From Rhodospirillaceae bacterium (GTDB lineage: Bacteria > Pseudomonadota > Alphaproteobacteria > Bin65), in the NCBI GenBank assembly GCA_011523655.1, contig WTGH01000034.1, forward strand, positions 1 to 64,000: a DNA stretch of 64,000 bases. The letters are read 5' to 3'. Positions 1 to 64,000 of the stretch are shown here, piece after piece. Below the pieces are notes generated by a model that worked only from the letters and a program-made list of their open reading frames with translations, had not been told where the DNA came from and made no database searches. Positions within the stretch are counted from its first letter, which is position 1; every line of letters begins with the position of its first letter. The translations under genes and the position numbers were made by a program.

Positions 1-42
1 GGCGGCAGCCAGAGGGGCCGGGGCCCAGGGGGCAATCGGGCC

Positions 43-513
43 TTACGCCGCGACGATCTCCGGCGCATGGGCGACCGGGAAGTTCACCGAACGGGCGATG
101 AAGCACATGGCGCCCGCCTGTTCGTGCAGCCGCTCCGCCGTCGCCGCGTCGCTGTCGCCGGTTATCGTCACCCGCGGCCGGAGCGTCACCTCGGTAAATT
201 CGCCGCCGCCGTCGGCGTGGGTCTGCATCCTGCCCTCGGCGCGGTCCTCGTAGGCCGTGACCACGACCCTGGCGCTGGCGCACAGGTGCAGGTACCAGAG
301 CATGTGGCAGGCCGAGAGCGCGGCGACCAGCAGGTCCTCCGGATTGTGTCGGTCCGCATCGCCCCGGTAGGCCGGGTCGGCCGAGCCGCGGAGCACCGGC
401 TTGCCGGGGCAGGCGATGTCGTGCTCGCGGCCGTAGCCGCGATAGCTGCGCGTGCCCGCGCCCCGGTTGCCGGTCCAGGTGACCGTCGCAGCGTAGGTGT
501 GGTCCTTCGGCAT
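43..513 (-). CDS. OsmC family protein
   Basis: Predicted 156-residue cytosolic protein of the OsmC/Ohr family, thiol-dependent enzymes that reduce organic hydroperoxides. Two cysteines sit in family-typical settings: one in a segment reading SACHMLWYLHLC and one in GAMCFIARSVNFPV. The N-terminal half shows the fold-typical pattern of a small beta sheet (TYAATVTWTG) and the NPEDLLVAALSACH helix. The ATG at 511-513 is preferred because it begins MPKDHTY, the usual OsmC N terminus; the reading frame stays open further upstream without recognisable homology. The gene is convergent with nothing in view and has a strong palindrome about 100 nt upstream. The substrate cannot be read from the sequence. 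Confidence 0.88.
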   Translation of the reverse strand: MPKDHTYAATVTWTGNRGAGTRSYRGYGREHDIACPGKPVLRGSADPAYRGDADRHNPEDLLVAALSACHMLWYLHLCASARVVVTAYEDRAEGRMQTHADGGGEFTEVTLRPRVTITGDSDAATAERLHEQAGAMCFIARSVNFPVAHAPEIVAA

Positions 514-611
514 GGGTCCCCCCGGTTGAAAGTTCGTGACGATACCGCCCAACCCGTCCCCGCCGGCGTCACGGCAGGGCGCCGATCGCCGGACGATCTC
601 GCGGACCGTCT

Positions 612-644
612 CTTGCCCAACAAAAAATAAGTTTGTTGGGCAAG
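612..644. promoter_or_regulatory. Perfect 13-bp inverted repeat upstream of osmC
   Basis: CTTGCCCAACAAA at 612-624 is mirrored by TTTGTTGGGCAAG at 632-644 around a 7-nt AT-rich centre. It is AT-richer than its surroundings and about 100 nt upstream of the OsmC start. There is no T run on either side, so an intrinsic terminator is unlikely. It could be an operator for osmC, or a hairpin of other origin. The rest of the 514-862 gap shows no gene. Confidence 0.45.
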
Positions 645-862
645 GCTTGCTCCACGGAACGCACCTGACTGCCGAGCCCCGGCCGGCGGGTCGTGGCGGG
701 TGTCCTGCGACTTGCCGGCCGGTGCGCGAACCGGATGTCGCCCGGTCCGGCAACCGTTCGACCATACCCGATCCGGGCGGAGCGAATCCGGTCCCTCAAC
801 GACGTCCCGGATCAGCGTCGCAGTTCAGGCGCGGTCCCCGGCCATGCGCCCCGGCCTCCCGC

Positions 863-1885
863 TCAGAAGGTCGCCACGATCTTGCCGAACACGTCGCGGG
901 CGCGCAGGCGCTCGATGGCGGCCGGGAAGTCCTCGAGCGCGATCTCGCTGTCGACGACGGGCAGGATGCCCGCCGCCATCTTGTCCAGGCTCTCCCGGCA
1001 GTTGCGCACCGACGAGCCGAATGAACCGATGATCCTGAGCTGCTGCTGGAACAGGGCATAGAGGTTGGTCGGCGCGCTGACGCCGCTGGTCGAGCCGCAG
1101 GTCACCAGCCGGCCGCCGCGCTTGAGCGAGAGCAGGCTGCCGGGCCAGGTGTCCGGCCCGACATGCTCGAACACGACGTCGACGCCCTGCCGGCCGGTCA
1201 GCCGCCGGACCCGGCCCTCGAAGCGCTCTTCGCGATAGTCGATGACATGGTCGGCGCCTAGCGCGGCGGCCTTCTCGGCCTTGTCCGCGCTGCCGACGGT
1301 CGTGATGACCGTGCAGCCGATCGCCTTGGCCATGCGGATCGCCGTCGAGCCGATGCCGCTGCCGCCGGCATGGACCAGGATGGTCTCGCCCGGCTCCAGC
1401 TTCGCATTGTCGAACAGCATGTGCTGCACCGTGGCGAAGGTGACGGTCGTGCAGGCAGCCTGCACGGCGGTGACGCCAGCCGGGACCTTGAGCACCCTTG
1501 CCGCCGGGGCGACCAGCCGCTCGCGCGCCAGCCCGTCGACATGGAAGCCCATGATGCCGCCGATATCCTCGCACAGGTTTTCCTGCCCGGCCTTGCAGCG
1601 CCGGCAGACGCCGCAGAACAGGCCGGGATAGACGATGGCAAGATCGCCGGGCGCGACATGGCTAACGCCCGGCCCGACCGCCTCGACGACGCCCGAGCCC
1701 TCGACGCCGACGATCAGCGGCAGTTCGCGTTTGGCGAAAGCCATGCCGCGCACGCCGAACAGGTCGATATGGTTGAGCGACAGGGCCTGCATGCGCAGCA
1801 GCGCTTCGCCGTCGCCGGGCGGCGGCGGGTCGGCGATCTCGCCGAAGGACAGCTGCTCTTCCTCGATCAGGCGCAGGGCGCGCAT
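863..1885 (-). CDS. Zinc-type medium-chain dehydrogenase/reductase
   Basis: A 340-residue MDR-superfamily oxidoreductase that would use NAD(P)H on an alcohol, aldehyde or quinone substrate in the cytosol. The GroES-like domain (about residues 1-130) keeps the structural-zinc cysteine lobe (CGVCRRCKAGQENLC). The Rossmann domain has a nucleotide-binding loop reading VHAGGSGIGS. The usual catalytic-zinc cysteine region reads LNHIDLFGVRGM, as in quinone-oxidoreductase-like members, so the exact reaction is open. The start at MRALRL (ATG 1883-1885) was chosen because the 19 upstream residues look non-homologous. It is the last chromosomal-type gene before the island; an integrase pseudogene ends 69 nt upstream. 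Confidence 0.85.
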   Translation of the reverse strand: MRALRLIEEEQLSFGEIADPPPPGDGEALLRMQALSLNHIDLFGVRGMAFAKRELPLIVGVEGSGVVEAVGPGVSHVAPGDLAIVYPGLFCGVCRRCKAGQENLCEDIGGIMGFHVDGLARERLVAPAARVLKVPAGVTAVQAACTTVTFATVQHMLFDNAKLEPGETILVHAGGSGIGSTAIRMAKAIGCTVITTVGSADKAEKAAALGADHVIDYREERFEGRVRRLTGRQGVDVVFEHVGPDTWPGSLLSLKRGGRLVTCGSTSGVSAPTNLYALFQQQLRIIGSFGSSVRNCRESLDKMAAGILPVVDSEIALEDFPAAIERLRARDVFGKIVATF

Positions 1886-1954
1886 CGGTAGTCCTCGCGT
1901 GGGGTTCCGGCGGGATGTGGCGGCGGCCCTGTCTGCCGGCAATGGCCGCGATTG

Positions 1955-3240
1955 TCACGATGCCGGGACGAGACCGGCCCCGTCGATCTTCTGCCGGATC
2001 ATCGCGTCGACCGCCGACTCGGAGATATGGCCGTAATAGAGTTCCGTGGTCATGCTGGAATAGTGGCCGAGCTGCCGCGCCACCACCGCCGGCGGCACGC
2101 CGCCGGCGATCAGGAAGCTCGAATAGGAACTGCGCAGGGCCCGGAAGGTGACCGGCTCCGGCCAGCGGATGCGGTGCAGTTCCTTCCTCAGCTGGTTGCC
2201 CGCCCGCTGCACCGTCCAGGGCGCCCCCAGGGGATTGCGGAACACCGGCTCGCCGTGGCCTTGCCCTCCGCATGGCCGGCGAAGAATGTCGTTCCGCGGC
2301 GCGTCAGCGCGACCCCGCGGGCGGTCCGTCTCTTTGTGTCGATGACGACGATCTTGCGATGATCTGCGAGCACCCGCTCGGCGGTCAGGCCGGCGATCTC
2401 GCCGATGCGTGCGCCGGAATGCCAGACCGCCTCGACCAGGTGGCGCACCGACGGATCGAGCGCGCCGATCAGCATTTCGACTTCCTCGGGCTCGAATACC
2501 GGCGGCCGATAGCGGCCCAGGTTCGGGAGAAGCCGGACGCCGCGCCACCCGATCGAGGAGTCGATCAGGCCGTGAAGATGGGCATGGTCGAGCGCGTTCT
2601 TGAGCGCCACCAGGTGATTGTCGGCCGTCTTCCTGCGCCGTCGGATCGCCTCGAACAGGGCGCTGCCGGTCTCGACCTCGCTGATGTGGGGAAAGCGGAC
2701 GGCCGAATCCCAGGCCGGTGTCGCGGCGATCCGGTCGCGCCACCGGACGATGTCCCGCTGTTCAAGCTGCGCAAGCGGCAGGGATCCGATCTCCGGTCCG
2801 AGATAGCGCCGGTAGGTCGTCCGGTAGGGATGAACCGGCAGGCCGGCCCTGCGGCGCCACTCCAGCCAGTCCCAGAAGGCGTGACGCACCGTATAGGCGC
2901 CGGACGCTTCGGGCGGCGCCAGGCGCGGAGGGCGGTGCCGTTGCCAGTCCCGGCCGGCCACCCGGGCCTCGGCGCACCACAGCTTGACCCGGCCCATCGC
3001 CTGGTCGAAGGTCAGCCGCTCCAGGCCGGAGCGATCGTGGGGCGAGTCGGCGGCAACGCCGATGATCTTTCTGCGCCGCGCGCCGTCCGGCCACTGGAAG
3101 CGGGCGTGCCAGGTCCAGGCGCGCCGCTTGGCAAAGCCGATCGACCGGTGCCTGGCGAAGGTGAGCCAGTAGGGATCCGTGCGCGCGGCGAGTTTCCGCC
3201 GGACCGCGCGGTCCGCGATATCGAACTGTCCCTCTCTCAT
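1955..3240 (-). pseudogene. Tyrosine recombinase/integrase, frameshifted
   Basis: A phage-type integrase of about 428 residues if one base is restored. The N-terminal part begins MREGQFDIADRAV at 3238-3240 and runs through an arm/core-binding region to the catalytic-domain box AVWHSGARIGEI (first arginine). Near 2243-2250 the frame breaks: homology continues in another frame as GEPVFRN and onward. That second part includes VTFRALRSSY, ARQLGH and the tyrosine box TTELYYGHIS, and ends at 1955. The usual HxxR histidine is phenylalanine here (FRALR), so even a repaired protein may be weak. It is head-to-head with a second integrase, with starts about 60 nt apart, which suggests a two-integrase module at the island edge. 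Confidence 0.75.
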
Positions 3241-3303
3241 GCCGCTGACGCTTTCCTCCGAATGACGAAACGACAGGCCTCTTCTGCGCCGAAGGGCAGA
3301 CTT

Positions 3304-4533
3304 ATGCGCACTGCTGCGGTCGATCTCTCCGATCCCTGGGAGATCGACTCGCTGCCGCCCCGGACCGAACCCTACTGGATGGCGCTCGGCCGCGGCCGCG
3401 CCCTCGGCCTCTCGATCTGCACCGAAACCGGCCGGCCGCTCAAGTGGTACGCGCGCCTCCGCCTGAAGGACGGCGGTGGCTACCGCAAGAAGCGCCTCGG
3501 CGCCCACGGCTTCCTGTCGCACGGGGACGCGACCTGGCTGGCCTGGCGCTGGTTCGAAAAAGAGGCCGCATCCGCCGTTCCGGAAAACCGGCCCGAACCG
3601 GCTTTCCGGCTCCTGGACGTCTCGTCGGACTGCGGGGCCTACACGGTTGCCCACGCCCTCAACGACTATCTCCGCCGCAATGCGCCCTCGGGCCGAACGT
3701 CGCGGAACGAGTTCAATATCGCGAAGCGGGTTGCCCGCCATCTCGGCGCTGTCCCGCTGCGCGATCTTCGCGCCGATGACATCGCGCGCTGGTTGTCGAC
3801 CGCACTTGCCGAGCCCGCGCAGGCCAGGCCCAACCACGATATCCATCCGCTCGAGCGAGTGCGCCGGCGCAAGGCGACCCTCAACCGCCAGTTCGCATTG
3901 CTGCGCGCTGCGCTCACCCTCGCCTTCGTCAACCGCCGGATCGACTCGGACGCCGAATGGCGCCGGGTCGGCTACTTCCGGCACGCCCAGGCCCCGGCCC
4001 CGAAGGCGATCTCCCCGGAAGCCATCGACGTCCTGCGCGGCAACGCCCCGCCGGAACTGCGGCGGCTGATCGACGCCGCGCTCCATACCGGCTGCCGGTT
4101 CGGCGAACTGTCCAACCTGCGCTGCAGCGACCTCGTCGCCACCACTCGCAAGCTCGACGTGCCGCCGGCCAAGCGCAGCCCCGGCCGCACCGTCGTCCTG
4201 TCCGAGGCCGGCTGGCGGTTTCTCGAATCGCTCAGGGCCGACCGGACGGAAGACGACTGGTTGGTCCGGCGCGCCGACGGCCGCAAATGGACCCGCTCCA
4301 CCATGTGGGGACAGCTCTACGCCGCGGCGCAACAAGACGAACGCACCAGGGGGATCAGCTTCCACAGGCTGCGCCACACCTACGCCACCCGGATCCGCGA
4401 CGCCGGCATGCCGCTCCAGTTGATCGCCCGGCAGCTCGGCCACAAGTGGCTGCGCACCACCGAACACTACTATGTCAGCGTCGACCGGGAGATCGCCGAC
4501 GAGGTCATCCGCAAGGTGCTGTCGGACATCTGA
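3304..4533 (+). CDS. Tyrosine recombinase/integrase
   Basis: A 409-residue site-specific recombinase that would cut and rejoin DNA at attachment sites. The catalytic domain is complete: arginine in TGCRFGELSNL, the HxLRH box in SFHRLRHTYATR, a GH in ARQLGHKW, and the nucleophile tyrosine in TEHYYVSVD. The N terminus (RTEPYWMALGRGRALG) resembles the divergent integrase (RTDPYWLTFARHRSIG), so the two are related. The start at 3304 follows an AGGG-type ribosome site; an in-frame ATG at 3262 is the alternative. The long upstream extension of the open frame is the antisense of the other integrase and is not coding. Confidence 0.85.
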   Translation: MRTAAVDLSDPWEIDSLPPRTEPYWMALGRGRALGLSICTETGRPLKWYARLRLKDGGGYRKKRLGAHGFLSHGDATWLAWRWFEKEAASAVPENRPEPAFRLLDVSSDCGAYTVAHALNDYLRRNAPSGRTSRNEFNIAKRVARHLGAVPLRDLRADDIARWLSTALAEPAQARPNHDIHPLERVRRRKATLNRQFALLRAALTLAFVNRRIDSDAEWRRVGYFRHAQAPAPKAISPEAIDVLRGNAPPELRRLIDAALHTGCRFGELSNLRCSDLVATTRKLDVPPAKRSPGRTVVLSEAGWRFLESLRADRTEDDWLVRRADGRKWTRSTMWGQLYAAAQQDERTRGISFHRLRHTYATRIRDAGMPLQLIARQLGHKWLRTTEHYYVSVDREIADEVIRKVLSDI

Positions 4534-4985
4534 AGGGCAGGGCAGTACGGATCGAACCGGGACGATACCGTGAGTACGGCGGTAAGCCGCCTTCGTGTTC
4601 CAGAGAGTCAAAGGGGATGCTGCTGACCGTTTCCGTCAATTATTCTGTTCACACTGAATTTGATGCAAAATGACACGCTCGCTCGGTAACTGCCTGGGCG
4701 GTGTCTACTCTTGGCGATATTCAGGCTGCACCTGCGGCCGGTCCGGCCGAAATTCGTCCACTGCCGACGCAGGCTCGTCGTCCATTCCTCACGTATATGC
4801 GGGTCAAGTAAGGACCCGCAATCCGATACGGCGACAACCGGCTTAACCCGTCAGAATCCCTCTATTCTTCGCTCAGGCCGCGGGAACGAGCGCGGCAGAT
4901 CGTAATCGTGTCGCAACCGGTTGAATTCATACTCCAGACCACAGTTGGCCTTTCGTGACTTGTTCGTCCAATTTAGAGGCTTCGC
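4534..4985. other. Non-coding stretch after integrase
   Basis: About 450 bases with no open frame showing recognisable homology and mixed composition. No terminator, tRNA or repeat was recognised. Confidence 0.5.
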
Positions 4986-5262
4986 CGGAGACCGACCTAT
5001 CCAGTCGGGGTGTTACGCTCATTCCGGAGAGCGCCAAGCTCACCAACGTCTAGGCAGCAGACGTGCTGAACGTCTCCCGTCCCTTCCTGATCAAGCTCCT
5101 CGACCAGAAGGCATCCCGCATCGGAAGGTCGGCGAGCATCGCCGCATTCGCATGGAAGACGTCATAGCCTACAAGAATGCCATCGACCGCGAATGCGAAC
5201 AGGTGCTCGAGCAGCTGACGCGTGAGGCCCAGACTCGTGACATGGAATATGGCGCCCGGTGA
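4986..5262 (+). pseudogene. Excisionase-type DNA-binding antitoxin, broken
   Basis: Recognisable remnant of the excisionase-fold antitoxin family that normally pairs with PIN-domain toxins. Pieces in order are VTLIPESAKLT, AADVLNVSRPFLIKLL, then in a shifted frame GIPHRKVGEHRRIRMED, VIAYKNAIDRECEQ and LEQLTREAQ. The helix-turn-helix region is interrupted by an in-frame TAG at 5051-5053, where a glutamine/glutamate codon is usual. A frameshift near 5105-5112 breaks it again. No PIN toxin follows; the next gene is an unrelated orphan. The gene therefore cannot make the family-typical protein. Confidence 0.7.
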
Positions 5263-5319
5263 TAGGGTTCACCTCCCGGAGTCCCCCGGTGGCAGAGGCA
5301 GTGCTAACGACAAGACTAC

Positions 5320-6006
5320 ATGGCACCATTGATGGATATCGGACTATATCCCTTGTTGCAGGAACACCTCCTTGCTCGTCATGACTTTTTCATGGAGCAA
5401 GTAAGAGCTCGTGTGTTTGAAAACTTCTCCAACCTAGAGGAAGAAGCAGATGCCGCCGCGAATGACGCATGGCAGAGATTTATGAGTCAACCATCACATG
5501 GAGAAGACGATCCAGGTGACTATGCCGACGCCGCAACTGAGGCAGGCATCGATTTCTATGAATATGGAATGAACATGAAGAGACAGATCACGCTTGCATG
5601 TCTGGCCACTCTATATCATGCGTGGGAAAAAGATGTCCGCTCTCATTTAGAACGCGAAATTCAACGTTGGGGATGTCGTACGGCCAAACAGGACCAACTG
5701 TGGACAGCTCCAGTATCGGATATCTTGGATTTCCTGGAGAGCCAGGGTTGGAAAATTAGGGCAAAGCAGTGGTATGTATTGCTTGACGCCTGCCGGCTCA
5801 TAGTAAATGTGTACAAGCATGGAAAAGGGTCATCGTTTGATGACCTAAAGAAGACGTATCCGCAGTATCTCAAATGCGACTATCAGGTCTTTGAAGCGGA
5901 CTACGAAAGTTTGGAAATTACAGAGGAAGAATTTGACGAGCTCGGTGGGGCAGTTCGCCAATTCTGGCATGACTTTCCGCGTATCCTGAAATATTCGGCG
6001 CAGTGA
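5320..6006 (+). CDS. Hypothetical protein with a HEPN-like KHG motif
   Basis: A 228-residue, soluble, largely helical and acidic protein without a firm family assignment. A C-terminal box reads DACRLIVNVYKHGKGSSFDDLKK. Arginine, asparagine and a lysine-histidine-glycine in this order are seen in HEPN-type RNases and in many uncharacterised defence-island proteins, but the spacing is not the strict R-x4-6-H, so the assignment is tentative. Codon use and base composition are clearly more AT-rich than the metabolic genes, pointing to recent transfer. It follows the broken antitoxin by 57 nt. A role in defence or as a toxin is inference only. Confidence 0.6.
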   Translation: MAPLMDIGLYPLLQEHLLARHDFFMEQVRARVFENFSNLEEEADAAANDAWQRFMSQPSHGEDDPGDYADAATEAGIDFYEYGMNMKRQITLACLATLYHAWEKDVRSHLEREIQRWGCRTAKQDQLWTAPVSDILDFLESQGWKIRAKQWYVLLDACRLIVNVYKHGKGSSFDDLKKTYPQYLKCDYQVFEADYESLEITEEEFDELGGAVRQFWHDFPRILKYSAQ

Positions 6007-6244
6007 ACTGAGCCTTGCGACTGTTTCGGAAATAGTATTCCGAGACGGCAATCACCGACCGGCCGGCCTTCGCCGCGCGCTAAAGCCCGGGACGCACGGC
6101 TGTGTCGTCGGTCATCTCCTATTGTTCTCTAATCACCCGTGTATCCTTTTGGTCACGCGGTGACAGCGGAAATTTTCTAGATTGCGACGCAGCTGGCTCA
6201 ACTCACACGCTGGCAATAACATGAGCTGTCGCCGACACACCCGA

Positions 6245-7039
6245 TCAGGACAGAGTCAACCTGACGAGATTTTCATTCGCGATAAGAGACAGGAAGTGCT
6301 CCTCGATCTTGCGCGCCACCGGCTGTGAATTCACGAGCAAGCCGAGTTCGATGTTTCTTGCCTGCGCCGCTTCGGTGAAGTTCGCGGAAGTAACGAGTGC
6401 CTCCCGACCGTCGATAACGACGCACTTGGCGTGCATCGAACTGGCCGTACGCCCTGCGGGATCGAGCGACCGGGGGTCATAATAGACCCGTGGCAATCGG
6501 CTTCCGGGCCATTCGTTGCGAACAAATTCGTTTGCGAAGCGCAGAAGGATGTCGCGGTTGATGGAGGTATCGCCGTGCTGGCGGCGGACATCGATGCACA
6601 AAGTTGCCTGTAGGGACTCGTCGTGGTCGAGCCGGCCGGCCAGAGTTTTGAACACGGCTTTCCCCTGACGAACCGCAAAACCAACGGCCAACACTCGCTC
6701 ACGCGCCCTGGCGAAAAGCTGCCGTATGACGACGCCAGTATCGCGTGCTCCGACTGTTGCATTGGGCCCGCTGACGACCAAGTCCACGGGCAAGGAGGGG
6801 CCGCCTGCCGCATGGGCTCCGGCGGCGAAGGCACGAAGCATCACCGCGATGTGCACGGGCGCCATGCCGTCGGTGCTGAGATTTGCAAGGCATTCCGCGA
6901 CCGACGCGGCGTGAGCGACGCCCATGTGGTCACGCAGCGACAGCGCACTGATGGGAGGTGCCAGGAGGCCGGCCTCCAGCAGCTCGGCCAGCCGGACGAG
7001 ATCCTTACCGTCTACTGCAGCCAACGCATCGAATTTCAT
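6245..7039 (-). CDS. drmC: DISARM phospholipase D-like protein DrmC
   Basis: A 264-residue protein with a C-terminal phospholipase D/nuclease signature: SMHAKCVVIDGREALVTSANF, giving the HxK(x)4D core, followed by the N/E-rich NIELGLL strand. In DISARM, drmC encodes this PLD-domain component; published work on the family found it is not always essential for protection. The start chosen is ATG 7037-7039, which overlaps the drmB stop as ATGA; an in-frame ATG seven codons upstream is possible. It is the last gene of the nine-gene defence operon, and the assignment rests on the PLD motif plus its position directly after drmA and drmB. Confidence 0.85.
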   Translation of the reverse strand: MKFDALAAVDGKDLVRLAELLEAGLLAPPISALSLRDHMGVAHAASVAECLANLSTDGMAPVHIAVMLRAFAAGAHAAGGPSLPVDLVVSGPNATVGARDTGVVIRQLFARARERVLAVGFAVRQGKAVFKTLAGRLDHDESLQATLCIDVRRQHGDTSINRDILLRFANEFVRNEWPGSRLPRVYYDPRSLDPAGRTASSMHAKCVVIDGREALVTSANFTEAAQARNIELGLLVNSQPVARKIEEHFLSLIANENLVRLTLS

Positions 7040-8847
7040 CGCGACCGGTGCTCGGGCCAATCGAAGAACGCGGCATCCCCGAGAGCAACGGTCGGAACGA
7101 CAAGCGCCCGATCAAGGAAATCGTTGCGCTGCTCGCAGCTTGTTTCGGCGATAAGCAGGCAGCCGTGACAGGCCGCTCCTTGCAGTGAATGACCCTCAAG
7201 TTGCGAATCGGGCGCATGTTCAGCGCACACCGGGTCGTTGGAGCACAATCGGCCGTCCTCGACGGCTCGACGAAGATGTGCGCCAAGGCGGCGGCCGGTT
7301 TCCACCAGCCCGCCAAGCGTGCCTTCGGAGTCCGACGAGCCCGTGTAGATCAGGATGCCGTAACCGCCGTCGCCGGCGTAGACGCGTTCGCGCAGAGAGC
7401 TGGCAGGGTAACCGCAATCCAGCGCGATCGACGTCATCAGCGCGTGCGAGAGAGAGTGGAGCATTACATAAGCCAGTCCGGGAAACCCCTCTTCGGGACG
7501 ATGGCGCTCGGCGGCCCATGTGCGCCAGCCCTCAAAAAGCTGCCGTCCGCGATCCTGGACGCCAGGACGTGCCAACCATCTCTCCACCGCCTCCGCGTTG
7601 ATGGACAGAAAGATGCCCTCGCCACGATTCTCGACCGCGGGCAGCCAGGTGATTGTTTCGGCAAGCGAGGCCCTGATAACGTCCAGATCGAGCTCGCCAT
7701 CCTTGTCCGGGCTGATCGCCTCGAAGCGCGTGAATCCGAGTAACGACACCACCTCGCGTAGCCGGTGCACCAGCACCAGCTTGTCGACAACCGCAAGCAG
7801 AGTTTCCTCGTCGGGATCCCAGGCGCTGCGCTCCAATGTTTCGGCAAAGAACCTGGAACGCGGATCATCTTCGCCGATGATGCTGTCGCCCTTGTCGAGT
7901 ATCTCAAACTCGGCGGTCTTGACCGGTACCTCTTCCCGTTCTCCTTCGCCTTGTTGACGGCGATACTCTGCGAGCACAGTTTCGTCGGCGATGTCGGCAA
8001 ACGCAGCATCGAGTTCAGGCATCATTCGAAAGTTCTGAAGTGCGCCCAGATCATCAGCCGCTTTCAGCCGATCGTAGTGCGCCGAGACTTTCGCGGCCAG
8101 CCCGGCATCGAACTCTGGCAGCGAAATGACGCTCATCGTCTGGGGAAAGTACGCGTTGCTCGCCGTGCGAACGAGCAGCCGATAGGGTTCGCCGCAGGCC
8201 TCGCGCGCAAATTGCCCGATCCACGGCCTCTTGCCCTCGCAGTGTCCGAGCGCGCCCGTGCCCGGACTTGAAGCCTCGTACAGCGAGCGCTCTTCGCCGC
8301 AGTCGCAAACGCCAAAGGTGTCGCCGATGTCCGCGCCGGTGCCGCGTTCCTCGAGCCAGAGCGGGCGTTCACACGTCCTCCCGCTCTGGTGAACAAACCG
8401 CCGCCAGTCCAGATCGTCGATATGGCCGCGCCGACAACCGCAGACGAAGCGGACCGGGACCACCGGCTTGCGCTTGCCGTCTTCGTCGCGGAACCGACCC
8501 CTGTCCAGGTGGTCCCATCGCACCAATCGGCGGCGGCGCCACTGCGGGTCCCGGGGCGAGGGCTTGGCCTCCTTGACAATGAACCAGGTCGGGAAGATGC
8601 GCGCGCCGACGGGCGCGGCCTGGCGGGCGTTTTCCTCGTGGCGAGGCGGCGTCCAGAGTTCAAGCGAGGGGAGGTCCAGCAACCGCCTCAGCTTTGCAGC
8701 AAGACGCGGCTCGTCGACCTTCTCCCGACGCAGGTGGGACCAGTCCTGAAGGCCAGAGACAATGATCGAGTAGTCCGGGAGGTCGATCATCGCTCCCGGC
8801 CCATAGGTCGTTATCAACTGGCTCTGGCGAATTATGTTGTCGGCCAT
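7036..8847 (-). CDS. drmB: DISARM DUF1998 protein DrmB
   Basis: A 603-residue core DISARM subunit. The N terminus reads MADNIIRQSQLITTYGPGAMID, a typical DrmB opening. A cysteine-rich middle (CGCRRGHIDDLDW, CERPLW, CDCGEE, HCEGKRPW) suggests zinc binding. The C-terminal DUF1998 region contains LHSLSHALMTSIALDCGY and YTGSSDSEGTLGGLV, then more cysteines (CSNDPVCAEH, CHGCLL). DrmB is known to form a complex with the DrmA helicase that recognises invading DNA. It starts 7 nt after the drmA stop and overlaps drmC by 4 nt. The ATG at 8845-8847 was chosen; a 39-codon upstream extension is the antisense tail of drmA and has no homology. Confidence 0.9.
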   Translation of the reverse strand: MADNIIRQSQLITTYGPGAMIDLPDYSIIVSGLQDWSHLRREKVDEPRLAAKLRRLLDLPSLELWTPPRHEENARQAAPVGARIFPTWFIVKEAKPSPRDPQWRRRRLVRWDHLDRGRFRDEDGKRKPVVPVRFVCGCRRGHIDDLDWRRFVHQSGRTCERPLWLEERGTGADIGDTFGVCDCGEERSLYEASSPGTGALGHCEGKRPWIGQFAREACGEPYRLLVRTASNAYFPQTMSVISLPEFDAGLAAKVSAHYDRLKAADDLGALQNFRMMPELDAAFADIADETVLAEYRRQQGEGEREEVPVKTAEFEILDKGDSIIGEDDPRSRFFAETLERSAWDPDEETLLAVVDKLVLVHRLREVVSLLGFTRFEAISPDKDGELDLDVIRASLAETITWLPAVENRGEGIFLSINAEAVERWLARPGVQDRGRQLFEGWRTWAAERHRPEEGFPGLAYVMLHSLSHALMTSIALDCGYPASSLRERVYAGDGGYGILIYTGSSDSEGTLGGLVETGRRLGAHLRRAVEDGRLCSNDPVCAEHAPDSQLEGHSLQGAACHGCLLIAETSCEQRNDFLDRALVVPTVALGDAAFFDWPEHRSR

Positions 8848-8854
8848 CGGGCGC

Positions 8855-11800
8855 CTACTCGATGTCCTGACCTTCGGGGGTCTTGATGCCGAGCAGCACG
8901 CCCGGTTCGACGTCGCGCAACGAACGCGGCGCCCGGAATCGAAGCTGCGTGTCGTTGAGCACATCGCGGTCCGGATCGATCATTTCGCGCAACAGGGGCG
9001 TAGACGTGCCGCTATCTCGGTCCCGTGCATATCCGAACGCCACCCCGCCCTGGCCGGCTTCGTGGGCGAGCCTCGCCCAATCGTCGACGAGGCTTTGCAC
9101 GCGGTTTCCGACGTGAGCGGCGAAGCCGTCGGGAAGACCGTCGGCATGATTGCGCGCCCGTTCGCCGACCGCCCGGGCCAGGTCTGCGGTCTCCGTGCCG
9201 TGGTTCTCGACGCTCCCCGCCGCCAGCGCCGGCGTCAGCTCCGGGACGCCCAGCCTTGCCAGGGCAACCGTGACCGCAGGCAGAGCGCGGTCCATGGCGC
9301 GCGGGGAGAACGGGGTGACGCTGGTCGCCTCGACGCCGCGATAGAAGGACTCGTGCCAGGTCGCGAAGCGCTCGTAGTGCGAGCGGTCACGTGGCTTATG
9401 AACATTGAGAAGAGTTACCACCAGACCGGGTCGGGTGGAGTCGCGGCCGACCCGGCTTGTGGCCTGGATGTACTCGGCCGTGGTCTTCGGCTGACCGGAG
9501 ACGAGCATCAGCCCAAGCCGCGTGATGTCGAGTCCGACGGAAATCATGTTCGTCGCCAAGGCAACGTCCACATGGTCACGATCCGCGAAGCCCAGCGAGA
9601 GACGACGCTTGGCTTCAGCGACGTTGGCGGTCCCCACACGCGAAGTCAGCTCGACCGGCTCGAAAGCGATTTGTCGATTGGCGAACAGGCCCTCTGCCTC
9701 GTCGAGGCGTTTGCGGTTGGCGTATGTTAGGAGTCGGGAACCGATCTCGTCCTCCACGATGCGCCGTGCGCTGCCCAGTTCGCGCAGGGCGTTGAAGTAC
9801 GCAACGGCCGTCATGTATGGATCGGCGGGATTGATGCCACCGCCTTGCGCTGCCGCGTCCCAGGCAGCCTGCGCTGCGGCCATCAGTGTAATCGTGCTTC
9901 GCAGGAAAATGACCTTCGGCCCGCGCCCTTGCGCGGCAATGCCGACATAGAGCCGGGGGGCCACGTCCTGTCGCGATGCCTGTTCCGCGAAGAATGAATC
10001 GCGCCGATCTATGCCAGGCGCCGGAAACACCGCGACGGACGGTCGACCGAACAGGCCTTGAATCTGCTTTCGGGCGAGGCGCACGGTCGCGGTGGATGCA
10101 ATGATCTTCGGGCGCACTTCTCTGCCGTCGATGAGCCGTCGGCTGAGATGGTCCACGGCCGTCTCGTAAAGCCCCGCCATGGTTCCGAGCGGCCCCGAGA
10201 TGAGATGCAGCTCATCCTGAATGATGAGATCGGGCGGGCGCGGATCGCTCGGATCGCCGCCCCGGAAGAAACCAGCCGTCTCTCCGGTCCACGGCATCGC
10301 TGCGAACTTGTCGGCGGTCGCGATCATGAAGGCAGGCAGGCGTTCGTAGATGGGCTCGTCCACCGCGACTATCGGCAGATGGCGCCTGCTGCCCGAGAAG
10401 TCGCACCGCCGGCTCGCACAGCGGACCAGCAGGTTTGTCGGGTTGTCGATATTGGGCGTGAGATCGAATGAGTATCTGCTGAATTTCGTGCCGCACCAGG
10501 GACAGCGGTCCAGCGGCAACGGGGGATCGCGGGACGTATCGCTCTTGAAACGAAGGGTCCGGGCGCGCGCGGTTTTATCGGAAGAATCGCCCTTCCTGCC
10601 CATGTAATTGGGCGTCGCCGCGCGGCCTACCCAGAGCGCAATCTCGAACGGCCAGGTGCCGAGCCGCTCCGGCGCAGCCTCGCGTTCCAGTTCCAGCGCG
10701 CAAATCAGCGCGGCGGCGCGCCCAAGCTGGTCGAGGGTCAGGAGCCGAAGCGTGTAGCGCATCAGCACCGAGAGGCCGCGATGCACGGGGTCAGGATCGC
10801 GCAGCCGGCGAAGGACCAACGTGAACGCCGCCAGCCCGAGATAGGCCTCCGTCTTGCCACCCCCGGTGGGGAAGAACAGGAGATCGACGATCTCGCGTTC
10901 GACATGGGTGGGTTCGGCGATGCCCCGCAGGTTCATCAATATGTAGGCGAGCTGGAAGGGACGCCACGCAGGCGCCTCTGTCGCCTCGGGCGCGACGTCG
11001 TCTTCCTGCGCCTTTCGCCGCCGGGCCGCCGCCGCCATGGCGCGGTTTGCGATGCGAAACGCGTCCAGCAGGTCGGGATCTTCGAGCAGGTCGATGCCCG
11101 CCTGGATGCGGTCCGCCGCGCGAGTAGCCCGGCTCACCAGCTCGTCTGCAACTTCTCTTCGTCGGTCCGAGAAGGATTGCGCGTGTTCGCGCTGGCCTTC
11201 GATCCAGTCGCGATACACGCTGACCAGCGGGCCCAGCGACCTCTTGGCATCGGCTGCATCCCTCAGCGAGCCCAGCGCCTCCATACCGAATTCGACACCG
11301 GGGATGTGCGACGGTTCCACACGCCCCACCGCCGCATGGGGCATCCATTCGGTTTGCACCCGACGACATTCGCCATCGGTCGTTTCAGCGCGCACGGAAA
11401 CGTTGTGACCGACGGCGTATTCCGCCACGTCCCGGTAGTGCAGGTCGCCGAGACGCTCGTCCCAGTCGTCGCTGTCGAGGCCCCGCGGGTCGTAGCGCGG
11501 GACGAATGGCCTGTCCGCTTCTACGGTCATCTCGACCTGGAAGGCGAAAGCGGTGTCCTGCACATCGTCGTCCTCAGCGGGCCGCCTTCGATTGACGACG
11601 AACAGGGAAATGGCGCGAGTATCGAGATTGCCTTCTGTCCCTCGCACCCGCGTTGGCCGAACAAGGCAGACAAGATCGAGACCGGTGCTCTCCGGCACGT
11701 CGAACCGAACCGGCGTTCCGACTGGAACCGACTCGAGATCGACATCGACGCTCGCGGCACACGGTCGGCGGACCCAGGGCGCGAATCGGCGCCGGGCTGT

Positions 11801-12247
11801 GCCTGCATTCGCTTCACCGCCGGGTTCGTCACGAGTCTCTACGGCATCGCTCGCTATTTCTTCTTCTGGCGCGTAGTCGCCCCAAGAAAGCATGATACGC
11901 AGGCGTTTGGTGGCCGCGTCCGCCAAAGCGCTGAGCCCCATGGACGAAGGCAGAAAGACGCGCTTGCTGCTGCCCCGCTCCGGCGCGCTGGCGTCGTCGC
12001 CTCCTTGGGTGGGCTCGGACGGCTCGTCCAATTCTTCCTCAGCGTCCTGGGCCCGCTGTGCGTCCGGTGCGCCCGTCGGCGCCAGGAAGCCGGTCAGGTA
12101 CCAGCGCGATGGCGCATGTGGCAGGCGTTCATGCTGAAGATTGTCTTCTCGCGGATCCGGACCGATCAGGTCCAGCCGCAACGCATCGATCAGGCGGTCG
12201 CGGACCTCAGCACTTTCGTTCAAGGACGTGTTCGCTGCGCCTCTCAA
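8855..12247 (-). CDS. drmA: DISARM helicase DrmA
   Basis: A 1130-residue superfamily 2 helicase, the core DISARM motor. Motifs in order: Walker A in FFPTGGGKTEAYL; paired cysteines CPWCGTKF and CASRRCDF forming a probable zinc ribbon; DExH box as IIQDELHLISGPLG; motif III-like ASTATV; and the C-terminal helicase lobe with NMISVGLDI and YIQATSRVGRD. This DELH-plus-zinc architecture is the DrmA pattern. The start is uncertain: the first usable codon is TTG at 12245-12247, with AGGAG only 2-3 nt upstream, and a later TTG is possible. It follows the TIR-like gene by 118 nt, the largest gap inside the defence operon. Confidence 0.9.
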   Translation of the reverse strand: MRGAANTSLNESAEVRDRLIDALRLDLIGPDPREDNLQHERLPHAPSRWYLTGFLAPTGAPDAQRAQDAEEELDEPSEPTQGGDDASAPERGSSKRVFLPSSMGLSALADAATKRLRIMLSWGDYAPEEEIASDAVETRDEPGGEANAGTARRRFAPWVRRPCAASVDVDLESVPVGTPVRFDVPESTGLDLVCLVRPTRVRGTEGNLDTRAISLFVVNRRRPAEDDDVQDTAFAFQVEMTVEADRPFVPRYDPRGLDSDDWDERLGDLHYRDVAEYAVGHNVSVRAETTDGECRRVQTEWMPHAAVGRVEPSHIPGVEFGMEALGSLRDAADAKRSLGPLVSVYRDWIEGQREHAQSFSDRRREVADELVSRATRAADRIQAGIDLLEDPDLLDAFRIANRAMAAAARRRKAQEDDVAPEATEAPAWRPFQLAYILMNLRGIAEPTHVEREIVDLLFFPTGGGKTEAYLGLAAFTLVLRRLRDPDPVHRGLSVLMRYTLRLLTLDQLGRAAALICALELEREAAPERLGTWPFEIALWVGRAATPNYMGRKGDSSDKTARARTLRFKSDTSRDPPLPLDRCPWCGTKFSRYSFDLTPNIDNPTNLLVRCASRRCDFSGSRRHLPIVAVDEPIYERLPAFMIATADKFAAMPWTGETAGFFRGGDPSDPRPPDLIIQDELHLISGPLGTMAGLYETAVDHLSRRLIDGREVRPKIIASTATVRLARKQIQGLFGRPSVAVFPAPGIDRRDSFFAEQASRQDVAPRLYVGIAAQGRGPKVIFLRSTITLMAAAQAAWDAAAQGGGINPADPYMTAVAYFNALRELGSARRIVEDEIGSRLLTYANRKRLDEAEGLFANRQIAFEPVELTSRVGTANVAEAKRRLSLGFADRDHVDVALATNMISVGLDITRLGLMLVSGQPKTTAEYIQATSRVGRDSTRPGLVVTLLNVHKPRDRSHYERFATWHESFYRGVEATSVTPFSPRAMDRALPAVTVALARLGVPELTPALAAGSVENHGTETADLARAVGERARNHADGLPDGFAAHVGNRVQSLVDDWARLAHEAGQGGVAFGYARDRDSGTSTPLLREMIDPDRDVLNDTQLRFRAPRSLRDVEPGVLLGIKTPEGQDIE

Positions 12248-12365
12248 TTCTCCTGCCTCACCATTACCATCCTAACGATCCTGCAACTTACCCGGAAACA
12301 TCGGGGAGGTTGATCGGCCCCGACCGTGTAAGGGGGTAAACGTCGACAATCCCCGCCACGACAGG

Positions 12366-12896
12366 TCAGCGCCCCACCCGCCGGGCCGCCTCGTCGACCC
12401 AGGCGCCGAGGTCGTTCGCCCAATTGAACCAGGCGTCTGCCGGTTCCCAGGTATGGGTCTCGAAGCGGTCGCTGGCCTTATCAGGAAATAGCTGCTCGAA
12501 CGAGTTTCTTGGCGGCATGCTGTGGTCCTCCAACGGATTTTGTGGCTGGAAAAGCATATCGAGAACTGCGTCCCGCTCATCGTCCGGCATGTGCAGCTTG
12601 TGGATGTAGATGCCGACAAGGCCCATGCCGTTTGCGATGGACTCTGCGATCTCGAAGTTGACCCATCTGCTCCGATGGGTGTCAGTGCCGATCAGAACGC
12701 AAGTGACCGAGCAGCCGTGCATCTGCTTTCGGATCCACCGTTCGATGGCGGCGTCTCCGCTTCGCTTGACTTGCTCGTACTCCGCCTTGTCCCGAAATCC
12801 CGAGCGTTGCTCGTCGATGAACGCGCCCGAGTTGCGGACCTGGTTGACGCGCCACACATCGTCGTAGTCGAAGCTGAAGAACACAACTCTGGCCAT
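12366..12896 (-). CDS. TIR-like (ThsB/DUF1863-type) protein
   Basis: A 176-residue protein of the TIR-like family that includes ThsB of Thoeris. It opens with MARVVFFSFDYDDVWRVNQV, the diagnostic first strand plus helix. It contains GDAAIERWIRKQMHGCSV, then VLIGTDTHRSRWVNFEI with the glutamate expected at the NAD-processing site, and VGIYIHKL. Family members degrade NAD or make cyclic ADP-ribose-type signals after phage infection. The gene starts 9 nt after the stop of a small membrane-protein gene, so the two are translationally close. It is not a standard DISARM component; it appears to be a guest in the operon. Confidence 0.85.
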   Translation of the reverse strand: MARVVFFSFDYDDVWRVNQVRNSGAFIDEQRSGFRDKAEYEQVKRSGDAAIERWIRKQMHGCSVTCVLIGTDTHRSRWVNFEIAESIANGMGLVGIYIHKLHMPDDERDAVLDMLFQPQNPLEDHSMPPRNSFEQLFPDKASDRFETHTWEPADAWFNWANDLGAWVDEAARRVGR

Positions 12897-12905
12897 CGGT
12901 GCGCC

Positions 12906-13367
12906 CTACCCGTTTCCGGAAATCGAAGTATGGGGTGCCGGCAGCACGGCGGCGGGGTCCAGTTCGCCGCCAACGGCGAACACGGCGACCAGGACGAACA
13001 AGAGCAAGGCCCCGTAGAAGAACACTAGGGTGTCGGAGAACGTCGTCCCAAGCCAGCTTTGGCGCAACGGTCCTTTGTATGCGCGGACATCCATGGAGAA
13101 ATCGATCTTCTCGGCAGGCTGGGCGCGGACTTTGTCGTAGTGGGCTCGAAAGAGGCGTTGCTGCCAGAGGAAATAGCCGTCGAGGCCCCAGAAGGCGGCG
13201 ATGGGGAGAAGAGCGATGTAGCCAGCGTCGAAGGCGTCCTGGCGGGCCAAGAGGACAAACACGGCGGCGACCAGGACCACGGTCCAGCCTTTCATACGAA
13301 ACGAATCGGAAGCGAGACGGTTAATGACGCCCTGGATGAGTTCAAGGTGCTTGAGTTTGCTTTCCAT
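12906..13367 (-). CDS. Small membrane protein paired with the TIR gene
   Basis: A 153-residue predicted inner-membrane protein. A short amphipathic N terminus (MESKLKHLELIQGVINRLA) leads into two close hydrophobic segments (VVLVAAVFVLLA and ALLPIAAFWGLDGYFLW). A basic cytosolic loop with HYDKVRAQP follows, then a last segment (FFYGALLLFVLVAVFAVGG) near the C terminus, giving about three helices. I do not recognise a named domain, though the arrangement recalls SLATT-like effector proteins. ATG 13365-13367 was chosen; an upstream ATG at 13427 would overlap drmMI by 32 nt. Pairing with a TIR enzyme suggests a membrane effector or sensor, which is inference. Confidence 0.7.
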   Translation of the reverse strand: MESKLKHLELIQGVINRLASDSFRMKGWTVVLVAAVFVLLARQDAFDAGYIALLPIAAFWGLDGYFLWQQRLFRAHYDKVRAQPAEKIDFSMDVRAYKGPLRQSWLGTTFSDTLVFFYGALLLFVLVAVFAVGGELDPAAVLPAPHTSISGNG

Positions 13368-13395
13368 TGGTAGGACTCGCGAGCGGGCGGACGGG

Positions 13396-16300
13396 TCAGC
13401 CACCGCGTTCGCGTTCACCTCTGGCACGTTCCGCGTTCAGGGCCAGCAAGCGGGCGAGCACTTCGTCGCGGATGCCGTCCGGCCATCGGTAGCGCCAGGG
13501 CTTCTTCTTCCTACCCCACGTCTCCTCCTCAATCTCGTAGTCGAGCAGAAATTCGTAGTCGGTCGGGATGTCGTCCCAGCCGTAGACGTCGAGGACGGCG
13601 CGGTCCATCGCCGCATGAAGCCGGCGCAATTCCGCGATCCGCGGATCACGTTCCTCCGGGTCATGGAAGCGGTTATAGGTCTTCGTCATGCCCTCGTCGT
13701 TCTCGATCATCAGCGCCGCACGGTTTTCGTAGTAGGCCTTGCCCACGGCTTCGAGGGTCAGGTGCGTTTCCCAGTTCTCGGCGAAGGGATAGGTCTCGAA
13801 GCAATCGGACGGAGTGTAGACGGCGTCGTCCTTCATTGTGGAACCAAAGAAGCGCGCCCATAAATCATGCGGTCCTGACTGAAGTGCCGCGAAGGCAGCG
13901 TATGAGGAGTAAGGGAAGACGTTCAACTTGTGGCTATAGACGATTTGCGCGGGAAGGAAGCAAAAGGCACCCGTCCTACTTGTCTGCGTGATCACCAACA
14001 CCCGATCCAAACCGTCAATGGCCGCATAAAGGCCGGGTCGCTTCTCGGCGTAGTGCCACCAGCGTTCTCGTAGGGCTTTCCGGTTCTGAACATCGCGTTC
14101 TGGCTTCACGTTCGTCTCGACGATAGCAAGTATCTCCGGCCAGTCCGCCGCCACTGGCTCGGGGTAGTCCAGCGGTACGACTCCCTCGCGGCGCCAGTAC
14201 CGGCGTTGGTCATCGTCGGCATCCCGCCAAGTCGGGCCCAGGTCCGCGCGGCGCATCGGCCAGTCGTGGAAGTTGATTACATACCGATGATGGGCATGGA
14301 CCGGACTGGTGTTGACTTCTTCGCCGCCGATGTAAGGAACGATCACGTCCTGGTTGTCCGGATTCTCTGCGATCAACCGTTCCATTTCGGCAATTGGCGT
14401 TGCGACCCCCTTCCCGTCGGTGTCATCAAAGGTGAAGCCCATCCCGAGAACAATGCTGCCCTGGAAGCTCTTACCCTCGTTCGCCTCGAGCTTTTCCGGA
14501 TCGTCATGACCGCCGTCGTGGAACAGGAACGCGGTGATCCGATCGGCCTTTCGCCCATCCAGCTCGCGCGGGCCGGGATCAATCCCCTTCGCAAGGTGAA
14601 GCACGCTCACCACAACCGCCGCATCGCCCGGCCACTTAAGGCGGCGCTGCACACGATAGATCTCGCCGCCATGGTGGCAAATCCAGCGCAACCCCGTTGA
14701 ACGTGTGTCGCCCTGTCCGATTGTGTTGGTGGCAATGAGACCGAGCGAGCCGCGGTCTCGCAAGAGCCGGAACGCCCTTCGAAAAAAATGCGCCACGAGA
14801 TCGGAGTTGCCGTGGCTCTCCGCGTGAAGCTGCTTGAGCCAGTCGGGATAGGCGGCGGGCTGTGCCGCGGCGATCGTGTTCTTGCCCGCGAACGGCGGAT
14901 TGCCGACGACCGCATCGAAGCCCGGGTTCTCGCGCTCGAACACCTCCGGAAATTGAAACTCCCAGTGGAACCCCGTAACTGGAGGCGCCGGTGCCTCGCC
15001 CCCGGCGCTCTCACCGTGCCCTCTTATCTCCGACAACTGACCCGCGTAGCTGAGCCGCTTGCTCTCGCGTTCCTTCGGCTTCGCGCCATCGAAGAACGCC
15101 GCCAAAACCAGATCGGCGATGCTCCGAACCTTGCGGAGCTCGCGGTCGGCCTCGTCCAGCAGCTCCCGAAGCTCATGCTCGGGCGCCTCGTCGCCCAGTT
15201 CGCGGATCAGTTGGCGCAACTCAGAGACCCGGACCACGTGCTTTTGCACCTCCACGCTCTCTGTTCCCAACTGGAAACTCGGCGCCTCGGCATCCCAATG
15301 AAATCCCTCAATCTGTTTCCGAGTGAGACCGACCAGAGAATCGCCATGGCGCAGGGCGTGGTCAATGAACGTGAACTCATGATCCCGGGCGAGCGTCACC
15401 AGCCATAGCGAGAGCCGCGCGAGGTCGATGGCCATGGGATTCCGGTCGACGCCATAGAGGCACTGCTGGGCGACCAGACGCCGGGCATGCAGCAGCTCGT
15501 CCTCGTCGGCGGGCAACTCGGGCGGCCCGCCATGCAGGCTCCAGGCTTCGACCAGCCGCGCGGAGATCTGCCGGCACGCCTCAACCAGAAAGGCGCCCGA
15601 TCCGGTCGCCGGGTCGAGAACCTTGAGATCGAGGATCTCGTCCGGTCGAGCAGCCGCCCCCAGGCGTTCAAATGCCGGACGCAAGGCTTCGGAAACGATC
15701 GGCTCGGTGAGGGAGCGCGGCGTGTAGTGACTTCCGGACCGTCGGCGCTCGTCCGTGGGCTGAAGAACCGGCGTTCCGCCAGGCACGATGTCCGGAGTCG
15801 CATCGCGATCCACCGCACGGTCCAGCGCGGCCACGATATCTTCCACGTTGGAGGCGCCGCGAAGCGTGGCGGCAGCGTTGCCCGTCAGTTTGCGGTCGGT
15901 CCGATCCTGAATCGACTTCGCACGCTTCGCGCCTTCCAGTTCGAGGACGCTGTCGAGATCGACGATGACCGCGGCGCCAGTCCGCTTCGGCGACGCCACT
16001 GCGATGGACCGCCCGTCGGTCAGCTCGACCCGAAACCCCATGACGGCCTCGTAGACCGAACCAATCTGTTCGACATCGAGCGTGCGGTAGGACAGGCGCT
16101 CGCCATCCAGCATCATGAGAGACCGCAGCACATGCCAGACCGTCGCGTCAGGGACCATAGGTATCGCCGAGTCGCTGTCGGGTCCGCGCCCTTCAAGGAA
16201 CGGAAACCGATCCGAGTCGAACAGCGATCCCTTGCGCGCGACGAAAGAGAGACCGGCGTGACCGCCACCTCCATGGATCAGCCGGAACAAGGCCAACAAC

Positions 16301-17323
16301 TGTGCCCACGCACCGAAGCGCTGGTCCATCGTGTCGGGCCACGCCGCGGCATCGGAGCGCAACCGGGAAAACAGGCCGCCGAGGGAATAGTGCTGCTGGT
16401 AGACAGAATGGTCGGGCATGAGGCCGCGGTCTTCGGCGTAGAGCGCGAAAACCAGCCGCATCAGCGTCGTAATCAGGCCGCCGTAAAGATGATCGGGATC
16501 GCGCCGCGCCAACTCCGTGACGGTTCCGACGCCGCGCGTGTCCGCCGACGCGAAGCCGCGCAGCAGTTCGTGGAGTGCCGCGAGCACCTGCCGCGAAAGC
16601 CTCGTGGAGACTTCGGCCTGTGCATCGCGGCTCTTGGCCAGAAGGGCCGGCAACCGGGCTTCCAGGTCGCTCCCGAAGACCGCCTCCGCCGAAAGGAGCA
16701 TGTCGAACGCGGCCAGGATGGGCCGGCCCGCCGGAAGCGCCATCTGGGCGAACTCGAAGGTGACATGCCCCGACGACTCGCCCTTGGGCGCATGGATGAG
16801 GCGGATGCACTCGTCAGTGCAGAGAAGCCCGGTCGGAACGCCGGTCTCCCGTAGCAGCCGTTCAAATCGGGCGTGGCGAGACGCGATCCAACCCGCGCCG
16901 TCGCCGGGCGGGCGGTCAAGATCCGCGCTGCCGTCCTCCACGCGGACGAGCATCGTCCATTCAGCGTCGGAGTCCTGGTCGCCCCGCACCACCCAAGTGG
17001 GTGCAAGCACAACCTGCAACTCCGGCAAGGAAATCTCGAACGTCTCCCGGTGGGGGTGTCGCATCGACGAGGTCCGCGTCCTCCCAACCCAACCAGTCCA
17101 CGAACACCCGGCGCAGATCGGGAGCACGCCAACGGGTCGACGCGCCATTCCCATCCTCTTCAAGCAGCTCGCGAAAGTCCCGTTGGCGCCCCGAGATGTT
17201 GCGGTCGGGGACCACCTGGGCGTCGACCATGACAGTCGGCGCGACCACGAGGCCCACCGGCTGGACGAAGCCCAGCCATTCCTGGTGCGCGAAGATCAGG
17301 CTGCGACGTTCGCGATCCGCCAT
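13396..17323 (-). pseudogene. drmMI: DISARM adenine methyltransferase DrmMI, apparent N-terminal frameshift
   Basis: A large N6-adenine methyltransferase of class 1 DISARM, about 1308 residues if corrected. The SAM-binding motif reads LDPATGSGAFLVEACRQIS and the catalytic motif VVGNPPFAGKNT. A long C-terminal region would carry target recognition. Translation should begin at ATG 17321-17323 (MADRERRSLIFAHQEWLGF), 3 nt after the drmD stop. That frame runs about 90 residues and then leaves homology at a run of five G (17052-17056, plus strand). Homology resumes in the next frame as HRETFEISLPELQ. Removing one base of the run joins them exactly. In DISARM this enzyme marks host DNA. If the shift is real, only restart near 17064 or slippage could give product. 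Confidence 0.8.
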
Positions 17324-17326
17324 GAC

Positions 17327-20300
17327 CTAGCCTGTCCGCGGCCAGAGGTATACGAGGCCGAGAGGATCGACACGGACGGCGCGCACTCTGTACGCATCGG
17401 CGATTCGGGCCGGTTCGGTCTCGAGCTCGGTCTCAATGGCTTCGAGGCGCCGCGTCCACGCGCGACGGTCGGCCTCGCGTTGACGTCGTTCGGCCTCGTC
17501 GAAGTCGAACATCATCTGCCCATCGTCCTTGCCGGCCGCTTCGGCAATCCTCTTCTTCTGGCGCTCCAACAGTTCGACCATGCTGTGCTTTTCGGTTTTC
17601 GACCGCTCGGCGAGCCGTTTCCTGGCAATCTCCGCGAATTCGCTGGCTCGACCCTCCAGATGCGGCAGCAGATCGGCAATATCGGTTTGCGCCGAAGCCG
17701 CGAGACGCGTCCAGACTGGATCGGCCACGCTGTGCCGCCCCGCTTCGTCGAGCGCCGTTTGCAGGGAAGCCAGCGTCGTCTGCTCTCCTGCCCGGCCGTA
17801 AGGCGTAAGCGGGCCCTGTCGCCGCACGGGATCGATCCAGCGTGCCGTCACCGGCACGATCTCCTCGTGCAGGCGCGCTGCGCGCGGTCCGTAGACGGCG
17901 AGCCGGCCGAGCAGCAGGACGCGCGGAATCGCATCCGGGGCGACCGCCAGACAAGCCTTGGACAAGTCGTGATGGATCAGGCCCTGAGCGGTGAACCGGC
18001 CCAGCAAGCGCCGGGCCACGCGGTGCTCCAGATGCAGGTGCACGGCGTTTTCGCCGAGACGTCCGGTATCCTCGAAGGACACGGGCCGGATGACCGCCCG
18101 ACGGCGCCACTCACCGAAGCTCTCGCCTCTCCGTCTCCGCGCGCGCAACGAATCGAGTGCCGCAGTCCAGCCGGGATCGCTCGCAAGCGCATGGTCTCCA
18201 GCGGGAAAAACGAAACGACGCGGAGTGTCCGGCTCCCGCGTCTGCTGTCCATTGGCCTCGGCTATTGCAGGAGCGCCGGCGAGTCTCAAGCTCATCGACA
18301 GGGTCTGACGGAACTGCGGCGCGGTAAGCCCGATATGGGTGCGCGACCGTTCCAGGCGGGTGCGCAGGCTATCCACTTCCTCACGCAGCTTGTCCTGACG
18401 AAGGCGCGCGTCCTCGAGCTCATCCTCGACCGTCCGCCGCCGTTCTCCGGCTGAGAGATCCCGAATAGACGCAGCCAGAGCATCGATCCCCTCACGGCGC
18501 ATGCCTTCCTTGCCGATTGTCCGGGCAACACGCGCTTCGAGCACCTTCGCGGCGCTGCCGAGCTCCTCACGAATGCGTTCCACCTTGTCCACCAGCACCC
18601 GCAGGACACTGTCTTCCGGACGTTGGTCGAAGACGAAGTACCGACAGAACACCTCGTCGGCGGGCTGCAGCTTGCGGTCGATGCGTCCGTTGCGCTGGTC
18701 GAGACGGCTCGGGTTCCAGGGCAGGTCGAAGTGAAACAGATCACGACAGTGGCGTTGCAGGTTGAGGCCCTCTCGCGCCGCGTCGGTGGCGATGAGAATG
18801 CGCAGCGGGTGGTCGCCCGGCTCGGCATTGAAAGCGTGCTTGATGTCTTCCCGCCTCTGCCGGGAGGTCGTTCCCGTGAAGGTCGCGATCCGTTCGCGCG
18901 CCTTGTCGGAATGCACGATGGCCTCGTTCAAGCAACGCTCAAGCCAAAGGCGTGTGTCTTGGTACTCCGTGAAAATGAGAAGCCGGCGGTCGTTCCACTG
19001 CGGAGGCACGGCCCCGGACACCGAATCAACCGAGCACATATTCGCGTCGATCCACTCCACAATCCGGTGCACGCGCGGATCGGCACCGTAGCGGTTGGCC
19101 TCGGCGATCTCGCGCATCTCGTCGACGAGAGCGAGTTCGCGCACTAACGCGGAACGTGTTTCCGCGCGTCGACTATCGGTCGATGCCGCTGTCGCCGCCG
19201 TCATCAGTTCGGCGAAGTCGAGTTCCGAAGGATCGGGTCGTTCCGGATCGTCCGACACATCGGATTCGGCATCGATACCGCCGTTATGATCGGTCGTATC
19301 GACGCTCCCGTCGCTTGGTTCATCGCCGACGGTCAGGCGTTCGAGATCGGCCTGCAACTCGGCGGAAACCTCGATGGCCTCCGTGGCTCGCTCCAGCGCG
19401 CGTTTCACGCTCTTGCGATGCACCGCGAGCGTTTTCGCGAAGGCTTCGATTGATGATAGCAGGCGCTTTTGCAGTCCGCCGATCACCAGCGCACCTGCGG
19501 CCTGCTTCGATCGTGTCTCGTCCTTCAGACGTTTCTCTCGTTCAAGCCGGTAGGCGTCGAGCATCCTCGGCAGTACGAGTTCCGGCGCGTCCGGCGGCAG
19601 CCCCTCGATATTGACTGGAACCACCGAGCGCTTGGGAAAGCCGCCCTCAAGGGCCCGGATATCGGACTTGAGGCGACGGACGAGCACCTCGTCGAGTTGT
19701 CCCTTGAGCACCCGAACACCTCGGCAAAATCGCTGTGGGTCGAGAATTTCGAGCAGAGCGGAGAAGCTGTTCGAATGCCCGTTGTGCGGCGTTGCCGAGA
19801 GGAACAACCGATGCTCGAAACGAGGCGCGATGTCGCGGATCGCTCGCGTGATTTGGGAATCGATGGCATAGCGCGCGCCGCTCGCGGGAGCGGCGTTATG
19901 CGCCTCGTCCAGGATCAGCAGCGTTTGTGGCGCGAACTCTCCAAGCCAGTCGCGCAAACCCGATGCGTATGTCTCGTCGACAAGCAGGCGGTGAGAGACA
20001 AGAAAGCGGGAGTGGGTCGTCCAGGGATTGACCGAGAAGCCGCGCTCGCGCCGCATCCGGGTCACATACGCCCGGTCGAGAATGGTGAACGTGAGGCCGA
20101 AACGGGCCTCCATCTCGTCCTGCCATTGATCGAGCATCGCGGGCGGGCATGCGACTACAATCCGGTCTATGCGCCGCCGCAACAGCAATTCGCGCGCAAT
20201 GAGCCCCGCCTCGATCGTCTTGCCGAGCCCGACATCGTCGGCAATGAACAGATTGACCCGCGGCAGCCGGAGCGCCTTGCGCAGCGGGTCGAGCTGGTAG

Positions 20301-20641
20301 GCGTCGATGCGGATGCCGGCGCGGAAGGGCGCCTGAAAGAGATTGGGGTCCGTCGCCGTCACGCAATTCCACGACAGCGTGCGGAGATACGCTGCGAACA
20401 GCGCCGGATCGTCGAAGCCCCTGTCGGCCACGGCGGACCAGCCGTCGTCCTCGAGGATGCGGGCGTCTAGTTCGTGCTCCCACAACACCGACAGCGGCTC
20501 GCCCTGCGCGTCGTCGTCAAGGCAGGACAGATCCACAAGCATGGATTCGTCGGGCGACGGAGGCGGCGTCACGTTCTCGACGAGGTAACGGCGTTGGCGG
20601 ACCAGAGCGATGCGGCCGGCTTCGGGAGCGAGCGTCGTCAT
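17327..20641 (-). CDS. drmD: DISARM SNF2-like helicase DrmD
   Basis: A 1104-residue SNF2/RapA-like superfamily 2 ATPase, the hallmark of class 1 DISARM. Motifs: Walker A in ADDVGLGKTIEAGL; DEAH box in LLILDEAHN; LFLSATPHNGHSNSF; LIFTEYQDTRLWLE starting the second lobe; ATDAAREGLNL; and motif VI in NPSRLDQRNGRIDRK. The C-terminal third is charged and predicted to be coiled (REEVDSLRTRLERSR). The start at MTTLAPEAG (ATG 20639-20641) overlaps the preceding abiEii-like stop as ATGA, and 13 possible upstream codons are ignored on that basis. The gene lies 3 nt ahead of drmMI. Confidence 0.92.
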   Translation of the reverse strand: MTTLAPEAGRIALVRQRRYLVENVTPPPSPDESMLVDLSCLDDDAQGEPLSVLWEHELDARILEDDGWSAVADRGFDDPALFAAYLRTLSWNCVTATDPNLFQAPFRAGIRIDAYQLDPLRKALRLPRVNLFIADDVGLGKTIEAGLIARELLLRRRIDRIVVACPPAMLDQWQDEMEARFGLTFTILDRAYVTRMRRERGFSVNPWTTHSRFLVSHRLLVDETYASGLRDWLGEFAPQTLLILDEAHNAAPASGARYAIDSQITRAIRDIAPRFEHRLFLSATPHNGHSNSFSALLEILDPQRFCRGVRVLKGQLDEVLVRRLKSDIRALEGGFPKRSVVPVNIEGLPPDAPELVLPRMLDAYRLEREKRLKDETRSKQAAGALVIGGLQKRLLSSIEAFAKTLAVHRKSVKRALERATEAIEVSAELQADLERLTVGDEPSDGSVDTTDHNGGIDAESDVSDDPERPDPSELDFAELMTAATAASTDSRRAETRSALVRELALVDEMREIAEANRYGADPRVHRIVEWIDANMCSVDSVSGAVPPQWNDRRLLIFTEYQDTRLWLERCLNEAIVHSDKARERIATFTGTTSRQRREDIKHAFNAEPGDHPLRILIATDAAREGLNLQRHCRDLFHFDLPWNPSRLDQRNGRIDRKLQPADEVFCRYFVFDQRPEDSVLRVLVDKVERIREELGSAAKVLEARVARTIGKEGMRREGIDALAASIRDLSAGERRRTVEDELEDARLRQDKLREEVDSLRTRLERSRTHIGLTAPQFRQTLSMSLRLAGAPAIAEANGQQTREPDTPRRFVFPAGDHALASDPGWTAALDSLRARRRRGESFGEWRRRAVIRPVSFEDTGRLGENAVHLHLEHRVARRLLGRFTAQGLIHHDLSKACLAVAPDAIPRVLLLGRLAVYGPRAARLHEEIVPVTARWIDPVRRQGPLTPYGRAGEQTTLASLQTALDEAGRHSVADPVWTRLAASAQTDIADLLPHLEGRASEFAEIARKRLAERSKTEKHSMVELLERQKKRIAEAAGKDDGQMMFDFDEAERRQREADRRAWTRRLEAIETELETEPARIADAYRVRAVRVDPLGLVYLWPRTG

Positions 20642-21660
20642 GCCTTCGTCTCGTTGGCCCGGACCTCGATCAGGGCGCACCGTTCCATCAACCTATCGAA
20701 CGATTCGCTATCGTCGAGCAGCATGCCGTCGGCCAGCATTCGCGCGTAATCGTCGGCGAGAACGGCATGTGCGGCACCTGAGGGAATCAATTGCAGGGCA
20801 CCCGAGACCGCGGCTTCATAGTCGATCCGCTCGCCGCGGGCATCGTTTTCCGGGAAGAACATGGCCTTGTGGCGGGCAACCGACAGGGCGACGGCACGGT
20901 CGGCGAGAGCCACGGCCCCGATCCCCGCCTCGTCGAGGCGTGCAAGATCGTGCCAGTGCCTCGACAGACGCTCGCCGCGGCGCCGTTCCTGTCGGCAGAA
21001 GACGTGGATGGCCGTCGCCTTCTCCCAGAACGTCCGCTCAGCCAACATGACCGTCGGCTGCGCCTCGGGAAACACCAGCTCTAAGACCCAGGCCGCCGCG
21101 TCGCACACAACGCGCCGGCTCGCGTGCGGCTCGCCTGTCGATCGCGCGCCGAATTCGACTATGACTTCCGGGCGAACGAAACCGCTTTCCTCGAAGAGCG
21201 GTTTGTAACCGATGTAGAGCCGATCCGAATCCGCTCTGACTCGTGCCGCGAATCCGGTGCGGGAGAGCCCTTCTTCGACTATCGGGCAGGCCTGGTCCCG
21301 GACCCATTCGGCAAGACGGGCGCGGATGGCTCGCGTCCAACGCTTCTCCTGACTGCGTGAGGGTGGTAGCGCCTCGTCCCCGAAACCGGAAACGAGGTCG
21401 GGTGCGAAGGCACGGATATCGTAGGTTATATCAATGTCTTCCGAGAAACGCCGTATCGCACGCCATGCCTTCGACAGCGACGTGCCGCCCTTGAAGGTCA
21501 AGTGCCCGGCGAATGGAGCATCGAAGAGGGTGCCGAGCGTCGCGACAACCCAGACATCCTTTTCCAAAAGGTGCGCCTTGTGGCTGCTGTTCCGCTCCAC
21601 CACCTCCAGTGCATCGCGCCTGTCGTCGGGCGAGATGTCCTGAAATCGCGCCTCAGGCAT
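20638..21660 (-). CDS. AbiEii-type nucleotidyltransferase (toxin family)
   Basis: A 340-residue member of the AbiEii/AbiGii nucleotidyltransferase family, the toxin half of type IV toxin-antitoxin and abortive-infection systems. The key box reads FKGGTSLSKAWRAIRRFSEDIDITYD, holding the GG(T)S loop and a DxD-type metal site. The family-typical FWEKATAIHVFCRQERRRGE and SRHWHDLARL follow. Known members transfer nucleotides to RNA such as tRNA acceptor ends. It overlaps the antitoxin-like gene by 8 nt and drmD by 4 nt, so it is part of the same transcript as DISARM. Confidence 0.88.
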   Translation of the reverse strand: MPEARFQDISPDDRRDALEVVERNSSHKAHLLEKDVWVVATLGTLFDAPFAGHLTFKGGTSLSKAWRAIRRFSEDIDITYDIRAFAPDLVSGFGDEALPPSRSQEKRWTRAIRARLAEWVRDQACPIVEEGLSRTGFAARVRADSDRLYIGYKPLFEESGFVRPEVIVEFGARSTGEPHASRRVVCDAAAWVLELVFPEAQPTVMLAERTFWEKATAIHVFCRQERRRGERLSRHWHDLARLDEAGIGAVALADRAVALSVARHKAMFFPENDARGERIDYEAAVSGALQLIPSGAAHAVLADDYARMLADGMLLDDSESFDRLMERCALIEVRANETKA

Positions 21661-22249
21661 GCGCGAGGCAGGCGCTCACCGGCTCCGCCATCCAGATAGG
21701 CATTACTGCCCGCGCAGCCGCAAGCTCGTCCCGATCTTCTTCTGAGAGCGTCGGCAGAATCGCTTCGAGGCCGTCCTCGACCTCTTCTGGACCGAGCCAT
21801 GCCAGGGCGCGGATGACGTCTCCTGCCTTACGGTGTGGCGCCGCCAGCTGCCAGCGGGGAGCGTGGCGCAATTCGACGATGGACGAACCGAAGTGCAGCC
21901 TGCGACTGGGACCGGACGTGAGATAGACGGCGCGCACCGGATTTTGCGTGGTTAGGCCCAGGCAGTTTGCCGCCGCGCCGCCGCACGGCACGACGGTCTC
22001 GCCCCACATCTTGGCAAGTGCGGCAACCACTTTGGCGACCCGCGGCGCCCGAGAACCGAAGCGGGTCTCGATGGGGCGCATGTAGACACCTTGGCAAATC
22101 CGCATGAGAGCACCGGATCGCGCGAGGCGCGACAAAGCCTGATCGACCGCGGCTCGCTTGCCGAGGTGAAGCAGCGCAGCCGGACACAGCGGCGTCGCCT
22201 CCGGAAGGGCCTCTGCATGCTCCATGATGCGACGGGAAAGCCCGCGCAT
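21653..22249 (-). CDS. AbiEi-type/DUF6088 regulator (antitoxin family)
   Basis: A 198-residue protein with an N-terminal winged-helix region (AAVDQALSRLARSGALMRICQGVYMRP) and the C-terminal AbiEi-like sheet (RAVYLTSGPSRRLHFGSSIVELRHAPRW). Antitoxins of this type repress their own promoter and neutralise the paired nucleotidyltransferase. ATG 22247-22249 has a good ribosome site (GGGAGAGA, about 6 nt upstream); the longer TTG start would overlap that site. It is the first gene of the nine-gene defence operon, so autoregulation could set the expression of the whole DISARM unit. That is inference. Confidence 0.82.
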   Translation of the reverse strand: MRGLSRRIMEHAEALPEATPLCPAALLHLGKRAAVDQALSRLARSGALMRICQGVYMRPIETRFGSRAPRVAKVVAALAKMWGETVVPCGGAAANCLGLTTQNPVRAVYLTSGPSRRLHFGSSIVELRHAPRWQLAAPHRKAGDVIRALAWLGPEEVEDGLEAILPTLSEEDRDELAAARAVMPIWMAEPVSACLAHA

Positions 22250-22330
22250 GATCGTCTCTCCCAACTCAATTTGTCAGAAATCTAGTGGCAAGACTATCGT
22301 TATACAACACTGAAGCAAATCAATTCCTGC
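22250..22330 (-). promoter_or_regulatory. Probable promoter region of the defence operon
   Basis: The AT-rich 80 bases before the abiEi-like gene should hold the operon promoter, because no gene precedes it on this strand. A TATAAC hexamer (about 22298-22303, minus strand) is a possible -10, but no matching -35 at 17 nt is convincing. This is placement by context. Confidence 0.3.
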
Positions 22331-22610
22331 TTCGTTCGGGCGGATAGCGTCATTCAGGACATCTTTTCGCTCATCTCTCGCTCCGTGGTCGTCATCTGCG
22401 ACTTCTCCGCCAGCCACCCAAGCGTCCACTACAAGAACGTCATCGCACATACCCAAACCCGGCCCGTCATCTCGCAAACCAAAGTGCAGGAGCATGTCAC
22501 ATTCGACTAGCGCCAATACCGATTCCTCACTACCTAACAATCACGAGGCACAGCAGGCTCTTGAACCGAAGCTCGGAAGCCTTCTGCGCAGACTCTTCCA
22601 CAGGCCCTGA
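22285..22610 (+). pseudogene. Remnant of a TIR-like or nucleoside-deoxyribosyltransferase-like gene
   Basis: The plus strand reads INSCFVRADSVIQDIFSLI, then SVVVICDFSASHPSVHY, IAHTQTRPVI and VTFD, then a TAG. Past one more frame change it reads PNNHEAQQALEPKLGSLLRRLF before a TGA at 22608. This matches the order of the common C-terminal pattern RADDI, I..ADIVIADLTGRNPNVFYE, GIAHALGKPVI and DIPFDL seen in deoxyribosyltransferase-like and TIR-like defence proteins. The gene has lost its N-terminal part, carries an internal stop and at least one frameshift, and is too short for function. It lies directly upstream of, and divergent to, the defence operon. Confidence 0.55.
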
Positions 22611-22771
22611 CCCCGACCCGGCGGGCATATCCCTAACTCTCGTCGAGTGAGCCCTGGCTACCGTGGCCCTTCACTTCGAAGCACCACCTAAGACCTGTTT
22701 ACACTTGTTCCCGCTTTGTGCTACAACTCGAATCCTAATTGACCACGTCGCTAGAACACGAGACGAAGTGA

Positions 22772-23896
22772 ATGACCCAAAGGTTTTTTGAGGAACGCCA
22801 AGAGCAGTCCGAAGCCAAGGCGCGGATCGTATCGAAGTACTTTTCGGCATGGGCACAGGTCATCATGCCCTCTGCAAAGCAGAACGGGGGCAAGATCGCC
22901 TATATTGACCTCTATGCCGGCCCAGGACGTTACAAGGACGGCGCCGCCTCGACGCCACTTTTGGTTCTCCAGACTGCGATAAACCATCCTCAGATGGCTC
23001 AAATGCTTGTTTCATACTTTAACGATGCTGAAATCAATAACATTAGGACATTGGAATCGGAAATTCATAAACTCCCTAATATTGAACGCTTGAAGCACTT
23101 TCCCATAATCAATTGTGGAGAAATTGACGGCGAAGCTGAGCAGTTTTTTGTTCAAACAAGATTGGTTCCTACTTTTTCATTTGTTGACCCTTTCGGCTAC
23201 AAAGGACTTTCATTGAAAATCGTTAAGGGTGTGATAAAGGACTGGGGTTGCGACTGCATATTCTTTTTCAACTATAACCGTATTAATGCTGGAATCACCA
23301 ATGACTATGTTTCTTCCCATATCAACGCTTTATTTGGCAGAACCCGTGCCAATGAACTACGGTGTACACTGCCAGGCCGCCCTCCTCAATTCAGAGAAGC
23401 CGCGATTCTAGAGGCACTTGCACAGGAAATTAAGGAACTTGGCGGCCGATATGTGTTACCATTTACGTTCAAGAATAACTCTGGTACCCGGACATCGCAT
23501 AAGCTTATTTTCGTTTCGAAGAGCTTCAAGGGTTATGAAATCATGAAGGAAATCATGGCCAAAGAAAGCTCCTCAGAGGATGAAGGCGTGCCTTCCTTCA
23601 CTTATTGCCCTGCTGAAGCTTCAATGCCGCTCCTGTTTTCCTTAACCCAACCAATTGCGCACCTTAGAAGAAGCCTTCCGCATGTCTTTGCCGGACGAGA
23701 GCTGACTTTTAAAGAAATTTATGAAGCTCACAGCGTCGATACACCATATGTGAAAAAAAACTATCGCGAGGTTCTCAAGCAGCTCGAGACCGAACGCATC
23801 GTGTCTGCTCGGTCGACGACAGGTAAGCGACGATCCTTCACTTACCCTAGCCATGTTCGCGTAACATTCACTGAGAGCAAGGTGCATGGCAAATAG
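22772..23896 (+). CDS. tcmP: Three-Cys-motif partner protein TcmP
   Basis: A 374-residue protein of the TcmP family, named for its pairing with a three-cysteine protein. Typical pieces are the N-terminal KYFSAWAQVIMPSA, the YIDLYAGPGRY box with a methyltransferase-like glycine loop, the FVDPFGYKGLS strand, and FFFNYNRINAG. The C-terminal winged-helix-like part has FKEIYEAHSVDTPYVKKNYREVLKQLE. The biochemical role of the family is not established. It overlaps the next gene by 11 nt, supporting co-expression, and both are AT-richer than the chromosomal genes. A defence role is plausible from the surroundings but unproven. Confidence 0.85.
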   Translation: MTQRFFEERQEQSEAKARIVSKYFSAWAQVIMPSAKQNGGKIAYIDLYAGPGRYKDGAASTPLLVLQTAINHPQMAQMLVSYFNDAEINNIRTLESEIHKLPNIERLKHFPIINCGEIDGEAEQFFVQTRLVPTFSFVDPFGYKGLSLKIVKGVIKDWGCDCIFFFNYNRINAGITNDYVSSHINALFGRTRANELRCTLPGRPPQFREAAILEALAQEIKELGGRYVLPFTFKNNSGTRTSHKLIFVSKSFKGYEIMKEIMAKESSSEDEGVPSFTYCPAEASMPLLFSLTQPIAHLRRSLPHVFAGRELTFKEIYEAHSVDTPYVKKNYREVLKQLETERIVSARSTTGKRRSFTYPSHVRVTFTESKVHGK

Positions 23897-24680
23897 CTCA
23901 TCAATTGAATGGACGGAAGCTACCTGGAATCCAGTGGTGGGCTGCTCCGTCCTATCGCCAGGTTGTACCAACTGCTATGCCATGCGCATGGCTCATCGCC
24001 TGACGGCAATGGGACAAGAGAAGTATGCGGGGACAACCCGCATATCGGCGGGACGACCAAAATGGAATGGAACTGTACGCGTCGACGACAATAGTATTGA
24101 CTTGCCGCGGAGTTGGAAAACTGGACGAATGATATTCGTAAACTCAATGTCCGATCTGTTCCACCACGAGGTACCTTTGGAAGCCGTGCAGCGAATTTTC
24201 GCAACAATGCGCGAGACGCCGAGACACACTTACCAAATCCTGACAAAACGATCCGAACGACTGGAGATACTATCGCCCAGTATTAGTTGGCCCGAAAATG
24301 TATGGATGGGTGTTAGTGTAGAAAATGCAGATTACTTGTACCGGGTTAACAATCTAAGGAATTGCGGCGCGCGCACTAAATTCCTTAGTCTTGAACCGCT
24401 ACTGGGCCCACTTCGGAATATGGACCTCTCGGGCATCCATTGGGTAATCGCCGGCGGCGAGAGCGGACCTGGGGCACGCCCGCTCCGCCCTGCTTGGGTT
24501 AGGACTATTCGCGACCAATGTGTTAGGGCGGGCATTGCGTTTCACTTCAAACAATGGGGCGGCCATATCAAGAAGAAAGCTGGTCGTACCTTGGACGGCC
24601 GAACATGGGATGAGTTTCCGCGGCAAGCCCAATCGGATGTTGAAGATCATCTTCGTCCCTCAATTTTGGCACGGGCCTAA
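23886..24680 (+). CDS. DUF5131 (phage Gp37/Gp68-type) three-cysteine protein
   Basis: A 264-residue protein of the DUF5131/Gp37-Gp68 family. The N-terminal WNPVVGCSVLSPGCTNCYA gives the three-cysteine signature resembling a radical-SAM-like iron-sulphur site. Family-typical segments follow: IFVNSMSDLFH, TYQILTKRSERL, WMGVSVEN, FLSLEPLLGPL and WVIAGGESGPGARP, and near the end FHFKQWGG. It is the usual partner of TcmP and overlaps tcmP here. The reaction is not known; an RNA or nucleotide modification is a common guess. The gene looks intact. Confidence 0.88.
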   Translation: MANSSSIEWTEATWNPVVGCSVLSPGCTNCYAMRMAHRLTAMGQEKYAGTTRISAGRPKWNGTVRVDDNSIDLPRSWKTGRMIFVNSMSDLFHHEVPLEAVQRIFATMRETPRHTYQILTKRSERLEILSPSISWPENVWMGVSVENADYLYRVNNLRNCGARTKFLSLEPLLGPLRNMDLSGIHWVIAGGESGPGARPLRPAWVRTIRDQCVRAGIAFHFKQWGGHIKKKAGRTLDGRTWDEFPRQAQSDVEDHLRPSILARA

Positions 24681-24960
24681 TGTTCAACGTTTTACCACAA
24701 GAGCCCCAAAGTCTACAGAATGTGTCCGCTTCCAAACAGATAGAGCCGTGTGAGTGACCGCTGCCCACTGTTACTTAAGCAACTATTGACGGAACGCGCA
24801 TTTCAATGTCGCAGAACACCTAATTCTTGAGTCTTGTAATAGTCGATGCCTCCCTTGCCCAACCTCGCTTCCTTGATTTTAAGCAACATTCCAGCCTGCC
24901 AAGACCTCCAACGTCATTCGCGTTTTCGGATTGCAAATCGTAGAGAGCCTTGCTTGTTTC

Positions 24961-25929
24961 CTAGGGATAAGCATACTCGGGTAACAAAACCCGCCCGGCT
25001 GTTGCATGCCAGCGCATCATTGTACTTCGCATTCCTGAGGATGTTGCACTGAGCTCGATTAAACAAGTCAAGCGCTTTAACGATCCTATGTCAGCTGCTA
25101 GCCAGCTCGCCACTGATCGACTTTTCCACGTCAGACCTGCCGGTAACATTGTCATAATGTTCCGCACTGGGGTTCTTCCTTGGCTATTCATAGCAGTTGC
25201 CACCTCACATAACGTACCGGCACCAAGGTCACAGATGGCAACCAGATCTTCCAGAGACATTGAACCGTCATCCGATTGAGTCGTTCCGCAGCGAAGATTT
25301 CGTAAGTCATGACCAATCGAATTAGATAAGACATGTGTCAGAATTTTGGTTAGCTGAGTCAATTGTCTTACATTTGCTGCCACTTCGTCCTTGTCGATAA
25401 TCCAAAGTATGTTTTGCCCAAGAGACGAAAAACCGGACAATAGGAACGCGCTGAAATGCACAATGCGGAGTAACTCCTCGCGAACATTGGGCTTCCAAAT
25501 CTTTAGCAGCTCCTCGACGTCATCAGTTCGGTCAGTACTTCTAAACGCTGAGCCGCCTGCTTTAGAAATTGCAAAAAGCACCAGCCAACCATCAATCTCG
25601 TCTGCTAGTTGTAGAAACGGCAGAAGAGCTCTGTGGCGAAACTTATCATTCATGGATTTAAATGCCATCCGGCGCCTATTCGGCATTACAGCTTGGCGAA
25701 AAATTCTCTGACCATGGAGCCAGCGTTCATTTCGATCAAGGTCGAATACCAGAAATGCATAAGTGTCAAAATATTGACCCTTGTGCCGGCCGCCAAAATC
25801 GGCAACCATCATAATCGTTTCTCCGCGCGGATGAGCTACGGGAAATCCGGAAGAGTTGGCCAGAGCCCTCATCTCGAAGGACTCTGCAAGCAATTGACCA
25901 ACCCCGGCTCTTGAGAACGCTATCGGCAT
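24961..25929 (-). CDS. Hypothetical protein, possibly RNase H-fold-like
   Basis: A 322-residue soluble protein without a family I can name. Early residues read MMVADFGGRHKGQYFDTYAFLVFDL. Next comes RMAFKSMNDKFRHRALLPFLQLADEIDGWLVLFAISK, and later QNILWIIDKDEVAAN, LRNLRCGTTQSDDGS and LEDLVAICDLGAG. Acidic residues spaced along alternating strands recall DUF3800-like RNase H folds, but this is a weak resemblance. The lower GC content matches the tcmP region. The start at ATG 25927-25929 is the only early one. It is convergent with the DUF5131 gene, 280 nt apart. Confidence 0.6.
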   Translation of the reverse strand: MPIAFSRAGVGQLLAESFEMRALANSSGFPVAHPRGETIMMVADFGGRHKGQYFDTYAFLVFDLDRNERWLHGQRIFRQAVMPNRRRMAFKSMNDKFRHRALLPFLQLADEIDGWLVLFAISKAGGSAFRSTDRTDDVEELLKIWKPNVREELLRIVHFSAFLLSGFSSLGQNILWIIDKDEVAANVRQLTQLTKILTHVLSNSIGHDLRNLRCGTTQSDDGSMSLEDLVAICDLGAGTLCEVATAMNSQGRTPVRNIMTMLPAGLTWKSRSVASWLAADIGSLKRLTCLIELSATSSGMRSTMMRWHATAGRVLLPEYAYP

Positions 25930-26931
25930 AATGCAATTTTACCCGGTCCAGTCAGATACAAATCTCCCAATTATTCATGAACTCACATTACTAACATTGC
26001 TCGGACTTAATCCTCTTGTTGGATCGAAGGTTCACTCATTCAAACTCGACTTGCATGCACATTCGGAGCGATACTCCAGCCTATCGAAGCTGCTGAAACT
26101 TGAACAGTCACAATCTGCGCCATCTTTCACTCATGACAATGCCTGGGCCACCACTATCGCGCCTCTCAGGCAACCAGATTTCCTCTAATACGATCCACCG
26201 TCCAATTGGCCCTCCGGCAAACCTGCAAGTGCCGGGTCCCGCTGCCTTTTCGGATCAGCGGTGCGGAAGCGCCGGCAAGGTCGGTCATTGTATCGAACTC
26301 GACCGGAGTCCAAGACTGAGTCATCTGTGGCTTCCATCGTCGTAATCGAGGGAGGTCCGAGGCTCGTAGGCATTTCGTAATCTTCGACCCGCATTGCGCG
26401 GGAACGCGCATCAAATTGCCCCCTGAAGTGCGTATCTGCGGGTTTCGTCGCGTGGCTTGCTGCCGTTCCGGAGAATTCGGCGGAACACTAGGTCCAGCCT
26501 CGATTCCGGCCCTCGCCCGGTAAGGCCGGCGCGCGCTCCCGTCATCGCGCCGCAACCGGTCGGATTCAATGCCCCGGGCATCGCAGTCCTGGTTTGACGT
26601 TGTCCCATCTGACGGCCCGTCCGCTGACCCTCGCGTCACGCCGCGGTGATAGCATGTCCGGCGGTCGTCTGCGAGACCCGGAGGGCACTCTCGCTCGCCG
26701 GTGTCCGCAACCGTCGACATCCGCCTTTCGGTGCCCTCGGTCTCGCCGCGATGGGCCTGGACCGGACCGACCCCTCACCCGCGTGCCCGAAAGATCGGCC
26801 GAGAGCGCCGCTCCCTGCAGAAACCTCTGGATTTTCCCCACTTTCCGCCGCCGGAGTGTCGTCGTAATCTTCCTTCCCCGTTTGGCCAGATAGCGGCCCA
26901 CACGCGACCCTGCGGCGGGCCTCCAAGGTCG
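25930..26931. other. One kilobase without a supported gene
   Basis: The left part is AT-richer like its neighbours and the right part (from about 26400) is GC-rich. Open frames here lack recognisable domains and look like chance frames. The composition switch near 26.2-26.4 kb probably marks a junction between two insertions. No terminal repeat was recognised. Confidence 0.45.
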
Positions 26932-27555
26932 GTGCAGCTTCGCTACGAGACCGGTCTTACCGGCGAGGAGTATGTCAGGGCCGAGGCGTGGCGCGATGCA
27001 AGGCTGGAGCGCTGCCCGAATCACCCGGACGGCGGATGTTCGCTGTCAAGCCACGGCACCTACTCGCGAAAGACGCCGCGCGGCGCGAAGATCGCTCGCT
27101 GGTATTGCCGCGAGAGCCGCACGACCTTCAACCTGCTGCCCGACTGCCTGGCGGCGCGGCTGCCGGGAACCCTCGACGCGCTGGAAACCGTCGTCGCCCA
27201 TGCCGAACGCACGCGGAGCCTGACGGCGACGGCAAGGGCGCTGCGCTCCGACGCTGTCGAAATTCCCGGCGCCATACGCTGGGTCCGGCGCCGGGTCCGT
27301 CTCGTTCGCCGCCTCCTGACCTCCGTCGCCGAACTGCTGCCCGAACGGTTCGCACTCGGCATCGCCGGGCTCGGTCCGCTTCGAGCACATCTCGACACCG
27401 GCAGGGCGCTGGTGGAGCTGCGCCGTCTGCTCGCGCCGCACCTGTCCGTGCTGCCGACGCCGCTCGGCTTTCGCCGGCATCGTGACCGGGTCTCCGAACA
27501 CCCTTCCGGATTCCAACACAAGATGGGCCATGACCCGCCGCCTTCCGGCGCTTAG
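26932..27555 (+). CDS. Zinc-ribbon/HTH-like protein of a recombinase cassette
   Basis: A 207-residue protein beginning at a GTG. The N-terminal part has CPNHPDGGC, HGTYSRKTP and ARWYCRESRTTFNLLPDC, resembling the zinc-ribbon and helix-turn-helix start of transposon proteins (DUF6431-like, from memory). The rest is arginine- and leucine-rich (VRRRVRLVRRLLTSVAELLPERF), suggesting a helical DNA-binding domain. It precedes two serine-recombinase-like genes on the same strand and likely belongs to the same element. The start was chosen because VQLRYETGLTGEEYVR opens the conserved part; the frame upstream is open but uninformative. Confidence 0.55.
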   Translation: MQLRYETGLTGEEYVRAEAWRDARLERCPNHPDGGCSLSSHGTYSRKTPRGAKIARWYCRESRTTFNLLPDCLAARLPGTLDALETVVAHAERTRSLTATARALRSDAVEIPGAIRWVRRRVRLVRRLLTSVAELLPERFALGIAGLGPLRAHLDTGRALVELRRLLAPHLSVLPTPLGFRRHRDRVSEHPSGFQHKMGHDPPPSGA

Positions 27556-27617
27556 CGTCCGAGTCCCTGCGGATCGAACCGCAGGAATACGGGCAGGACC
27601 GGAATGTGGGGCAAGAC

Positions 27618-28388
27618 ATGACAGTGGCCGCTCGACGGATCCCGAACGGTGTCGCGCAGGCAGCGCACCTGGCCCCGGAGCACCCGGTAGCGGGCTATGT
27701 GCACGCCGCCACCCAGCTCGAAGGAGACTCCCTCCGCAAGCAGCTTGAAGCGGTCCTCCGGTACGCGCGCCACCGCGGCATGCAGCTCATACGAATCTAC
27801 TGCGACGAGTGCAGGGGCAGCCTGCGTATCGACAACCGTCCCGGCCTCCGGCAGCTGTTCCGCGACATCGAATGCGGGGCGGGCGATTTCGGGGCCGTCC
27901 TGCTCCTCGATCCCAGCCGCTGGAGCCGATCCCCGGATCCGGAACACGGCCTGGTTCTTGAGGACCGCTGCAAAAGGGCCGGCATCGACGTGCACTACTG
28001 TGCCGGGGATCCGTTTGGCGACGAACTCCCGGTTTCGACGCTCGTCAGGAGCATCGAGCGCGCCATGGTTCGCGACTATCCACGCAAGCTGACCGAATCC
28101 CATGCGTCCGCGCGCCGGGCTTGCGAAGAGAGCGAACGCCGGCGGCAGGTCCGGGAGCGCCGTCGACCGCCCGGCAGGGCGGAACTCCGGGCCCGGCAAT
28201 GCGGCCGATGCCGAATGAGCCGACCACCGACCTCGGTCGCTGCCGATGCCATGAACGGCAAGCCCGCACCCAGCGCACCGATGCTGGTCGTTCGAGCACG
28301 CGCCGTCGATCAAGATAACGCGACCGAACCCGCATTCGGCGACTTCACGCCAACCCCCGATCGCGCCAGCACGACGAGGACCTGGTGA
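27618..28388 (+). CDS. Serine-recombinase-like protein lacking the catalytic serine
   Basis: A 256-residue homologue of the resolvase catalytic domain, clearly related to the next gene: it shares NRPG, LLDPSRWSR and IDVHYC with the partner's YENRPGMQQ, VYDISRWGR and VQVHYC. Where the active recombinase has YLRMSTDLQ, this protein has YVHAATQLE, so the nucleophile serine is alanine and the nearby arginine is histidine. It also lacks the large C-terminal DNA-binding part; the tail is low-complexity. It ends in a GTGA overlap with the following recombinase gene. Possible roles are a regulatory partner or a decaying copy. Confidence 0.7.
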   Translation: MTVAARRIPNGVAQAAHLAPEHPVAGYVHAATQLEGDSLRKQLEAVLRYARHRGMQLIRIYCDECRGSLRIDNRPGLRQLFRDIECGAGDFGAVLLLDPSRWSRSPDPEHGLVLEDRCKRAGIDVHYCAGDPFGDELPVSTLVRSIERAMVRDYPRKLTESHASARRACEESERRRQVRERRRPPGRAELRARQCGRCRMSRPPTSVAADAMNGKPAPSAPMLVVRARAVDQDNATEPAFGDFTPTPDRASTTRTW

Positions 28389-29971
28389 GAGAAATGTCGA
28401 CTGCCAACCCGAATCCGCAATCGAAACCGCAGACACCGCAGACACCGCGGCACCGCGCCGTTGCCTATCTCCGGATGTCGACCGACCTCCAGCAATACTC
28501 GACCGAGAACCAGAAGGCGGCCATCGAGAAATACGCCGCCGAGAACGAGATGGAGATCGTCGCCACCTATTCGGACGAGGCGAGAAGCGGCCTGCGCTAC
28601 GAGAACCGGCCCGGCATGCAGCAAATGCTGGCGGATGCGCAAAGCGCGGATGCCGGTTTCGATACGATCCTCGTCTACGACATAAGCCGATGGGGCCGGT
28701 TTCAGGATCAGGACGAGGGCGCCGCCCTCGAATTCGCGTGCAGAAAGGCCAGGGTCCAGGTCCACTATTGCATGGAGCAATTCGTCAACGACGGCAGCCC
28801 GATGTCGACGGTGATGAAGAGCCTCGGGCGATATGCGGCCGCCGATTACAGCAGCAAACTCTCGGCTAAGGTGTTCGCCGGCCAGTGCCGGCTCATCGAG
28901 CGCGGCTACCGCCAGGGCGGCATGGCGGGCTACGGGCTGCGCCGGATGCGCATCGACCAGAAAGGAGAGCCGCAGGGCGTTCTCGACTGGGGCCAGCGCA
29001 AGAGCCTGCAGACCGACCGGGTGATCCTCGTGCCCGGACCGGAAGAAGAGGTCGAGACCGTCCGGTGGATGTACCGCGAGTTCATCGACGGCGGCAGGCT
29101 GGAAGGCGAGATCGCCGCGGCTCTCAACGAGAAGGGGGTCGCGACGGATCTCGGCCGGCCCTGGACCCGCGGCACCGTCCACCAGGTTCTGACCAACGAG
29201 AAATACATCGGCAACAACGTCTTCAACCGGCATTCCTACAAGCTGAAGAAGACCCACAAGGACAACCCGCCGGAGGAATGGGTCCGGGCGGACGGCGCCT
29301 TCGAGGCGATCGTGGACCCGCAACTGTTCTTCACCGCCCAGGGCATGATCCGCGAGCGCAACCGCCGGTTCTCCAACGACGAGTTGCTGGACCGCCTCAA
29401 GCGGCTCTTCAAGCAAAAGGGCTTTCTCTCCGGCATCGTCATCGACGATGCCGAGAACATGCCGTCGAGCGCCTGCTATGCCGCGCGCTTTGGCAGTCTG
29501 GTCCGCGCGTACACGCTGGTCGGCTTCACGCCCGAGCGCGACTACGAGTACATCGAGATCAACCGGACGCTCCGCCGCAGCCACGCCGCGGTCGTCGCCG
29601 AGACGATAGAGGAAATCGAAAGGATCGGCGGCGCCGTCTCGCGCGATCCCGCCACCGACCTGCTGACCGTCAACGGCGAGTTCACCGCCTCCATCGTGCT
29701 GTCCCGCTGCCGGCCGACGAAGGCCGGATCGAAGCGCTGGAAGATCCGCCTCGACACCGGGCTCGCGCCCGACCTGACGGTCGCGCTGCGCATGGATGCG
29801 GCGAACGAGGCGGTGCTCGATTACTACCTGCTGCCGTTGCCGATGCTGGACACGAACCGCATCCGGCTCGCTGAGGAAAACGGGCTGGTGCTGGACGCCT
29901 TCCGCTTCGAGACCCTGGATCATTTCTTCGCCATGGCCGAGCGGGCCCTCATCTCGGAGCTCGCGTCATGA
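28385..29971 (+). CDS. Large serine recombinase
   Basis: A 528-residue site-specific recombinase. The N-terminal resolvase domain has the nucleophile in AVAYLRMSTDLQ, then QQYSTENQKAAIEKYA and VYDISRWGRFQD. The recombinase domain follows with RQGGMAGYGLRRM, EVETVRWMYREFIDGG and GTVHQVLTNEKYIGNNVF. It can cut and rejoin DNA to mobilise the cassette. The start is GTG 28385 by overlap with the previous stop; an ATG at 28394 gives a product three residues shorter. It overlaps the ParB-like gene by 4 nt (ATGA). Confidence 0.88.
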   Translation: MREMSTANPNPQSKPQTPQTPRHRAVAYLRMSTDLQQYSTENQKAAIEKYAAENEMEIVATYSDEARSGLRYENRPGMQQMLADAQSADAGFDTILVYDISRWGRFQDQDEGAALEFACRKARVQVHYCMEQFVNDGSPMSTVMKSLGRYAAADYSSKLSAKVFAGQCRLIERGYRQGGMAGYGLRRMRIDQKGEPQGVLDWGQRKSLQTDRVILVPGPEEEVETVRWMYREFIDGGRLEGEIAAALNEKGVATDLGRPWTRGTVHQVLTNEKYIGNNVFNRHSYKLKKTHKDNPPEEWVRADGAFEAIVDPQLFFTAQGMIRERNRRFSNDELLDRLKRLFKQKGFLSGIVIDDAENMPSSACYAARFGSLVRAYTLVGFTPERDYEYIEINRTLRRSHAAVVAETIEEIERIGGAVSRDPATDLLTVNGEFTASIVLSRCRPTKAGSKRWKIRLDTGLAPDLTVALRMDAANEAVLDYYLLPLPMLDTNRIRLAEENGLVLDAFRFETLDHFFAMAERALISELAS

Positions 29972-30864
29972 CCGGCCGGGACGACGGCATCACGGTCATT
30001 CGCATTCCGGTCGACCGGATCAGGGTCCTCAATCCCCGGGAACGCGACAGGAAGAAGTTTCAGGAGGTCGTCGACAGCATCGGAAGGGTCGGCCTCAAGC
30101 AGCCCATCAAGGTAACCCGCCTCAACGGCTCGGGCGGTGGGGCCGAATACGGGCTGGTCTACGGCCAGGGCAGACTCGAGGCGTTCATTGCGCTCGGGGA
30201 GAAAGAGATCCCGGCGATCGTCGCCGACCTTTCCGAGGAAGACAGCCTGCTCATGAGCCTGGTGGAGAATGTCGCCCGCCGGCACCGCCGCCCGACCGAG
30301 TTGCTTCGGGAGATCGGCGCTCTCGGAAAGCGCGGCTACACGGATGCGCAGATCGCGCGCAAGATCGGGTTTTCGCCGAAATACGTTCACGACATCCGCC
30401 GGCTGCTGGGAGCCGGCGAGGAACGGCTTTTGGATGCAGTCGAGGCGGGCCGGATGCCGCTCAACGTGGCGGTGGACATCGCAGCGGCGGAAGACGGACG
30501 CGCACAGCAGGTCTTGGCCGACGCCTATGAGAGCGGGGCCCTGAGCGGCAAGCAACTGATCGAAGCCAAGCGCCAGGTCGAGCGGCGTCAGAGATTCGGC
30601 AAGGCGCACCTGTCGATCCAGGCGAAGCGCGGCCGGAATCGCACCTCGTCGACCCAGCTGATCCGCGCATTGAAGAACCAGGCGCAACAGCAGCGCCTGA
30701 CGATCAAGCGGGCGGAAATCACCGCCAGCCGGCTCCGGCTCGTCGTCCAGGGTCTCCACATGCTGCTGGCCGACGAGCATTTCGTCACCCTGCTGCGCGC
30801 CGAGAAGGTCCACACGATGCCCGCCCCGCTCGCGCGCCTGATCGAGGAACTCAGGGAGGACTGA
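29968..30864 (+). CDS. ParB/RepB-like partition protein (first of two)
   Basis: A 298-residue ParB-family protein. The N-terminal ParB/sulfiredoxin-like domain has VDRIRVLNPRERD, SIGRVGLKQPIKVTRL, the YGLVYGQGRLEAFIALGEKEIPAIV box and the arginine pair in ENVARRHR. The helix-turn-helix is in YTDAQIARKIGFSPKYVHDIRRLLG. No ParA gene lies next to it. The ATGA overlap with the serine recombinase suggests it works with the recombinase, perhaps in synapsis or regulation, rather than in plasmid partition. That role is inference. Confidence 0.82.
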   Translation: MTGRDDGITVIRIPVDRIRVLNPRERDRKKFQEVVDSIGRVGLKQPIKVTRLNGSGGGAEYGLVYGQGRLEAFIALGEKEIPAIVADLSEEDSLLMSLVENVARRHRRPTELLREIGALGKRGYTDAQIARKIGFSPKYVHDIRRLLGAGEERLLDAVEAGRMPLNVAVDIAAAEDGRAQQVLADAYESGALSGKQLIEAKRQVERRQRFGKAHLSIQAKRGRNRTSSTQLIRALKNQAQQQRLTIKRAEITASRLRLVVQGLHMLLADEHFVTLLRAEKVHTMPAPLARLIEELRED

Positions 30865-30865
30865 C

Positions 30866-31501
30866 ATGGCCGGCAGAGTCCCGACCGGTTTCGAGCTCGA
30901 AAGCGTGACGATCGCGGTGGCGGACATCCTCCCGCTCAAGAGAATCCCCGCCAAGATAAAGACGGGCCGGAAATACCGTCAGATTACGGCGTCGATCCGG
31001 GAAATCGGCATCGTCCAGCCGCCTGTCGTGGCGCGCCACCCCAAATTGCCGGGCAAGTTCCTGCTGCTGGAGGGTCACCTGAGGATCGAGGTGCTGAAGG
31101 ACCTGGGGATCGAAGAGGTGGTCTGCCTGGTTTCCAGCGACGACGAGACCTTCACCTACAACCGGCAGGTCAACCGCCTCGCGACGATCCAGGAACACAG
31201 GATGATCCTGAAGCTCGTCGAGCGCGGCGTTTCCGAACAGCGGATCGCCGAGGCCCTCGACGTCAACGTTGCCAGCATCCGCGCCAAGCTAAACCTGTTG
31301 CACGGCGTCTGTCCGGAAGCGGTGGAACTGCTCAAGGACAGGCAGTGCCCGATGGCAACCGTTCGGGCCCTGAAGAAGATGAAACCCGTACGGCAGGTGG
31401 ACGCCGTGGAAATGATGATCGCGATGAACAACTACACCGTCCTTCATGCGGGTCCGGCAAGTGGTACGACATGGCCGTCGCCGAGGAGAACGAGCGGCTG
31501 A
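30866..31501 (+). pseudogene. RepB/ParB-like protein (second), truncated C terminus
   Basis: It starts 1 nt after the preceding ParB-like gene. Recognisable parts are LPLKRIPAKIKTGRKYRQI, SIREIGIVQPPVVARHPK, the LLLEGHLRIEVLKDLGI box, and NRQVNRLATIQEHRMILK with a helix-turn-helix in VSEQRIAEALDVNVASIRAK. Homology ends after MMIAMNNYTV; family members continue for about 80 more residues. The remaining residues (from LHAGPASG) look like out-of-frame read-through across a junction near 31440. The gene is probably cut by the neighbouring conjugation fragment, and 29 nt separate it from the end of traG on the other strand. Confidence 0.65.
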
Positions 31502-31529
31502 TGCGCGGGAGTTGAGCCCGACCCCGGCG

Positions 31530-34448
31530 TCACGGCGAGGACTCGCCCCAGCCCGTTTGATCCGGCGGCGGTCGCTTCCTGGCACTGCCGCCGGAAGTCC
31601 CGTCCGGCACGGCGTTCTTCGCGCTGCCGAACAGGTTGCCGGCGAGCCAGTCGCCGACCACGGGCAGGTTTTCGGTCGCGTGTTGCCCGAACGGCTTGTC
31701 CGTCTCGCCCGCGATGCCGGCCCCGACCGCCGCCGCCTCGTCCTTCGCGACCGTTTGGCGCGCTTCCCGGGCCGTGCCCTTCATGACCAGGTCGGTCTTC
31801 GTCTCCGCCCGCTCGGAGCGCGCCGCCGCTTCGGTCTCGCCCGGCCGCGGCGCGCCGGCGTCCTTCGCCCGCTTGCGCACCGCGTCCGCGCCGCCGGCAT
31901 GGGCCGCCGCGGTCTCTCCGGCAGAGGCGTCGCGCAATCTTGCCGCGCCGGCATCGTATGCCGCCGCGCCACCGACGGTGGACGGATCGGGTCCCGCAGG
32001 GGCGGGGTATTTCTCGGCGATGAAGGCGGCGGCGTATTCCCGGAGCTGTTCCGAATCCTCCGCCGTCTGCGGCGAGGCGATGCGCATGGCCCCGGCGGCG
32101 CCGATCGCGCGCCCGTCCGTGCCCTTCCGTTCGGAGAGCCAGGCGAAGAAGGGCTGGCCCAGTTCGCGCTCGATCGCCTGGGCGTCCGAGCGCACCTGGG
32201 CCGCCTGCTCGGACCAGCTCTCGGACTCCTGCCTTGCCACCGAGGCGCGTTCCTGGAACGTCCGCATGCGGGTCAGGTTGGCCGACAGGCTCTCGTCCAG
32301 GCTCGCCTGTTCGCTGTCGCCCGTCTGGGTGGAATAGCGCCGGGAAGCGTCGGCGACCTGCGACCAGGTCTCGGTCACGCCGTACTGGCGGTCGTATTCC
32401 TTGACCCGGTTCCAGGCGTCCTGCTCGATGGTCTGGCCGCGCCACATGACCGAGCCTTCGGCGCCCGCCTTGACCACGAAGTCCCAGCCGCCGCCGATCC
32501 GGGCCTGACCGGTCAGCACCGCCGCCTGGTTCTTGGAGATGCCGGCGATCTCCGCCAGCTTCTCGACATGGGAGTCGAGCTGCTGGGCCTGGCTGCTCTC
32601 GGTTTCCGTCACACCCCGCGCATATGCCTCGCCCGTGGACACGTCGTGCGAATAACGCTGCATCATCGCGGTGGCGTCGGTGACGGCGGCGTTGCGCGCC
32701 TGGCCCGCCTCGGCCGACCAGTGCTGCGAGAGGGTCCGCGCATGGGCCGCCCGCTGCTCGTGGCTGGTCGCCAGCGACTCCGAGAGCCGCACCCCTGCCG
32801 CCGGAATCCGGCTGGTGGCGGCGCCGGCATCGGCCACCACCGTGCCGTCGCCGGTCACGGTCATCGCCGCGCCCGCCGGCGCATAGCCGGTATAGCGGTC
32901 GGTATCGACATGGGCCGAGGTACGGATCTGGCGGCCCTCCAGGGTCGCGAAGCGGTGGGTGTCGTAGCCGGTGGTGGCCAATGACAGGTTGCCCGTCGTG
33001 CCCTCATGCGCAGCCGAGCTTGCCGCATCCTGCCCGACCGCGAGCACCGAGGTCGCAAGAACCGTCGCCTTCGACAGCCCGTAGGCCAGCGCGGCGGCCA
33101 GGAACGGCACCGACATGGAGAGGTATCCCGACATCACAGCGACGTCCGAGGCGACCGCCCGGATCCCGGCCTGCGCCACCAGCGAGATGCCGATGTCGCC
33201 GTTCGGCATCGCCGCAGCGGCCGACATGCGCTCGGCCGCCTCGCCCATCGAGATGCGATGCAGCACCGCGTAGAGCGGCCCCCAGGACTGGAGCCAGACC
33301 AGCCCGGTAACATAGGACCGGAATATGGTTGCCCCGGCCGGGGTCAGCATCAGCAGCACCGCCATCGGGAAGGCGCCGACATAGAGGCACTCGAAGACGA
33401 TCCGCAGCAGCGGCACCCAGGTCTCGGCCTGGCGCCCGATCGCCCGGTAGGCGGAGACGGTCTGGGCTTCGGCCCTTGCCTCGGTGTAGGCGCGCAGGGC
33501 CGCGGCGTTCCCGGCCTCCGCCGCCCACTGCTCGCCGGCGTCGTGGACCGCGTTCAGCACCATCTGCTGGCGCATGATCTCGCCCGCGGACCGCGCGGCG
33601 CCGATCAGGAAGTTGTGGGCGGCCGGCAGCGCGGCCAGCAGCTCGGCACGCGCCAGCGCCTCGGTCCGCGCGTCCGGGAATATCCGTCGCCCGAACACCG
33701 TGCCGGCGCGGGCGATTTCGGCGGTCCACTGGGCGTTGAGGCGCGCAGCCCCCGCCTGGCAGGTGACGATCTGGCGGTCGATCGCGGTCGTGCCCGAAAC
33801 GCCACCCGGCTGGCGCGTCGCGAACTCGAACATGCGCGCCGGCGAGGCCCCGGCGGAAGGCGAGCCGGTGGCGGTGACCAGCGACCAGATGTCGGTCGAC
33901 TCCCGCAGGTCGTCGGCCGAGATGTGACCCAGCAGCAGAGCGTGAAACACGCATTGCCGGGCGTAGTTGCGGACGTTGCGGGCGAACACCGCATCGGTGA
34001 TCTCGAGACGGGTGGTCCTGGCGGCGAGCCGGGCCCCGAAGATCAGCCCGTGGCGCCGGTACTGGAGATCGTTGGGCAGGGCGAAGGCCTGCTCGGTCAA
34101 TCTTGTAAGGCCATCGCCTACTTGCGAGGTTAGCGAGACGAACAGCGCGAGCCCGATCGGGACGTTGGCGACCACGGCCGGGGCCAGGGTCGGGTCGAGC
34201 CGGTCGACCACCCGCACCGTCGCCTTGGGAACGATCATCGCGCCCCAGACCACGGCGAACAGCAGGATCCACTTGGCGTTGTCCTTCCACGAGCCGCCGA
34301 AAGCGGTGCGGAACAGGACCCAGGCCAGCCCCGCCACCCCGGCGAGCTGCCCGAGGGTGACGAAGGCGCCGCCCGAGGTGATCGCCGCCACGGCGTTCAG
34401 CAGGTCGACCAGGTAGACGCCGCCGCCGAGGGTGAAGAGCTCGTACAT
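31530..34448 (-). CDS. traG: Conjugal transfer protein TraG (F-type, N-terminal domain)
   Basis: A 972-residue protein with the N-terminal TraG domain of F-type mating-pair stabilisation: a membrane-rich start (ELFTLGGGVYLVDLLNAV, WILLFAVVWGAMIVP, LALFVSLTSQV) and a central region with VLLMLTPAG, SYVTGLVWLQSWGPLYAVLHRIS and FLAAALAYGLSK. A long soluble, alanine-rich, partly coiled C terminus ends in a proline- and arginine-rich tail. It would sit in the inner membrane and contact the recipient. No complete transfer operon is present; a possible TraH end lies just upstream and nothing follows. The frame is intact, but the gene is functionally orphaned here. Confidence 0.85.
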   Translation of the reverse strand: MYELFTLGGGVYLVDLLNAVAAITSGGAFVTLGQLAGVAGLAWVLFRTAFGGSWKDNAKWILLFAVVWGAMIVPKATVRVVDRLDPTLAPAVVANVPIGLALFVSLTSQVGDGLTRLTEQAFALPNDLQYRRHGLIFGARLAARTTRLEITDAVFARNVRNYARQCVFHALLLGHISADDLRESTDIWSLVTATGSPSAGASPARMFEFATRQPGGVSGTTAIDRQIVTCQAGAARLNAQWTAEIARAGTVFGRRIFPDARTEALARAELLAALPAAHNFLIGAARSAGEIMRQQMVLNAVHDAGEQWAAEAGNAAALRAYTEARAEAQTVSAYRAIGRQAETWVPLLRIVFECLYVGAFPMAVLLMLTPAGATIFRSYVTGLVWLQSWGPLYAVLHRISMGEAAERMSAAAAMPNGDIGISLVAQAGIRAVASDVAVMSGYLSMSVPFLAAALAYGLSKATVLATSVLAVGQDAASSAAHEGTTGNLSLATTGYDTHRFATLEGRQIRTSAHVDTDRYTGYAPAGAAMTVTGDGTVVADAGAATSRIPAAGVRLSESLATSHEQRAAHARTLSQHWSAEAGQARNAAVTDATAMMQRYSHDVSTGEAYARGVTETESSQAQQLDSHVEKLAEIAGISKNQAAVLTGQARIGGGWDFVVKAGAEGSVMWRGQTIEQDAWNRVKEYDRQYGVTETWSQVADASRRYSTQTGDSEQASLDESLSANLTRMRTFQERASVARQESESWSEQAAQVRSDAQAIERELGQPFFAWLSERKGTDGRAIGAAGAMRIASPQTAEDSEQLREYAAAFIAEKYPAPAGPDPSTVGGAAAYDAGAARLRDASAGETAAAHAGGADAVRKRAKDAGAPRPGETEAAARSERAETKTDLVMKGTAREARQTVAKDEAAAVGAGIAGETDKPFGQHATENLPVVGDWLAGNLFGSAKNAVPDGTSGGSARKRPPPDQTGWGESSP

Positions 34449-34479
34449 GACTCAGGAATCGGGGATCAGGGATCGGGGA

Positions 34480-34605
34480 TCAGCGCGAGCCGGCCCCGGC
34501 GCCGCCGCGGGCGTAGGCGAGTGCGGCCCGGAGATCGGCCGACAGGGCTCCGGCGAGTTCGGTCTCGATCAGGCGCAGCTTTTCGACCACGGCGAGCGTC
34601 GTGTT
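34480..34605 (-). pseudogene. C-terminal fragment, possibly TraH
   Basis: About 42 codons on the traG strand end 32 nt before its start: VNTTLAVVEKLRLIETELA, then ALSADLRAALAYARGG. In F-type operons traH precedes traG, and a short C-terminal fragment in this place would fit traH. The sequence alone is too short to prove it. Homology stops where an EF-hand fragment begins on the opposite strand. Confidence 0.35.
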
Positions 34606-34749
34606 GACGCGGTCGTCACCCGCGCCGAGTTCGACCGGCCGCTCGCCGGCATCGTCCAACGGCTGGACCGCGACGGCGACGGCGGCCTCTCCATGAAGGA
34701 CCGCTGGGACGACGATGACGACGACCGGCGCGGGCGGGACGACGACTAG
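34606..34749 (+). pseudogene. C-terminal fragment of an EF-hand protein
   Basis: The plus strand reads TRAEFDRPLAGIVQRLDRDGDGGLSM followed by a run of aspartates and a TAG. LDRDGDGGLS is a calcium-binding EF-hand loop. The N-terminal part is missing, replaced by the antisense of the conjugation fragment. It directly precedes the cytochrome b561 gene, a pairing I recall in related bacteria, so this may be the surviving end of a chromosomal gene cut by insertion. Confidence 0.6.
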
Positions 34750-34836
34750 GACCTCGACGGCGGCATCCCGGCCGGCGCCCGCTCCCCGCGGGTCGCCGGC
34801 GGGAGGCCTTGGCGCCCCGACCGGAGGAGCATGACG

Positions 34837-35379
34837 ATGACCGAAGAACGATACCACCTCACCGCGCGCCTGATGCACTGGATCATGGCGCTCGGCTTCG
34901 TCTTCATGTGGGCGTGCGGCTACGCGATGACAACGCTGGTCGCGGAGGACTCCCCGCTTGAGGAGTTCCTGTTCGACCTGCACATCTCCGTCGGCGTGAC
35001 GCTGCTCGCCCTGCTCGTCCTGCGCATCGCGATCCGCATGGTGCACCGGCCGCCACCGCTGCCGGCTACGATCCGGGGTGTGGAGCGCAACGCCGCACAT
35101 CTCGGCCACGCCGCGCTCTACGCTCTTCCCGCGCTGGTGATTGCGGCCGGCTGGGCGGAGACCAACTTCGGCGGCCACGCCGTGCAGTGGTTCGGCATCG
35201 GGATGCCCCGCGTCTTCCCCGAGACCGGGGAGGATCTCCAGGAGATCGCCGAAGACACGCACAGGTTGCTCGCCTACGCGATGCTGGCGGTTGCTGCCGG
35301 CCACGTTGCGGCGGCGTTCAAGCATCGCTGGCTCGAGGGCCACGACGTCATCCGCCGCATGACCTTCGGCGGCGGGTAG
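34837..35379 (+). CDS. Cytochrome b561-type membrane protein
   Basis: A 180-residue four-helix cytochrome b561. Histidines suited to haem binding lie in LTARLMHWIMALG, FDLHISVGVTLLALLV, LGHAALYALPALVI and EDTHRLLAYAMLAVAAGHVAAAF. It would carry electrons across the inner membrane, to or from quinone. ATG 34837 was chosen because it is 9 nt from GGAGG; ATG 34831 is only 3 nt away. The preceding EF-hand fragment is broken but this gene is intact. Confidence 0.88.
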   Translation: MTEERYHLTARLMHWIMALGFVFMWACGYAMTTLVAEDSPLEEFLFDLHISVGVTLLALLVLRIAIRMVHRPPPLPATIRGVERNAAHLGHAALYALPALVIAAGWAETNFGGHAVQWFGIGMPRVFPETGEDLQEIAEDTHRLLAYAMLAVAAGHVAAAFKHRWLEGHDVIRRMTFGGG

Positions 35380-35445
35380 GGGATCGCCGTTCCGGCGCCG
35401 GGAGCGCGGAGGGCCCGCCCCCCGTTGGCGAACGCCCCGGACGGA

Positions 35446-35676
35446 AATGGGAAACTGTTCCTCATCGGGCGGGAGGAGCACTTCGCGACCCACGAGTTCC
35501 GGCGGCGGTAGAAGGCCGGCATTGCTCGACCTCGGCGCCCGCCGCATCGCCGATATGGAGGAGGCAGGCATCGGCATCCAAGTGCTCTGGTCGGTGTCGC
35601 CCGGCGCCGACCGGCTCCCGGCGGCCGACCTGCCCCGGGCGACCAAGGAGAGGATCGCGCACGGCAACGCCCGGAT
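35446..35676 (+). pseudogene. Amidohydrolase N-terminal fragment
   Basis: KLFLIGREEHFATHEF resembles the start of an amidohydrolase (metal-ligand region EEHFAT). After a TAG and frame change comes LLDLGARRIADMEEAGIGIQVLWSVSPGADRLPAADLP, the next conserved stretch of that family. It then runs directly into one copy of a 68-bp inverted repeat. Only about 70 codons remain, so the gene is dead. Confidence 0.55.
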
Positions 35677-35738
35677 GAAGCTCCAGGCGCGGACCGGATC
35701 CCAGACAACCGGTTGTCCGCGGCGCCGTCCGCCGCGGG
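35671..35738 (+). repeat. Inverted repeat, copy A
   Basis: About 68 bp beginning CCGGATGAAGCTCCAGGC, nearly identical (a few mismatches) to the reverse complement of 36437-36505. Copy B lies in the DUF2285/DUF6499-like coding frame, so copy A is a duplicated inverted piece of that gene fused to the amidohydrolase fragment. Confidence 0.8.
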
Positions 35739-35854
35739 CTCGCCCCCGCCCTTCGTAAATAGATTCTGGCAATCCCGCCTTCGCAGGACCCGCGCTACTC
35801 CTGCGGTCTCGGCACGCGGTAACGGCGCCGGCGGCGGGCTTCGACCCGATAACG

Positions 35855-36288
35855 GTGACGATCGCCGACCACGCGCCGCTGTATTTCCAGGTCACGGGCG
35901 GCCAGGGGAGGGAGGAATTTACAGCGACCCTCGCGAACGGGAATAGCGTGACCTTCCCGAGCGGGGGAGTGACCTTCTTCGTGGACCTCAACCGGGCGGC
36001 GGCGCACACGGTCACGCTGGACTACGCAACGGCGGACGGCTCGGCGACCGCGGGCACGGACTACACGGCCAAATCGGGCACGCTGACCTTCGCGCCGGGC
36101 GAGACGCGCAAGCTGGTCCGGGTGGCTACCGGCTCGGCTGGCACCTGACCTCGGCGGTCCAGGGCGATCCCGGCTTCGAGGTCAGCCTCGACGCCACCCG
36201 CCGCGAGGCCGCCAACGACCCCGGAACGGGATCCGGGGCAGGCAAGCCCGAGCACGCGGTCATGCTCCGAAGCCTGATCCGCTGGTGA
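35855..36288 (+). pseudogene. Collapsed Calx-beta / outer-membrane barrel protein
   Basis: A Calx-beta module (VDLNRAAAHTVTLDYATADG, then TAGTDYTAKSGTLTFAPGE) is followed, in another frame from about 36124, by GYRLGWHLTSAV and FEVSLDATRREAAND, then MLRSLIRW and a stop. The second part matches the last strands of an autotransporter-like beta-barrel ending in tryptophan. A long surface protein has lost its middle and most of its barrel. Confidence 0.55.
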
Positions 36289-36394
36289 GTGCGGGACCAT
36301 GCGGCGTCGGCGCCCCGGGGGTGTCTCCTCTCCGCCCTTCGGGGCGCCTTCCTTCCCGAAACCCGGACCGGCAGACCGTGCGGCGGCGCCTGCG

Positions 36395-37173
36395 ATGACC
36401 CATGCGGCGGCGGGGAGCGCCGCGGGGCGCGGACAGGCCCGCGGCGGACGGCGCGGCGGACAGCCGGTTGTCTGGGATCCGGTCCGTGCCTGGAGCTTCA
36501 TCCGGGCGAGCCGGGCCTACCGCAGGGCATGGCTGCGCCGCCTTCCGTCCCCCGGCCTGCCGGAGGCTGCGGCCATTCCGATCAGGCTCCAGTCGGCGTC
36601 GGACCTAGCCGCCCTCGACTGGGGCCTGCTGGCCTGGGAAGACCCGTATGCGGAGAACGGCTCCGTCTCGCCCTTCTGGGCGCGGGGTCCTATGGCGGAC
36701 GGCAGGGCGGTGCGGGACACGCCGCCGCTGGCCGCGCTGGCGTCCGCGGGCGGCGCCTCGCTGGCGGGTCTGCGGCTGGCGGACGGCGCGCTGGTGCTGA
36801 AGATCGAGCGGCCCGGCGCGGCGGTCCAGGTCCGCCTTCCCGGCGGCACGGTGTTCCCGGAGGACGGCGGACTGGAGTTGGTGCGCGCGGTCGTGCACAT
36901 CGAGGACGTCTGGTCCTGCGTCCCGGTCCCTCGGCCGGGGCGGGTACGGGGGACGGAGACGGAGAGCTCCTGGCCGCCCTGGAAGGCAACGCGGAAGGCC
37001 GGACCTACAGGGAGATCGCCGCGGCGATCTGGGGTCCGGACCGGGCGGAGAAGGAATATTATGTCGGCGGCTGGATGCACTCGCGGATCGGGCGCCGGCT
37101 GAGGAAAGCCCGGGCGATCGTGAAGCGGTACCGCGACCTGGCGCGCAGCGCCGGGGGCGATTCCGGCCCGTAG
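36395..37173 (+). pseudogene. DUF6499/DUF2285-like regulator, frameshifted
   Basis: The first part has QPVVWDPVRAWSFIRASRAYR and LDWGLLAWEDPYAENG, resembling the DUF6499 start, then LADGALVLKIERPGAAVQVRLPGG. After a frame change in the GC run near 36925-36960, homology returns as ELLAALEGNAEGRTYREIAAAIWGP and MHSRIGRRLRKARAIVKRYRDLA, a DUF2285-like helix-turn-helix. Such proteins are DNA-binding regulators common on integrative elements in Alphaproteobacteria. One missing base would restore a 259-residue protein, so an assembly error is possible. Confidence 0.6.
36437..36505 (-). repeat. Inverted repeat, copy B
   Basis: Partner of copy A at 35671-35738. It lies within the N-terminal codons of the DUF6499/DUF2285-like pseudogene. 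The copies are about 700 bp apart and enclose the Calx-beta/barrel remnant. Confidence 0.8.
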
Positions 37174-37451
37174 CCCGCGCCGTTCGGGAGGCCGCCCCCC
37201 TCTCCCGCCCCATGCGGCCGCGGCGGCGACCGGCGGCAGGGGAACCGGTTGACGGTTGAAGCCGGACAAGAGCATCGGCGATGTCCGCTGTCCGGTGAAT
37301 TCGACGGCGGTCTGCTTCAACGAAGAGCGGCCGAAGGGCCGCGCCAGGCTGTCGTGCAACGGATGGCGCCCATGGGCGGGCTCGCCGGCCGCGCATCCCC
37401 GGACCGCGCAAGCCTGTCCCGGCCCCCGACCCGGGCAGGCAGGCGGCCCGA

Positions 37452-38660
37452 CTATCCCTCTGCTGCCGTCGGCCCCGGGCAATCCCGGTAAAGGTTGGCC
37501 TCGATCCGGTCGGAGACCCGCCGCGCCGCCTCGTGCACCGATTCGCGCGCCAGATGCGCATAGCGCGCCGTCGTCTGCACCTGGCTGTGGCCGAGCAGGC
37601 GGCCGATCATCGGCAGGCTCTCGCCAAGCGCCAGCGCCCGCGACGCGAACGAGTGCCGGCAGTCGTGCAGCCGCATCTTCTCCAGTCCGGCGCTGTCGCG
37701 AATCTTCTCCCAGTGCCGCTGAAGGCCGGACATGGCGTTGCCGTTCAGCGCTCCCGGGATGACATGGGGGTTGCCGCCGGCCCGCGGGATGCGCGCCAGG
37801 ACCTCGGCGGCCGCCGGCGACAGCTGCACCGTCCGGGGACCCGTCTTGGCGTCGCGAAGGCGCATCTCCCGCGCCTCCAGGTCGACCTGCGCCCAGCGCA
37901 GGGTGAGGATCTCGCTCTTGCGACAGCCGGTCAGCAGCAGCAGGCGGATCGCCAGCGCGGCGTACATGACGGCGCCGCCGCCCGTTTCCGCCTCGTCCAG
38001 CGCCCGGCCGAGGCGCCGGAACTCCCCGTCGGTCAGGAAGCGCTCGTGCCGGCGCTGCCGGTTCATCGCGATCTGCCGGCACGGGTTGCTGCCTTCCGGT
38101 ACAAGCTCCCGCTCCTCGGCCGCCCGGTAGATGCGAGACAGCATCTCGACCGCCCGGTTGGCCGCAGTCGGCGTCTTGCCGAGACTGTGATGGAACGCCG
38201 ACACCGCCGCATGGTCCAGCGACAGCGCCGGCTTGCCGCCGAGCCTCGGCAGGATGTGCCTGTCGATCGCATACCGATAGGACCTCGCCGAGGCCGCCTT
38301 CAGGCGCACCGCCACGACCTCCTTGAGATAGAGTTCCGCCAGGTCCGCCACCGTCGGCCCCTTCGCCTCCGTCACCGCCATCGGCTCGGGGACCGGCGCC
38401 TCCCCGGCCTTGATCCGGGCGACGATCAGCGCCGCCCGGCGGCGCGCCTCCTCCGCGGAGATCACGCCGTGGCGCCCGACCGTCACCCGCTTGCCGTTGC
38501 TGCCACCCGCCCGGGTCTGCACGACGTAGACCTTGCGCCCCGTGGGATAGACCCGCACCCCGAAGCCCAGCAGCTCGCTGTCCCAGAACACCGTGTCCTT
38601 CCCTGCGGTCAGCGCCTCCACGGTGCGCCGCGAGATCGTCGTCCGCCCGAGCTTGGCCAT
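37452..38660 (-). CDS. Tyrosine integrase (tandem copy 1)
   Basis: A 402-residue integrase with the DUF4102-like N-terminal domain (TVFWDSELLGFGVRVYPTGRK), a core-binding domain near residues 100-200 (ADLAELYLKEV) and a full catalytic domain: arginine in LTGCRKSEILTLRW, RLHDCRHSFASRAL, IGRLLGHSQ and tyrosine in TTARYAHLA. It would catalyse excision or integration of an element. A paralogue lies 25 nt upstream on the same strand. The start at ATG 38658-38660 gives the normal N terminus. Confidence 0.9.
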   Translation of the reverse strand: MAKLGRTTISRRTVEALTAGKDTVFWDSELLGFGVRVYPTGRKVYVVQTRAGGSNGKRVTVGRHGVISAEEARRRAALIVARIKAGEAPVPEPMAVTEAKGPTVADLAELYLKEVVAVRLKAASARSYRYAIDRHILPRLGGKPALSLDHAAVSAFHHSLGKTPTAANRAVEMLSRIYRAAEERELVPEGSNPCRQIAMNRQRRHERFLTDGEFRRLGRALDEAETGGGAVMYAALAIRLLLLTGCRKSEILTLRWAQVDLEAREMRLRDAKTGPRTVQLSPAAAEVLARIPRAGGNPHVIPGALNGNAMSGLQRHWEKIRDSAGLEKMRLHDCRHSFASRALALGESLPMIGRLLGHSQVQTTARYAHLARESVHEAARRVSDRIEANLYRDCPGPTAAEG

Positions 38661-38685
38661 GTCCCTTCCTATCGTCCCCGCCGGC

Positions 38686-39867
38686 CTACGCCGCTTCGGC
38701 TTTGCCGTCGCGGGACAGCAGATCGCCGCCGATGCTGTCCCCGACCTTCGCCGCCGAAGCCCGCTCGGTGTCGCGCGCGAGATGGGCGTATTTGACCGTG
38801 GTCATCACCGTCCTGTGGCCGAGCAGCCGCGCGATGACCGGCAGTCCCTCGCCGATCGCCAGCGCCTGGGAGGCAAAGGAGTGCCGCAGGTCGTGAAGCC
38901 GCACGTCCTCCAGCCCGGCGCGCGCCCGCAGCCGGTTCCAGAGCGGGTCGAGGCGCGCGAGGCGGCCTTCCGTCTTCCCGCCCGCGATCACCCAGGGATT
39001 GCCCCCGGCGCGCGGTATCCGCGCCAGCACCCGTTCCACCGCCGGTGTGAGCGGCACCCGGCGCGGTCCCGTCTTGGTCTCGCGCAGCCGCAGCTCGCCC
39101 GCCGTGCGGTCGACGTCGTCCCACCGCAGCGTCAGGATCTCGTTCCTGCGGCAGCCGGTCAGCAGCAGCAGGCGGACCGCCGCGACCGCCGAGGCCATGA
39201 GCGGTCCCTCGGCCTCCGCCTCGAACAGCACCCGGCCGAGCCGGGCGTATTCCTCCCCGGTCAGGAACCGCTCGCAGCCGTGCTGCGCATAGCGCTTCAC
39301 CGACCGGCACGGATTGGGCCGTGCCGGCGTCATGCCCCACGCCACCGCCAGTCTGAACATCCTGGAGAGCACGCCGACAGCCTGGTTGGCTTGGGCGGGC
39401 GTGTCCCGCAGCCTGTAGTGCAATGCCGCGGCATGGGACCGGTCGACCTCGCCCAGCTTCAGCCCGCCGAGCGCCGGCAGGATGTGCCGGTCGAGCAGGC
39501 GCCCGACGACCGCCGCCGTTCCCGGCCGGCAGTTCCGCGTCACATGCGCGTCCATGTAGCGCGCCGCCAGGTCGGCCACCGTCGGCTCCTTCGGGGCGGG
39601 CGCCGCCGGGTCCTCGCCGCGCCGGATGCGGTCGACGATCTCCGCCGCCTTCTTGCGCGCCTCCTCGGCCGTCATGTCCACGCACCGGCCGATGACGGCG
39701 CGCTTCGGCAGACCGCCCGGCACGCGCGCCTGGGCGACGAAGACCTTGCGCCCGGTGGCGTGCACCCGAACCCCGAACCCCGGCAGCGCGCTGTCCCAGA
39801 ACACCCGGTCGCCGCGCTCCACGGACAGGGCGTCGATGCTTCGCTTGCTGAGCTTGACGGTCGCCAA
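38686..39867 (-). CDS. Tyrosine integrase (tandem copy 2)
   Basis: A 393-residue paralogue of the downstream integrase with the same layout: VFWDSALPGFGVRVHATGRK, ADLAARYMDAH, LTGCRRNEILTLRWDDV, RLHDLRHSFASQAL, IARLLGHRTVM and tyrosine in TTVKYAHLARD. All catalytic residues are present. Start TTG 39865-39867 has a GGAGA ribosome site about 9 nt upstream. The two copies align over their whole length but differ widely, so they are an old pair rather than a fresh duplication. The large non-coding stretch beyond the start contains candidate binding sites. Confidence 0.88.
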   Translation of the reverse strand: MATVKLSKRSIDALSVERGDRVFWDSALPGFGVRVHATGRKVFVAQARVPGGLPKRAVIGRCVDMTAEEARKKAAEIVDRIRRGEDPAAPAPKEPTVADLAARYMDAHVTRNCRPGTAAVVGRLLDRHILPALGGLKLGEVDRSHAAALHYRLRDTPAQANQAVGVLSRMFRLAVAWGMTPARPNPCRSVKRYAQHGCERFLTGEEYARLGRVLFEAEAEGPLMASAVAAVRLLLLTGCRRNEILTLRWDDVDRTAGELRLRETKTGPRRVPLTPAVERVLARIPRAGGNPWVIAGGKTEGRLARLDPLWNRLRARAGLEDVRLHDLRHSFASQALAIGEGLPVIARLLGHRTVMTTVKYAHLARDTERASAAKVGDSIGGDLLSRDGKAEAA

Positions 39868-40112
39868 CGCGGGAGTCTCCGGATCGAAATTCGAACGCCG
39901 ACCGGACTCCTACCAAATCCGTCTTCAAATCGCAACCGACCGATGGTCAAATCCGGGTCTCCACCCGTCGCCATCGGTCGGCCGATTGCGGAAGCTGCAA
40001 TGTCGGGTGTATCTCTAAATCTATGATTTATAAAGTCTTATGATAACTTCGTCGCCATTCGTCAAAGCACGGCCCCCTATGTCGCGAATACCGCCATCTT
40101 GTATTACGTTTT

Positions 40113-40132
40113 GTCATGATTCGTCATGTTTC
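40113..40132 (+). repeat. Two phased GTCATG repeats
   Basis: GTCATGATTC and GTCATGTTTC lie head-to-tail, exactly 10 bp apart. The same motif recurs three times at 40904-40933. Helical phasing suggests binding sites for one protein. Confidence 0.55.
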
Positions 40133-40281
40133 TCCGTTTCCGGCCGAATGCCGCGCCTCCGGTCCGGCAGCCCCTCCCCGGGAGATTCCGTTGCAAAAAG
40201 GGGCGCTGACCGAATCCCCCTCCCCTTGGAATTCCTCTGCGAAAGGGTGTGCCGGATGGGCCGGACGCCGGAAAACGGCCG

Positions 40282-40305
40282 GATTTTGAATGAATATTCA
40301 AAATC
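40282..40305. promoter_or_regulatory. AT-rich palindrome
   Basis: GATTTTGAAT and ATTCAAAATC are perfect 10-bp arms around GAAT. It stands out in GC-rich DNA about 410 nt upstream of integrase copy 2 and has the form of an operator or integrase/excisionase site. Confidence 0.45.
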
Positions 40306-40903
40306 AGTTCCTCTAAATCTTTGAAATCGCTCTGTTTTTGGGAATTTGACAGACCGTTCGTTCTAGAATGTTTTTTTGCTCCCGGCGGCCCTAACCCGTT
40401 GGAATCGTTTGAAAAACATCTCTCGGAAGTGCGCAAAATCACTCTCTATAGGAATTTTTCCAGCCACCCGGCCGAGCCGGAACGCCGGTCGACACCGGGG
40501 GCGGCACCACCGGGCAGGATCGAGGCCAGCATGGCCCGGCGGAATCGGAGGGTCGAACCGGAGGGTCGAATCGGACGGGGTCCGGCCGTCAAGCCCCTTG
40601 GCGCATAGGGTGGCGCAGCGAATGGCCGGTCGGCGGCGGCGGGCCGGAAAGCGGGATGAGTGAAACGGTCCCGCACGGTCCTCCGCCTGTTTCTTCGTTT
40701 GCTTCTTTTCGGGAGGGGCGTCGGCCGGCCGCGGCAGGCGCACTTCGGGCGTTAACGGGGTCGATATAGGGCGCGGGCTCATCCGTGTCAAGGAATATTA
40801 TCGAAAAAAAGGAAATTTTGTTGAAAGACCGGCCCGGCTCACGGCTTTTCGCAGGGAATCCTTGGGGGGATTCGAACGGTGCTCCCGAGGGGATGTGCGG
40901 CCG

Positions 40904-40933
40904 TGTCATGAAATGTCATGAGTCGTCATGAAT
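40904..40933 (+). repeat. Three phased GTCATGA repeats
   Basis: GTCATGAAAT, GTCATGAGTC and GTCATGAATG are contiguous 10-bp direct repeats. Together with the pair near 40.1 kb they bracket about 770 bp. Confidence 0.6.
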
Positions 40934-40943
40934 GGCCGTTCGC

Positions 40944-40993
40944 GTCATCCCGACCCGTCATTCCTTCACCCGCTTCGCTTCCGTCGGGATGAC
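40944..40993. repeat. REP-like inverted repeat
   Basis: GTCATCCCGAC at 40944-40954 is mirrored by GTCGGGATGAC at 40983-40993. The same end type (GTCAT..CGAC) is seen in the element at 60767. Probably a dispersed chromosomal palindrome marking the flank of the island. Confidence 0.6.
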
Positions 40994-41125
40994 GATGCGG
41001 GGGCGGTCGGTCGGGGCGGCGGCGGTTTCGGGGAGGCGTCCGGGCCATGACGCAGATATAGGCAAATGAGCTGCGAATACAAGAACAAAACAAGAAAATG
41101 AGCAGGCCGGGCTTTGCCCGCCATC

Positions 41126-41920
41126 CTACGGCAGCGCTTCCGTCGTCTTGCGCACGGCGTCCCGGAGTGCGGGGAGATACACATCGAGCATCCGCTGAAC
41201 CGGCGTGCGTGCGGCGGCGCCCCCGATATTGAGCGCCGCTATGCAGGCGCCCGTGCGGTCGAAGAGCGGCACGGCGATGGAGCGGACGCCGGGCTCCAGC
41301 TCCTCGTCGACCAGGCAGAAGCCCCGGGCCCGCACCTTGTCGATCTCGGCGCGCAGCCGGTCGGGGTCGGTAATCGTGCGCGGCGCCCGTTTCTCCAGCG
41401 TCGTCCGCGCCAGATATCCGTCCAGCCAGTCCGGCGGGCGGTGGGCCAGCAGCACCCGGCCGAGCGACGTGCAGTAGACCGGCAGGCGCGTGCCGATGCT
41501 GAGATTGACCGCCATGATCCGGGTCGCCGGGACGCGCGCAACATAGACGATCTCGTCGCCGTCGAGCACCGCCGCCGAACAGCTTTCCTGCATCGTGAGG
41601 GCGACCTGCTCCATGAAGGGCTGGGCGATGTGCCACCAGCTCATGGAGGAGAGATAGGCATAGCCGAGACGCAGGATGTGGGGTGTCAGCGAGAAATGCT
41701 TGCCGTCGGACGCGACGAAGCCGAGGTCTTCCAGGGTGAGCAGGAAGCGGCGCGCCGCGGCCCGTGTCATGCCCGTGGCGGCGGAAACTTCGGTGAGCGT
41801 CATCGACGGCCGCTCCGGCCCGAAGGCCTGGATCACCGCCAGGCCGCGGGCCAGCGAACGGACCCGTTCCCGGTCGGCGGCCGGCGGCTGGGCGGGATAC
41901 GCGCTCTCCGGCCGGTTCAT
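41126..41920 (-). CDS. IclR family regulator (PcaU/PobR-like)
   Basis: A 264-residue transcription factor. The N-terminal winged helix covers ARGLAVIQAFGPERPSMTLTEVSAATGMTRAAARRFLLTLED. The C-terminal effector domain includes MAVNLSIGTRLPVYCTSLGRVLLA, DEELEPGVRSIAVPLFDRTG and AALNIGGAAART. The closest general pattern is the PcaU/PobR/PcaR group, which senses aromatic acids or ketoadipate-type products. It is the last gene of the 11-gene catabolic operon and overlaps the Rieske gene by 4 nt (ATGA). It probably controls the palindromic sites at the front of the operon near 51.5 kb. Confidence 0.9.
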   Translation of the reverse strand: MNRPESAYPAQPPAADRERVRSLARGLAVIQAFGPERPSMTLTEVSAATGMTRAAARRFLLTLEDLGFVASDGKHFSLTPHILRLGYAYLSSMSWWHIAQPFMEQVALTMQESCSAAVLDGDEIVYVARVPATRIMAVNLSIGTRLPVYCTSLGRVLLAHRPPDWLDGYLARTTLEKRAPRTITDPDRLRAEIDKVRARGFCLVDEELEPGVRSIAVPLFDRTGACIAALNIGGAAARTPVQRMLDVYLPALRDAVRKTTEALP

Positions 41921-42351
41921 GCCGCACTCTCCGCCCTCGCCGCGCTTTCGGCCGCAACCGCCGCCGGTTCGGGCTCGCCGATCACGACGGCGCCGCCGCG
42001 CACCTCGACCGGCACCGCGTTGAGCGCATAGCCCTCGACCGGGCCGGAGACGCAATGGCCGTCGACCGGCCGGAAGCAGGCATAGTGCCAGGCGCACTGG
42101 ATCAGGCCGTCGGAATTCAGCAGCTCGTCGGGCCTGGCGGTCATCCGGATCTTGAAATGCGGGCACTGGTTGATGTAGGCGCGCGGCCCGTCCTCCGTAC
42201 CGACCAGGATCAGGTCGAACGCCGTCTTGCCTTCGCCCCAGGTGAACGCGCGCGCCTCGCCGGCGCCGATTTCCGCCGCGGCGCACAGCCGGTCGCCAGG
42301 CGACGGTGCGAAGGGACGGCGGTACCAGGGCCGGTCGAATCGTACGGTCAT
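41917..42351 (-). CDS. Rieske [2Fe-2S] ferredoxin-type protein
   Basis: A 144-residue small Rieske protein. Cluster ligands are in QCPHFKIRM and CAWHYACF (CxH then CxxH, 19 residues between). It lacks a catalytic mononuclear-iron domain, so it is an electron carrier or a regulatory subunit rather than an oxygenase. Within a hydroquinone operon it could feed electrons to an unseen ring-hydroxylating enzyme or reactivate the dioxygenase iron, as small ferredoxins do in other aromatic pathways; both are inference. It begins 12 nt after the permease stop. Confidence 0.85.
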   Translation of the reverse strand: MTVRFDRPWYRRPFAPSPGDRLCAAAEIGAGEARAFTWGEGKTAFDLILVGTEDGPRAYINQCPHFKIRMTARPDELLNSDGLIQCAWHYACFRPVDGHCVSGPVEGYALNAVPVEVRGGAVVIGEPEPAAVAAESAARAESAA

Positions 42352-42363
42352 GCCCCCATCCCG

Positions 42364-43401
42364 TTACGGACTGCCCGGCGGGCCGCCGTCGCGCAGATAG
42401 AGCCGCCGCTGGACCGGGAAGAAATGCAGGTCGAAGCGCGCAGCGAGCAGGCCCCAGATGCCCTGCGGCGCGCGCAGCATGATGACGACGGCGACCAGGC
42501 CCAGGATCATCAGGTACCAGCTGCCCAGGTCGGCCAGGAACTCGCGCAGGATGAAGAAGACGATGGTGCCGACGATCGGCCCCTCGATCCGCCCGATGCC
42601 GCCGATCACCACGATGAAGATGACATAGGCGGTCCAGTCGATCAGGCTGAAGGCGGCGTCCGGCGCGATGCGGAACTTCTGGAGATAGATCAGCGCGCCG
42701 ATGAAGCCGGTGATCGAGGCTGCCAGAACGTAGACGTAGAGTTTGGTCCGGAAATTGTTGACGCCCAGGCTTTCCGAGGCCGCCTCGCTGTCGCGGATGG
42801 CGGTGAGCCCCAGCCCGTAGCGCGAGCGCAGCATCCAGTAGACGATCCCGGTCGACGCCACGGCAACGGCGACGCCGATCGCGAAGACCACCAGTTCCCG
42901 TTCCGAACGGCTGCCGGCGACCGCCTTGATCACGCCGATCGGCAGGCTCATGCCCGAGCCGCCGCCGAGGTCCGACACCTGGGCGAAGCTGAGGCGGTAG
43001 ACCTCCGCCGTCACCCAGGTGCCGATGGCGAAATAGGCGCCGCGCAGCCGGAACACGATGAGCGCAGTCGGAATCGCGAACAGGGCCGCGGCCACGGCGG
43101 CGAGCGGCAGCGCCAGCAGCGGATGGACGCCCAGCCAGATCGAAAAGACGAACAGCGCATAGCCGCCGAGGCCGACGAAGGCCTGCTGGCCGACCGAGAC
43201 CAGCCCGGCATAGCCGGCCAGCAGGTTCCACATCTGCGCCAGCGCCAGGAAATAGCAGAATTCGACCACCAGCCGCATTTCGGCCCGGCCGCCCCACCAG
43301 GGCGTCGTCGCCAGGAAGACGACGCCGGCCAGCAGGACCAGCAGGCCGACGCGGCTGGTGCGGGTCGCCGTCGCGACGCGGTATTGCGCGGTATCCGCCA
43401 T
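42364..43401 (-). CDS. livM: Branched-chain-type ABC permease LivM
   Basis: A 345-residue inner-membrane permease with about nine hydrophobic helices. Typical pieces are NLLAGYAGLVSVGQQAFVGLGGY, LRGAYFAIGTWVTAEV, the cytoplasmic coupling region LTAIRDSEAASESLGV and VIGGIGRIEGPIVGT. It pairs with LivH. The operon position beside aromatic-degrading enzymes suggests that the transported compound is an aromatic rather than leucine. A 10-nt gap to livH supports co-translation. Confidence 0.9.
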   Translation of the reverse strand: MADTAQYRVATATRTSRVGLLVLLAGVVFLATTPWWGGRAEMRLVVEFCYFLALAQMWNLLAGYAGLVSVGQQAFVGLGGYALFVFSIWLGVHPLLALPLAAVAAALFAIPTALIVFRLRGAYFAIGTWVTAEVYRLSFAQVSDLGGGSGMSLPIGVIKAVAGSRSERELVVFAIGVAVAVASTGIVYWMLRSRYGLGLTAIRDSEAASESLGVNNFRTKLYVYVLAASITGFIGALIYLQKFRIAPDAAFSLIDWTAYVIFIVVIGGIGRIEGPIVGTIVFFILREFLADLGSWYLMILGLVAVVIMLRAPQGIWGLLAARFDLHFFPVQRRLYLRDGGPPGSP

Positions 43402-43412
43402 GTGCCGCGGCC

Positions 43413-44279
43413 TCAGTCGACCGCCCGGGGGAACAGGCCGCGCGGCCGGACCACCAGGAGGATCAGGAACACGACATGGCCGGCCAGCTGGTCGGCGCCG
43501 GGAAACAGCTTGCCGCCGACGATCTGGGAGACGCCGAGGATGATGCCGCCGGCCAGCGTGCCCCACAGGCTGCCCAGCCCGCCGATGATGACGGCCTCGA
43601 AGGCGTAGATCAGCCGGCCCGGTCCGATGCTGGGATCGAAGGAGGTGCGCATGCCGAGGAACACGCCGGCGAGCGCCACGACCGCGAGCGAGATCGCCAT
43701 GGCGAGGGCGAAGATGTGGCGGTTGTCGATGCCCATCAGGCGGGCCGTGTCCGCATCGTCGGAGGTCGCCCGGAAGGCGCTGCCCAGTGCGGTGCGGTAG
43801 AACAGGAATTGCAGGCCGGCGATCACCGCGATAGCGCAGGCGAACACGATCATCGGGAACACGCCGACCGCCAGCCCTTCGACGATCTGGAGGCTCGCCG
43901 TCTGCAGGGCGCCGGCCGGCAGCTTCTGGCTGTCCGCCGAGAAGATTTCCAGCAGCGCGTTCTGGATGATGATCGACAGGCCGAAGGTGACGAGCAGGGG
44001 CGGCAGGATATCCGGCCCCAGGGTGAAGTTGAGCACGCCGCGCTGGAGCGCATAGCCGATTGCGAACATCAGCGGCACGACAATCAGCAGGCAGACCAGC
44101 GGGTGCAGGCCGAAGCCGCTGACGATGGCGAGGCCGAGGAAGCTCGACAGCACGATCAGGTCGCCATGGGCGATGTTGACCAGCCGCATCACGCCGAAGA
44201 TCAGCGACAGGCCGGTGGCGAAGAGCGCATACAGCCCGCCGACCAGAACGCCCTGAATGACGGCGTTGACCCAGTCCAT
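43413..44279 (-). CDS. livH: Branched-chain-type ABC permease LivH
   Basis: A 288-residue permease with eight or so helices: VLVGGLYALFATGLSLIFGVMRLVNIAHGD at the start and a coupling loop region near FRATSDDADTARLMGID. The conserved end is FEAVIIGGLGSLWGTLAGGIILG. It forms the heteromeric pore with LivM. The gene lies between livM and livF in the standard order. Confidence 0.92.
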   Translation of the reverse strand: MDWVNAVIQGVLVGGLYALFATGLSLIFGVMRLVNIAHGDLIVLSSFLGLAIVSGFGLHPLVCLLIVVPLMFAIGYALQRGVLNFTLGPDILPPLLVTFGLSIIIQNALLEIFSADSQKLPAGALQTASLQIVEGLAVGVFPMIVFACAIAVIAGLQFLFYRTALGSAFRATSDDADTARLMGIDNRHIFALAMAISLAVVALAGVFLGMRTSFDPSIGPGRLIYAFEAVIIGGLGSLWGTLAGGIILGVSQIVGGKLFPGADQLAGHVVFLILLVVRPRGLFPRAVD

Positions 44280-44312
44280 CAGTCAATCCGTTCCATCAGT
44301 CGGCCCGGCCCG

Positions 44313-45019
44313 TCACGCGGCGCCCTTGAGCCCGAAATAGGCTTCCCGGATGGCGTCGTGGCTGAGTTCGTCGGGCGGGCCTTCCAGCGTGACGCGCCCC
44401 TCCATGAAACAGTAGACCCGGTCGGAGACCGCCATGGCCTGCTGGATATCCTGCTCGACCACGACGACGGTGGTGCCGGCTTCCTGAATGGCGGGCAGGG
44501 CGTCGTAGATGTCCTTGATGATCGTCGGCGCGAGGCCGAGGCTGATCTCGTCGCACAGCAGCAGTTCGGGGTTCGACATCAGCGCCCGGCCGATGGCGAC
44601 CATCTGCTGCTGGCCGCCGGAAAGGGCGGTCGCCGGCGTCCGGCGGCGTTCCTGCATGAAGGGGAACAGGTCGAGGATCCGGTCGACCGACCAGCCGCCC
44701 TCCCGGCCGCTGTAGGCGCCGATCTTCAGGTTTTCCTCGACCGTGAGCGAGGGGAACAGCTTGCGGCCCTCGGGCACCATGGCGATGCCGAGGCCGACGA
44801 TCCGGTTGGCCGGCAGGTCGCCGATCGGTTGCCCGTTGAAACGGATGGCCTCAGCGGCGTTGGCGAGCAGGCCGGTCAGGCTGCGCAGGAAGGTCGACTT
44901 GCCGGCGCCGTTGGAGCCGATGATAGCGACGGTTTCGCCTTCCGCGATCGCGAAATCGATGCCGAACAGGGCCTGGAAATCGCCGTAGAAGGCCGTGAGG
45001 CCGCTTGTCTCCAGCAGAC

Positions 45020-45023
<4 letters not shown>
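44313..45023 (-). CDS. livF: ABC transporter ATPase LivF
   Basis: A 236-residue ATP-binding subunit. Walker A reads IIGSNGAGKSTFL, the signature ALSGGQQQMVAIGRAL, and Walker B LLLCDEISLGLAP. The H-loop position carries glutamine (VVVEQDI), as is common in LivF. It overlaps livG by 4 nt (ATGA) and would energise uptake with LivG. Confidence 0.92.
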
Positions 45024-45742
<719 letters not shown>

Positions 45743-45819
45743 GGCTTCCTGTGTCCGGTTTTCGGGACGGAGCCGCCGCCCCGTCCCGAATCTCCGGTCC
45801 CGACAGACCGCCTGGCGGC

Positions 45820-47109
45820 CTACGAAATCGGCTCCATCTTGCCACCCGCCGGAATGATCGGGGCGGTCTCGTTCGCCGTGATGACCAGGTCGTATTTGAA
45901 CTTCTGGTTCACATAGCGCCACTGGCCGCCGACCAGCGGGGTCTTCGACACGTTCGCGAACGGGCCGCCCTTCGTCCAGTCGACCGGGCCGACGATGGTG
46001 CTGGCCTTGGTGGCCGTCAGCGCCTTCAGGTTGGCCTCGTTGTCGGTCGGGTCCGCGGACCGCTTGACGACGTCCACGGCGACCTCGAACAGCGCGTGTA
46101 CGAAGCCGATGACCTGGGTCCACTGCTTCCCGGTGCCGGCCGTGTAGGACTGGGCGAAGGCACCGGCCGACTCGCCGGTGATCGACGACTTGAACGGATG
46201 GGTCGGCGTCCACCACACCTCGGACGAGAGGTTGTGCGCATTCTTGCCCATGCTCTCGATCACGACCGGGTAGAGCAGCGCCTTGCCGACGGATACGGCC
46301 TTCAGCCTGAAGCCCTGCTGCTGAGCCTGGGTCCAGAAGGTGATGAAGTCCGGCGGGATCATCACGCCGGTGACGATCTCGGCCTTGGCCTTCTTGAACG
46401 CATCGATGTAGTTCGAGAAGTTGTCGTTCAGGTTCTGGTAACGGCCGGGGTCGGTGAGCGTATAGCCCTTCTTGGCGAGGACCGGCGGGAAGCCGAGCTT
46501 CTTGTCGCCCCAGGCGTTGCCGTCGCCGTCGTTCGGGAACAGGGCGCCGACGGATTTGTTGGTCGAGACCTTGGACCACATGTTGGTGAACACGGCGATC
46601 ACGTCTTCCAGGCCCCAGAAGAAGTGGTAGGTCCATTTGAAGCCCTCGCCCGGCTTGCCGCCGCGGGTGAAGAACCAGGGCTGCCAGGGCGCCAGCGACG
46701 AGATGCAGGGCACGTCGTTGGCTTCGCACTGGTCGCCGACCGGGTTGGTGGTTTCCGGCGTCGAGCCGACCAGCATCAGATGGACCTCGTCCTTCAGGAT
46801 CAGGTCGGCGGCGACGGCGGCGGCGCGGTTCGGGTTGGACTGGCTGTCCTTCTCGATGATCTCGATATTGTAGGTCTTGCCGCCGGACTTGACGCCGCCC
46901 TTGAGCGCCTCGCGGACCTTGTCGATCACGAAGCGGTCGGCCTCGCCGAACGGCGCTAGCGGCCCGGTCTTCGGGCTCACGAAACCGATCTTGACGGTTT
47001 TCGACGCGGCCAGCGCCGCCGGAGCGCCGATGGCCGATGCCGCCGCCGCGCCGGCGCCGATCTGCAGGGCGTGACGCCGCGATAGCGTCGTCTTGGTCAT
47101 GTCACTCAT
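45820..47109 (-). CDS. ABC transporter substrate-binding protein (LivK-like, Tat signal)
   Basis: A 429-residue periplasmic binding protein of the type I fold (KIGFVSPKTGPLAPFGE, NIEIIEKDSQSNPNRA, LMLVGSTPETTNPVGDQCE). The N terminus has a twin-arginine signal: LSRRHALQIGAGAAAASAIG with cleavage probably after ALAA. It delivers the substrate to LivHM. The start ATG 47107-47109 has AGGAGG about 9 nt upstream; a longer start at 47136 is less likely. Position next to maleylacetate reductase and the dioxygenase genes implies an aromatic or related carboxylate as ligand. Confidence 0.9.
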   Translation of the reverse strand: MSDMTKTTLSRRHALQIGAGAAAASAIGAPAALAASKTVKIGFVSPKTGPLAPFGEADRFVIDKVREALKGGVKSGGKTYNIEIIEKDSQSNPNRAAAVAADLILKDEVHLMLVGSTPETTNPVGDQCEANDVPCISSLAPWQPWFFTRGGKPGEGFKWTYHFFWGLEDVIAVFTNMWSKVSTNKSVGALFPNDGDGNAWGDKKLGFPPVLAKKGYTLTDPGRYQNLNDNFSNYIDAFKKAKAEIVTGVMIPPDFITFWTQAQQQGFRLKAVSVGKALLYPVVIESMGKNAHNLSSEVWWTPTHPFKSSITGESAGAFAQSYTAGTGKQWTQVIGFVHALFEVAVDVVKRSADPTDNEANLKALTATKASTIVGPVDWTKGGPFANVSKTPLVGGQWRYVNQKFKYDLVITANETAPIIPAGGKMEPIS

Positions 47110-47154
47110 CCCGGGTTTCCTCCTGTCTTGAAGCATAGTGCGGGTTGGGATTGC

Positions 47155-48219
47155 TCAGGCGGCCGGCCGGCGCCCGTGAAAGGCGTCGTCCAGCAGATTG
47201 CGGATACCGTCGCGGGTGATCGCGCGCGGATTGTAATACGGATTGCGCACCGCCAGGTCGGCGGCGCGGTCCAGGCCGTCCTCGGGCATGCCGATGTCCT
47301 TCAGCGCCACGGGCGCGCCGATCGCGCCGATCAGATCGTAGACGGCCCGGGGCGCATTCGCCGCGCCCAGCGCCCGGCAGACCCGCGCCATGGCGGCTTC
47401 GGCGGCGGGCGCGTTATAGGCCATGGCGTGGGGCAGGATGACGGTGTGGGTCGGCGCGTGGGCCAGGCCGAAACTGCCGCCGACGACGTGGCACAGCTTG
47501 TGATGCAGGGCCATGCCGCCCGCCCCCAGCGCGATGCCGCACAGCCACGAGCCGTAGAGGGCATGGGTGCGGCCGTCCAGGTCGCCGGGCTCGGCGCACA
47601 CCTTCGGCAGGCCGATGCCGAGCGCCCTGATGCCCTCCTCGGCGATCAGGGAGGTTACCGGGTTGGCGTGTTCGCCATAGAGCGCCTCGACGGCGTGGGC
47701 GATGGCGTTCATGCCGCTCGGCCCGCTGTAGGACGGCGGCAGCGAGACCGTCAGTTCGGGATCGTAGATCACCGTCCGGGGCAGCATCCGCGGGTCGAGC
47801 TTCGTCGTCTTGACGCCGCCCTCGGTAAACCCCTGGATGGTCGTCATTTCCGAGCCGGCATAGGTCGTCGGGACGGCAAGCACCGGCTTTTCGGACTCGA
47901 GCGCGATACCCTTGCCGAGGCCGATGGCGGTGCCGCCGCCGACCGTGACATAGCAGTCGGCGTCGAGTTCTTCGGCGACGCGGCGCGCTTCGTGCACCGT
48001 TTCCATCGGCGTGTGCATGACCGCCTTGTCGTGAATTCCGGCGGCGCGGCCGTTCAGCAGCCCGGCGGCCATTTCGGCGTCGCCGCGCTGTTCGGGCGTC
48101 GAGATCACGAGCGCCCGCTTTGCGCCCAGCCGCTCCACCTCGGCCGGCAGTTCCCGGCGCCTGCCCGGCCCGAAAACGACCCGGGCGGGCAGGCCGACAT
48201 AGGTGAAGGGATCGATCAC
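47155..48219 (-). CDS. Maleylacetate reductase
   Basis: A 354-residue iron-containing alcohol-dehydrogenase-family protein of the maleylacetate reductase type: it would reduce maleylacetate to 3-oxoadipate with NAD(P)H. Features are the nucleotide-binding region VTVGGGTAIGLGKGIAL, AVPTTYAGSEMT, and the histidine-rich GGMALHHKLCHVVGGSFGLAHAPTHTVILPHAMAYN that binds metal or substrate. Length matches the family (about 350). The gene follows the semialdehyde dehydrogenase and fills the last step of hydroquinone degradation. Confidence 0.88.
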   Translation of the reverse strand: MIDPFTYVGLPARVVFGPGRRRELPAEVERLGAKRALVISTPEQRGDAEMAAGLLNGRAAGIHDKAVMHTPMETVHEARRVAEELDADCYVTVGGGTAIGLGKGIALESEKPVLAVPTTYAGSEMTTIQGFTEGGVKTTKLDPRMLPRTVIYDPELTVSLPPSYSGPSGMNAIAHAVEALYGEHANPVTSLIAEEGIRALGIGLPKVCAEPGDLDGRTHALYGSWLCGIALGAGGMALHHKLCHVVGGSFGLAHAPTHTVILPHAMAYNAPAAEAAMARVCRALGAANAPRAVYDLIGAIGAPVALKDIGMPEDGLDRAADLAVRNPYYNPRAITRDGIRNLLDDAFHGRRPAA

Positions 48220-48268
48220 GCCGCGGGGCTCCTGCTCTCGGGCCTGCTATCGGGCCGGCATCCGGGCG

Positions 48269-49783
48269 TCAGCGCGGATAATAGGGCGGGATCTGCGCGT
48301 CGACATTCACCCAGACCGATTTCGGATGCGTGTATTCGCGCATCGCCTCGAAGCCCATCTCGCGGCCGTAGCCGGACTGGCCGACGCCGCCGAAGGGCGA
48401 GCCCGGATTGACCCGCTTGTAGCTGTTGATCCAGACCATGCCGGCGTGCAGCGCGCCGGCGAATTTATGCGCGCGCTTGAGATCGGCGGTCCACAGGCCG
48501 CTGCCGAGCCCGTATTCGGTGCCGTTGGCGATCTCCAGCGCCTCGGCGTCGTCCTTGAACGTCATCACTGAGACGAACGGGCCGAAGACCTCCTCCTGGC
48601 AGACCCGGTCCGACGGTTTCGCGCGGACGATGGTCGGCCGGACGTAGCAGCCGTCGGCGAGCGCCGGATCGTCCGGAGGCGCACCGCCGGTCACGATCTC
48701 GCCGCCCTCCTCCCGGGCGACGGCGCAATAGTCCAGCACGCGCTGCTGGTGCATCTTCGAGGTCAGCGGCCCCATCTCGGTGGCCGGGTCCAGCGGGTTG
48801 CCCAGCCGGATCGATTCGGTGAGGCCGAGGAATTTCTCCATGAAGTCGTCGGCGATGCTCTCGTGCAGCATCAGGCGCGAACCGGCGATGCAGGCCTGGC
48901 CCTGGTTGTGCCAGATCGCGAAGGCGCTGCCGCCGACCGCGGCCGGGATAAAGGCGTCCTCGAACACGATGTTGGCGCCCTTGCCGCCCAGTTCGAGCTG
49001 CAGCTTCTTGAGGTTGCCGGCCGAGGCCTTCACGACGGTCCGGCCGGTCGCGGTCGAGCCGGTGAAGGCGACCTTGGCGATCTCCGGATGTTCGGCGATG
49101 CGCGCGCCGGCTGTCTGGCCGTAGCCGGGCACCACATTCACCACGCCGTCGGGAATCCCGACCTCCTGCATCATCTCAGCGATGCGCAGGGTCGAAAGCG
49201 GCGTGATCTCCGACGGCTTGATGACGATGCAGTTCCCGGCGGCGAGCGCTGGCGCCATCTTCCAGCTCGTGAACATGAGCGGGAAGTTCCACGGCACGAT
49301 CTGGCCGACGACGCCGACCGCCTCCCGCTCCAGGTAGTTGAGGAAGCCGGCCTCGACCGGAATGACCGAGCCTTCGAACTTGTCCGCCATGCCGCCGAAA
49401 TAGCGGTAGGTGACGGCGGTGCGCGGCACGTCGAGAATCTGCGTATCGCGGAACGGATGGCCGGTGTTGAGCGCTTCGAGGCGGCCGAGTTCGGCCTGCT
49501 CTTCCTCGATCCGGTCGGCCAGCTTGAGCAGCAGCCGGCCCCGGTCCATGGCCGCCATGGACGACCAGGCCGGGAAGGCCTTCTGCGCCGCCTCGACGGC
49601 CCGGTCGACATCGGCGGCTTTCGCCTCGGCGATTGCGGTGATGACCGACCCGTCGTGCGGGTTGATCACGTCGATCGTGCCGCCCTCGACGCCGTCGACC
49701 CACCGGCCGCCGATGAACAGTTTGTTCCGCAGCGACGCCGGCTTCCAGGCCGTCGGATCGTTCGAAGCACTCATGCCGTCCAT
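48269..49783 (-). CDS. Aldehyde dehydrogenase, probable 4-hydroxymuconic semialdehyde dehydrogenase
   Basis: A 504-residue NAD(P)-dependent aldehyde dehydrogenase. Conserved segments are VGQIVPWNFPLMF, AFTGSTATGRTV, the catalytic glutamate in LELGGKGANIV, the catalytic cysteine in NQGQACIAGSRLM, and EEVFGPFVSVM. Family membership is certain; the substrate is taken from context, because hydroquinone dioxygenase yields 4-hydroxymuconic semialdehyde, which this enzyme type turns into maleylacetate. The start at 49783 follows GGAGG with an 8-nt gap. Confidence 0.88.
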   Translation of the reverse strand: MDGMSASNDPTAWKPASLRNKLFIGGRWVDGVEGGTIDVINPHDGSVITAIAEAKAADVDRAVEAAQKAFPAWSSMAAMDRGRLLLKLADRIEEEQAELGRLEALNTGHPFRDTQILDVPRTAVTYRYFGGMADKFEGSVIPVEAGFLNYLEREAVGVVGQIVPWNFPLMFTSWKMAPALAAGNCIVIKPSEITPLSTLRIAEMMQEVGIPDGVVNVVPGYGQTAGARIAEHPEIAKVAFTGSTATGRTVVKASAGNLKKLQLELGGKGANIVFEDAFIPAAVGGSAFAIWHNQGQACIAGSRLMLHESIADDFMEKFLGLTESIRLGNPLDPATEMGPLTSKMHQQRVLDYCAVAREEGGEIVTGGAPPDDPALADGCYVRPTIVRAKPSDRVCQEEVFGPFVSVMTFKDDAEALEIANGTEYGLGSGLWTADLKRAHKFAGALHAGMVWINSYKRVNPGSPFGGVGQSGYGREMGFEAMREYTHPKSVWVNVDAQIPPYYPR

Positions 49784-49902
49784 GCTGTTTTCCTCCGTGA
49801 GTGGCGCGGGCTGTTCTATGAGCCGGTCATCCGGTGCCGCCCCGGATCAGGCCCGGGGCGCCCCGAAGCCCCGTCCCGCAGGGCGAAAGGCGAGGGACGG
49901 CG

Positions 49903-50898
49903 CTAGAACTGCACCGCGACGACCGGCGCCTCGCCGCTCTGGATCATGTCCGGGATGCGCGGGCTGGCGTTCTCCCAGACCAGCAGCATCGAGCGCTTCG
50001 GGCTGTAGCCCTGGTGCCGGATATCGGCCGGCATGCAGGCGACGTCGCCCGCCCGCATGACGATGCGGCTGCGCGGCTTGCCGGTCTCCTTGTCCTTGAC
50101 CTCCCAGGTGATCTCGTCGGACAGCTGCACGAACCATTCGCAGCGGTCGTTGCCGTGCTCGACCGGCAGGATGAACTCCTCCGACGTCGGGCAGAACAGG
50201 CTCTCCTTGACCACCGAGCAGACCGAGGGATTCCAGGTCACGTCGGAGCGGGACAGATAGTCGTAGAGATTGAACGCGGCGACTTCGTCCTCGAAGCCGG
50301 GCTCGACCTCGACCAGCGGCTGGTCCGACGATACGTCGGCGAACATGCGGTTCTGCGGAAAGCCGTTGGCATCGGTGCGGATTTCGGCGTCGCCCGGCAG
50401 GCCGACCATGCGGTTGGCGGTGACGCGGATGCGCGTGACGGCGTCGGCGTTGTTGCCGTTCTTGCGGCCCCAGGGCTGGCCGGCGTCGTTCTCGCCCGGC
50501 GCGGCGAACGGGTCGTAGCCCTCGTTGGTCCAGTCGTCGACCAGGTCGCGGAACAGCTCCAGCAGGTCGTCGGCCTTGAACTTCTCGAGATGGTCGCGGC
50601 CGTTTTCCTTGAAGACCGGATGATAGGTGCCGGCGAACATGTCGACGATGCCGTAATGGTTCGTCGTGCCGAACACCGGGTCGTAGCTCAGCGTGCCATA
50701 GAAGAAGCCCCAGGCAACGGTACGCATCATGGCGCGCATGAAGCCGTCGGCCGCCATGGTGTGGGCGCCCTTGGGCCAGACAATGGAGACGAAATATTCG
50801 TCGCGCGTGAAGCTGAAGGAGCCGGCCTCGTAGGATTTGTAGCCGGTCTCGTTGGAGGCGGGATTGATCTTGTAGTGGGTTTGCAGGGCTTCGGTCAT
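49903..50898 (-). CDS. Hydroquinone 1,2-dioxygenase, large subunit
   Basis: A 331-residue protein matching the large subunit of two-component (type II) hydroquinone dioxygenase (PnpD/HapD type). Distinctive segments are SFTRDEYFVSIVWPKGAHTM, RTVAWGFFYGTLSYDPVFGTTNHYG and the DMFAGTYHPVF region. Near the end come the cupin-like RHQGYSPKRSMLLVWEN and DVACMPADIRHQG. The enzyme opens the hydroquinone ring with iron(II). It lies 44 nt after the small-subunit gene. Related cupin dioxygenases cannot be excluded, but the two-subunit pair fits well. Confidence 0.8.
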   Translation of the reverse strand: MTEALQTHYKINPASNETGYKSYEAGSFSFTRDEYFVSIVWPKGAHTMAADGFMRAMMRTVAWGFFYGTLSYDPVFGTTNHYGIVDMFAGTYHPVFKENGRDHLEKFKADDLLELFRDLVDDWTNEGYDPFAAPGENDAGQPWGRKNGNNADAVTRIRVTANRMVGLPGDAEIRTDANGFPQNRMFADVSSDQPLVEVEPGFEDEVAAFNLYDYLSRSDVTWNPSVCSVVKESLFCPTSEEFILPVEHGNDRCEWFVQLSDEITWEVKDKETGKPRSRIVMRAGDVACMPADIRHQGYSPKRSMLLVWENASPRIPDMIQSGEAPVVAVQF

Positions 50899-50942
50899 CG
50901 GTCGGTCCTCTCGAATGCGGTGTGTTCCGGCTGGCGGCGGCG

Positions 50943-51461
50943 TCAGTTGGCCGAAAGGCTCTCGGAATGGCAGATTTCGGCCCAGCGCTCCACGGTGGCC
51001 GGGCCCTGGATGGTCTGGGTCAGGATCACGGCGGGAGCGCCGGCCTCGAAGCGGTAGGCGGCGCCGCCGGGCAGCAGGGCCTGGTGGCCGCGGCGCAGCA
51101 CGATGCGGCCCATCTTCCTGCCGTCGGGCGCCTCGTCGAGAACGACGGCCCCCTCGCTGTCCGGATCGACCAGGCTGTCGGCATCGTCCGGCTTGACCAG
51201 ATGGATCTCCACTTCGCCGTCCATGCACAGGGCGAATTCGTCGTGGGCGCAGGCATACCAGGGAGACTGCCCCTCGGCGCGCACCGCCTCCATGACATAT
51301 TCGAGGTTCTTGCCGACGGCGACGCGTTCGTAGGGCGCGCTTCGGGCCGCAACGTCGAATACGTTGGAGAACACATAGTTTTTCGGGTTGTCGTCGATGG
51401 CGTCGACGCCGCCCGGCGTAAAGTCGTTCAAGCCACCGAATACGGTCTTGTAGTCCGTCAC
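50943..51461 (-). CDS. Hydroquinone 1,2-dioxygenase, small subunit
   Basis: A 172-residue cupin-type protein matching the small subunit of type II hydroquinone dioxygenase: NYVFSNVFDVAARSAPYERV, VGKNLEYVMEAVRAEGQSPW, ACAHDEFALCMDGEVEIHL and GHQALLPGGAAYRF. Start is GTG 51459-51461, because AGGAGG lies 6-8 nt upstream; the TTG further up would be inside that ribosome site. It is the first gene of the catabolic operon, with two palindromic operator-like sites just upstream. Confidence 0.82.
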   Translation of the reverse strand: MTDYKTVFGGLNDFTPGGVDAIDDNPKNYVFSNVFDVAARSAPYERVAVGKNLEYVMEAVRAEGQSPWYACAHDEFALCMDGEVEIHLVKPDDADSLVDPDSEGAVVLDEAPDGRKMGRIVLRRGHQALLPGGAAYRFEAGAPAVILTQTIQGPATVERWAEICHSESLSAN

Positions 51462-51480
51462 GGCCTTCCTCCTCAAAAAT

Positions 51481-51514
51481 GTTCGATATACGAACTATTG
51501 TTCAATTAACGAAC
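51481..51514. promoter_or_regulatory. Two palindromic operator-like sites (IclR-type)
   Basis: GTTCGATATACGAAC (51481-51495) and GTTCAATTAACGAAC (51500-51514) share GTTC(N7)GAAC with a 19-bp centre spacing. GTTCG-type palindromes are known operators of PcaU/PobR/PcaR regulators. They begin 20 nt upstream of the small-subunit start, so bound protein would overlap the promoter. They also face the peptide-transporter operon starting at 51786. Confidence 0.65.
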
Positions 51515-51785
51515 ATATCGGCCGTTCTACCGGATGTCAACAACAATCTTTCTTGTACTTCAGGCATCCGGCAAAGCCGAGGCTACGATCGATCTTTGTG
51601 CCCTGAACCGTATGCCCGATAACGTTAAATTGTTTTTTGCAATAGTTCGCGACATGAAAATGATGCTTTTCCCGGCAATCGAAAATGATATGGTTGCCGT
51701 CCGCAGCGTATGGCGGCACTCCCCGGAGACGAACGCTTCCCCGGACAAGGCCATGCGCTGGATAACCGTGACCCAGGGAGGAAAC
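51515..51785. other. Leader between divergent operons
   Basis: No gene is supported in these 270 bases; the open frame running into the binding-protein gene from 51534 lacks homology. The stretch likely holds the promoter and 5' leader of the transporter operon. Confidence 0.45.
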
Positions 51786-53495
51786 ATGTCGTTTCTCAAA
51801 CCGCGCAAAGACGATCATCCGAAAGTCCACGAAGCCTATGAGGTGATGAAGGACGGCCGGATGGACCGTCGCGAATTCGTCCGCGTCGCAGCCCTTCTGG
51901 GCGTGTCGGCGGGCGCCGCCTATGCCATGGCGGGCATCCCGTCTCCGGCCTGGGCGCTGGAGAACTCCCCGTTCCCGGCCGACGATCCGAAGGCCAAGAA
52001 GGGCGGCAAGCTTCGCGTCGGCATGCAGACCCAGAAGATGGAGGACACGGCGACCTATTCGTGGGCCGAAATGTCGAACCAGACACGCCACATCGTCGAG
52101 CATCTTTCGATGACCGGCCCGGACAATATCACCCGGCCGATGTTGGCCGAGAGCTGGACGGCGTCGGACGACCTGAAGACCTGGACCTTCAAACTGCGCA
52201 AGGGCGTGATGTGGCACAACGGCGAGGAGTTCGTCGCCGATCACGTCGTCTGGAACGTCAGGCGGTGGCTGCAACCGGGACTCGGTTCTTCCAACGTCGG
52301 CCTCGCGGCATTTGCCGCCATGCGCAAGGACAGCGGCAAGAAGGACAAGAAGGGCAAAGCCATCATGGTGGAAATCCCCGGCGCCGTCGAAGCCGTGGAC
52401 AGCCACACTGTGCGCTTCAATCTTAAGAAGCCGGTCCTTTCCGTGCCGGAGGATTGCTACAACTATCCGACGGCGCTGATGCATCCGTCCTTCAAAAAGC
52501 CGTTCTCCAACAACCCGATCGGCACCGGTCCGTTCACGCTGACGGATCTCCAGGTCGGCAAGCAGGCGATCCTCAAGCGCGTCACCAAAATGTCGAACGG
52601 CAAGCCGTTCAAATACTGGGGCGGCGAGGTCTACCTCGACGAAATCCACTACTACCACTTCTCGAACGAGAATCAGCTCTCGGCGCTGGCCTCGGGCAGT
52701 GTCGACGCCATCTACGAATTCTCGATCGAGCAGATGGAGTTGGCGAAATCGCTGCCGATCGACATCATCCCCGCGCGCACGGCACGCACACTGTGTTGTC
52801 GGATGCAGATTTCGCAGAAACCTTACGACAACCACAAGCTTCGTCAGGCGATCGTCAAGTCGGTCGATAACGCGAAGGTCAAGAACCTCGTCTATCCGAC
52901 GGGCGGAGATGTCGGCCAGAACCATCATGTGGCGCCGGTTCACCCGGACTATTTTGATCTGCCGGCGCTCAAGCGCGACGCGGCGGCCGCGAAGAAGCTG
53001 CTCGCCGAAGCCGGCTATCCGAACGGCATCGAACTGACCATCGACGTGGGCAACACCGACGGACCCTGGCACCAGACCGTGTGCGAAGCTATGCGCGACC
53101 AGATGAAGGAGGTAGGCATCAACTTGAAGATCAACGTGATGCCGCCCTCGAAATACTGGGAAATCTGGGATAAGACCCCGTTCGGCGCCACGGCCTGGAC
53201 GCATCGCCCGCTCGGCACAATGGTGATGGGTCTGGGCTACCGGACCGGCGTGCCCTGGAACGAAACCCACATCGCCAGCAAGGAGTTCGACGCCGCGCTG
53301 GACGCTGCAGAGGCAACCTTCGACGTCGAGAAGCGGAAGCCGCTGCTCGGCAAGGCGGAGAAAATCCTGCAGGATGCGGCCGTGATGGTCCTGCCCCTTT
53401 TCCGGCCGGTCTATACGGCAGCGACGAAGAAGGTTCACGGCTACCCGCCGCACCCGACGGGCTACCATCAATTCAACAAGGTCTGGATCGGGTAA
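51786..53495 (+). CDS. Peptide/nickel-type ABC substrate-binding protein (Tat signal)
   Basis: A 569-residue family 5 extracellular solute-binding protein. The N terminus is unusually long: about 30 residues precede the twin-arginine signal MDRREFVRVAALLGVSAGAAYAMAG. Conserved parts are NITRPMLAESWTASDDLKTWTFKLRKGVMWHNGEEF, NNPIGTGPFTLTD and the GLGYRTGVPWNETHI region near the C-terminal end. ATG 51786 follows GGGAGGAAAC. It would bind oligopeptides or a small opine-like or aromatic ligand and hand it to the downstream permeases. A terminator follows, so it may be expressed above them. Confidence 0.9.
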   Translation: MSFLKPRKDDHPKVHEAYEVMKDGRMDRREFVRVAALLGVSAGAAYAMAGIPSPAWALENSPFPADDPKAKKGGKLRVGMQTQKMEDTATYSWAEMSNQTRHIVEHLSMTGPDNITRPMLAESWTASDDLKTWTFKLRKGVMWHNGEEFVADHVVWNVRRWLQPGLGSSNVGLAAFAAMRKDSGKKDKKGKAIMVEIPGAVEAVDSHTVRFNLKKPVLSVPEDCYNYPTALMHPSFKKPFSNNPIGTGPFTLTDLQVGKQAILKRVTKMSNGKPFKYWGGEVYLDEIHYYHFSNENQLSALASGSVDAIYEFSIEQMELAKSLPIDIIPARTARTLCCRMQISQKPYDNHKLRQAIVKSVDNAKVKNLVYPTGGDVGQNHHVAPVHPDYFDLPALKRDAAAAKKLLAEAGYPNGIELTIDVGNTDGPWHQTVCEAMRDQMKEVGINLKINVMPPSKYWEIWDKTPFGATAWTHRPLGTMVMGLGYRTGVPWNETHIASKEFDAALDAAEATFDVEKRKPLLGKAEKILQDAAVMVLPLFRPVYTAATKKVHGYPPHPTGYHQFNKVWIG

Positions 53496-53512
53496 ATTCG
53501 GGAAACGAGAAG

Positions 53513-53541
53513 CGCCCCGGCCGAAATGGCCGGGGCGTTTT
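53513..53541 (+). terminator. Intrinsic terminator after the binding-protein gene
   Basis: CGCCCCGGCC and GGCCGGGGCG form a perfect 10-bp stem around GAAAT, followed by TTTT. It lies 18 nt past the binding-protein stop and 27 nt before the permease gene, so partial termination would give more binding protein than permease. Confidence 0.85.
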
Positions 53542-53567
53542 CCTAACTCCGGACCGGTAGGCCCTTC

Positions 53568-54518
53568 ATGTTAAAGCTGATTGCCCGGCGCCTCCTCCAG
53601 ATGGTTCTCATCATGGCGGTGGTGTCGCTGATACTGTTCGTCGTTTTCGACAGCGACAAGTTCAAGAAACAGATCGCCACCGCCGAACTCGGCGGCTTCT
53701 CCGTCGCCGCAATGTCGGATCACGACTACCAGAAGTGGCTGAAGGACAAGGGCCTCGACGTGCCCGTCTACCAGCGCTACGCCCAATGGGTCGGCGGTCT
53801 GCTGCAGGGCGATTTCGGCAAGTCGTTCGAGAAGGATGCGCCGGTCTCGCAGGTGATGGGCGAACGGCTGGTCAATACGGGCATCCTCGCCTTCTGGGTC
53901 TTCTTCCTGATGATTCCGCTGTCGCTGGTTTTCGGGATCGTCGCGGGCATGAAGGAGGGCTCGCTACAGGACAGGTCGGTGTCCTTCATCGCGGTCTTCA
54001 CGACCTCGATCCCCGAGATCGCGACGGCGATCCTGCTCACCGTCATCATCGCGCTCGGCCTCGGCTGGCTGCCCGCGAAATCGGCGATGACCGGCGGCTG
54101 GAATTCGGTCGAATTGATCCTGCCGGTTCTCACGCTGGTGCTTTACGACTTCGGCTATGTGGCGCGCATGACCCGGGCCTCGATGGCCGAGGTGATGACC
54201 TCGCAATACATCCGCACCGCCGTGCTGAAAGGCATTCCTTATGCCCGGGTGATCATGCGGCACGCGCTGCGCAATGCGCTGATCGCGCCGTTCACCGTGA
54301 TCGTCCTGCAGCTCAACTGGCTGCTCTCCGGCGTCGTGGTGGTGGAGGTGTTCTTCCAGTTCAACGGCTTCGGCAAGATGCTGCTCGAGGCCGCCCTGTT
54401 CGGCGACATCTATGTCGTCCAGGCGGCCACGCTGGTCGCGGTCTTTGTCGCCGTGCTTTCCCAGATCATTTCGGACGTCGGGTACACCTTCCTCAACCCG
54501 CGCATCCGGTTCAGCTAG
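53568..54518 (+). CDS. Peptide-type ABC permease DppB-like
   Basis: A 316-residue inner-membrane permease with six main helices. It opens with LKLIARRLLQMVLIMAVVSLILFVVF and has the family signature region RMTRASMAEVMTSQYIRTAVLKGIPYARVIMRHALRNALI. The final part is FFQFNGFGKMLLEAALFGD. It forms a pore with the next gene product, 9 nt downstream. Confidence 0.92.
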   Translation: MLKLIARRLLQMVLIMAVVSLILFVVFDSDKFKKQIATAELGGFSVAAMSDHDYQKWLKDKGLDVPVYQRYAQWVGGLLQGDFGKSFEKDAPVSQVMGERLVNTGILAFWVFFLMIPLSLVFGIVAGMKEGSLQDRSVSFIAVFTTSIPEIATAILLTVIIALGLGWLPAKSAMTGGWNSVELILPVLTLVLYDFGYVARMTRASMAEVMTSQYIRTAVLKGIPYARVIMRHALRNALIAPFTVIVLQLNWLLSGVVVVEVFFQFNGFGKMLLEAALFGDIYVVQAATLVAVFVAVLSQIISDVGYTFLNPRIRFS

Positions 54519-54527
54519 GAGGCAGCG

Positions 54528-55553
54528 ATGACGGACACCACAATGCCGGCGCCGCGCCTGTCGCTCCTCCAGCGCCTGAAACGGCCGAGAGCCCTGATCG
54601 TCCTCAGCCTGCTGATGATCGTCCCGCTGATCGCCTATGTCATGTTCGGCGAACCGCTGGCACGGGCCGGAATCCGGGAAATCGTGCTGATTCCGGCGAT
54701 CCCGGCAACGCTGATTCTCTATGCCCTTGCGATGTTGAGCTGGCGGGAATCCTGGGTCGCCATTCTCGGCGGCACCCTGGTGTTTTTCTGGGTGTTCATC
54801 GCCGTTTCGGTGCCCTTCCTGCCCCTGCTCGATCCGAACAAGCCGATCCGGCCCTTCGCGACGCCGGGGACCGAGATGGGCGACATCACCTTCTGGCTGG
54901 GCACCGACCTCAAGGGCCGGGACATGCTCTCCCGGATGCTGTGGGGCTGCCAGCGCGTCCTGGTCTGGGGCGTGACGGCAACCGCGGTCGCCTATGTCGT
55001 CGGCTGCATCTTCGGCCTGATCGCCGGCTATATCAGCGGCATCTGGGACGAAATCATTTCCTTCGTCTCCAACGTGCTGCTGTCCTTCCCGGTGATGGTG
55101 CTGTTCATCCTGATCCTGAACTATCTCGGACCGAGCGGCTTCAACATCGTCATCGCGGTCACCTTCGCCTCGGCGCCGGCGATCATGCGTATCGTGCGCG
55201 GCCTCGCGCTCGACAACAAGACGCGGGACTACGTCTTCGCCGCGCAGACCCGCGGCGAGCATCCGTTCCGCATCATGGTGTGGGAACTGCTGCCCAACGT
55301 GCGCGGACCGATCATCGTCGATGCCTGCCTGCGCCTCGGCTACACCACGGTGGCGATCACCACGCTGACCTTCCTCGGCCTCGGCCTGCAGCCGCCGGAT
55401 CCCGATTGGGGCCTGATGATCAAGGAAGCCTCCAACCTCATGGTCTGGAAGTTCTCCTACATGCTGCTGATCCCCGCGCTCGCGGTGTCGAGCCTGATCC
55501 TGGGCTTCAACCTGATGGCCGACGGCCTGCGCGAAATGAGTCTGCGCGACTAG
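54528..55553 (+). CDS. Peptide-type ABC permease DppC-like
   Basis: A 341-residue permease with an N-terminal pair of helices before the usual core (LLMIVPLIAYVMF, IPATLILYALAML). The core has FWLGTDLKGRDMLSRMLWGCQRVLVWG, SFVSNVLLSFPVMVLFILI and the coupling signature AAQTRGEHPFRIMVWELLPNVRGPII. It is slightly longer than common DppC because of the N-terminal extension. A GGAGGC ribosome site precedes ATG 54528. Confidence 0.92.
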   Translation: MTDTTMPAPRLSLLQRLKRPRALIVLSLLMIVPLIAYVMFGEPLARAGIREIVLIPAIPATLILYALAMLSWRESWVAILGGTLVFFWVFIAVSVPFLPLLDPNKPIRPFATPGTEMGDITFWLGTDLKGRDMLSRMLWGCQRVLVWGVTATAVAYVVGCIFGLIAGYISGIWDEIISFVSNVLLSFPVMVLFILILNYLGPSGFNIVIAVTFASAPAIMRIVRGLALDNKTRDYVFAAQTRGEHPFRIMVWELLPNVRGPIIVDACLRLGYTTVAITTLTFLGLGLQPPDPDWGLMIKEASNLMVWKFSYMLLIPALAVSSLILGFNLMADGLREMSLRD

Positions 55554-55568
55554 GGACGGGAGATTGAC

Positions 55569-57647
55569 ATGAACGACGCGACTCCTGTCCTGGAGTGCCG
55601 GAATCTCAGCATTTCCTACTATGTCCGCGCCGGCGAGATCCCCGCGGTCGTCGATTTCAACCTGAAGCTGATGCCCGGCGAAGCCCACGGCATCGTCGGC
55701 GAATCGGGCTGCGGCAAGTCCACGGTCGCGCTCGCCGTCATGAACTATATGGGCAAGAACGGCGGCATCACCGGCGGTGAGATCTTCTTCGAGGGGCGCG
55801 ACATGCGCACCATGAGCGGCGAGGAATTGCGCCAGATTCGCGGCTCCAAGATTTCCATGGTCTACCAGGAGCCGATGGCGTCGCTCAATCCGGCCATGCG
55901 GATCGGCGAGCAGCTCGCCGAAGTGCCGCTCTACCACGAAGAGGAGACCTCGAAAGAAGCGGCCTACGACCGGGCCGAACAGATGCTCGCCAAGGTGCGC
56001 CTGCCCGACCCGCTGCGCATCATGAATGCCTATCCGCACCAGATATCCGGCGGCCAGCAGCAGCGTGTCGTGATCGCCATGGCGCTGCTCGCCAACCCGA
56101 GACTGCTGCTGCTGGACGAGCCGACGACCGCGCTCGACGTCACGGTGGAGGCGGGCATCGTCGAACTCATCAAGGACATTTCCTCGGAGTTCGGCACCTC
56201 CATGATCTACATATCGCACAATCTGGGGCTGATCCTGGAGACCTGCGACCGCCTGACCGTGATGTATTCGGGCGAAGCCGTCGAGAACGGCAGCATCACC
56301 GACGTGTTCAACAACATGCGCCACCCCTATACGCGGGGCCTGTTTTCGTCGATCCCGCTGCCGAGCGCCGACAAGAACGCCCGCCCGCTGCTGCCGATCC
56401 GCGGCCAGCTTCCGCTGCCGCACGACCGGCCGGAGGGCTGCTATTTCGGCCCGCGCTGCGACTATTTCGAGGCCGGCCGCTGCGACCACGGACTGATCCC
56501 GATGGAGGATACGGGCGCCGGCGAGCGCCATGCCGTGCGCTGCGTCCGCTTCAAGGAGATCGACTGGTCGGTGCCGCTCGAACTGCCGGACACCGGCCCC
56601 CCGGTCGAGGCGGGCGATGTGGTGCTCAACGTGCAGCAGTTGCAGAAGCACTACGAGATCGAAACCGGCGGCCTGTTCCTGCCCGGCGAGAAGAAAACGG
56701 TCAAGGCCAACGAGGCGCTCGATTTCCGCGCCCGCGAGGCCGAAACGGTCGCCATCGTCGGCGAATCCGGCTGCGGCAAGTCCACCTTCGCCAAGGTGCT
56801 GATGGGCCTGGAAGCGGCGACCAACGGCGAGGTGACGCTGGACAATGTCGAACTCGGCCAGCTCGCGGTCCAGAAGCGCGACGAAGAAACGATCTCGCGC
56901 CTCCAGATGGTGTTCCAGAATCCGTTCGACACGCTCAACCCCAGCCACAGCGTGGGCGGCCAGATCGGGCGGGTCATCAAGAAGTTCGGCGTCGAGACCG
57001 ACCGGGAGAAGATCGAAGAGCGGGTTCACGAGCTGCTCGATATCGTCAAGCTGCCGCGCGATTTCGCCAAGCGGCGCCCGCGCCAGCTCTCCGGCGGGCA
57101 GAAGCAGCGCGTCGGCATCGCCCGCGCCTTCGCCGGCGATCCGAAGGTCGTGATCGCCGATGAGCCGGTCTCCGCGCTCGATGTGTCGGTCCAGGCGGCG
57201 GTGACCGGCCTGCTGATGGACATCCAGCGCGAGAACCGCACGACGCTCCTGTTCATCAGCCACGATCTTTCGGTCGTCCGCTACCTCTCCGACCGGATCG
57301 TCGTGATGTATCTCGGCCGGATCATGGAAAAGGGCACGACCGACGAGATCTTCGCGCCGCCCTACCACCCCTATACCGAAGCGCTGCTGTCGGCGGTGCC
57401 GATCGCCGATACGACGGTGAACAAGCGCAAGGTCGTGTTGACCGGGGAGCTGCCGTCGCCGGCCAATCCGCCGTCCGGCTGCGTGTTCAGCACCCGCTGC
57501 CCCTACGCCATGCCGGGCGTGTGCGATGTCACCGCGCCGCCGGTCCGCGAGTTCGCGCCGCGCCACAACATCGCCTGCCACCTGGAGCCGGAGCAGCTCG
57601 TGGCGATGGAGCCGGTGATCACCATCGAGGAAGAGCAGGCGGCCTGA
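55569..57647 (+). CDS. Fused dual-ATPase subunit (DppD-DppF type)
   Basis: A 692-residue protein with two complete ATP-binding domains. Domain 1 has Walker [30 protein letters not shown] and [14 protein letters not shown]. Domain 2 has [29 protein letters not shown] and [14 protein letters not shown]. Each half ends in an oligopeptide-transporter C-terminal region with cysteines ([31 protein letters not shown]), a possible iron-sulphur site known in this family. It begins 15 nt after the DppC-like stop. Confidence 0.93.
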
Positions 57648-57738
57648 GCACGCACCCCGGCGGGCATCCCGGGGGACCGGCGCTGCCGAAGCCTTTCGCG
57701 CCGATTGCTTCCGCGGCAAGCCGCGCTATCATCCGGCT

Positions 57739-58725
57739 ATGAGCGACGAAGACACCGGAGCCGACTGGGCGTTCGCCGAGGCCGACCGGGCAAATCCGGA
57801 CGAGGTCGATTACGATCTGGACCGGGTGCTCGAGTCCATGGTGGCCCTGCGGGCGGAAATCCCCGAGGACGCCTTCACCGCCGGTATTCTGGGCACGGAG
57901 CGGGCCGGCAACGGCATCGTGATCGACGAATCCGGCCTTGTCCTCACAATCGGCTATCTCACCGCCGAAGCCGAAACGATCTGGCTCAACACCCATAGCG
58001 GCGCCGCGGTGCCGGGCCACGCGGTGGCCTACGATTTCGAGACCGGCTTCGGCCTGGTCCAGGCGCTCGGGCGGCTGAATTGCCCGGCGCTCGAATTCGG
58101 CAGTTCGAGGAACCTTGGCGCCGGCTCGAAAGTCGTGGTTGCCGGCCACGGCGGATACGAACATGCCCTGGCGGCCCGGGTGGTCGGCAAACGCGAATTC
58201 GCCGGCTATTGGGAATACGTCCTGGACGAGGCGATCTTCACGGCGCCGGCCCATCCCAACTGGGGCGGCGCCGCCCTGATCGGGCCGGACGGCAAGCTCT
58301 ATGGCGTCGGCTCCCTGTTCGTGCAGAACGCCCGTGGCGGCGAGCAGCGCTCCGACGGCAACATGATCGTTCCGATCGATCTGCTGCCGCCGGTGTTGAG
58401 CGATCTGCAGACCTACGGCGTCTCCAGCCGCAGCGCGCGCCCGTGGCTCGGCCTCTACGCCGCCGAAGTGTCCGACCAGCTCGTCATCATCGGCCTGGTC
58501 GAGGACGGGCCGGCCCATAAGGCCGGGCTGCTGCCGGGCGATATCGTGCTTCAGGTCATGGGCTCGCCGGTCGGCGATCTGCCGGATTTCTTCCGCACGG
58601 TCTGGGAAACCGGCACAGCCGGAACCCGGGTGCCACTGACCATCGCGCGCGAGGGCGAGGTCTCCCAGGTCTCGGTCAGGAGCATCGATCGCGGCAGCAT
58701 GCTCAAGCCGCCGAAACTGCACTGA
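57739..58725 (+). CDS. HtrA-like protease fold plus PDZ domain, catalytic residues lost
   Basis: A 328-residue protein with a trypsin-like domain (about residues 30-215) and a C-terminal PDZ domain (LVEDGPAHKAGLLPGDIVLQVMG). The histidine position, usually in LTNAHV, reads LVLTIGYLT, and the serine motif GNSGG reads HPNWGGA, so two triad residues are absent; the aspartate segment is kept as YDFETGFGLVQ. It should therefore be a binding or chaperone-like pseudoprotease. No signal peptide is seen, suggesting a cytosolic location. ATG 57739 is 92 nt after the transporter gene. Confidence 0.8.
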   Translation: MSDEDTGADWAFAEADRANPDEVDYDLDRVLESMVALRAEIPEDAFTAGILGTERAGNGIVIDESGLVLTIGYLTAEAETIWLNTHSGAAVPGHAVAYDFETGFGLVQALGRLNCPALEFGSSRNLGAGSKVVVAGHGGYEHALAARVVGKREFAGYWEYVLDEAIFTAPAHPNWGGAALIGPDGKLYGVGSLFVQNARGGEQRSDGNMIVPIDLLPPVLSDLQTYGVSSRSARPWLGLYAAEVSDQLVIIGLVEDGPAHKAGLLPGDIVLQVMGSPVGDLPDFFRTVWETGTAGTRVPLTIAREGEVSQVSVRSIDRGSMLKPPKLH

Positions 58726-58742
58726 AAACCGCCGGCGCCGCC

Positions 58743-59225
58743 ATGCCGTTCAGGAAGGCCGCGGCCGCGCTTCTCCTCCTGTCGGTCCTGTCGGCCGCGC
58801 CCGGCGCACGGGCATTCGACCCGCGATGCCCCGTGGCCACCGAGGAACGGGCCCGGGCGCTGGCGGAACGGGCTGCGGCCTTCCTGAAGTCGAACGGCGC
58901 AGGGGTGGCGCTGCCGGCCTTTACCGCCCGGACGCACGGCTTCGGCGCCGGCGATCTCTATGTCTTCGTCTTCGATTTCCACGGCACGATGCTGGCCAGC
59001 GGCGGCTGGCCGGAGCATGTCGGAGCGAATGTCGTCGGCCCGTACGGCGCCGGCGGACCCTACGCCCGCATCCGCCGCCTCGCTGCGTCTCCGGCAGGCC
59101 GCGGCTGGGTCCGTTACAACTGGTACAGCCCCTGCACGCGCTCCATGCAGCCCAAGATGACCTATGTCATCCGGGTCGGCCGCTACATCGTCGGGGTCGG
59201 GGCCTATACGATTCCGAGCGTGTAG
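58743..59225 (+). CDS. Secreted single Cache-domain protein
   Basis: A 160-residue exported protein: signal peptide FRKAAAALLLLSVLSAAPGARA, then a Cache-type sensor fold with GAGDLYVFVFDFHGTMLASGGWPEHVGANV, GWVRYNWYSPCTRSMQPKMTYVIRVGRYIVGVGAYT. Stand-alone Cache proteins of this length are periplasmic small-molecule binders without a signalling domain. It starts 17 nt after the pseudoprotease gene and may share its transcript. Confidence 0.82.
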   Translation: MPFRKAAAALLLLSVLSAAPGARAFDPRCPVATEERARALAERAAAFLKSNGAGVALPAFTARTHGFGAGDLYVFVFDFHGTMLASGGWPEHVGANVVGPYGAGGPYARIRRLAASPAGRGWVRYNWYSPCTRSMQPKMTYVIRVGRYIVGVGAYTIPSV

Positions 59226-59275
59226 CGGCGGGCGGCAGCCGGCTTCCTGCCGGTTCGGAACGCACCCGGATTCCG

Positions 59276-59946
59276 CTACCGCAGCGCGTCGATCGCGCCG
59301 GCCTCGACCGCCGCGCGCAGGGCGGCAAGCGCCCGGTCGGTCTCCCGCGCCAGCCGCCAGATGCCGGCGAAGTCGCGCGGGCGGCGCAGCAGGCCGGCGA
59401 GCACCGGCAAGGCCCGCGTCCTGCCATCCGGCATGAGGCCGGATCGCCGACGGCGCGGATCGCCGCGAACGGGATCCCGGCGTCCCGGGCCACGGCGGCG
59501 ACGGCGTGGCTCTCCATGTCGACGGCCAGGGCGCCGTGGCGGCGGAACAGCCGGCGCTTGTCCAGCGCGGTCATCACCGGCCGGTCGCTGCCGACGATAG
59601 CGCCGCTGTCGAAGGCGCCGTCGATCCGCAGGAGGGCCCTGACCCAGGGTTCGTGCGCCGGCACGGCGGCGCCGTCCGGCCCGATGACCGAGGAGGCGAT
59701 GACGATCACGCCGGCGCCGAGCGACGGGTCCAGCCCGCCGGCGACGCCGAAGCTGACCAGGCCGGAAGCGCCATATGCCGCCATGGCGCGCGCCGCGGCG
59801 GCGGCCTCCTCGGGCCGCCCGGCTGCAGCGCGGACCATCAGAAGTTCCGCCGCGCCCGCCCGGCGCAGGCAGGCGGCCTCTTTCGCGAGCCCGGTGACGA
59901 TGCCGAGGCTACGCGCGGCAGTAGGCTTTTCGGTGGCTTCGGTCAC
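59276..59946 (-). pseudogene. Hopanoid-associated phosphorylase (HpnG-like), internal deletion
   Basis: A nucleoside-phosphorylase-family protein: LGIVTGLAKEAACLRRAG, SFGVAGGLDPSLGAGVIVIA, and the purine-site region LAVDMESHAVAAVARDAGIPFAAIRAVGDPA. After GDPA about ten codons that family members carry are missing, and the frame changes; homology resumes as MPDGRTRALPVLAGLLRRPRDFAGIWRLARE and ends ALAALRAAVEAGAIDALR with a stop at 59276. The enzyme normally acts in side-chain assembly of hopanoid lipids. As read, the last 60 residues are garbled. The start is the GTG at 59944-59946. Confidence 0.7.
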
Positions 59947-60083
59947 ACCCGGATCGTAGCGGGGCCCGGCGGCGCTGTCCTGCGGATTGTCGCCACCGGC
60001 GGATCGAAACGACACAACGGAGGGCTTTTCGGCTTGCAACGAAGCACGAAGGGTTATATCGTGAACAAACAGGCTGGAGAAAG

Positions 60084-60281
60084 ATGCTGAGCCCTGAGAT
60101 CATCGCTGTCGTCGGCACAGGCGTTGCCCTTGCCGCCACGATCCTGCCCTCGCTTCACTCGCTGCGGCGGGATGTGAGCGGTTTGCAACGCGATATCGGC
60201 GATCTGCGCGAACGGATGGCGCGACTCGAAGGGCTGTTCGAGGGGTTTACCGGGCGCACGCACACCGATCCTGCGGAATAG
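60084..60281 (+). CDS. Small membrane-anchored coiled-coil protein
   Basis: A 65-residue protein: one N-terminal hydrophobic helix (SPEIIAVVGTGVALAATILPSL) and an amphipathic helix with heptads (LRRDVSGLQRDIGDLRERMARLEGLFEGF). Similar small genes occur in many proteobacteria, but no function is known to me. AGAAAG lies 4 nt before the ATG, a weak ribosome site. Confidence 0.7.
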   Translation: MLSPEIIAVVGTGVALAATILPSLHSLRRDVSGLQRDIGDLRERMARLEGLFEGFTGRTHTDPAE

Positions 60282-60337
60282 CCGCTGCCCGATTCCTTCT
60301 GTTCAGCGCGGTCCGGATCGCTTCCCGGCAATACCGG

Positions 60338-60640
60338 TCAGTGATCCCCGCCGGCCTGCGCCGCCTCGAAAGCGGCCTGCTGTTCGGCCGTCGCCTCCTT
60401 CTGGTACTTCGCCTTCCATTCGGCAAACGGCATGCCGTAGACGATCTCGCGCGCCGCCATCTTGTCGAGGTCGAGCCCCTTCTCGTCGGCGGCGTCCTTG
60501 TACCAGTTGCTCAGGCAGTTGCGGCAGAAGCCGGCCAGGTTCATCAGGTCGATATTCTGCACGTCGGTGCGCTGGCGCAGATGGCCGACCAGGCGGCGGA
60601 AGGCGGCGGCTTCCAGTTCAGTGCGGGTGGCGTCGTCCAT
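60338..60640 (-). CDS. DUF1244 family protein
   Basis: A 100-residue protein of the DUF1244 family, common in Proteobacteria and of unknown function. Conserved segments: FRRLVGHLRQRTDVQNIDLMNLAGFCRNCLSNWY with a paired cysteine motif, and AREIVYGMPFAEWKAKYQ. The start at MDDATRTELE (ATG 60638-60640) removes an upstream stretch without homology. Confidence 0.92.
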   Translation of the reverse strand: MDDATRTELEAAAFRRLVGHLRQRTDVQNIDLMNLAGFCRNCLSNWYKDAADEKGLDLDKMAAREIVYGMPFAEWKAKYQKEATAEQQAAFEAAQAGGDH

Positions 60641-60766
60641 ATTTCCGGCTCCGGCTAGGATGGGTCGTCGGCGTGAATTTGGCGACGCCGGAGGCGAAAT
60701 CCAGAGGGCAATTTCGTCCTTGGGCATCGTCAAGGCATGCCACAGACTCCCCGACGGCCAGCTTTC

Positions 60767-60887
60767 GTCATATCGACCGAAGCGGCCCGAAGGGCTGCGA
60801 AGCGGAAATATCTTTCCTGTGCAGCGCGGGGAGCCGAAGCACCGCGCGGGAAAGATTTCTCCGCTCCCTCCGGTCGGTCGAAATGAC
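60767..60887. repeat. Dispersed palindromic element (REP/MITE-like)
   Basis: A 121-bp nested inverted repeat. Ends GTCATATCGACC and GGTCGAAATGAC are inverted copies (11 of 12). Inner arms AGCGGAAATATCTTTC (60801) and GAAAGATTTCTCCGCT (60850) pair 14 of 16, with GCGCGG/CCGCGC at the centre. It can form a long hairpin. It fills the space between DUF1244 and DUF3604 genes. Confidence 0.7.
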
Positions 60888-60919
60888 GGGTAGGGTTGGG
60901 GCGGAAACGGAGCAATGCC

Positions 60920-63223
60920 CTAGCGGAAAGCGAACACCGGGCTGCTCCAGGCCTGGAAGCCGTCTTCGGTGTAGACGCTGATCCACAGAGGGTTGTCGCC
61001 GCCGTCGGACAGCGGGATCGTCACCGTCTCCTCCATCTCGCGCACGCTCAGGGAGTCCGGCAGCCGTAAGGCTTTGACCCGCCGCTCCAGTCCGCCGGCC
61101 TCCAGCACGCTATCCTCCAGCCCGATCCCGCTCAGCGCCGCCGACAGGGTGCCGCGGTTGGTTTCGATTTCCACCGCACCGGCGTCGCCGTCCAGCCAGA
61201 CGTCGAAGCCGCCGTAGTTGCCGGTGGTGATGGCCTCGAAGACGACCTTGCCGTCGCCCTCGGCTTCCAGCCGGCGCTCATGGTTCCAGACATTGATCTT
61301 CGCCAGCCGGTCGATCTTTGCGTGGCTGAACCGGGCCTCGCCGCTCCACGCGCTGTCCCGGCCGCGGCCACGGTATTCGGCGCCGCTCCAGAGCACGCGC
61401 AGGCGGTTGCCGAGCTCGCGCTCCGTGTAGGGGCGCAGGGTCCGGACCACCTCTTTGCCGTTGCGCACCTCGATGCGCTCGATCGGCATCTGGGCCACGA
61501 CGTGGAGCCTCAGCGCTGCTTCCCGGTCCGCGGTCTGTACGATATCGCCCATCATCACGGAGTCGACGCGGCGGGTTTCCGTATTCGGGTAGACATTGGG
61601 ATCCCGGTCGAAAAGCGTGCCGCCGCCCGCAAGAGACACCTGCACGTCCATGTGCATCCGGGTCCCGGTCGTGCCGTAGGTGTGGCGCCGGCGCACCGCG
61701 TCCATGATGCCGTCGCGGGTCAGCTCTTCGGCCAGAAAACAGGTCAACCCGCCATAGGCGCCGAACATCGAGGCGCCGGGATAGCTCGCACCCGGCCGGC
61801 CCTTGTGGCCGTCGCTGTTGCACACCACGCCGCAACGATGGCCGAGCGCGAAGCCGTCGGTCAGCAGCCATTCGAAGGTGCCCCAGGCGGAATGAATCTC
61901 CATCGCCTTCTCGACTCGCGGATCGTGGGCAAAGGCGGTATCGGCGTAGCGCCCGCCGACATGGGCGTAGACGAAGCAGTCCTCGCCCTCGAGCGCCTCG
62001 AACAGCAGGCGGGCGTTCGGCGCATCGGTATCCAAGTCCGAGCGGTCGACCAGCAGCGCGTGGGAGGACCGGCGGATCTGCCGGCCTTCCTGCCGGAAAT
62101 ACACGTTGCGGTCGCCGCCGACCGCCGTGTTGCCCGACCATTCGTAGCCCGGAAATGTCACGAACGTGCCCGGCTCGTCATGGCGCGCGGTCAGGCCGTT
62201 GATATGGGCCCAGAAGGCGTTGTTGACCTGGAAATCGTTGGCCTGGTGGCTGGTGACGTCGAGCACCGCCTTGTTGCGCGCGAAATCGAAATACTGCTCG
62301 GCGGTGGTGACGCCGATGCTCTCGCCGCTCTGGCCGTGCAGGTCGCCCCAGTAGCCGCTGTAGGGCCCGTCGCGCACGACCATCGGATGGCTTTCCGCCA
62401 CGACCGCGCCGTCCGTATCGCGCACCGTAATGCGCAGCAGGCCGGGCCGGTCGACCGTCAGATTGTCGAACACGACCGAGCGGTTGCCCGTGTTGTAGCG
62501 GTAGCGCTCCGGCAGGCCGTCGACCGGCAGCGTGGTCTCGAAGGCGAAATCGCCTTCGGCCAGCGGCGTCGGGTTGCCCCAGGCGTCCTCGGCCTTGAGG
62601 CCGAAGCGGAAAGGCTCGCCCGGCCGGCGCAGGGAGGAGAGGACGGCGCGCCAGACCGCCGGCGGGCCCGGCACGACGGCGACGCTGGGCGTATCGACGA
62701 TCGGCGTGAAATGGCCGGAGGCGCACACGTCGGCCAGCACCTTGAACTCGAAGCCGCCCTCCACGAAGGTCTGCATCTTCATGCCCGGCGACCCGCCCGA
62801 GGTATCGCCGAAGACGATGGTGATCGTGTCGCCCTCGCGCAGATAGCCGCCGCGGACCCGGGCTGTCAGCGCCCGCCAGCGCGGCCGGGAGGCGACGCCG
62901 AAGCCGGCATAATCGAGCACGATACGCGCATTGCCGTCGGTCTGCGCGGAGACGTAGCCGGGTGCGGCCGGATCGTCGACCTGCAGGCGGCCGAAATCGG
63001 TCATCGCCCGGAACGCCACGCGGATCGCTCCGGTATCGTCGAGGCCGTAGCGGCCGACCGTGTAGGTCAGCGTGAAGGTCTGCGCCGAGCGCGCGGCCAC
63101 CGGGTCCGCGGGCTCCAGCTTCGCATGGCCGAGCAGCACCGGGTCCGCGCCGGGCTGGACCGCCGGCCAGGCCTCGCCCACCAGATGTTCCGGCACCGGC
63201 CCGTCGAGCGTATTGGTGAGCAT
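60920..63223 (-). CDS. DUF3604 domain protein
   Basis: A 767-residue protein with a DUF3604 domain, which resembles PHP-type metal-dependent hydrolases. The N-terminal 270 residues are beta-rich. The DUF3604 part follows: SGYWGDLHGQSGES with metal-binding aspartate and histidine, DVTSHQANDFQV, TFPGYEWSGNT, YAHVGGRY, VCNSDGHKGRPG and RRRHTYGTTGTRM. The C terminus is again beta-rich. No signal peptide is seen. ATG 63221-63223 has GGAGGA 8 nt upstream. The substrate is unknown. Confidence 0.88.
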   Translation of the reverse strand: MLTNTLDGPVPEHLVGEAWPAVQPGADPVLLGHAKLEPADPVAARSAQTFTLTYTVGRYGLDDTGAIRVAFRAMTDFGRLQVDDPAAPGYVSAQTDGNARIVLDYAGFGVASRPRWRALTARVRGGYLREGDTITIVFGDTSGGSPGMKMQTFVEGGFEFKVLADVCASGHFTPIVDTPSVAVVPGPPAVWRAVLSSLRRPGEPFRFGLKAEDAWGNPTPLAEGDFAFETTLPVDGLPERYRYNTGNRSVVFDNLTVDRPGLLRITVRDTDGAVVAESHPMVVRDGPYSGYWGDLHGQSGESIGVTTAEQYFDFARNKAVLDVTSHQANDFQVNNAFWAHINGLTARHDEPGTFVTFPGYEWSGNTAVGGDRNVYFRQEGRQIRRSSHALLVDRSDLDTDAPNARLLFEALEGEDCFVYAHVGGRYADTAFAHDPRVEKAMEIHSAWGTFEWLLTDGFALGHRCGVVCNSDGHKGRPGASYPGASMFGAYGGLTCFLAEELTRDGIMDAVRRRHTYGTTGTRMHMDVQVSLAGGGTLFDRDPNVYPNTETRRVDSVMMGDIVQTADREAALRLHVVAQMPIERIEVRNGKEVVRTLRPYTERELGNRLRVLWSGAEYRGRGRDSAWSGEARFSHAKIDRLAKINVWNHERRLEAEGDGKVVFEAITTGNYGGFDVWLDGDAGAVEIETNRGTLSAALSGIGLEDSVLEAGGLERRVKALRLPDSLSVREMEETVTIPLSDGGDNPLWISVYTEDGFQAWSSPVFAFR

Positions 63224-63382
63224 GCTGGCAGTCCTCCTTCGTCCGGCCGGCCGCGCGGCAAATTACGGCGCTTCGCCCGGGACAGTGCGGTTCTCCCGCC
63301 GCGCCGAACCGACTCGACACCTGGCTGAAAGCTATATAGTTTTTCGGGGGTTGTGCAGAACAGTTTTCGTGGGAGGAAAATC

Positions 63383-64000
63383 ATGCCGCATCATCCAAAA
63401 TCCCGTCTGGCGGTTCTGGCGGTCGGGGCCGCCATCCTGCCGGCCTTCGCGGCCTACGGACCGGCCGGACCGGCCGTCGCTGCCGACTATCCCAGCAAGC
63501 CGATCACGCTGGTCATTCCCTATCGCGCGGGCGGCAGCACCGAGACCATGGGCCGGATTTTTTCCAAGGCGCTGGGCAAGGAACTCGGCACAAAGGTCAT
63601 CGTCCGGACCCGTCCGGGCGCCGGTGGCGCGGTCGGTGCCCTGGAAGTCTCCAAGAAAAAGCCCGACGGCTACACACTGCTGTTTGCGGCGGCCGTGTCC
63701 CTGCTTTGGCACCCGCTGACGCGGAGCGTCGGGTTCGACCTCGACAGCTTCACCTATATCGGCCAGATCACGAATTATCAGCAGGCGCTGATCGCCCGGC
63801 AGGACGCACCGTTCAATACGATGAAGGAACTGATCGCCCACGCTAAGACCAAGCGGCTGAACTATGCCGACCAGGGGCCGATGATGCGCGCCTTCATCGA
63901 TTACATTGGCACGAAGGAAGGCGTGAAATGGACCGGCATCCCGACCAAGGGCGGCGGTGAAATGGTGCCCTTCCTGCTCGGCGGAAAGGTGGATTTCGCA
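63383..64000 (+). CDS. Tripartite tricarboxylate transporter binding protein (TctC/Bug), partial
   Basis: The first 206 codons of a periplasmic binding protein; the gene runs off the window. The N-terminal signal peptide (LAVLAVGAAILPAFAAYG) leads to the mature start ADYPSKPITLVIPYRAGGSTETMGRI. Further family segments are TRPGAGGAVGALEVSKKKPDGYTLLF and WTGIPTKGGGEMVPFLLGGKVDFA. Bug/TctC proteins bind carboxylates for a two-permease transporter. GGGAGGAAAATC precedes ATG 63383. Confidence 0.9.
   Translation, partial: MPHHPKSRLAVLAVGAAILPAFAAYGPAGPAVAADYPSKPITLVIPYRAGGSTETMGRIFSKALGKELGTKVIVRTRPGAGGAVGALEVSKKKPDGYTLLFAAAVSLLWHPLTRSVGFDLDSFTYIGQITNYQQALIARQDAPFNTMKELIAHAKTKRLNYADQGPMMRAFIDYIGTKEGVKWTGIPTKGGGEMVPFLLGGKVDFA

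Follow-up and report, generated by a model that had tools for sequence, protein, structure and literature searches.

A stretch of 64,000 nucleotides from the alphaproteobacterium Rhodospirillaceae bacterium (contig WTGH01000034.1; the whole stretch is called the window below) carries five genes in a row, among them one for a large serine recombinase (LSR) with two genes for ParB-type proteins behind it. The features are as follows.

26932..27555, + strand: gene 1, zinc-ribbon-like protein; open reading frame without a Pfam match above cut-off (DUF6431 reaches E 0.08)
27606..28388, + strand: gene 2, paralogous to the catalytic domain of the LSR but without its serine; Pfam finds the Resolvase N-terminal domain alone
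28385..29971, + strand: LSR; PF00239 (E 9.9e-23) and PF07508 (E 7.6e-24)
29968..30864, + strand: ParB1, ParB_N and RepB-type; PF02195 and PF07506, both above cut-off
30866..31501, + strand: ParB2, RepB/ParB-type, truncated; the PF07506 match covers profile positions 2-94 of 185
31431..31441, no strand assigned: break point of ParB2 relative to three copies from the same genus, from DNA comparison and reading frames

Gene 2 and the LSR gene share a GTGA overlap at 28385-28388, and the LSR and ParB1 genes an ATGA overlap at 29968-29971; 1 nt separates ParB1 from ParB2, and 50 nt lie between genes 1 and 2. The preliminary description of this DNA had presented the five genes as one continuous row, and the reading frames, the overlaps and the 1-nt gap are indeed as it stated, but gene 1 does not belong to the core and the copy is not intact. 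The window around the cassette is rich in defence genes. A defence function for the cassette itself was considered and dropped: PADLOC reports none in genes 1-4, and ParB2 gives only weak matches to unrelated models.

How much of this row is kept among close relatives? The LSR is found in five of the seven genomes of the genus, the window genome included, in six copies in total, and in all six the order gene 2, LSR, ParB1 and ParB2 is the same, with gene 1 present in three of them. Relatives of gene 1 occur in eight plasmid records, four of which were examined, and in all three annotated ones (the fourth is unannotated) three tyrosine-recombinase/integrase genes lie directly downstream of the gene 1 relative. 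RIT elements consist of three tyrosine recombinases, so that a likeness lies in these relatives of gene 1 standing directly before such trios; the cassette, however, has no tyrosine-recombinase trio, and its recombinase genes are of the serine type. Gene 1 is an optional, loose neighbour outside the conserved core. Gene 2 had been counted as a second serine recombinase. In alignment with the LSR, all six genus copies have alanine in place of the catalytic serine, and gene 2 must be regarded as catalytically dead; the nearby arginine is kept in five of the six and is a histidine in the window copy. Its dN/dS values are 0.31-0.71 against 0.21-0.35 for the LSR, and thus gene 2 is constrained, though less than the LSR. 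Among the best 80 of at least 577 LSR loci, it is present only in L067, L068 and L069. In this genus, apparently of sponge symbionts, gene 2 is probably a regulatory partner of the LSR: this serine-less copy of the catalytic domain would pair with the LSR and tune or inhibit it.

The window copy itself has suffered damage. In relatives ParB2 is about 298 aa long, while the window ParB2 is homologous to them over about 190 codons and continues thereafter in an unrelated frame. At the DNA level, its homology ends around 31431-31441 in comparison with three genus copies and at 31396 with two others. The missing 3′ end of ParB2 has no copy elsewhere in the window genome (best E = 0.8). Many intact relatives, three genus mates among them, have a conserved element of about 130 nt, predicted to be a structured RNA, directly behind ParB2; a model of this RNA finds no match in the window genome. 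The window copy is therefore a decayed member of a widespread module, and with neither a complete ParB2 nor the RNA it has probably lost its mobility. An empty site was sought for genus copy G1a, which lies downstream of pyrG, by comparison with up to 10 kb downstream of pyrG in five genus mates (under 4 kb for G000). All five match only to the end of pyrG, with nothing matching in the downstream sequence taken, and hence this comparison yields no empty site for G1a.

In the LSR, Ser32 and Arg30 are invariant among 52 sequences. Comparison of sequence and of fold alike leads to serine recombinases and integrases as its solved relatives, and the fold matches to serine integrases span residues 21-327. 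Pfam recognizes no zinc-ribbon family, and no cysteine after C119 is invariant in the 52 sequences, although C129, C168 and C442 nearly are. Fold comparison, slight for the C-terminal part, gives no convincing match to the last 200 residues. One candidate there, the homing endonuclease I-Ssp6803I (Z 9.2, rmsd 4.0, 121 aligned), was rejected as lying near the level which the tool itself calls "common". As for the ParB proteins, ParB_N scores above the Pfam cut-off in ParB1 and below it in ParB2, and the predicted structure of ParB2 has an N-terminal alpha/beta part followed by a helical remainder. What ParB1 and ParB2 may do is suggested by their folds. No ParA is found by Pfam among the five genes, nor does any adjoin the trio of LSR, ParB1 and ParB2 in seven annotated plasmid loci.

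This trio extends far beyond the genus. A scan of genome contigs with 13 LSR queries gave at least 577 confirmed relatives, of which the best 80 were kept. The sequence goes on for 1.9 kb or more past the LSR in 73 of these, and in 71 of the 73 profile HMMs find LSR, ParB1 and ParB2 in this order. The two exceptions are L126, which has no ParB2 match, and L143, in which the ParB2 match is shorter and falls outside the position filter; all seven loci with less than 1.9 kb after the LSR have a ParB1 match. Locus titles name Pseudomonadota, Acidobacteriota, Planctomycetota, Verrucomicrobiota and one Binatota bin, where contamination of bins is possible. The trio is very likely a real conserved module, and the order is not peculiar to one genome; it was restriction to one genome that the preliminary description had named as fatal to its reading. 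The same counts dispose of the idea that the five genes have merely piled up as chance neighbours in a mobile defence island. The defence genes of the window and the local additions, gene 1 and gene 2, would suit such an origin, but a trio kept in order in several phyla refutes it for the trio and leaves it standing only for gene 1, so that as an account of the cassette it is hardly credible.

Where does the module reside? Plasmid records matching the LSR number 236, and 58 of them cover at least 80% of it; the trio is also found in chromosome-sized contigs (L083, L086 and L137). A phage origin was considered and rejected, since only one of 174 matching phage records covers at least 80% of the LSR. 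In Sphingobium plasmids, the trio is flanked by a zincin-like gene and DUF2493. Among 114 records matching this region, 50 rows were listed: five span the query from end to end, 35 begin only behind the RNA, and in 10 the match is confined to the ParB2/RNA part. In all six examined from these 35, the trio is absent from the place, and a ParA-type/AAA ATPase stands beside a ParB elsewhere in the sequence. Thus, the trio is optional cargo beside the plasmids' own ParA-ParB pair, not their partition backbone, and the fear that it might belong to an ordinary plasmid backbone, which the preliminary description had likewise named, can be put aside. Its central observation, ParB-like proteins without ParA tightly coupled to an LSR, holds well as a widely kept order in accessory DNA. 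A repeat of about 70 bp flanking the L147 element in Sphingobium was considered as an attachment site; its left copy is missing in L148-L150, and recombination between plasmids therefore explains the repeat better.

Is the module then devoted to maintenance and not to movement? It might be that the LSR resolves multimers of plasmids or ICEs while the ParBs aid segregation, and the RepB type of the ParBs and the many copies on conjugative plasmids are what one would expect of such a stability module. However, no ParA adjoins the trio in the loci examined, Sphingobium plasmids with and without the trio carry a ParA-ParB of their own, and there are copies in chromosome-sized contigs too, which together make it an unlikely explanation.

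The element downstream of ParB2 is the other conspicuous feature. It is about 130 nt long, begins mostly 1-70 nt past the ParB2 stop, and is present in 36 of 93 rows, or 34 distinct loci (L067 is G2, and L069 is G6); it is matched in 10 plasmid records. The alignment holds 30 of 35 copies, L072, L082, L091, L119 and L132 being left out as divergent near the 3′ end. RNAalifold predicts from it 28 pairs, 12 of them with two-sided changes, in several nested helices with internal loops. Of the cells, 97.6% are paired, the covariation is 0.208 against 0.103 in shuffled alignments, and none of 500 shuffles is as high on any measure, although the relatedness of the sequences can inflate this result. 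The same structure slid along the alignment pairs at 25-43%, a comparison in which the true structure is favoured because it was derived from the sequences tested. The lengths of insertions and deletions, not being multiples of three, argue against a reading frame. Among three genus mates the element is 99-100% identical, and the synonymous sites of their ParB2 genes differ by 32-45%. Copies in G202 and G294, different genomes, are 99.8% identical and diverge inside the RNA, where one helix shows apparent compensatory differences. Rfam 15 gives no match above the gathering score in eight loci (seven with the RNA), and none up to E 1 for L040 2800-3300. Several hairpins follow the element. One has arms that vary and frequently a CATA-type loop, another of unrelated sequence is often present, and the last is a long terminal hairpin. 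The first hairpin after the RNA core has a stem of at least 6 bp in 41 of 49 copies, with 30 distinct arms, against 27.2 expected from shuffling; this favours a hairpin, though weakly in DNA so rich in GC.

These patterns of pairing make it fairly safe to take the downstream element as a structured RNA. A rather improbable rival is that it is mainly a DNA site, for recombination or for ParB binding, whose palindromes mimic RNA helices. The palindromic hairpins behind it speak for a site, as does a sharp edge of homology at the last hairpin: among five close loci whose right flanks are of three kinds, seven pairs have homology as far as RNA coordinate 197-199, where that hairpin ends, although other close pairs diverge elsewhere. 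So does the persistence of the element beside broken ParB2 genes and also alone. Against this, helix departures are G-U in 35 cases and A-C in nine (one column in which G-U is commonest was left out), the helices are nested with internal loops, the RNA strand is the operon strand in all loci examined, and a terminator-like T run follows the last hairpin in L221.

How closely is the RNA tied to the module? Among 385 genomes of the class, 14 have it, at 17 places, and 20 have the LSR at E <= 1e-100; five RNA-positive genomes have no LSR at this threshold, and 11 of the 20 LSR-positive genomes have no RNA. ParB2 or a remnant of it is directly upstream in all 18 RNA loci (the 17 places and G006), and five of these 18 ParB2 genes are incomplete or broken. 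The RNA is found in none of the beta, Acidobacteriota, Planctomycetota and Verrucomicrobiota loci tested, and the model run over 61 sources returned four copies already known from BLAST and one at E 0.96. The remaining downstream sequences of non-alpha loci, considered as further copies, were rejected, being mostly unrelated to one another. Since the RNA is absent from these loci and from 11 of the 20 LSR-positive genomes of the class, it is not needed by every LSR of the family. On an LSR tree of 59 rows the RNA label requires 13 changes, a count to be read with the fact that several rows labelled "no RNA" are contig ends or truncations. An exact 26-nt pattern from the RNA core is found in 23 contigs of a viral collection, 16 with ParB2 directly upstream, five that are cut off no more than 100 nt ahead of it, and two (L217 and L228) with room and no ParB2. 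Near the ends of the module, where the preliminary description had suggested looking for parS-like repeats, lie a two-part palindrome-like motif upstream of the LSR and the structured RNA behind ParB2. In L217 this motif stands close before the RNA, and L220 carries the same RNA; as a single case, L217 resembles an internally deleted derivative.

One more way to read the module is as a DNA-inversion or phase-variation switch, in which the LSR would flip local segments under regulation by the ParBs. Close relatives do differ abruptly upstream of the LSR, and one Roseomonas pair has an inverted flank. Yet the Roseomonas junction is about 2.5 kb from the LSR, and there are no inverted repeats that consistently bound a segment capable of inversion, so that we consider such a switch very improbable.

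The reading we prefer, to which we give an even chance, is that the copy in the window is the decayed form of a site-specific recombination module, mobile now or in the past, in which the ParBs, and in alphaproteobacteria the RNA, assist or control the LSR. The LSR would integrate or rearrange the element, and the two ParBs may be loaded close to its ends, where they would gate the synapse or build it up, a task which for phage LSRs falls to extra domains or directionality factors; such ParB-aided synapsis would agree with the proposal of the preliminary description. The RNA, presumably transcribed as the 3′ end of the operon message, could scaffold or regulate the LSR-ParB complex, but that it takes part in recombination at all is doubtful in our estimate. 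In favour of the preferred reading count the constant trio, its place as optional cargo, the homology of close copies in different surroundings that stops at the last hairpin, the pairing and constancy of the RNA with ParB2 or its remnant before it, the invariant catalytic residues of the LSR and the lost serine of gene 2. Against it count the close pairs that diverge at other points, the LSR loci without the RNA, and the two viral-collection contigs in which the RNA has room for ParB2 but lacks it. Even bolder, and decidedly improbable, is the notion of a new class of element, in which two ParB-type clamps and a structured RNA encoded by the element join an LSR without a recognized zinc ribbon in a ribonucleoprotein, the RNA helping to choose or assemble the recombination site, and in which RNA and upstream motif could persist alone and be moved in trans, as L217 might indicate.

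The module can be set beside several known systems. With serine integrases such as phiC31, Bxb1, SPbeta and TP901-1, it shares the catalytic and recombinase domains and the invariant catalytic Ser and Arg, but its LSR has no recognized zinc ribbon, has 200 C-terminal residues without a convincing match, and stands in a fixed operon with two ParBs and often an RNA downstream. The ParB_N and RepB domains are those of ParB/RepB proteins in ParABS and RepABC, whereas here ParA is missing and two different ParBs follow a recombinase. The IS607/IS605-TnpB and IS110 transposons encode guide RNAs within the element, and the module resembles them in combining a recombinase gene with a structured RNA close to an element end; in contrast, Pfam finds no TnpB or DEDD recombinase domain in the five cassette proteins, which have two ParBs instead. 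The preliminary description had known of no such combination, and we too found no description of the LSR-ParB1-ParB2 trio in openly licensed PMC text. Serine recombinases are widely used for genome engineering, and are generally taken to require no more than short DNA sites, at times with a single directionality protein. Orphan proteins of the ParB-CTPase fold have been described on mobile elements, in a paper whose main text does not contain the words "recombinase", "integrase" or "RepB" (PMC12704722). An operon that ties an LSR to two orphan ParBs in several phyla, and to an RNA in alphaproteobacteria, makes a role of ParB and RNA in site-specific recombination testable, and the trio suggests, by association, what many genes currently annotated as plasmid partition proteins may do.

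The five-gene cassette is preceded in the window by defence-related genes, a Class 1 DISARM-like set being recognized by PADLOC:

6245-20680, minus strand, DISARM-like genes DrmC, DrmB, DrmA, DrmMI and DrmD
12366-12896, TIR-like protein, lying among them
12906-13427, PDC-M50A protein, likewise lying among them
20638-22264, minus strand, AbiEi/AbiEii-type toxin-antitoxin pair, adjoining the DISARM-like genes
22772-24680, plus strand, genes for TcmP (three-Cys-motif partner) and DUF5131

The GC content of the last two genes is far below that of the flanking DNA, and the TcmP gene additionally matches PDC-M30A, a candidate defence family. On pAtC58, a DUF6088/AbiEii pair adjoins the trio of large serine recombinase (LSR), ParB1 and ParB2.

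Behind the cassette lie further repeats and genes:

35668-35751 and 36425-36508, inverted repeat with 84-nt arms, 92% complementary, spacer 673 nt
37543-38592 and 38771-39805, two related genes in tandem, 68% identical in DNA

Judged from the protein starts, the products of the tandem genes look like integrases.

What precedes the LSR gene in other loci? In two loci of the beta group of LSR relatives, a gene for a Cys-rich zinc-finger-like protein, dissimilar to the zinc-ribbon-like protein of gene 1, lies immediately 5′ of the LSR gene and on its strand:

L083, 7359-7871
L137, 7315-7749

In L106, L118, L125, L092, L117 and others, the gap separating LSR from the preceding gene contains two adjacent palindrome-like motifs, one of type GGAAA..TTGCCC and the other of type GGAAAC..TTTCC; other loci have variants of them. 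This pair is possibly an operator for a regulator. At the other end of the trio, the conserved structured RNA, found just 3′ of ParB2 in many relatives, occurs a second time in Ruegeria conchae:

L104, 16379-16510, second RNA copy, 5 kb 3′ of the first

The five-gene copy of the genus-mate genome G001 is flanked on both sides by imperfect repeats in inverted orientation:

L043, 4924-5010, 7482-7533 and 12718-12803, repeats of 52-87 bp

These repeats are perhaps the ends of a different element, one that carries gene 1.
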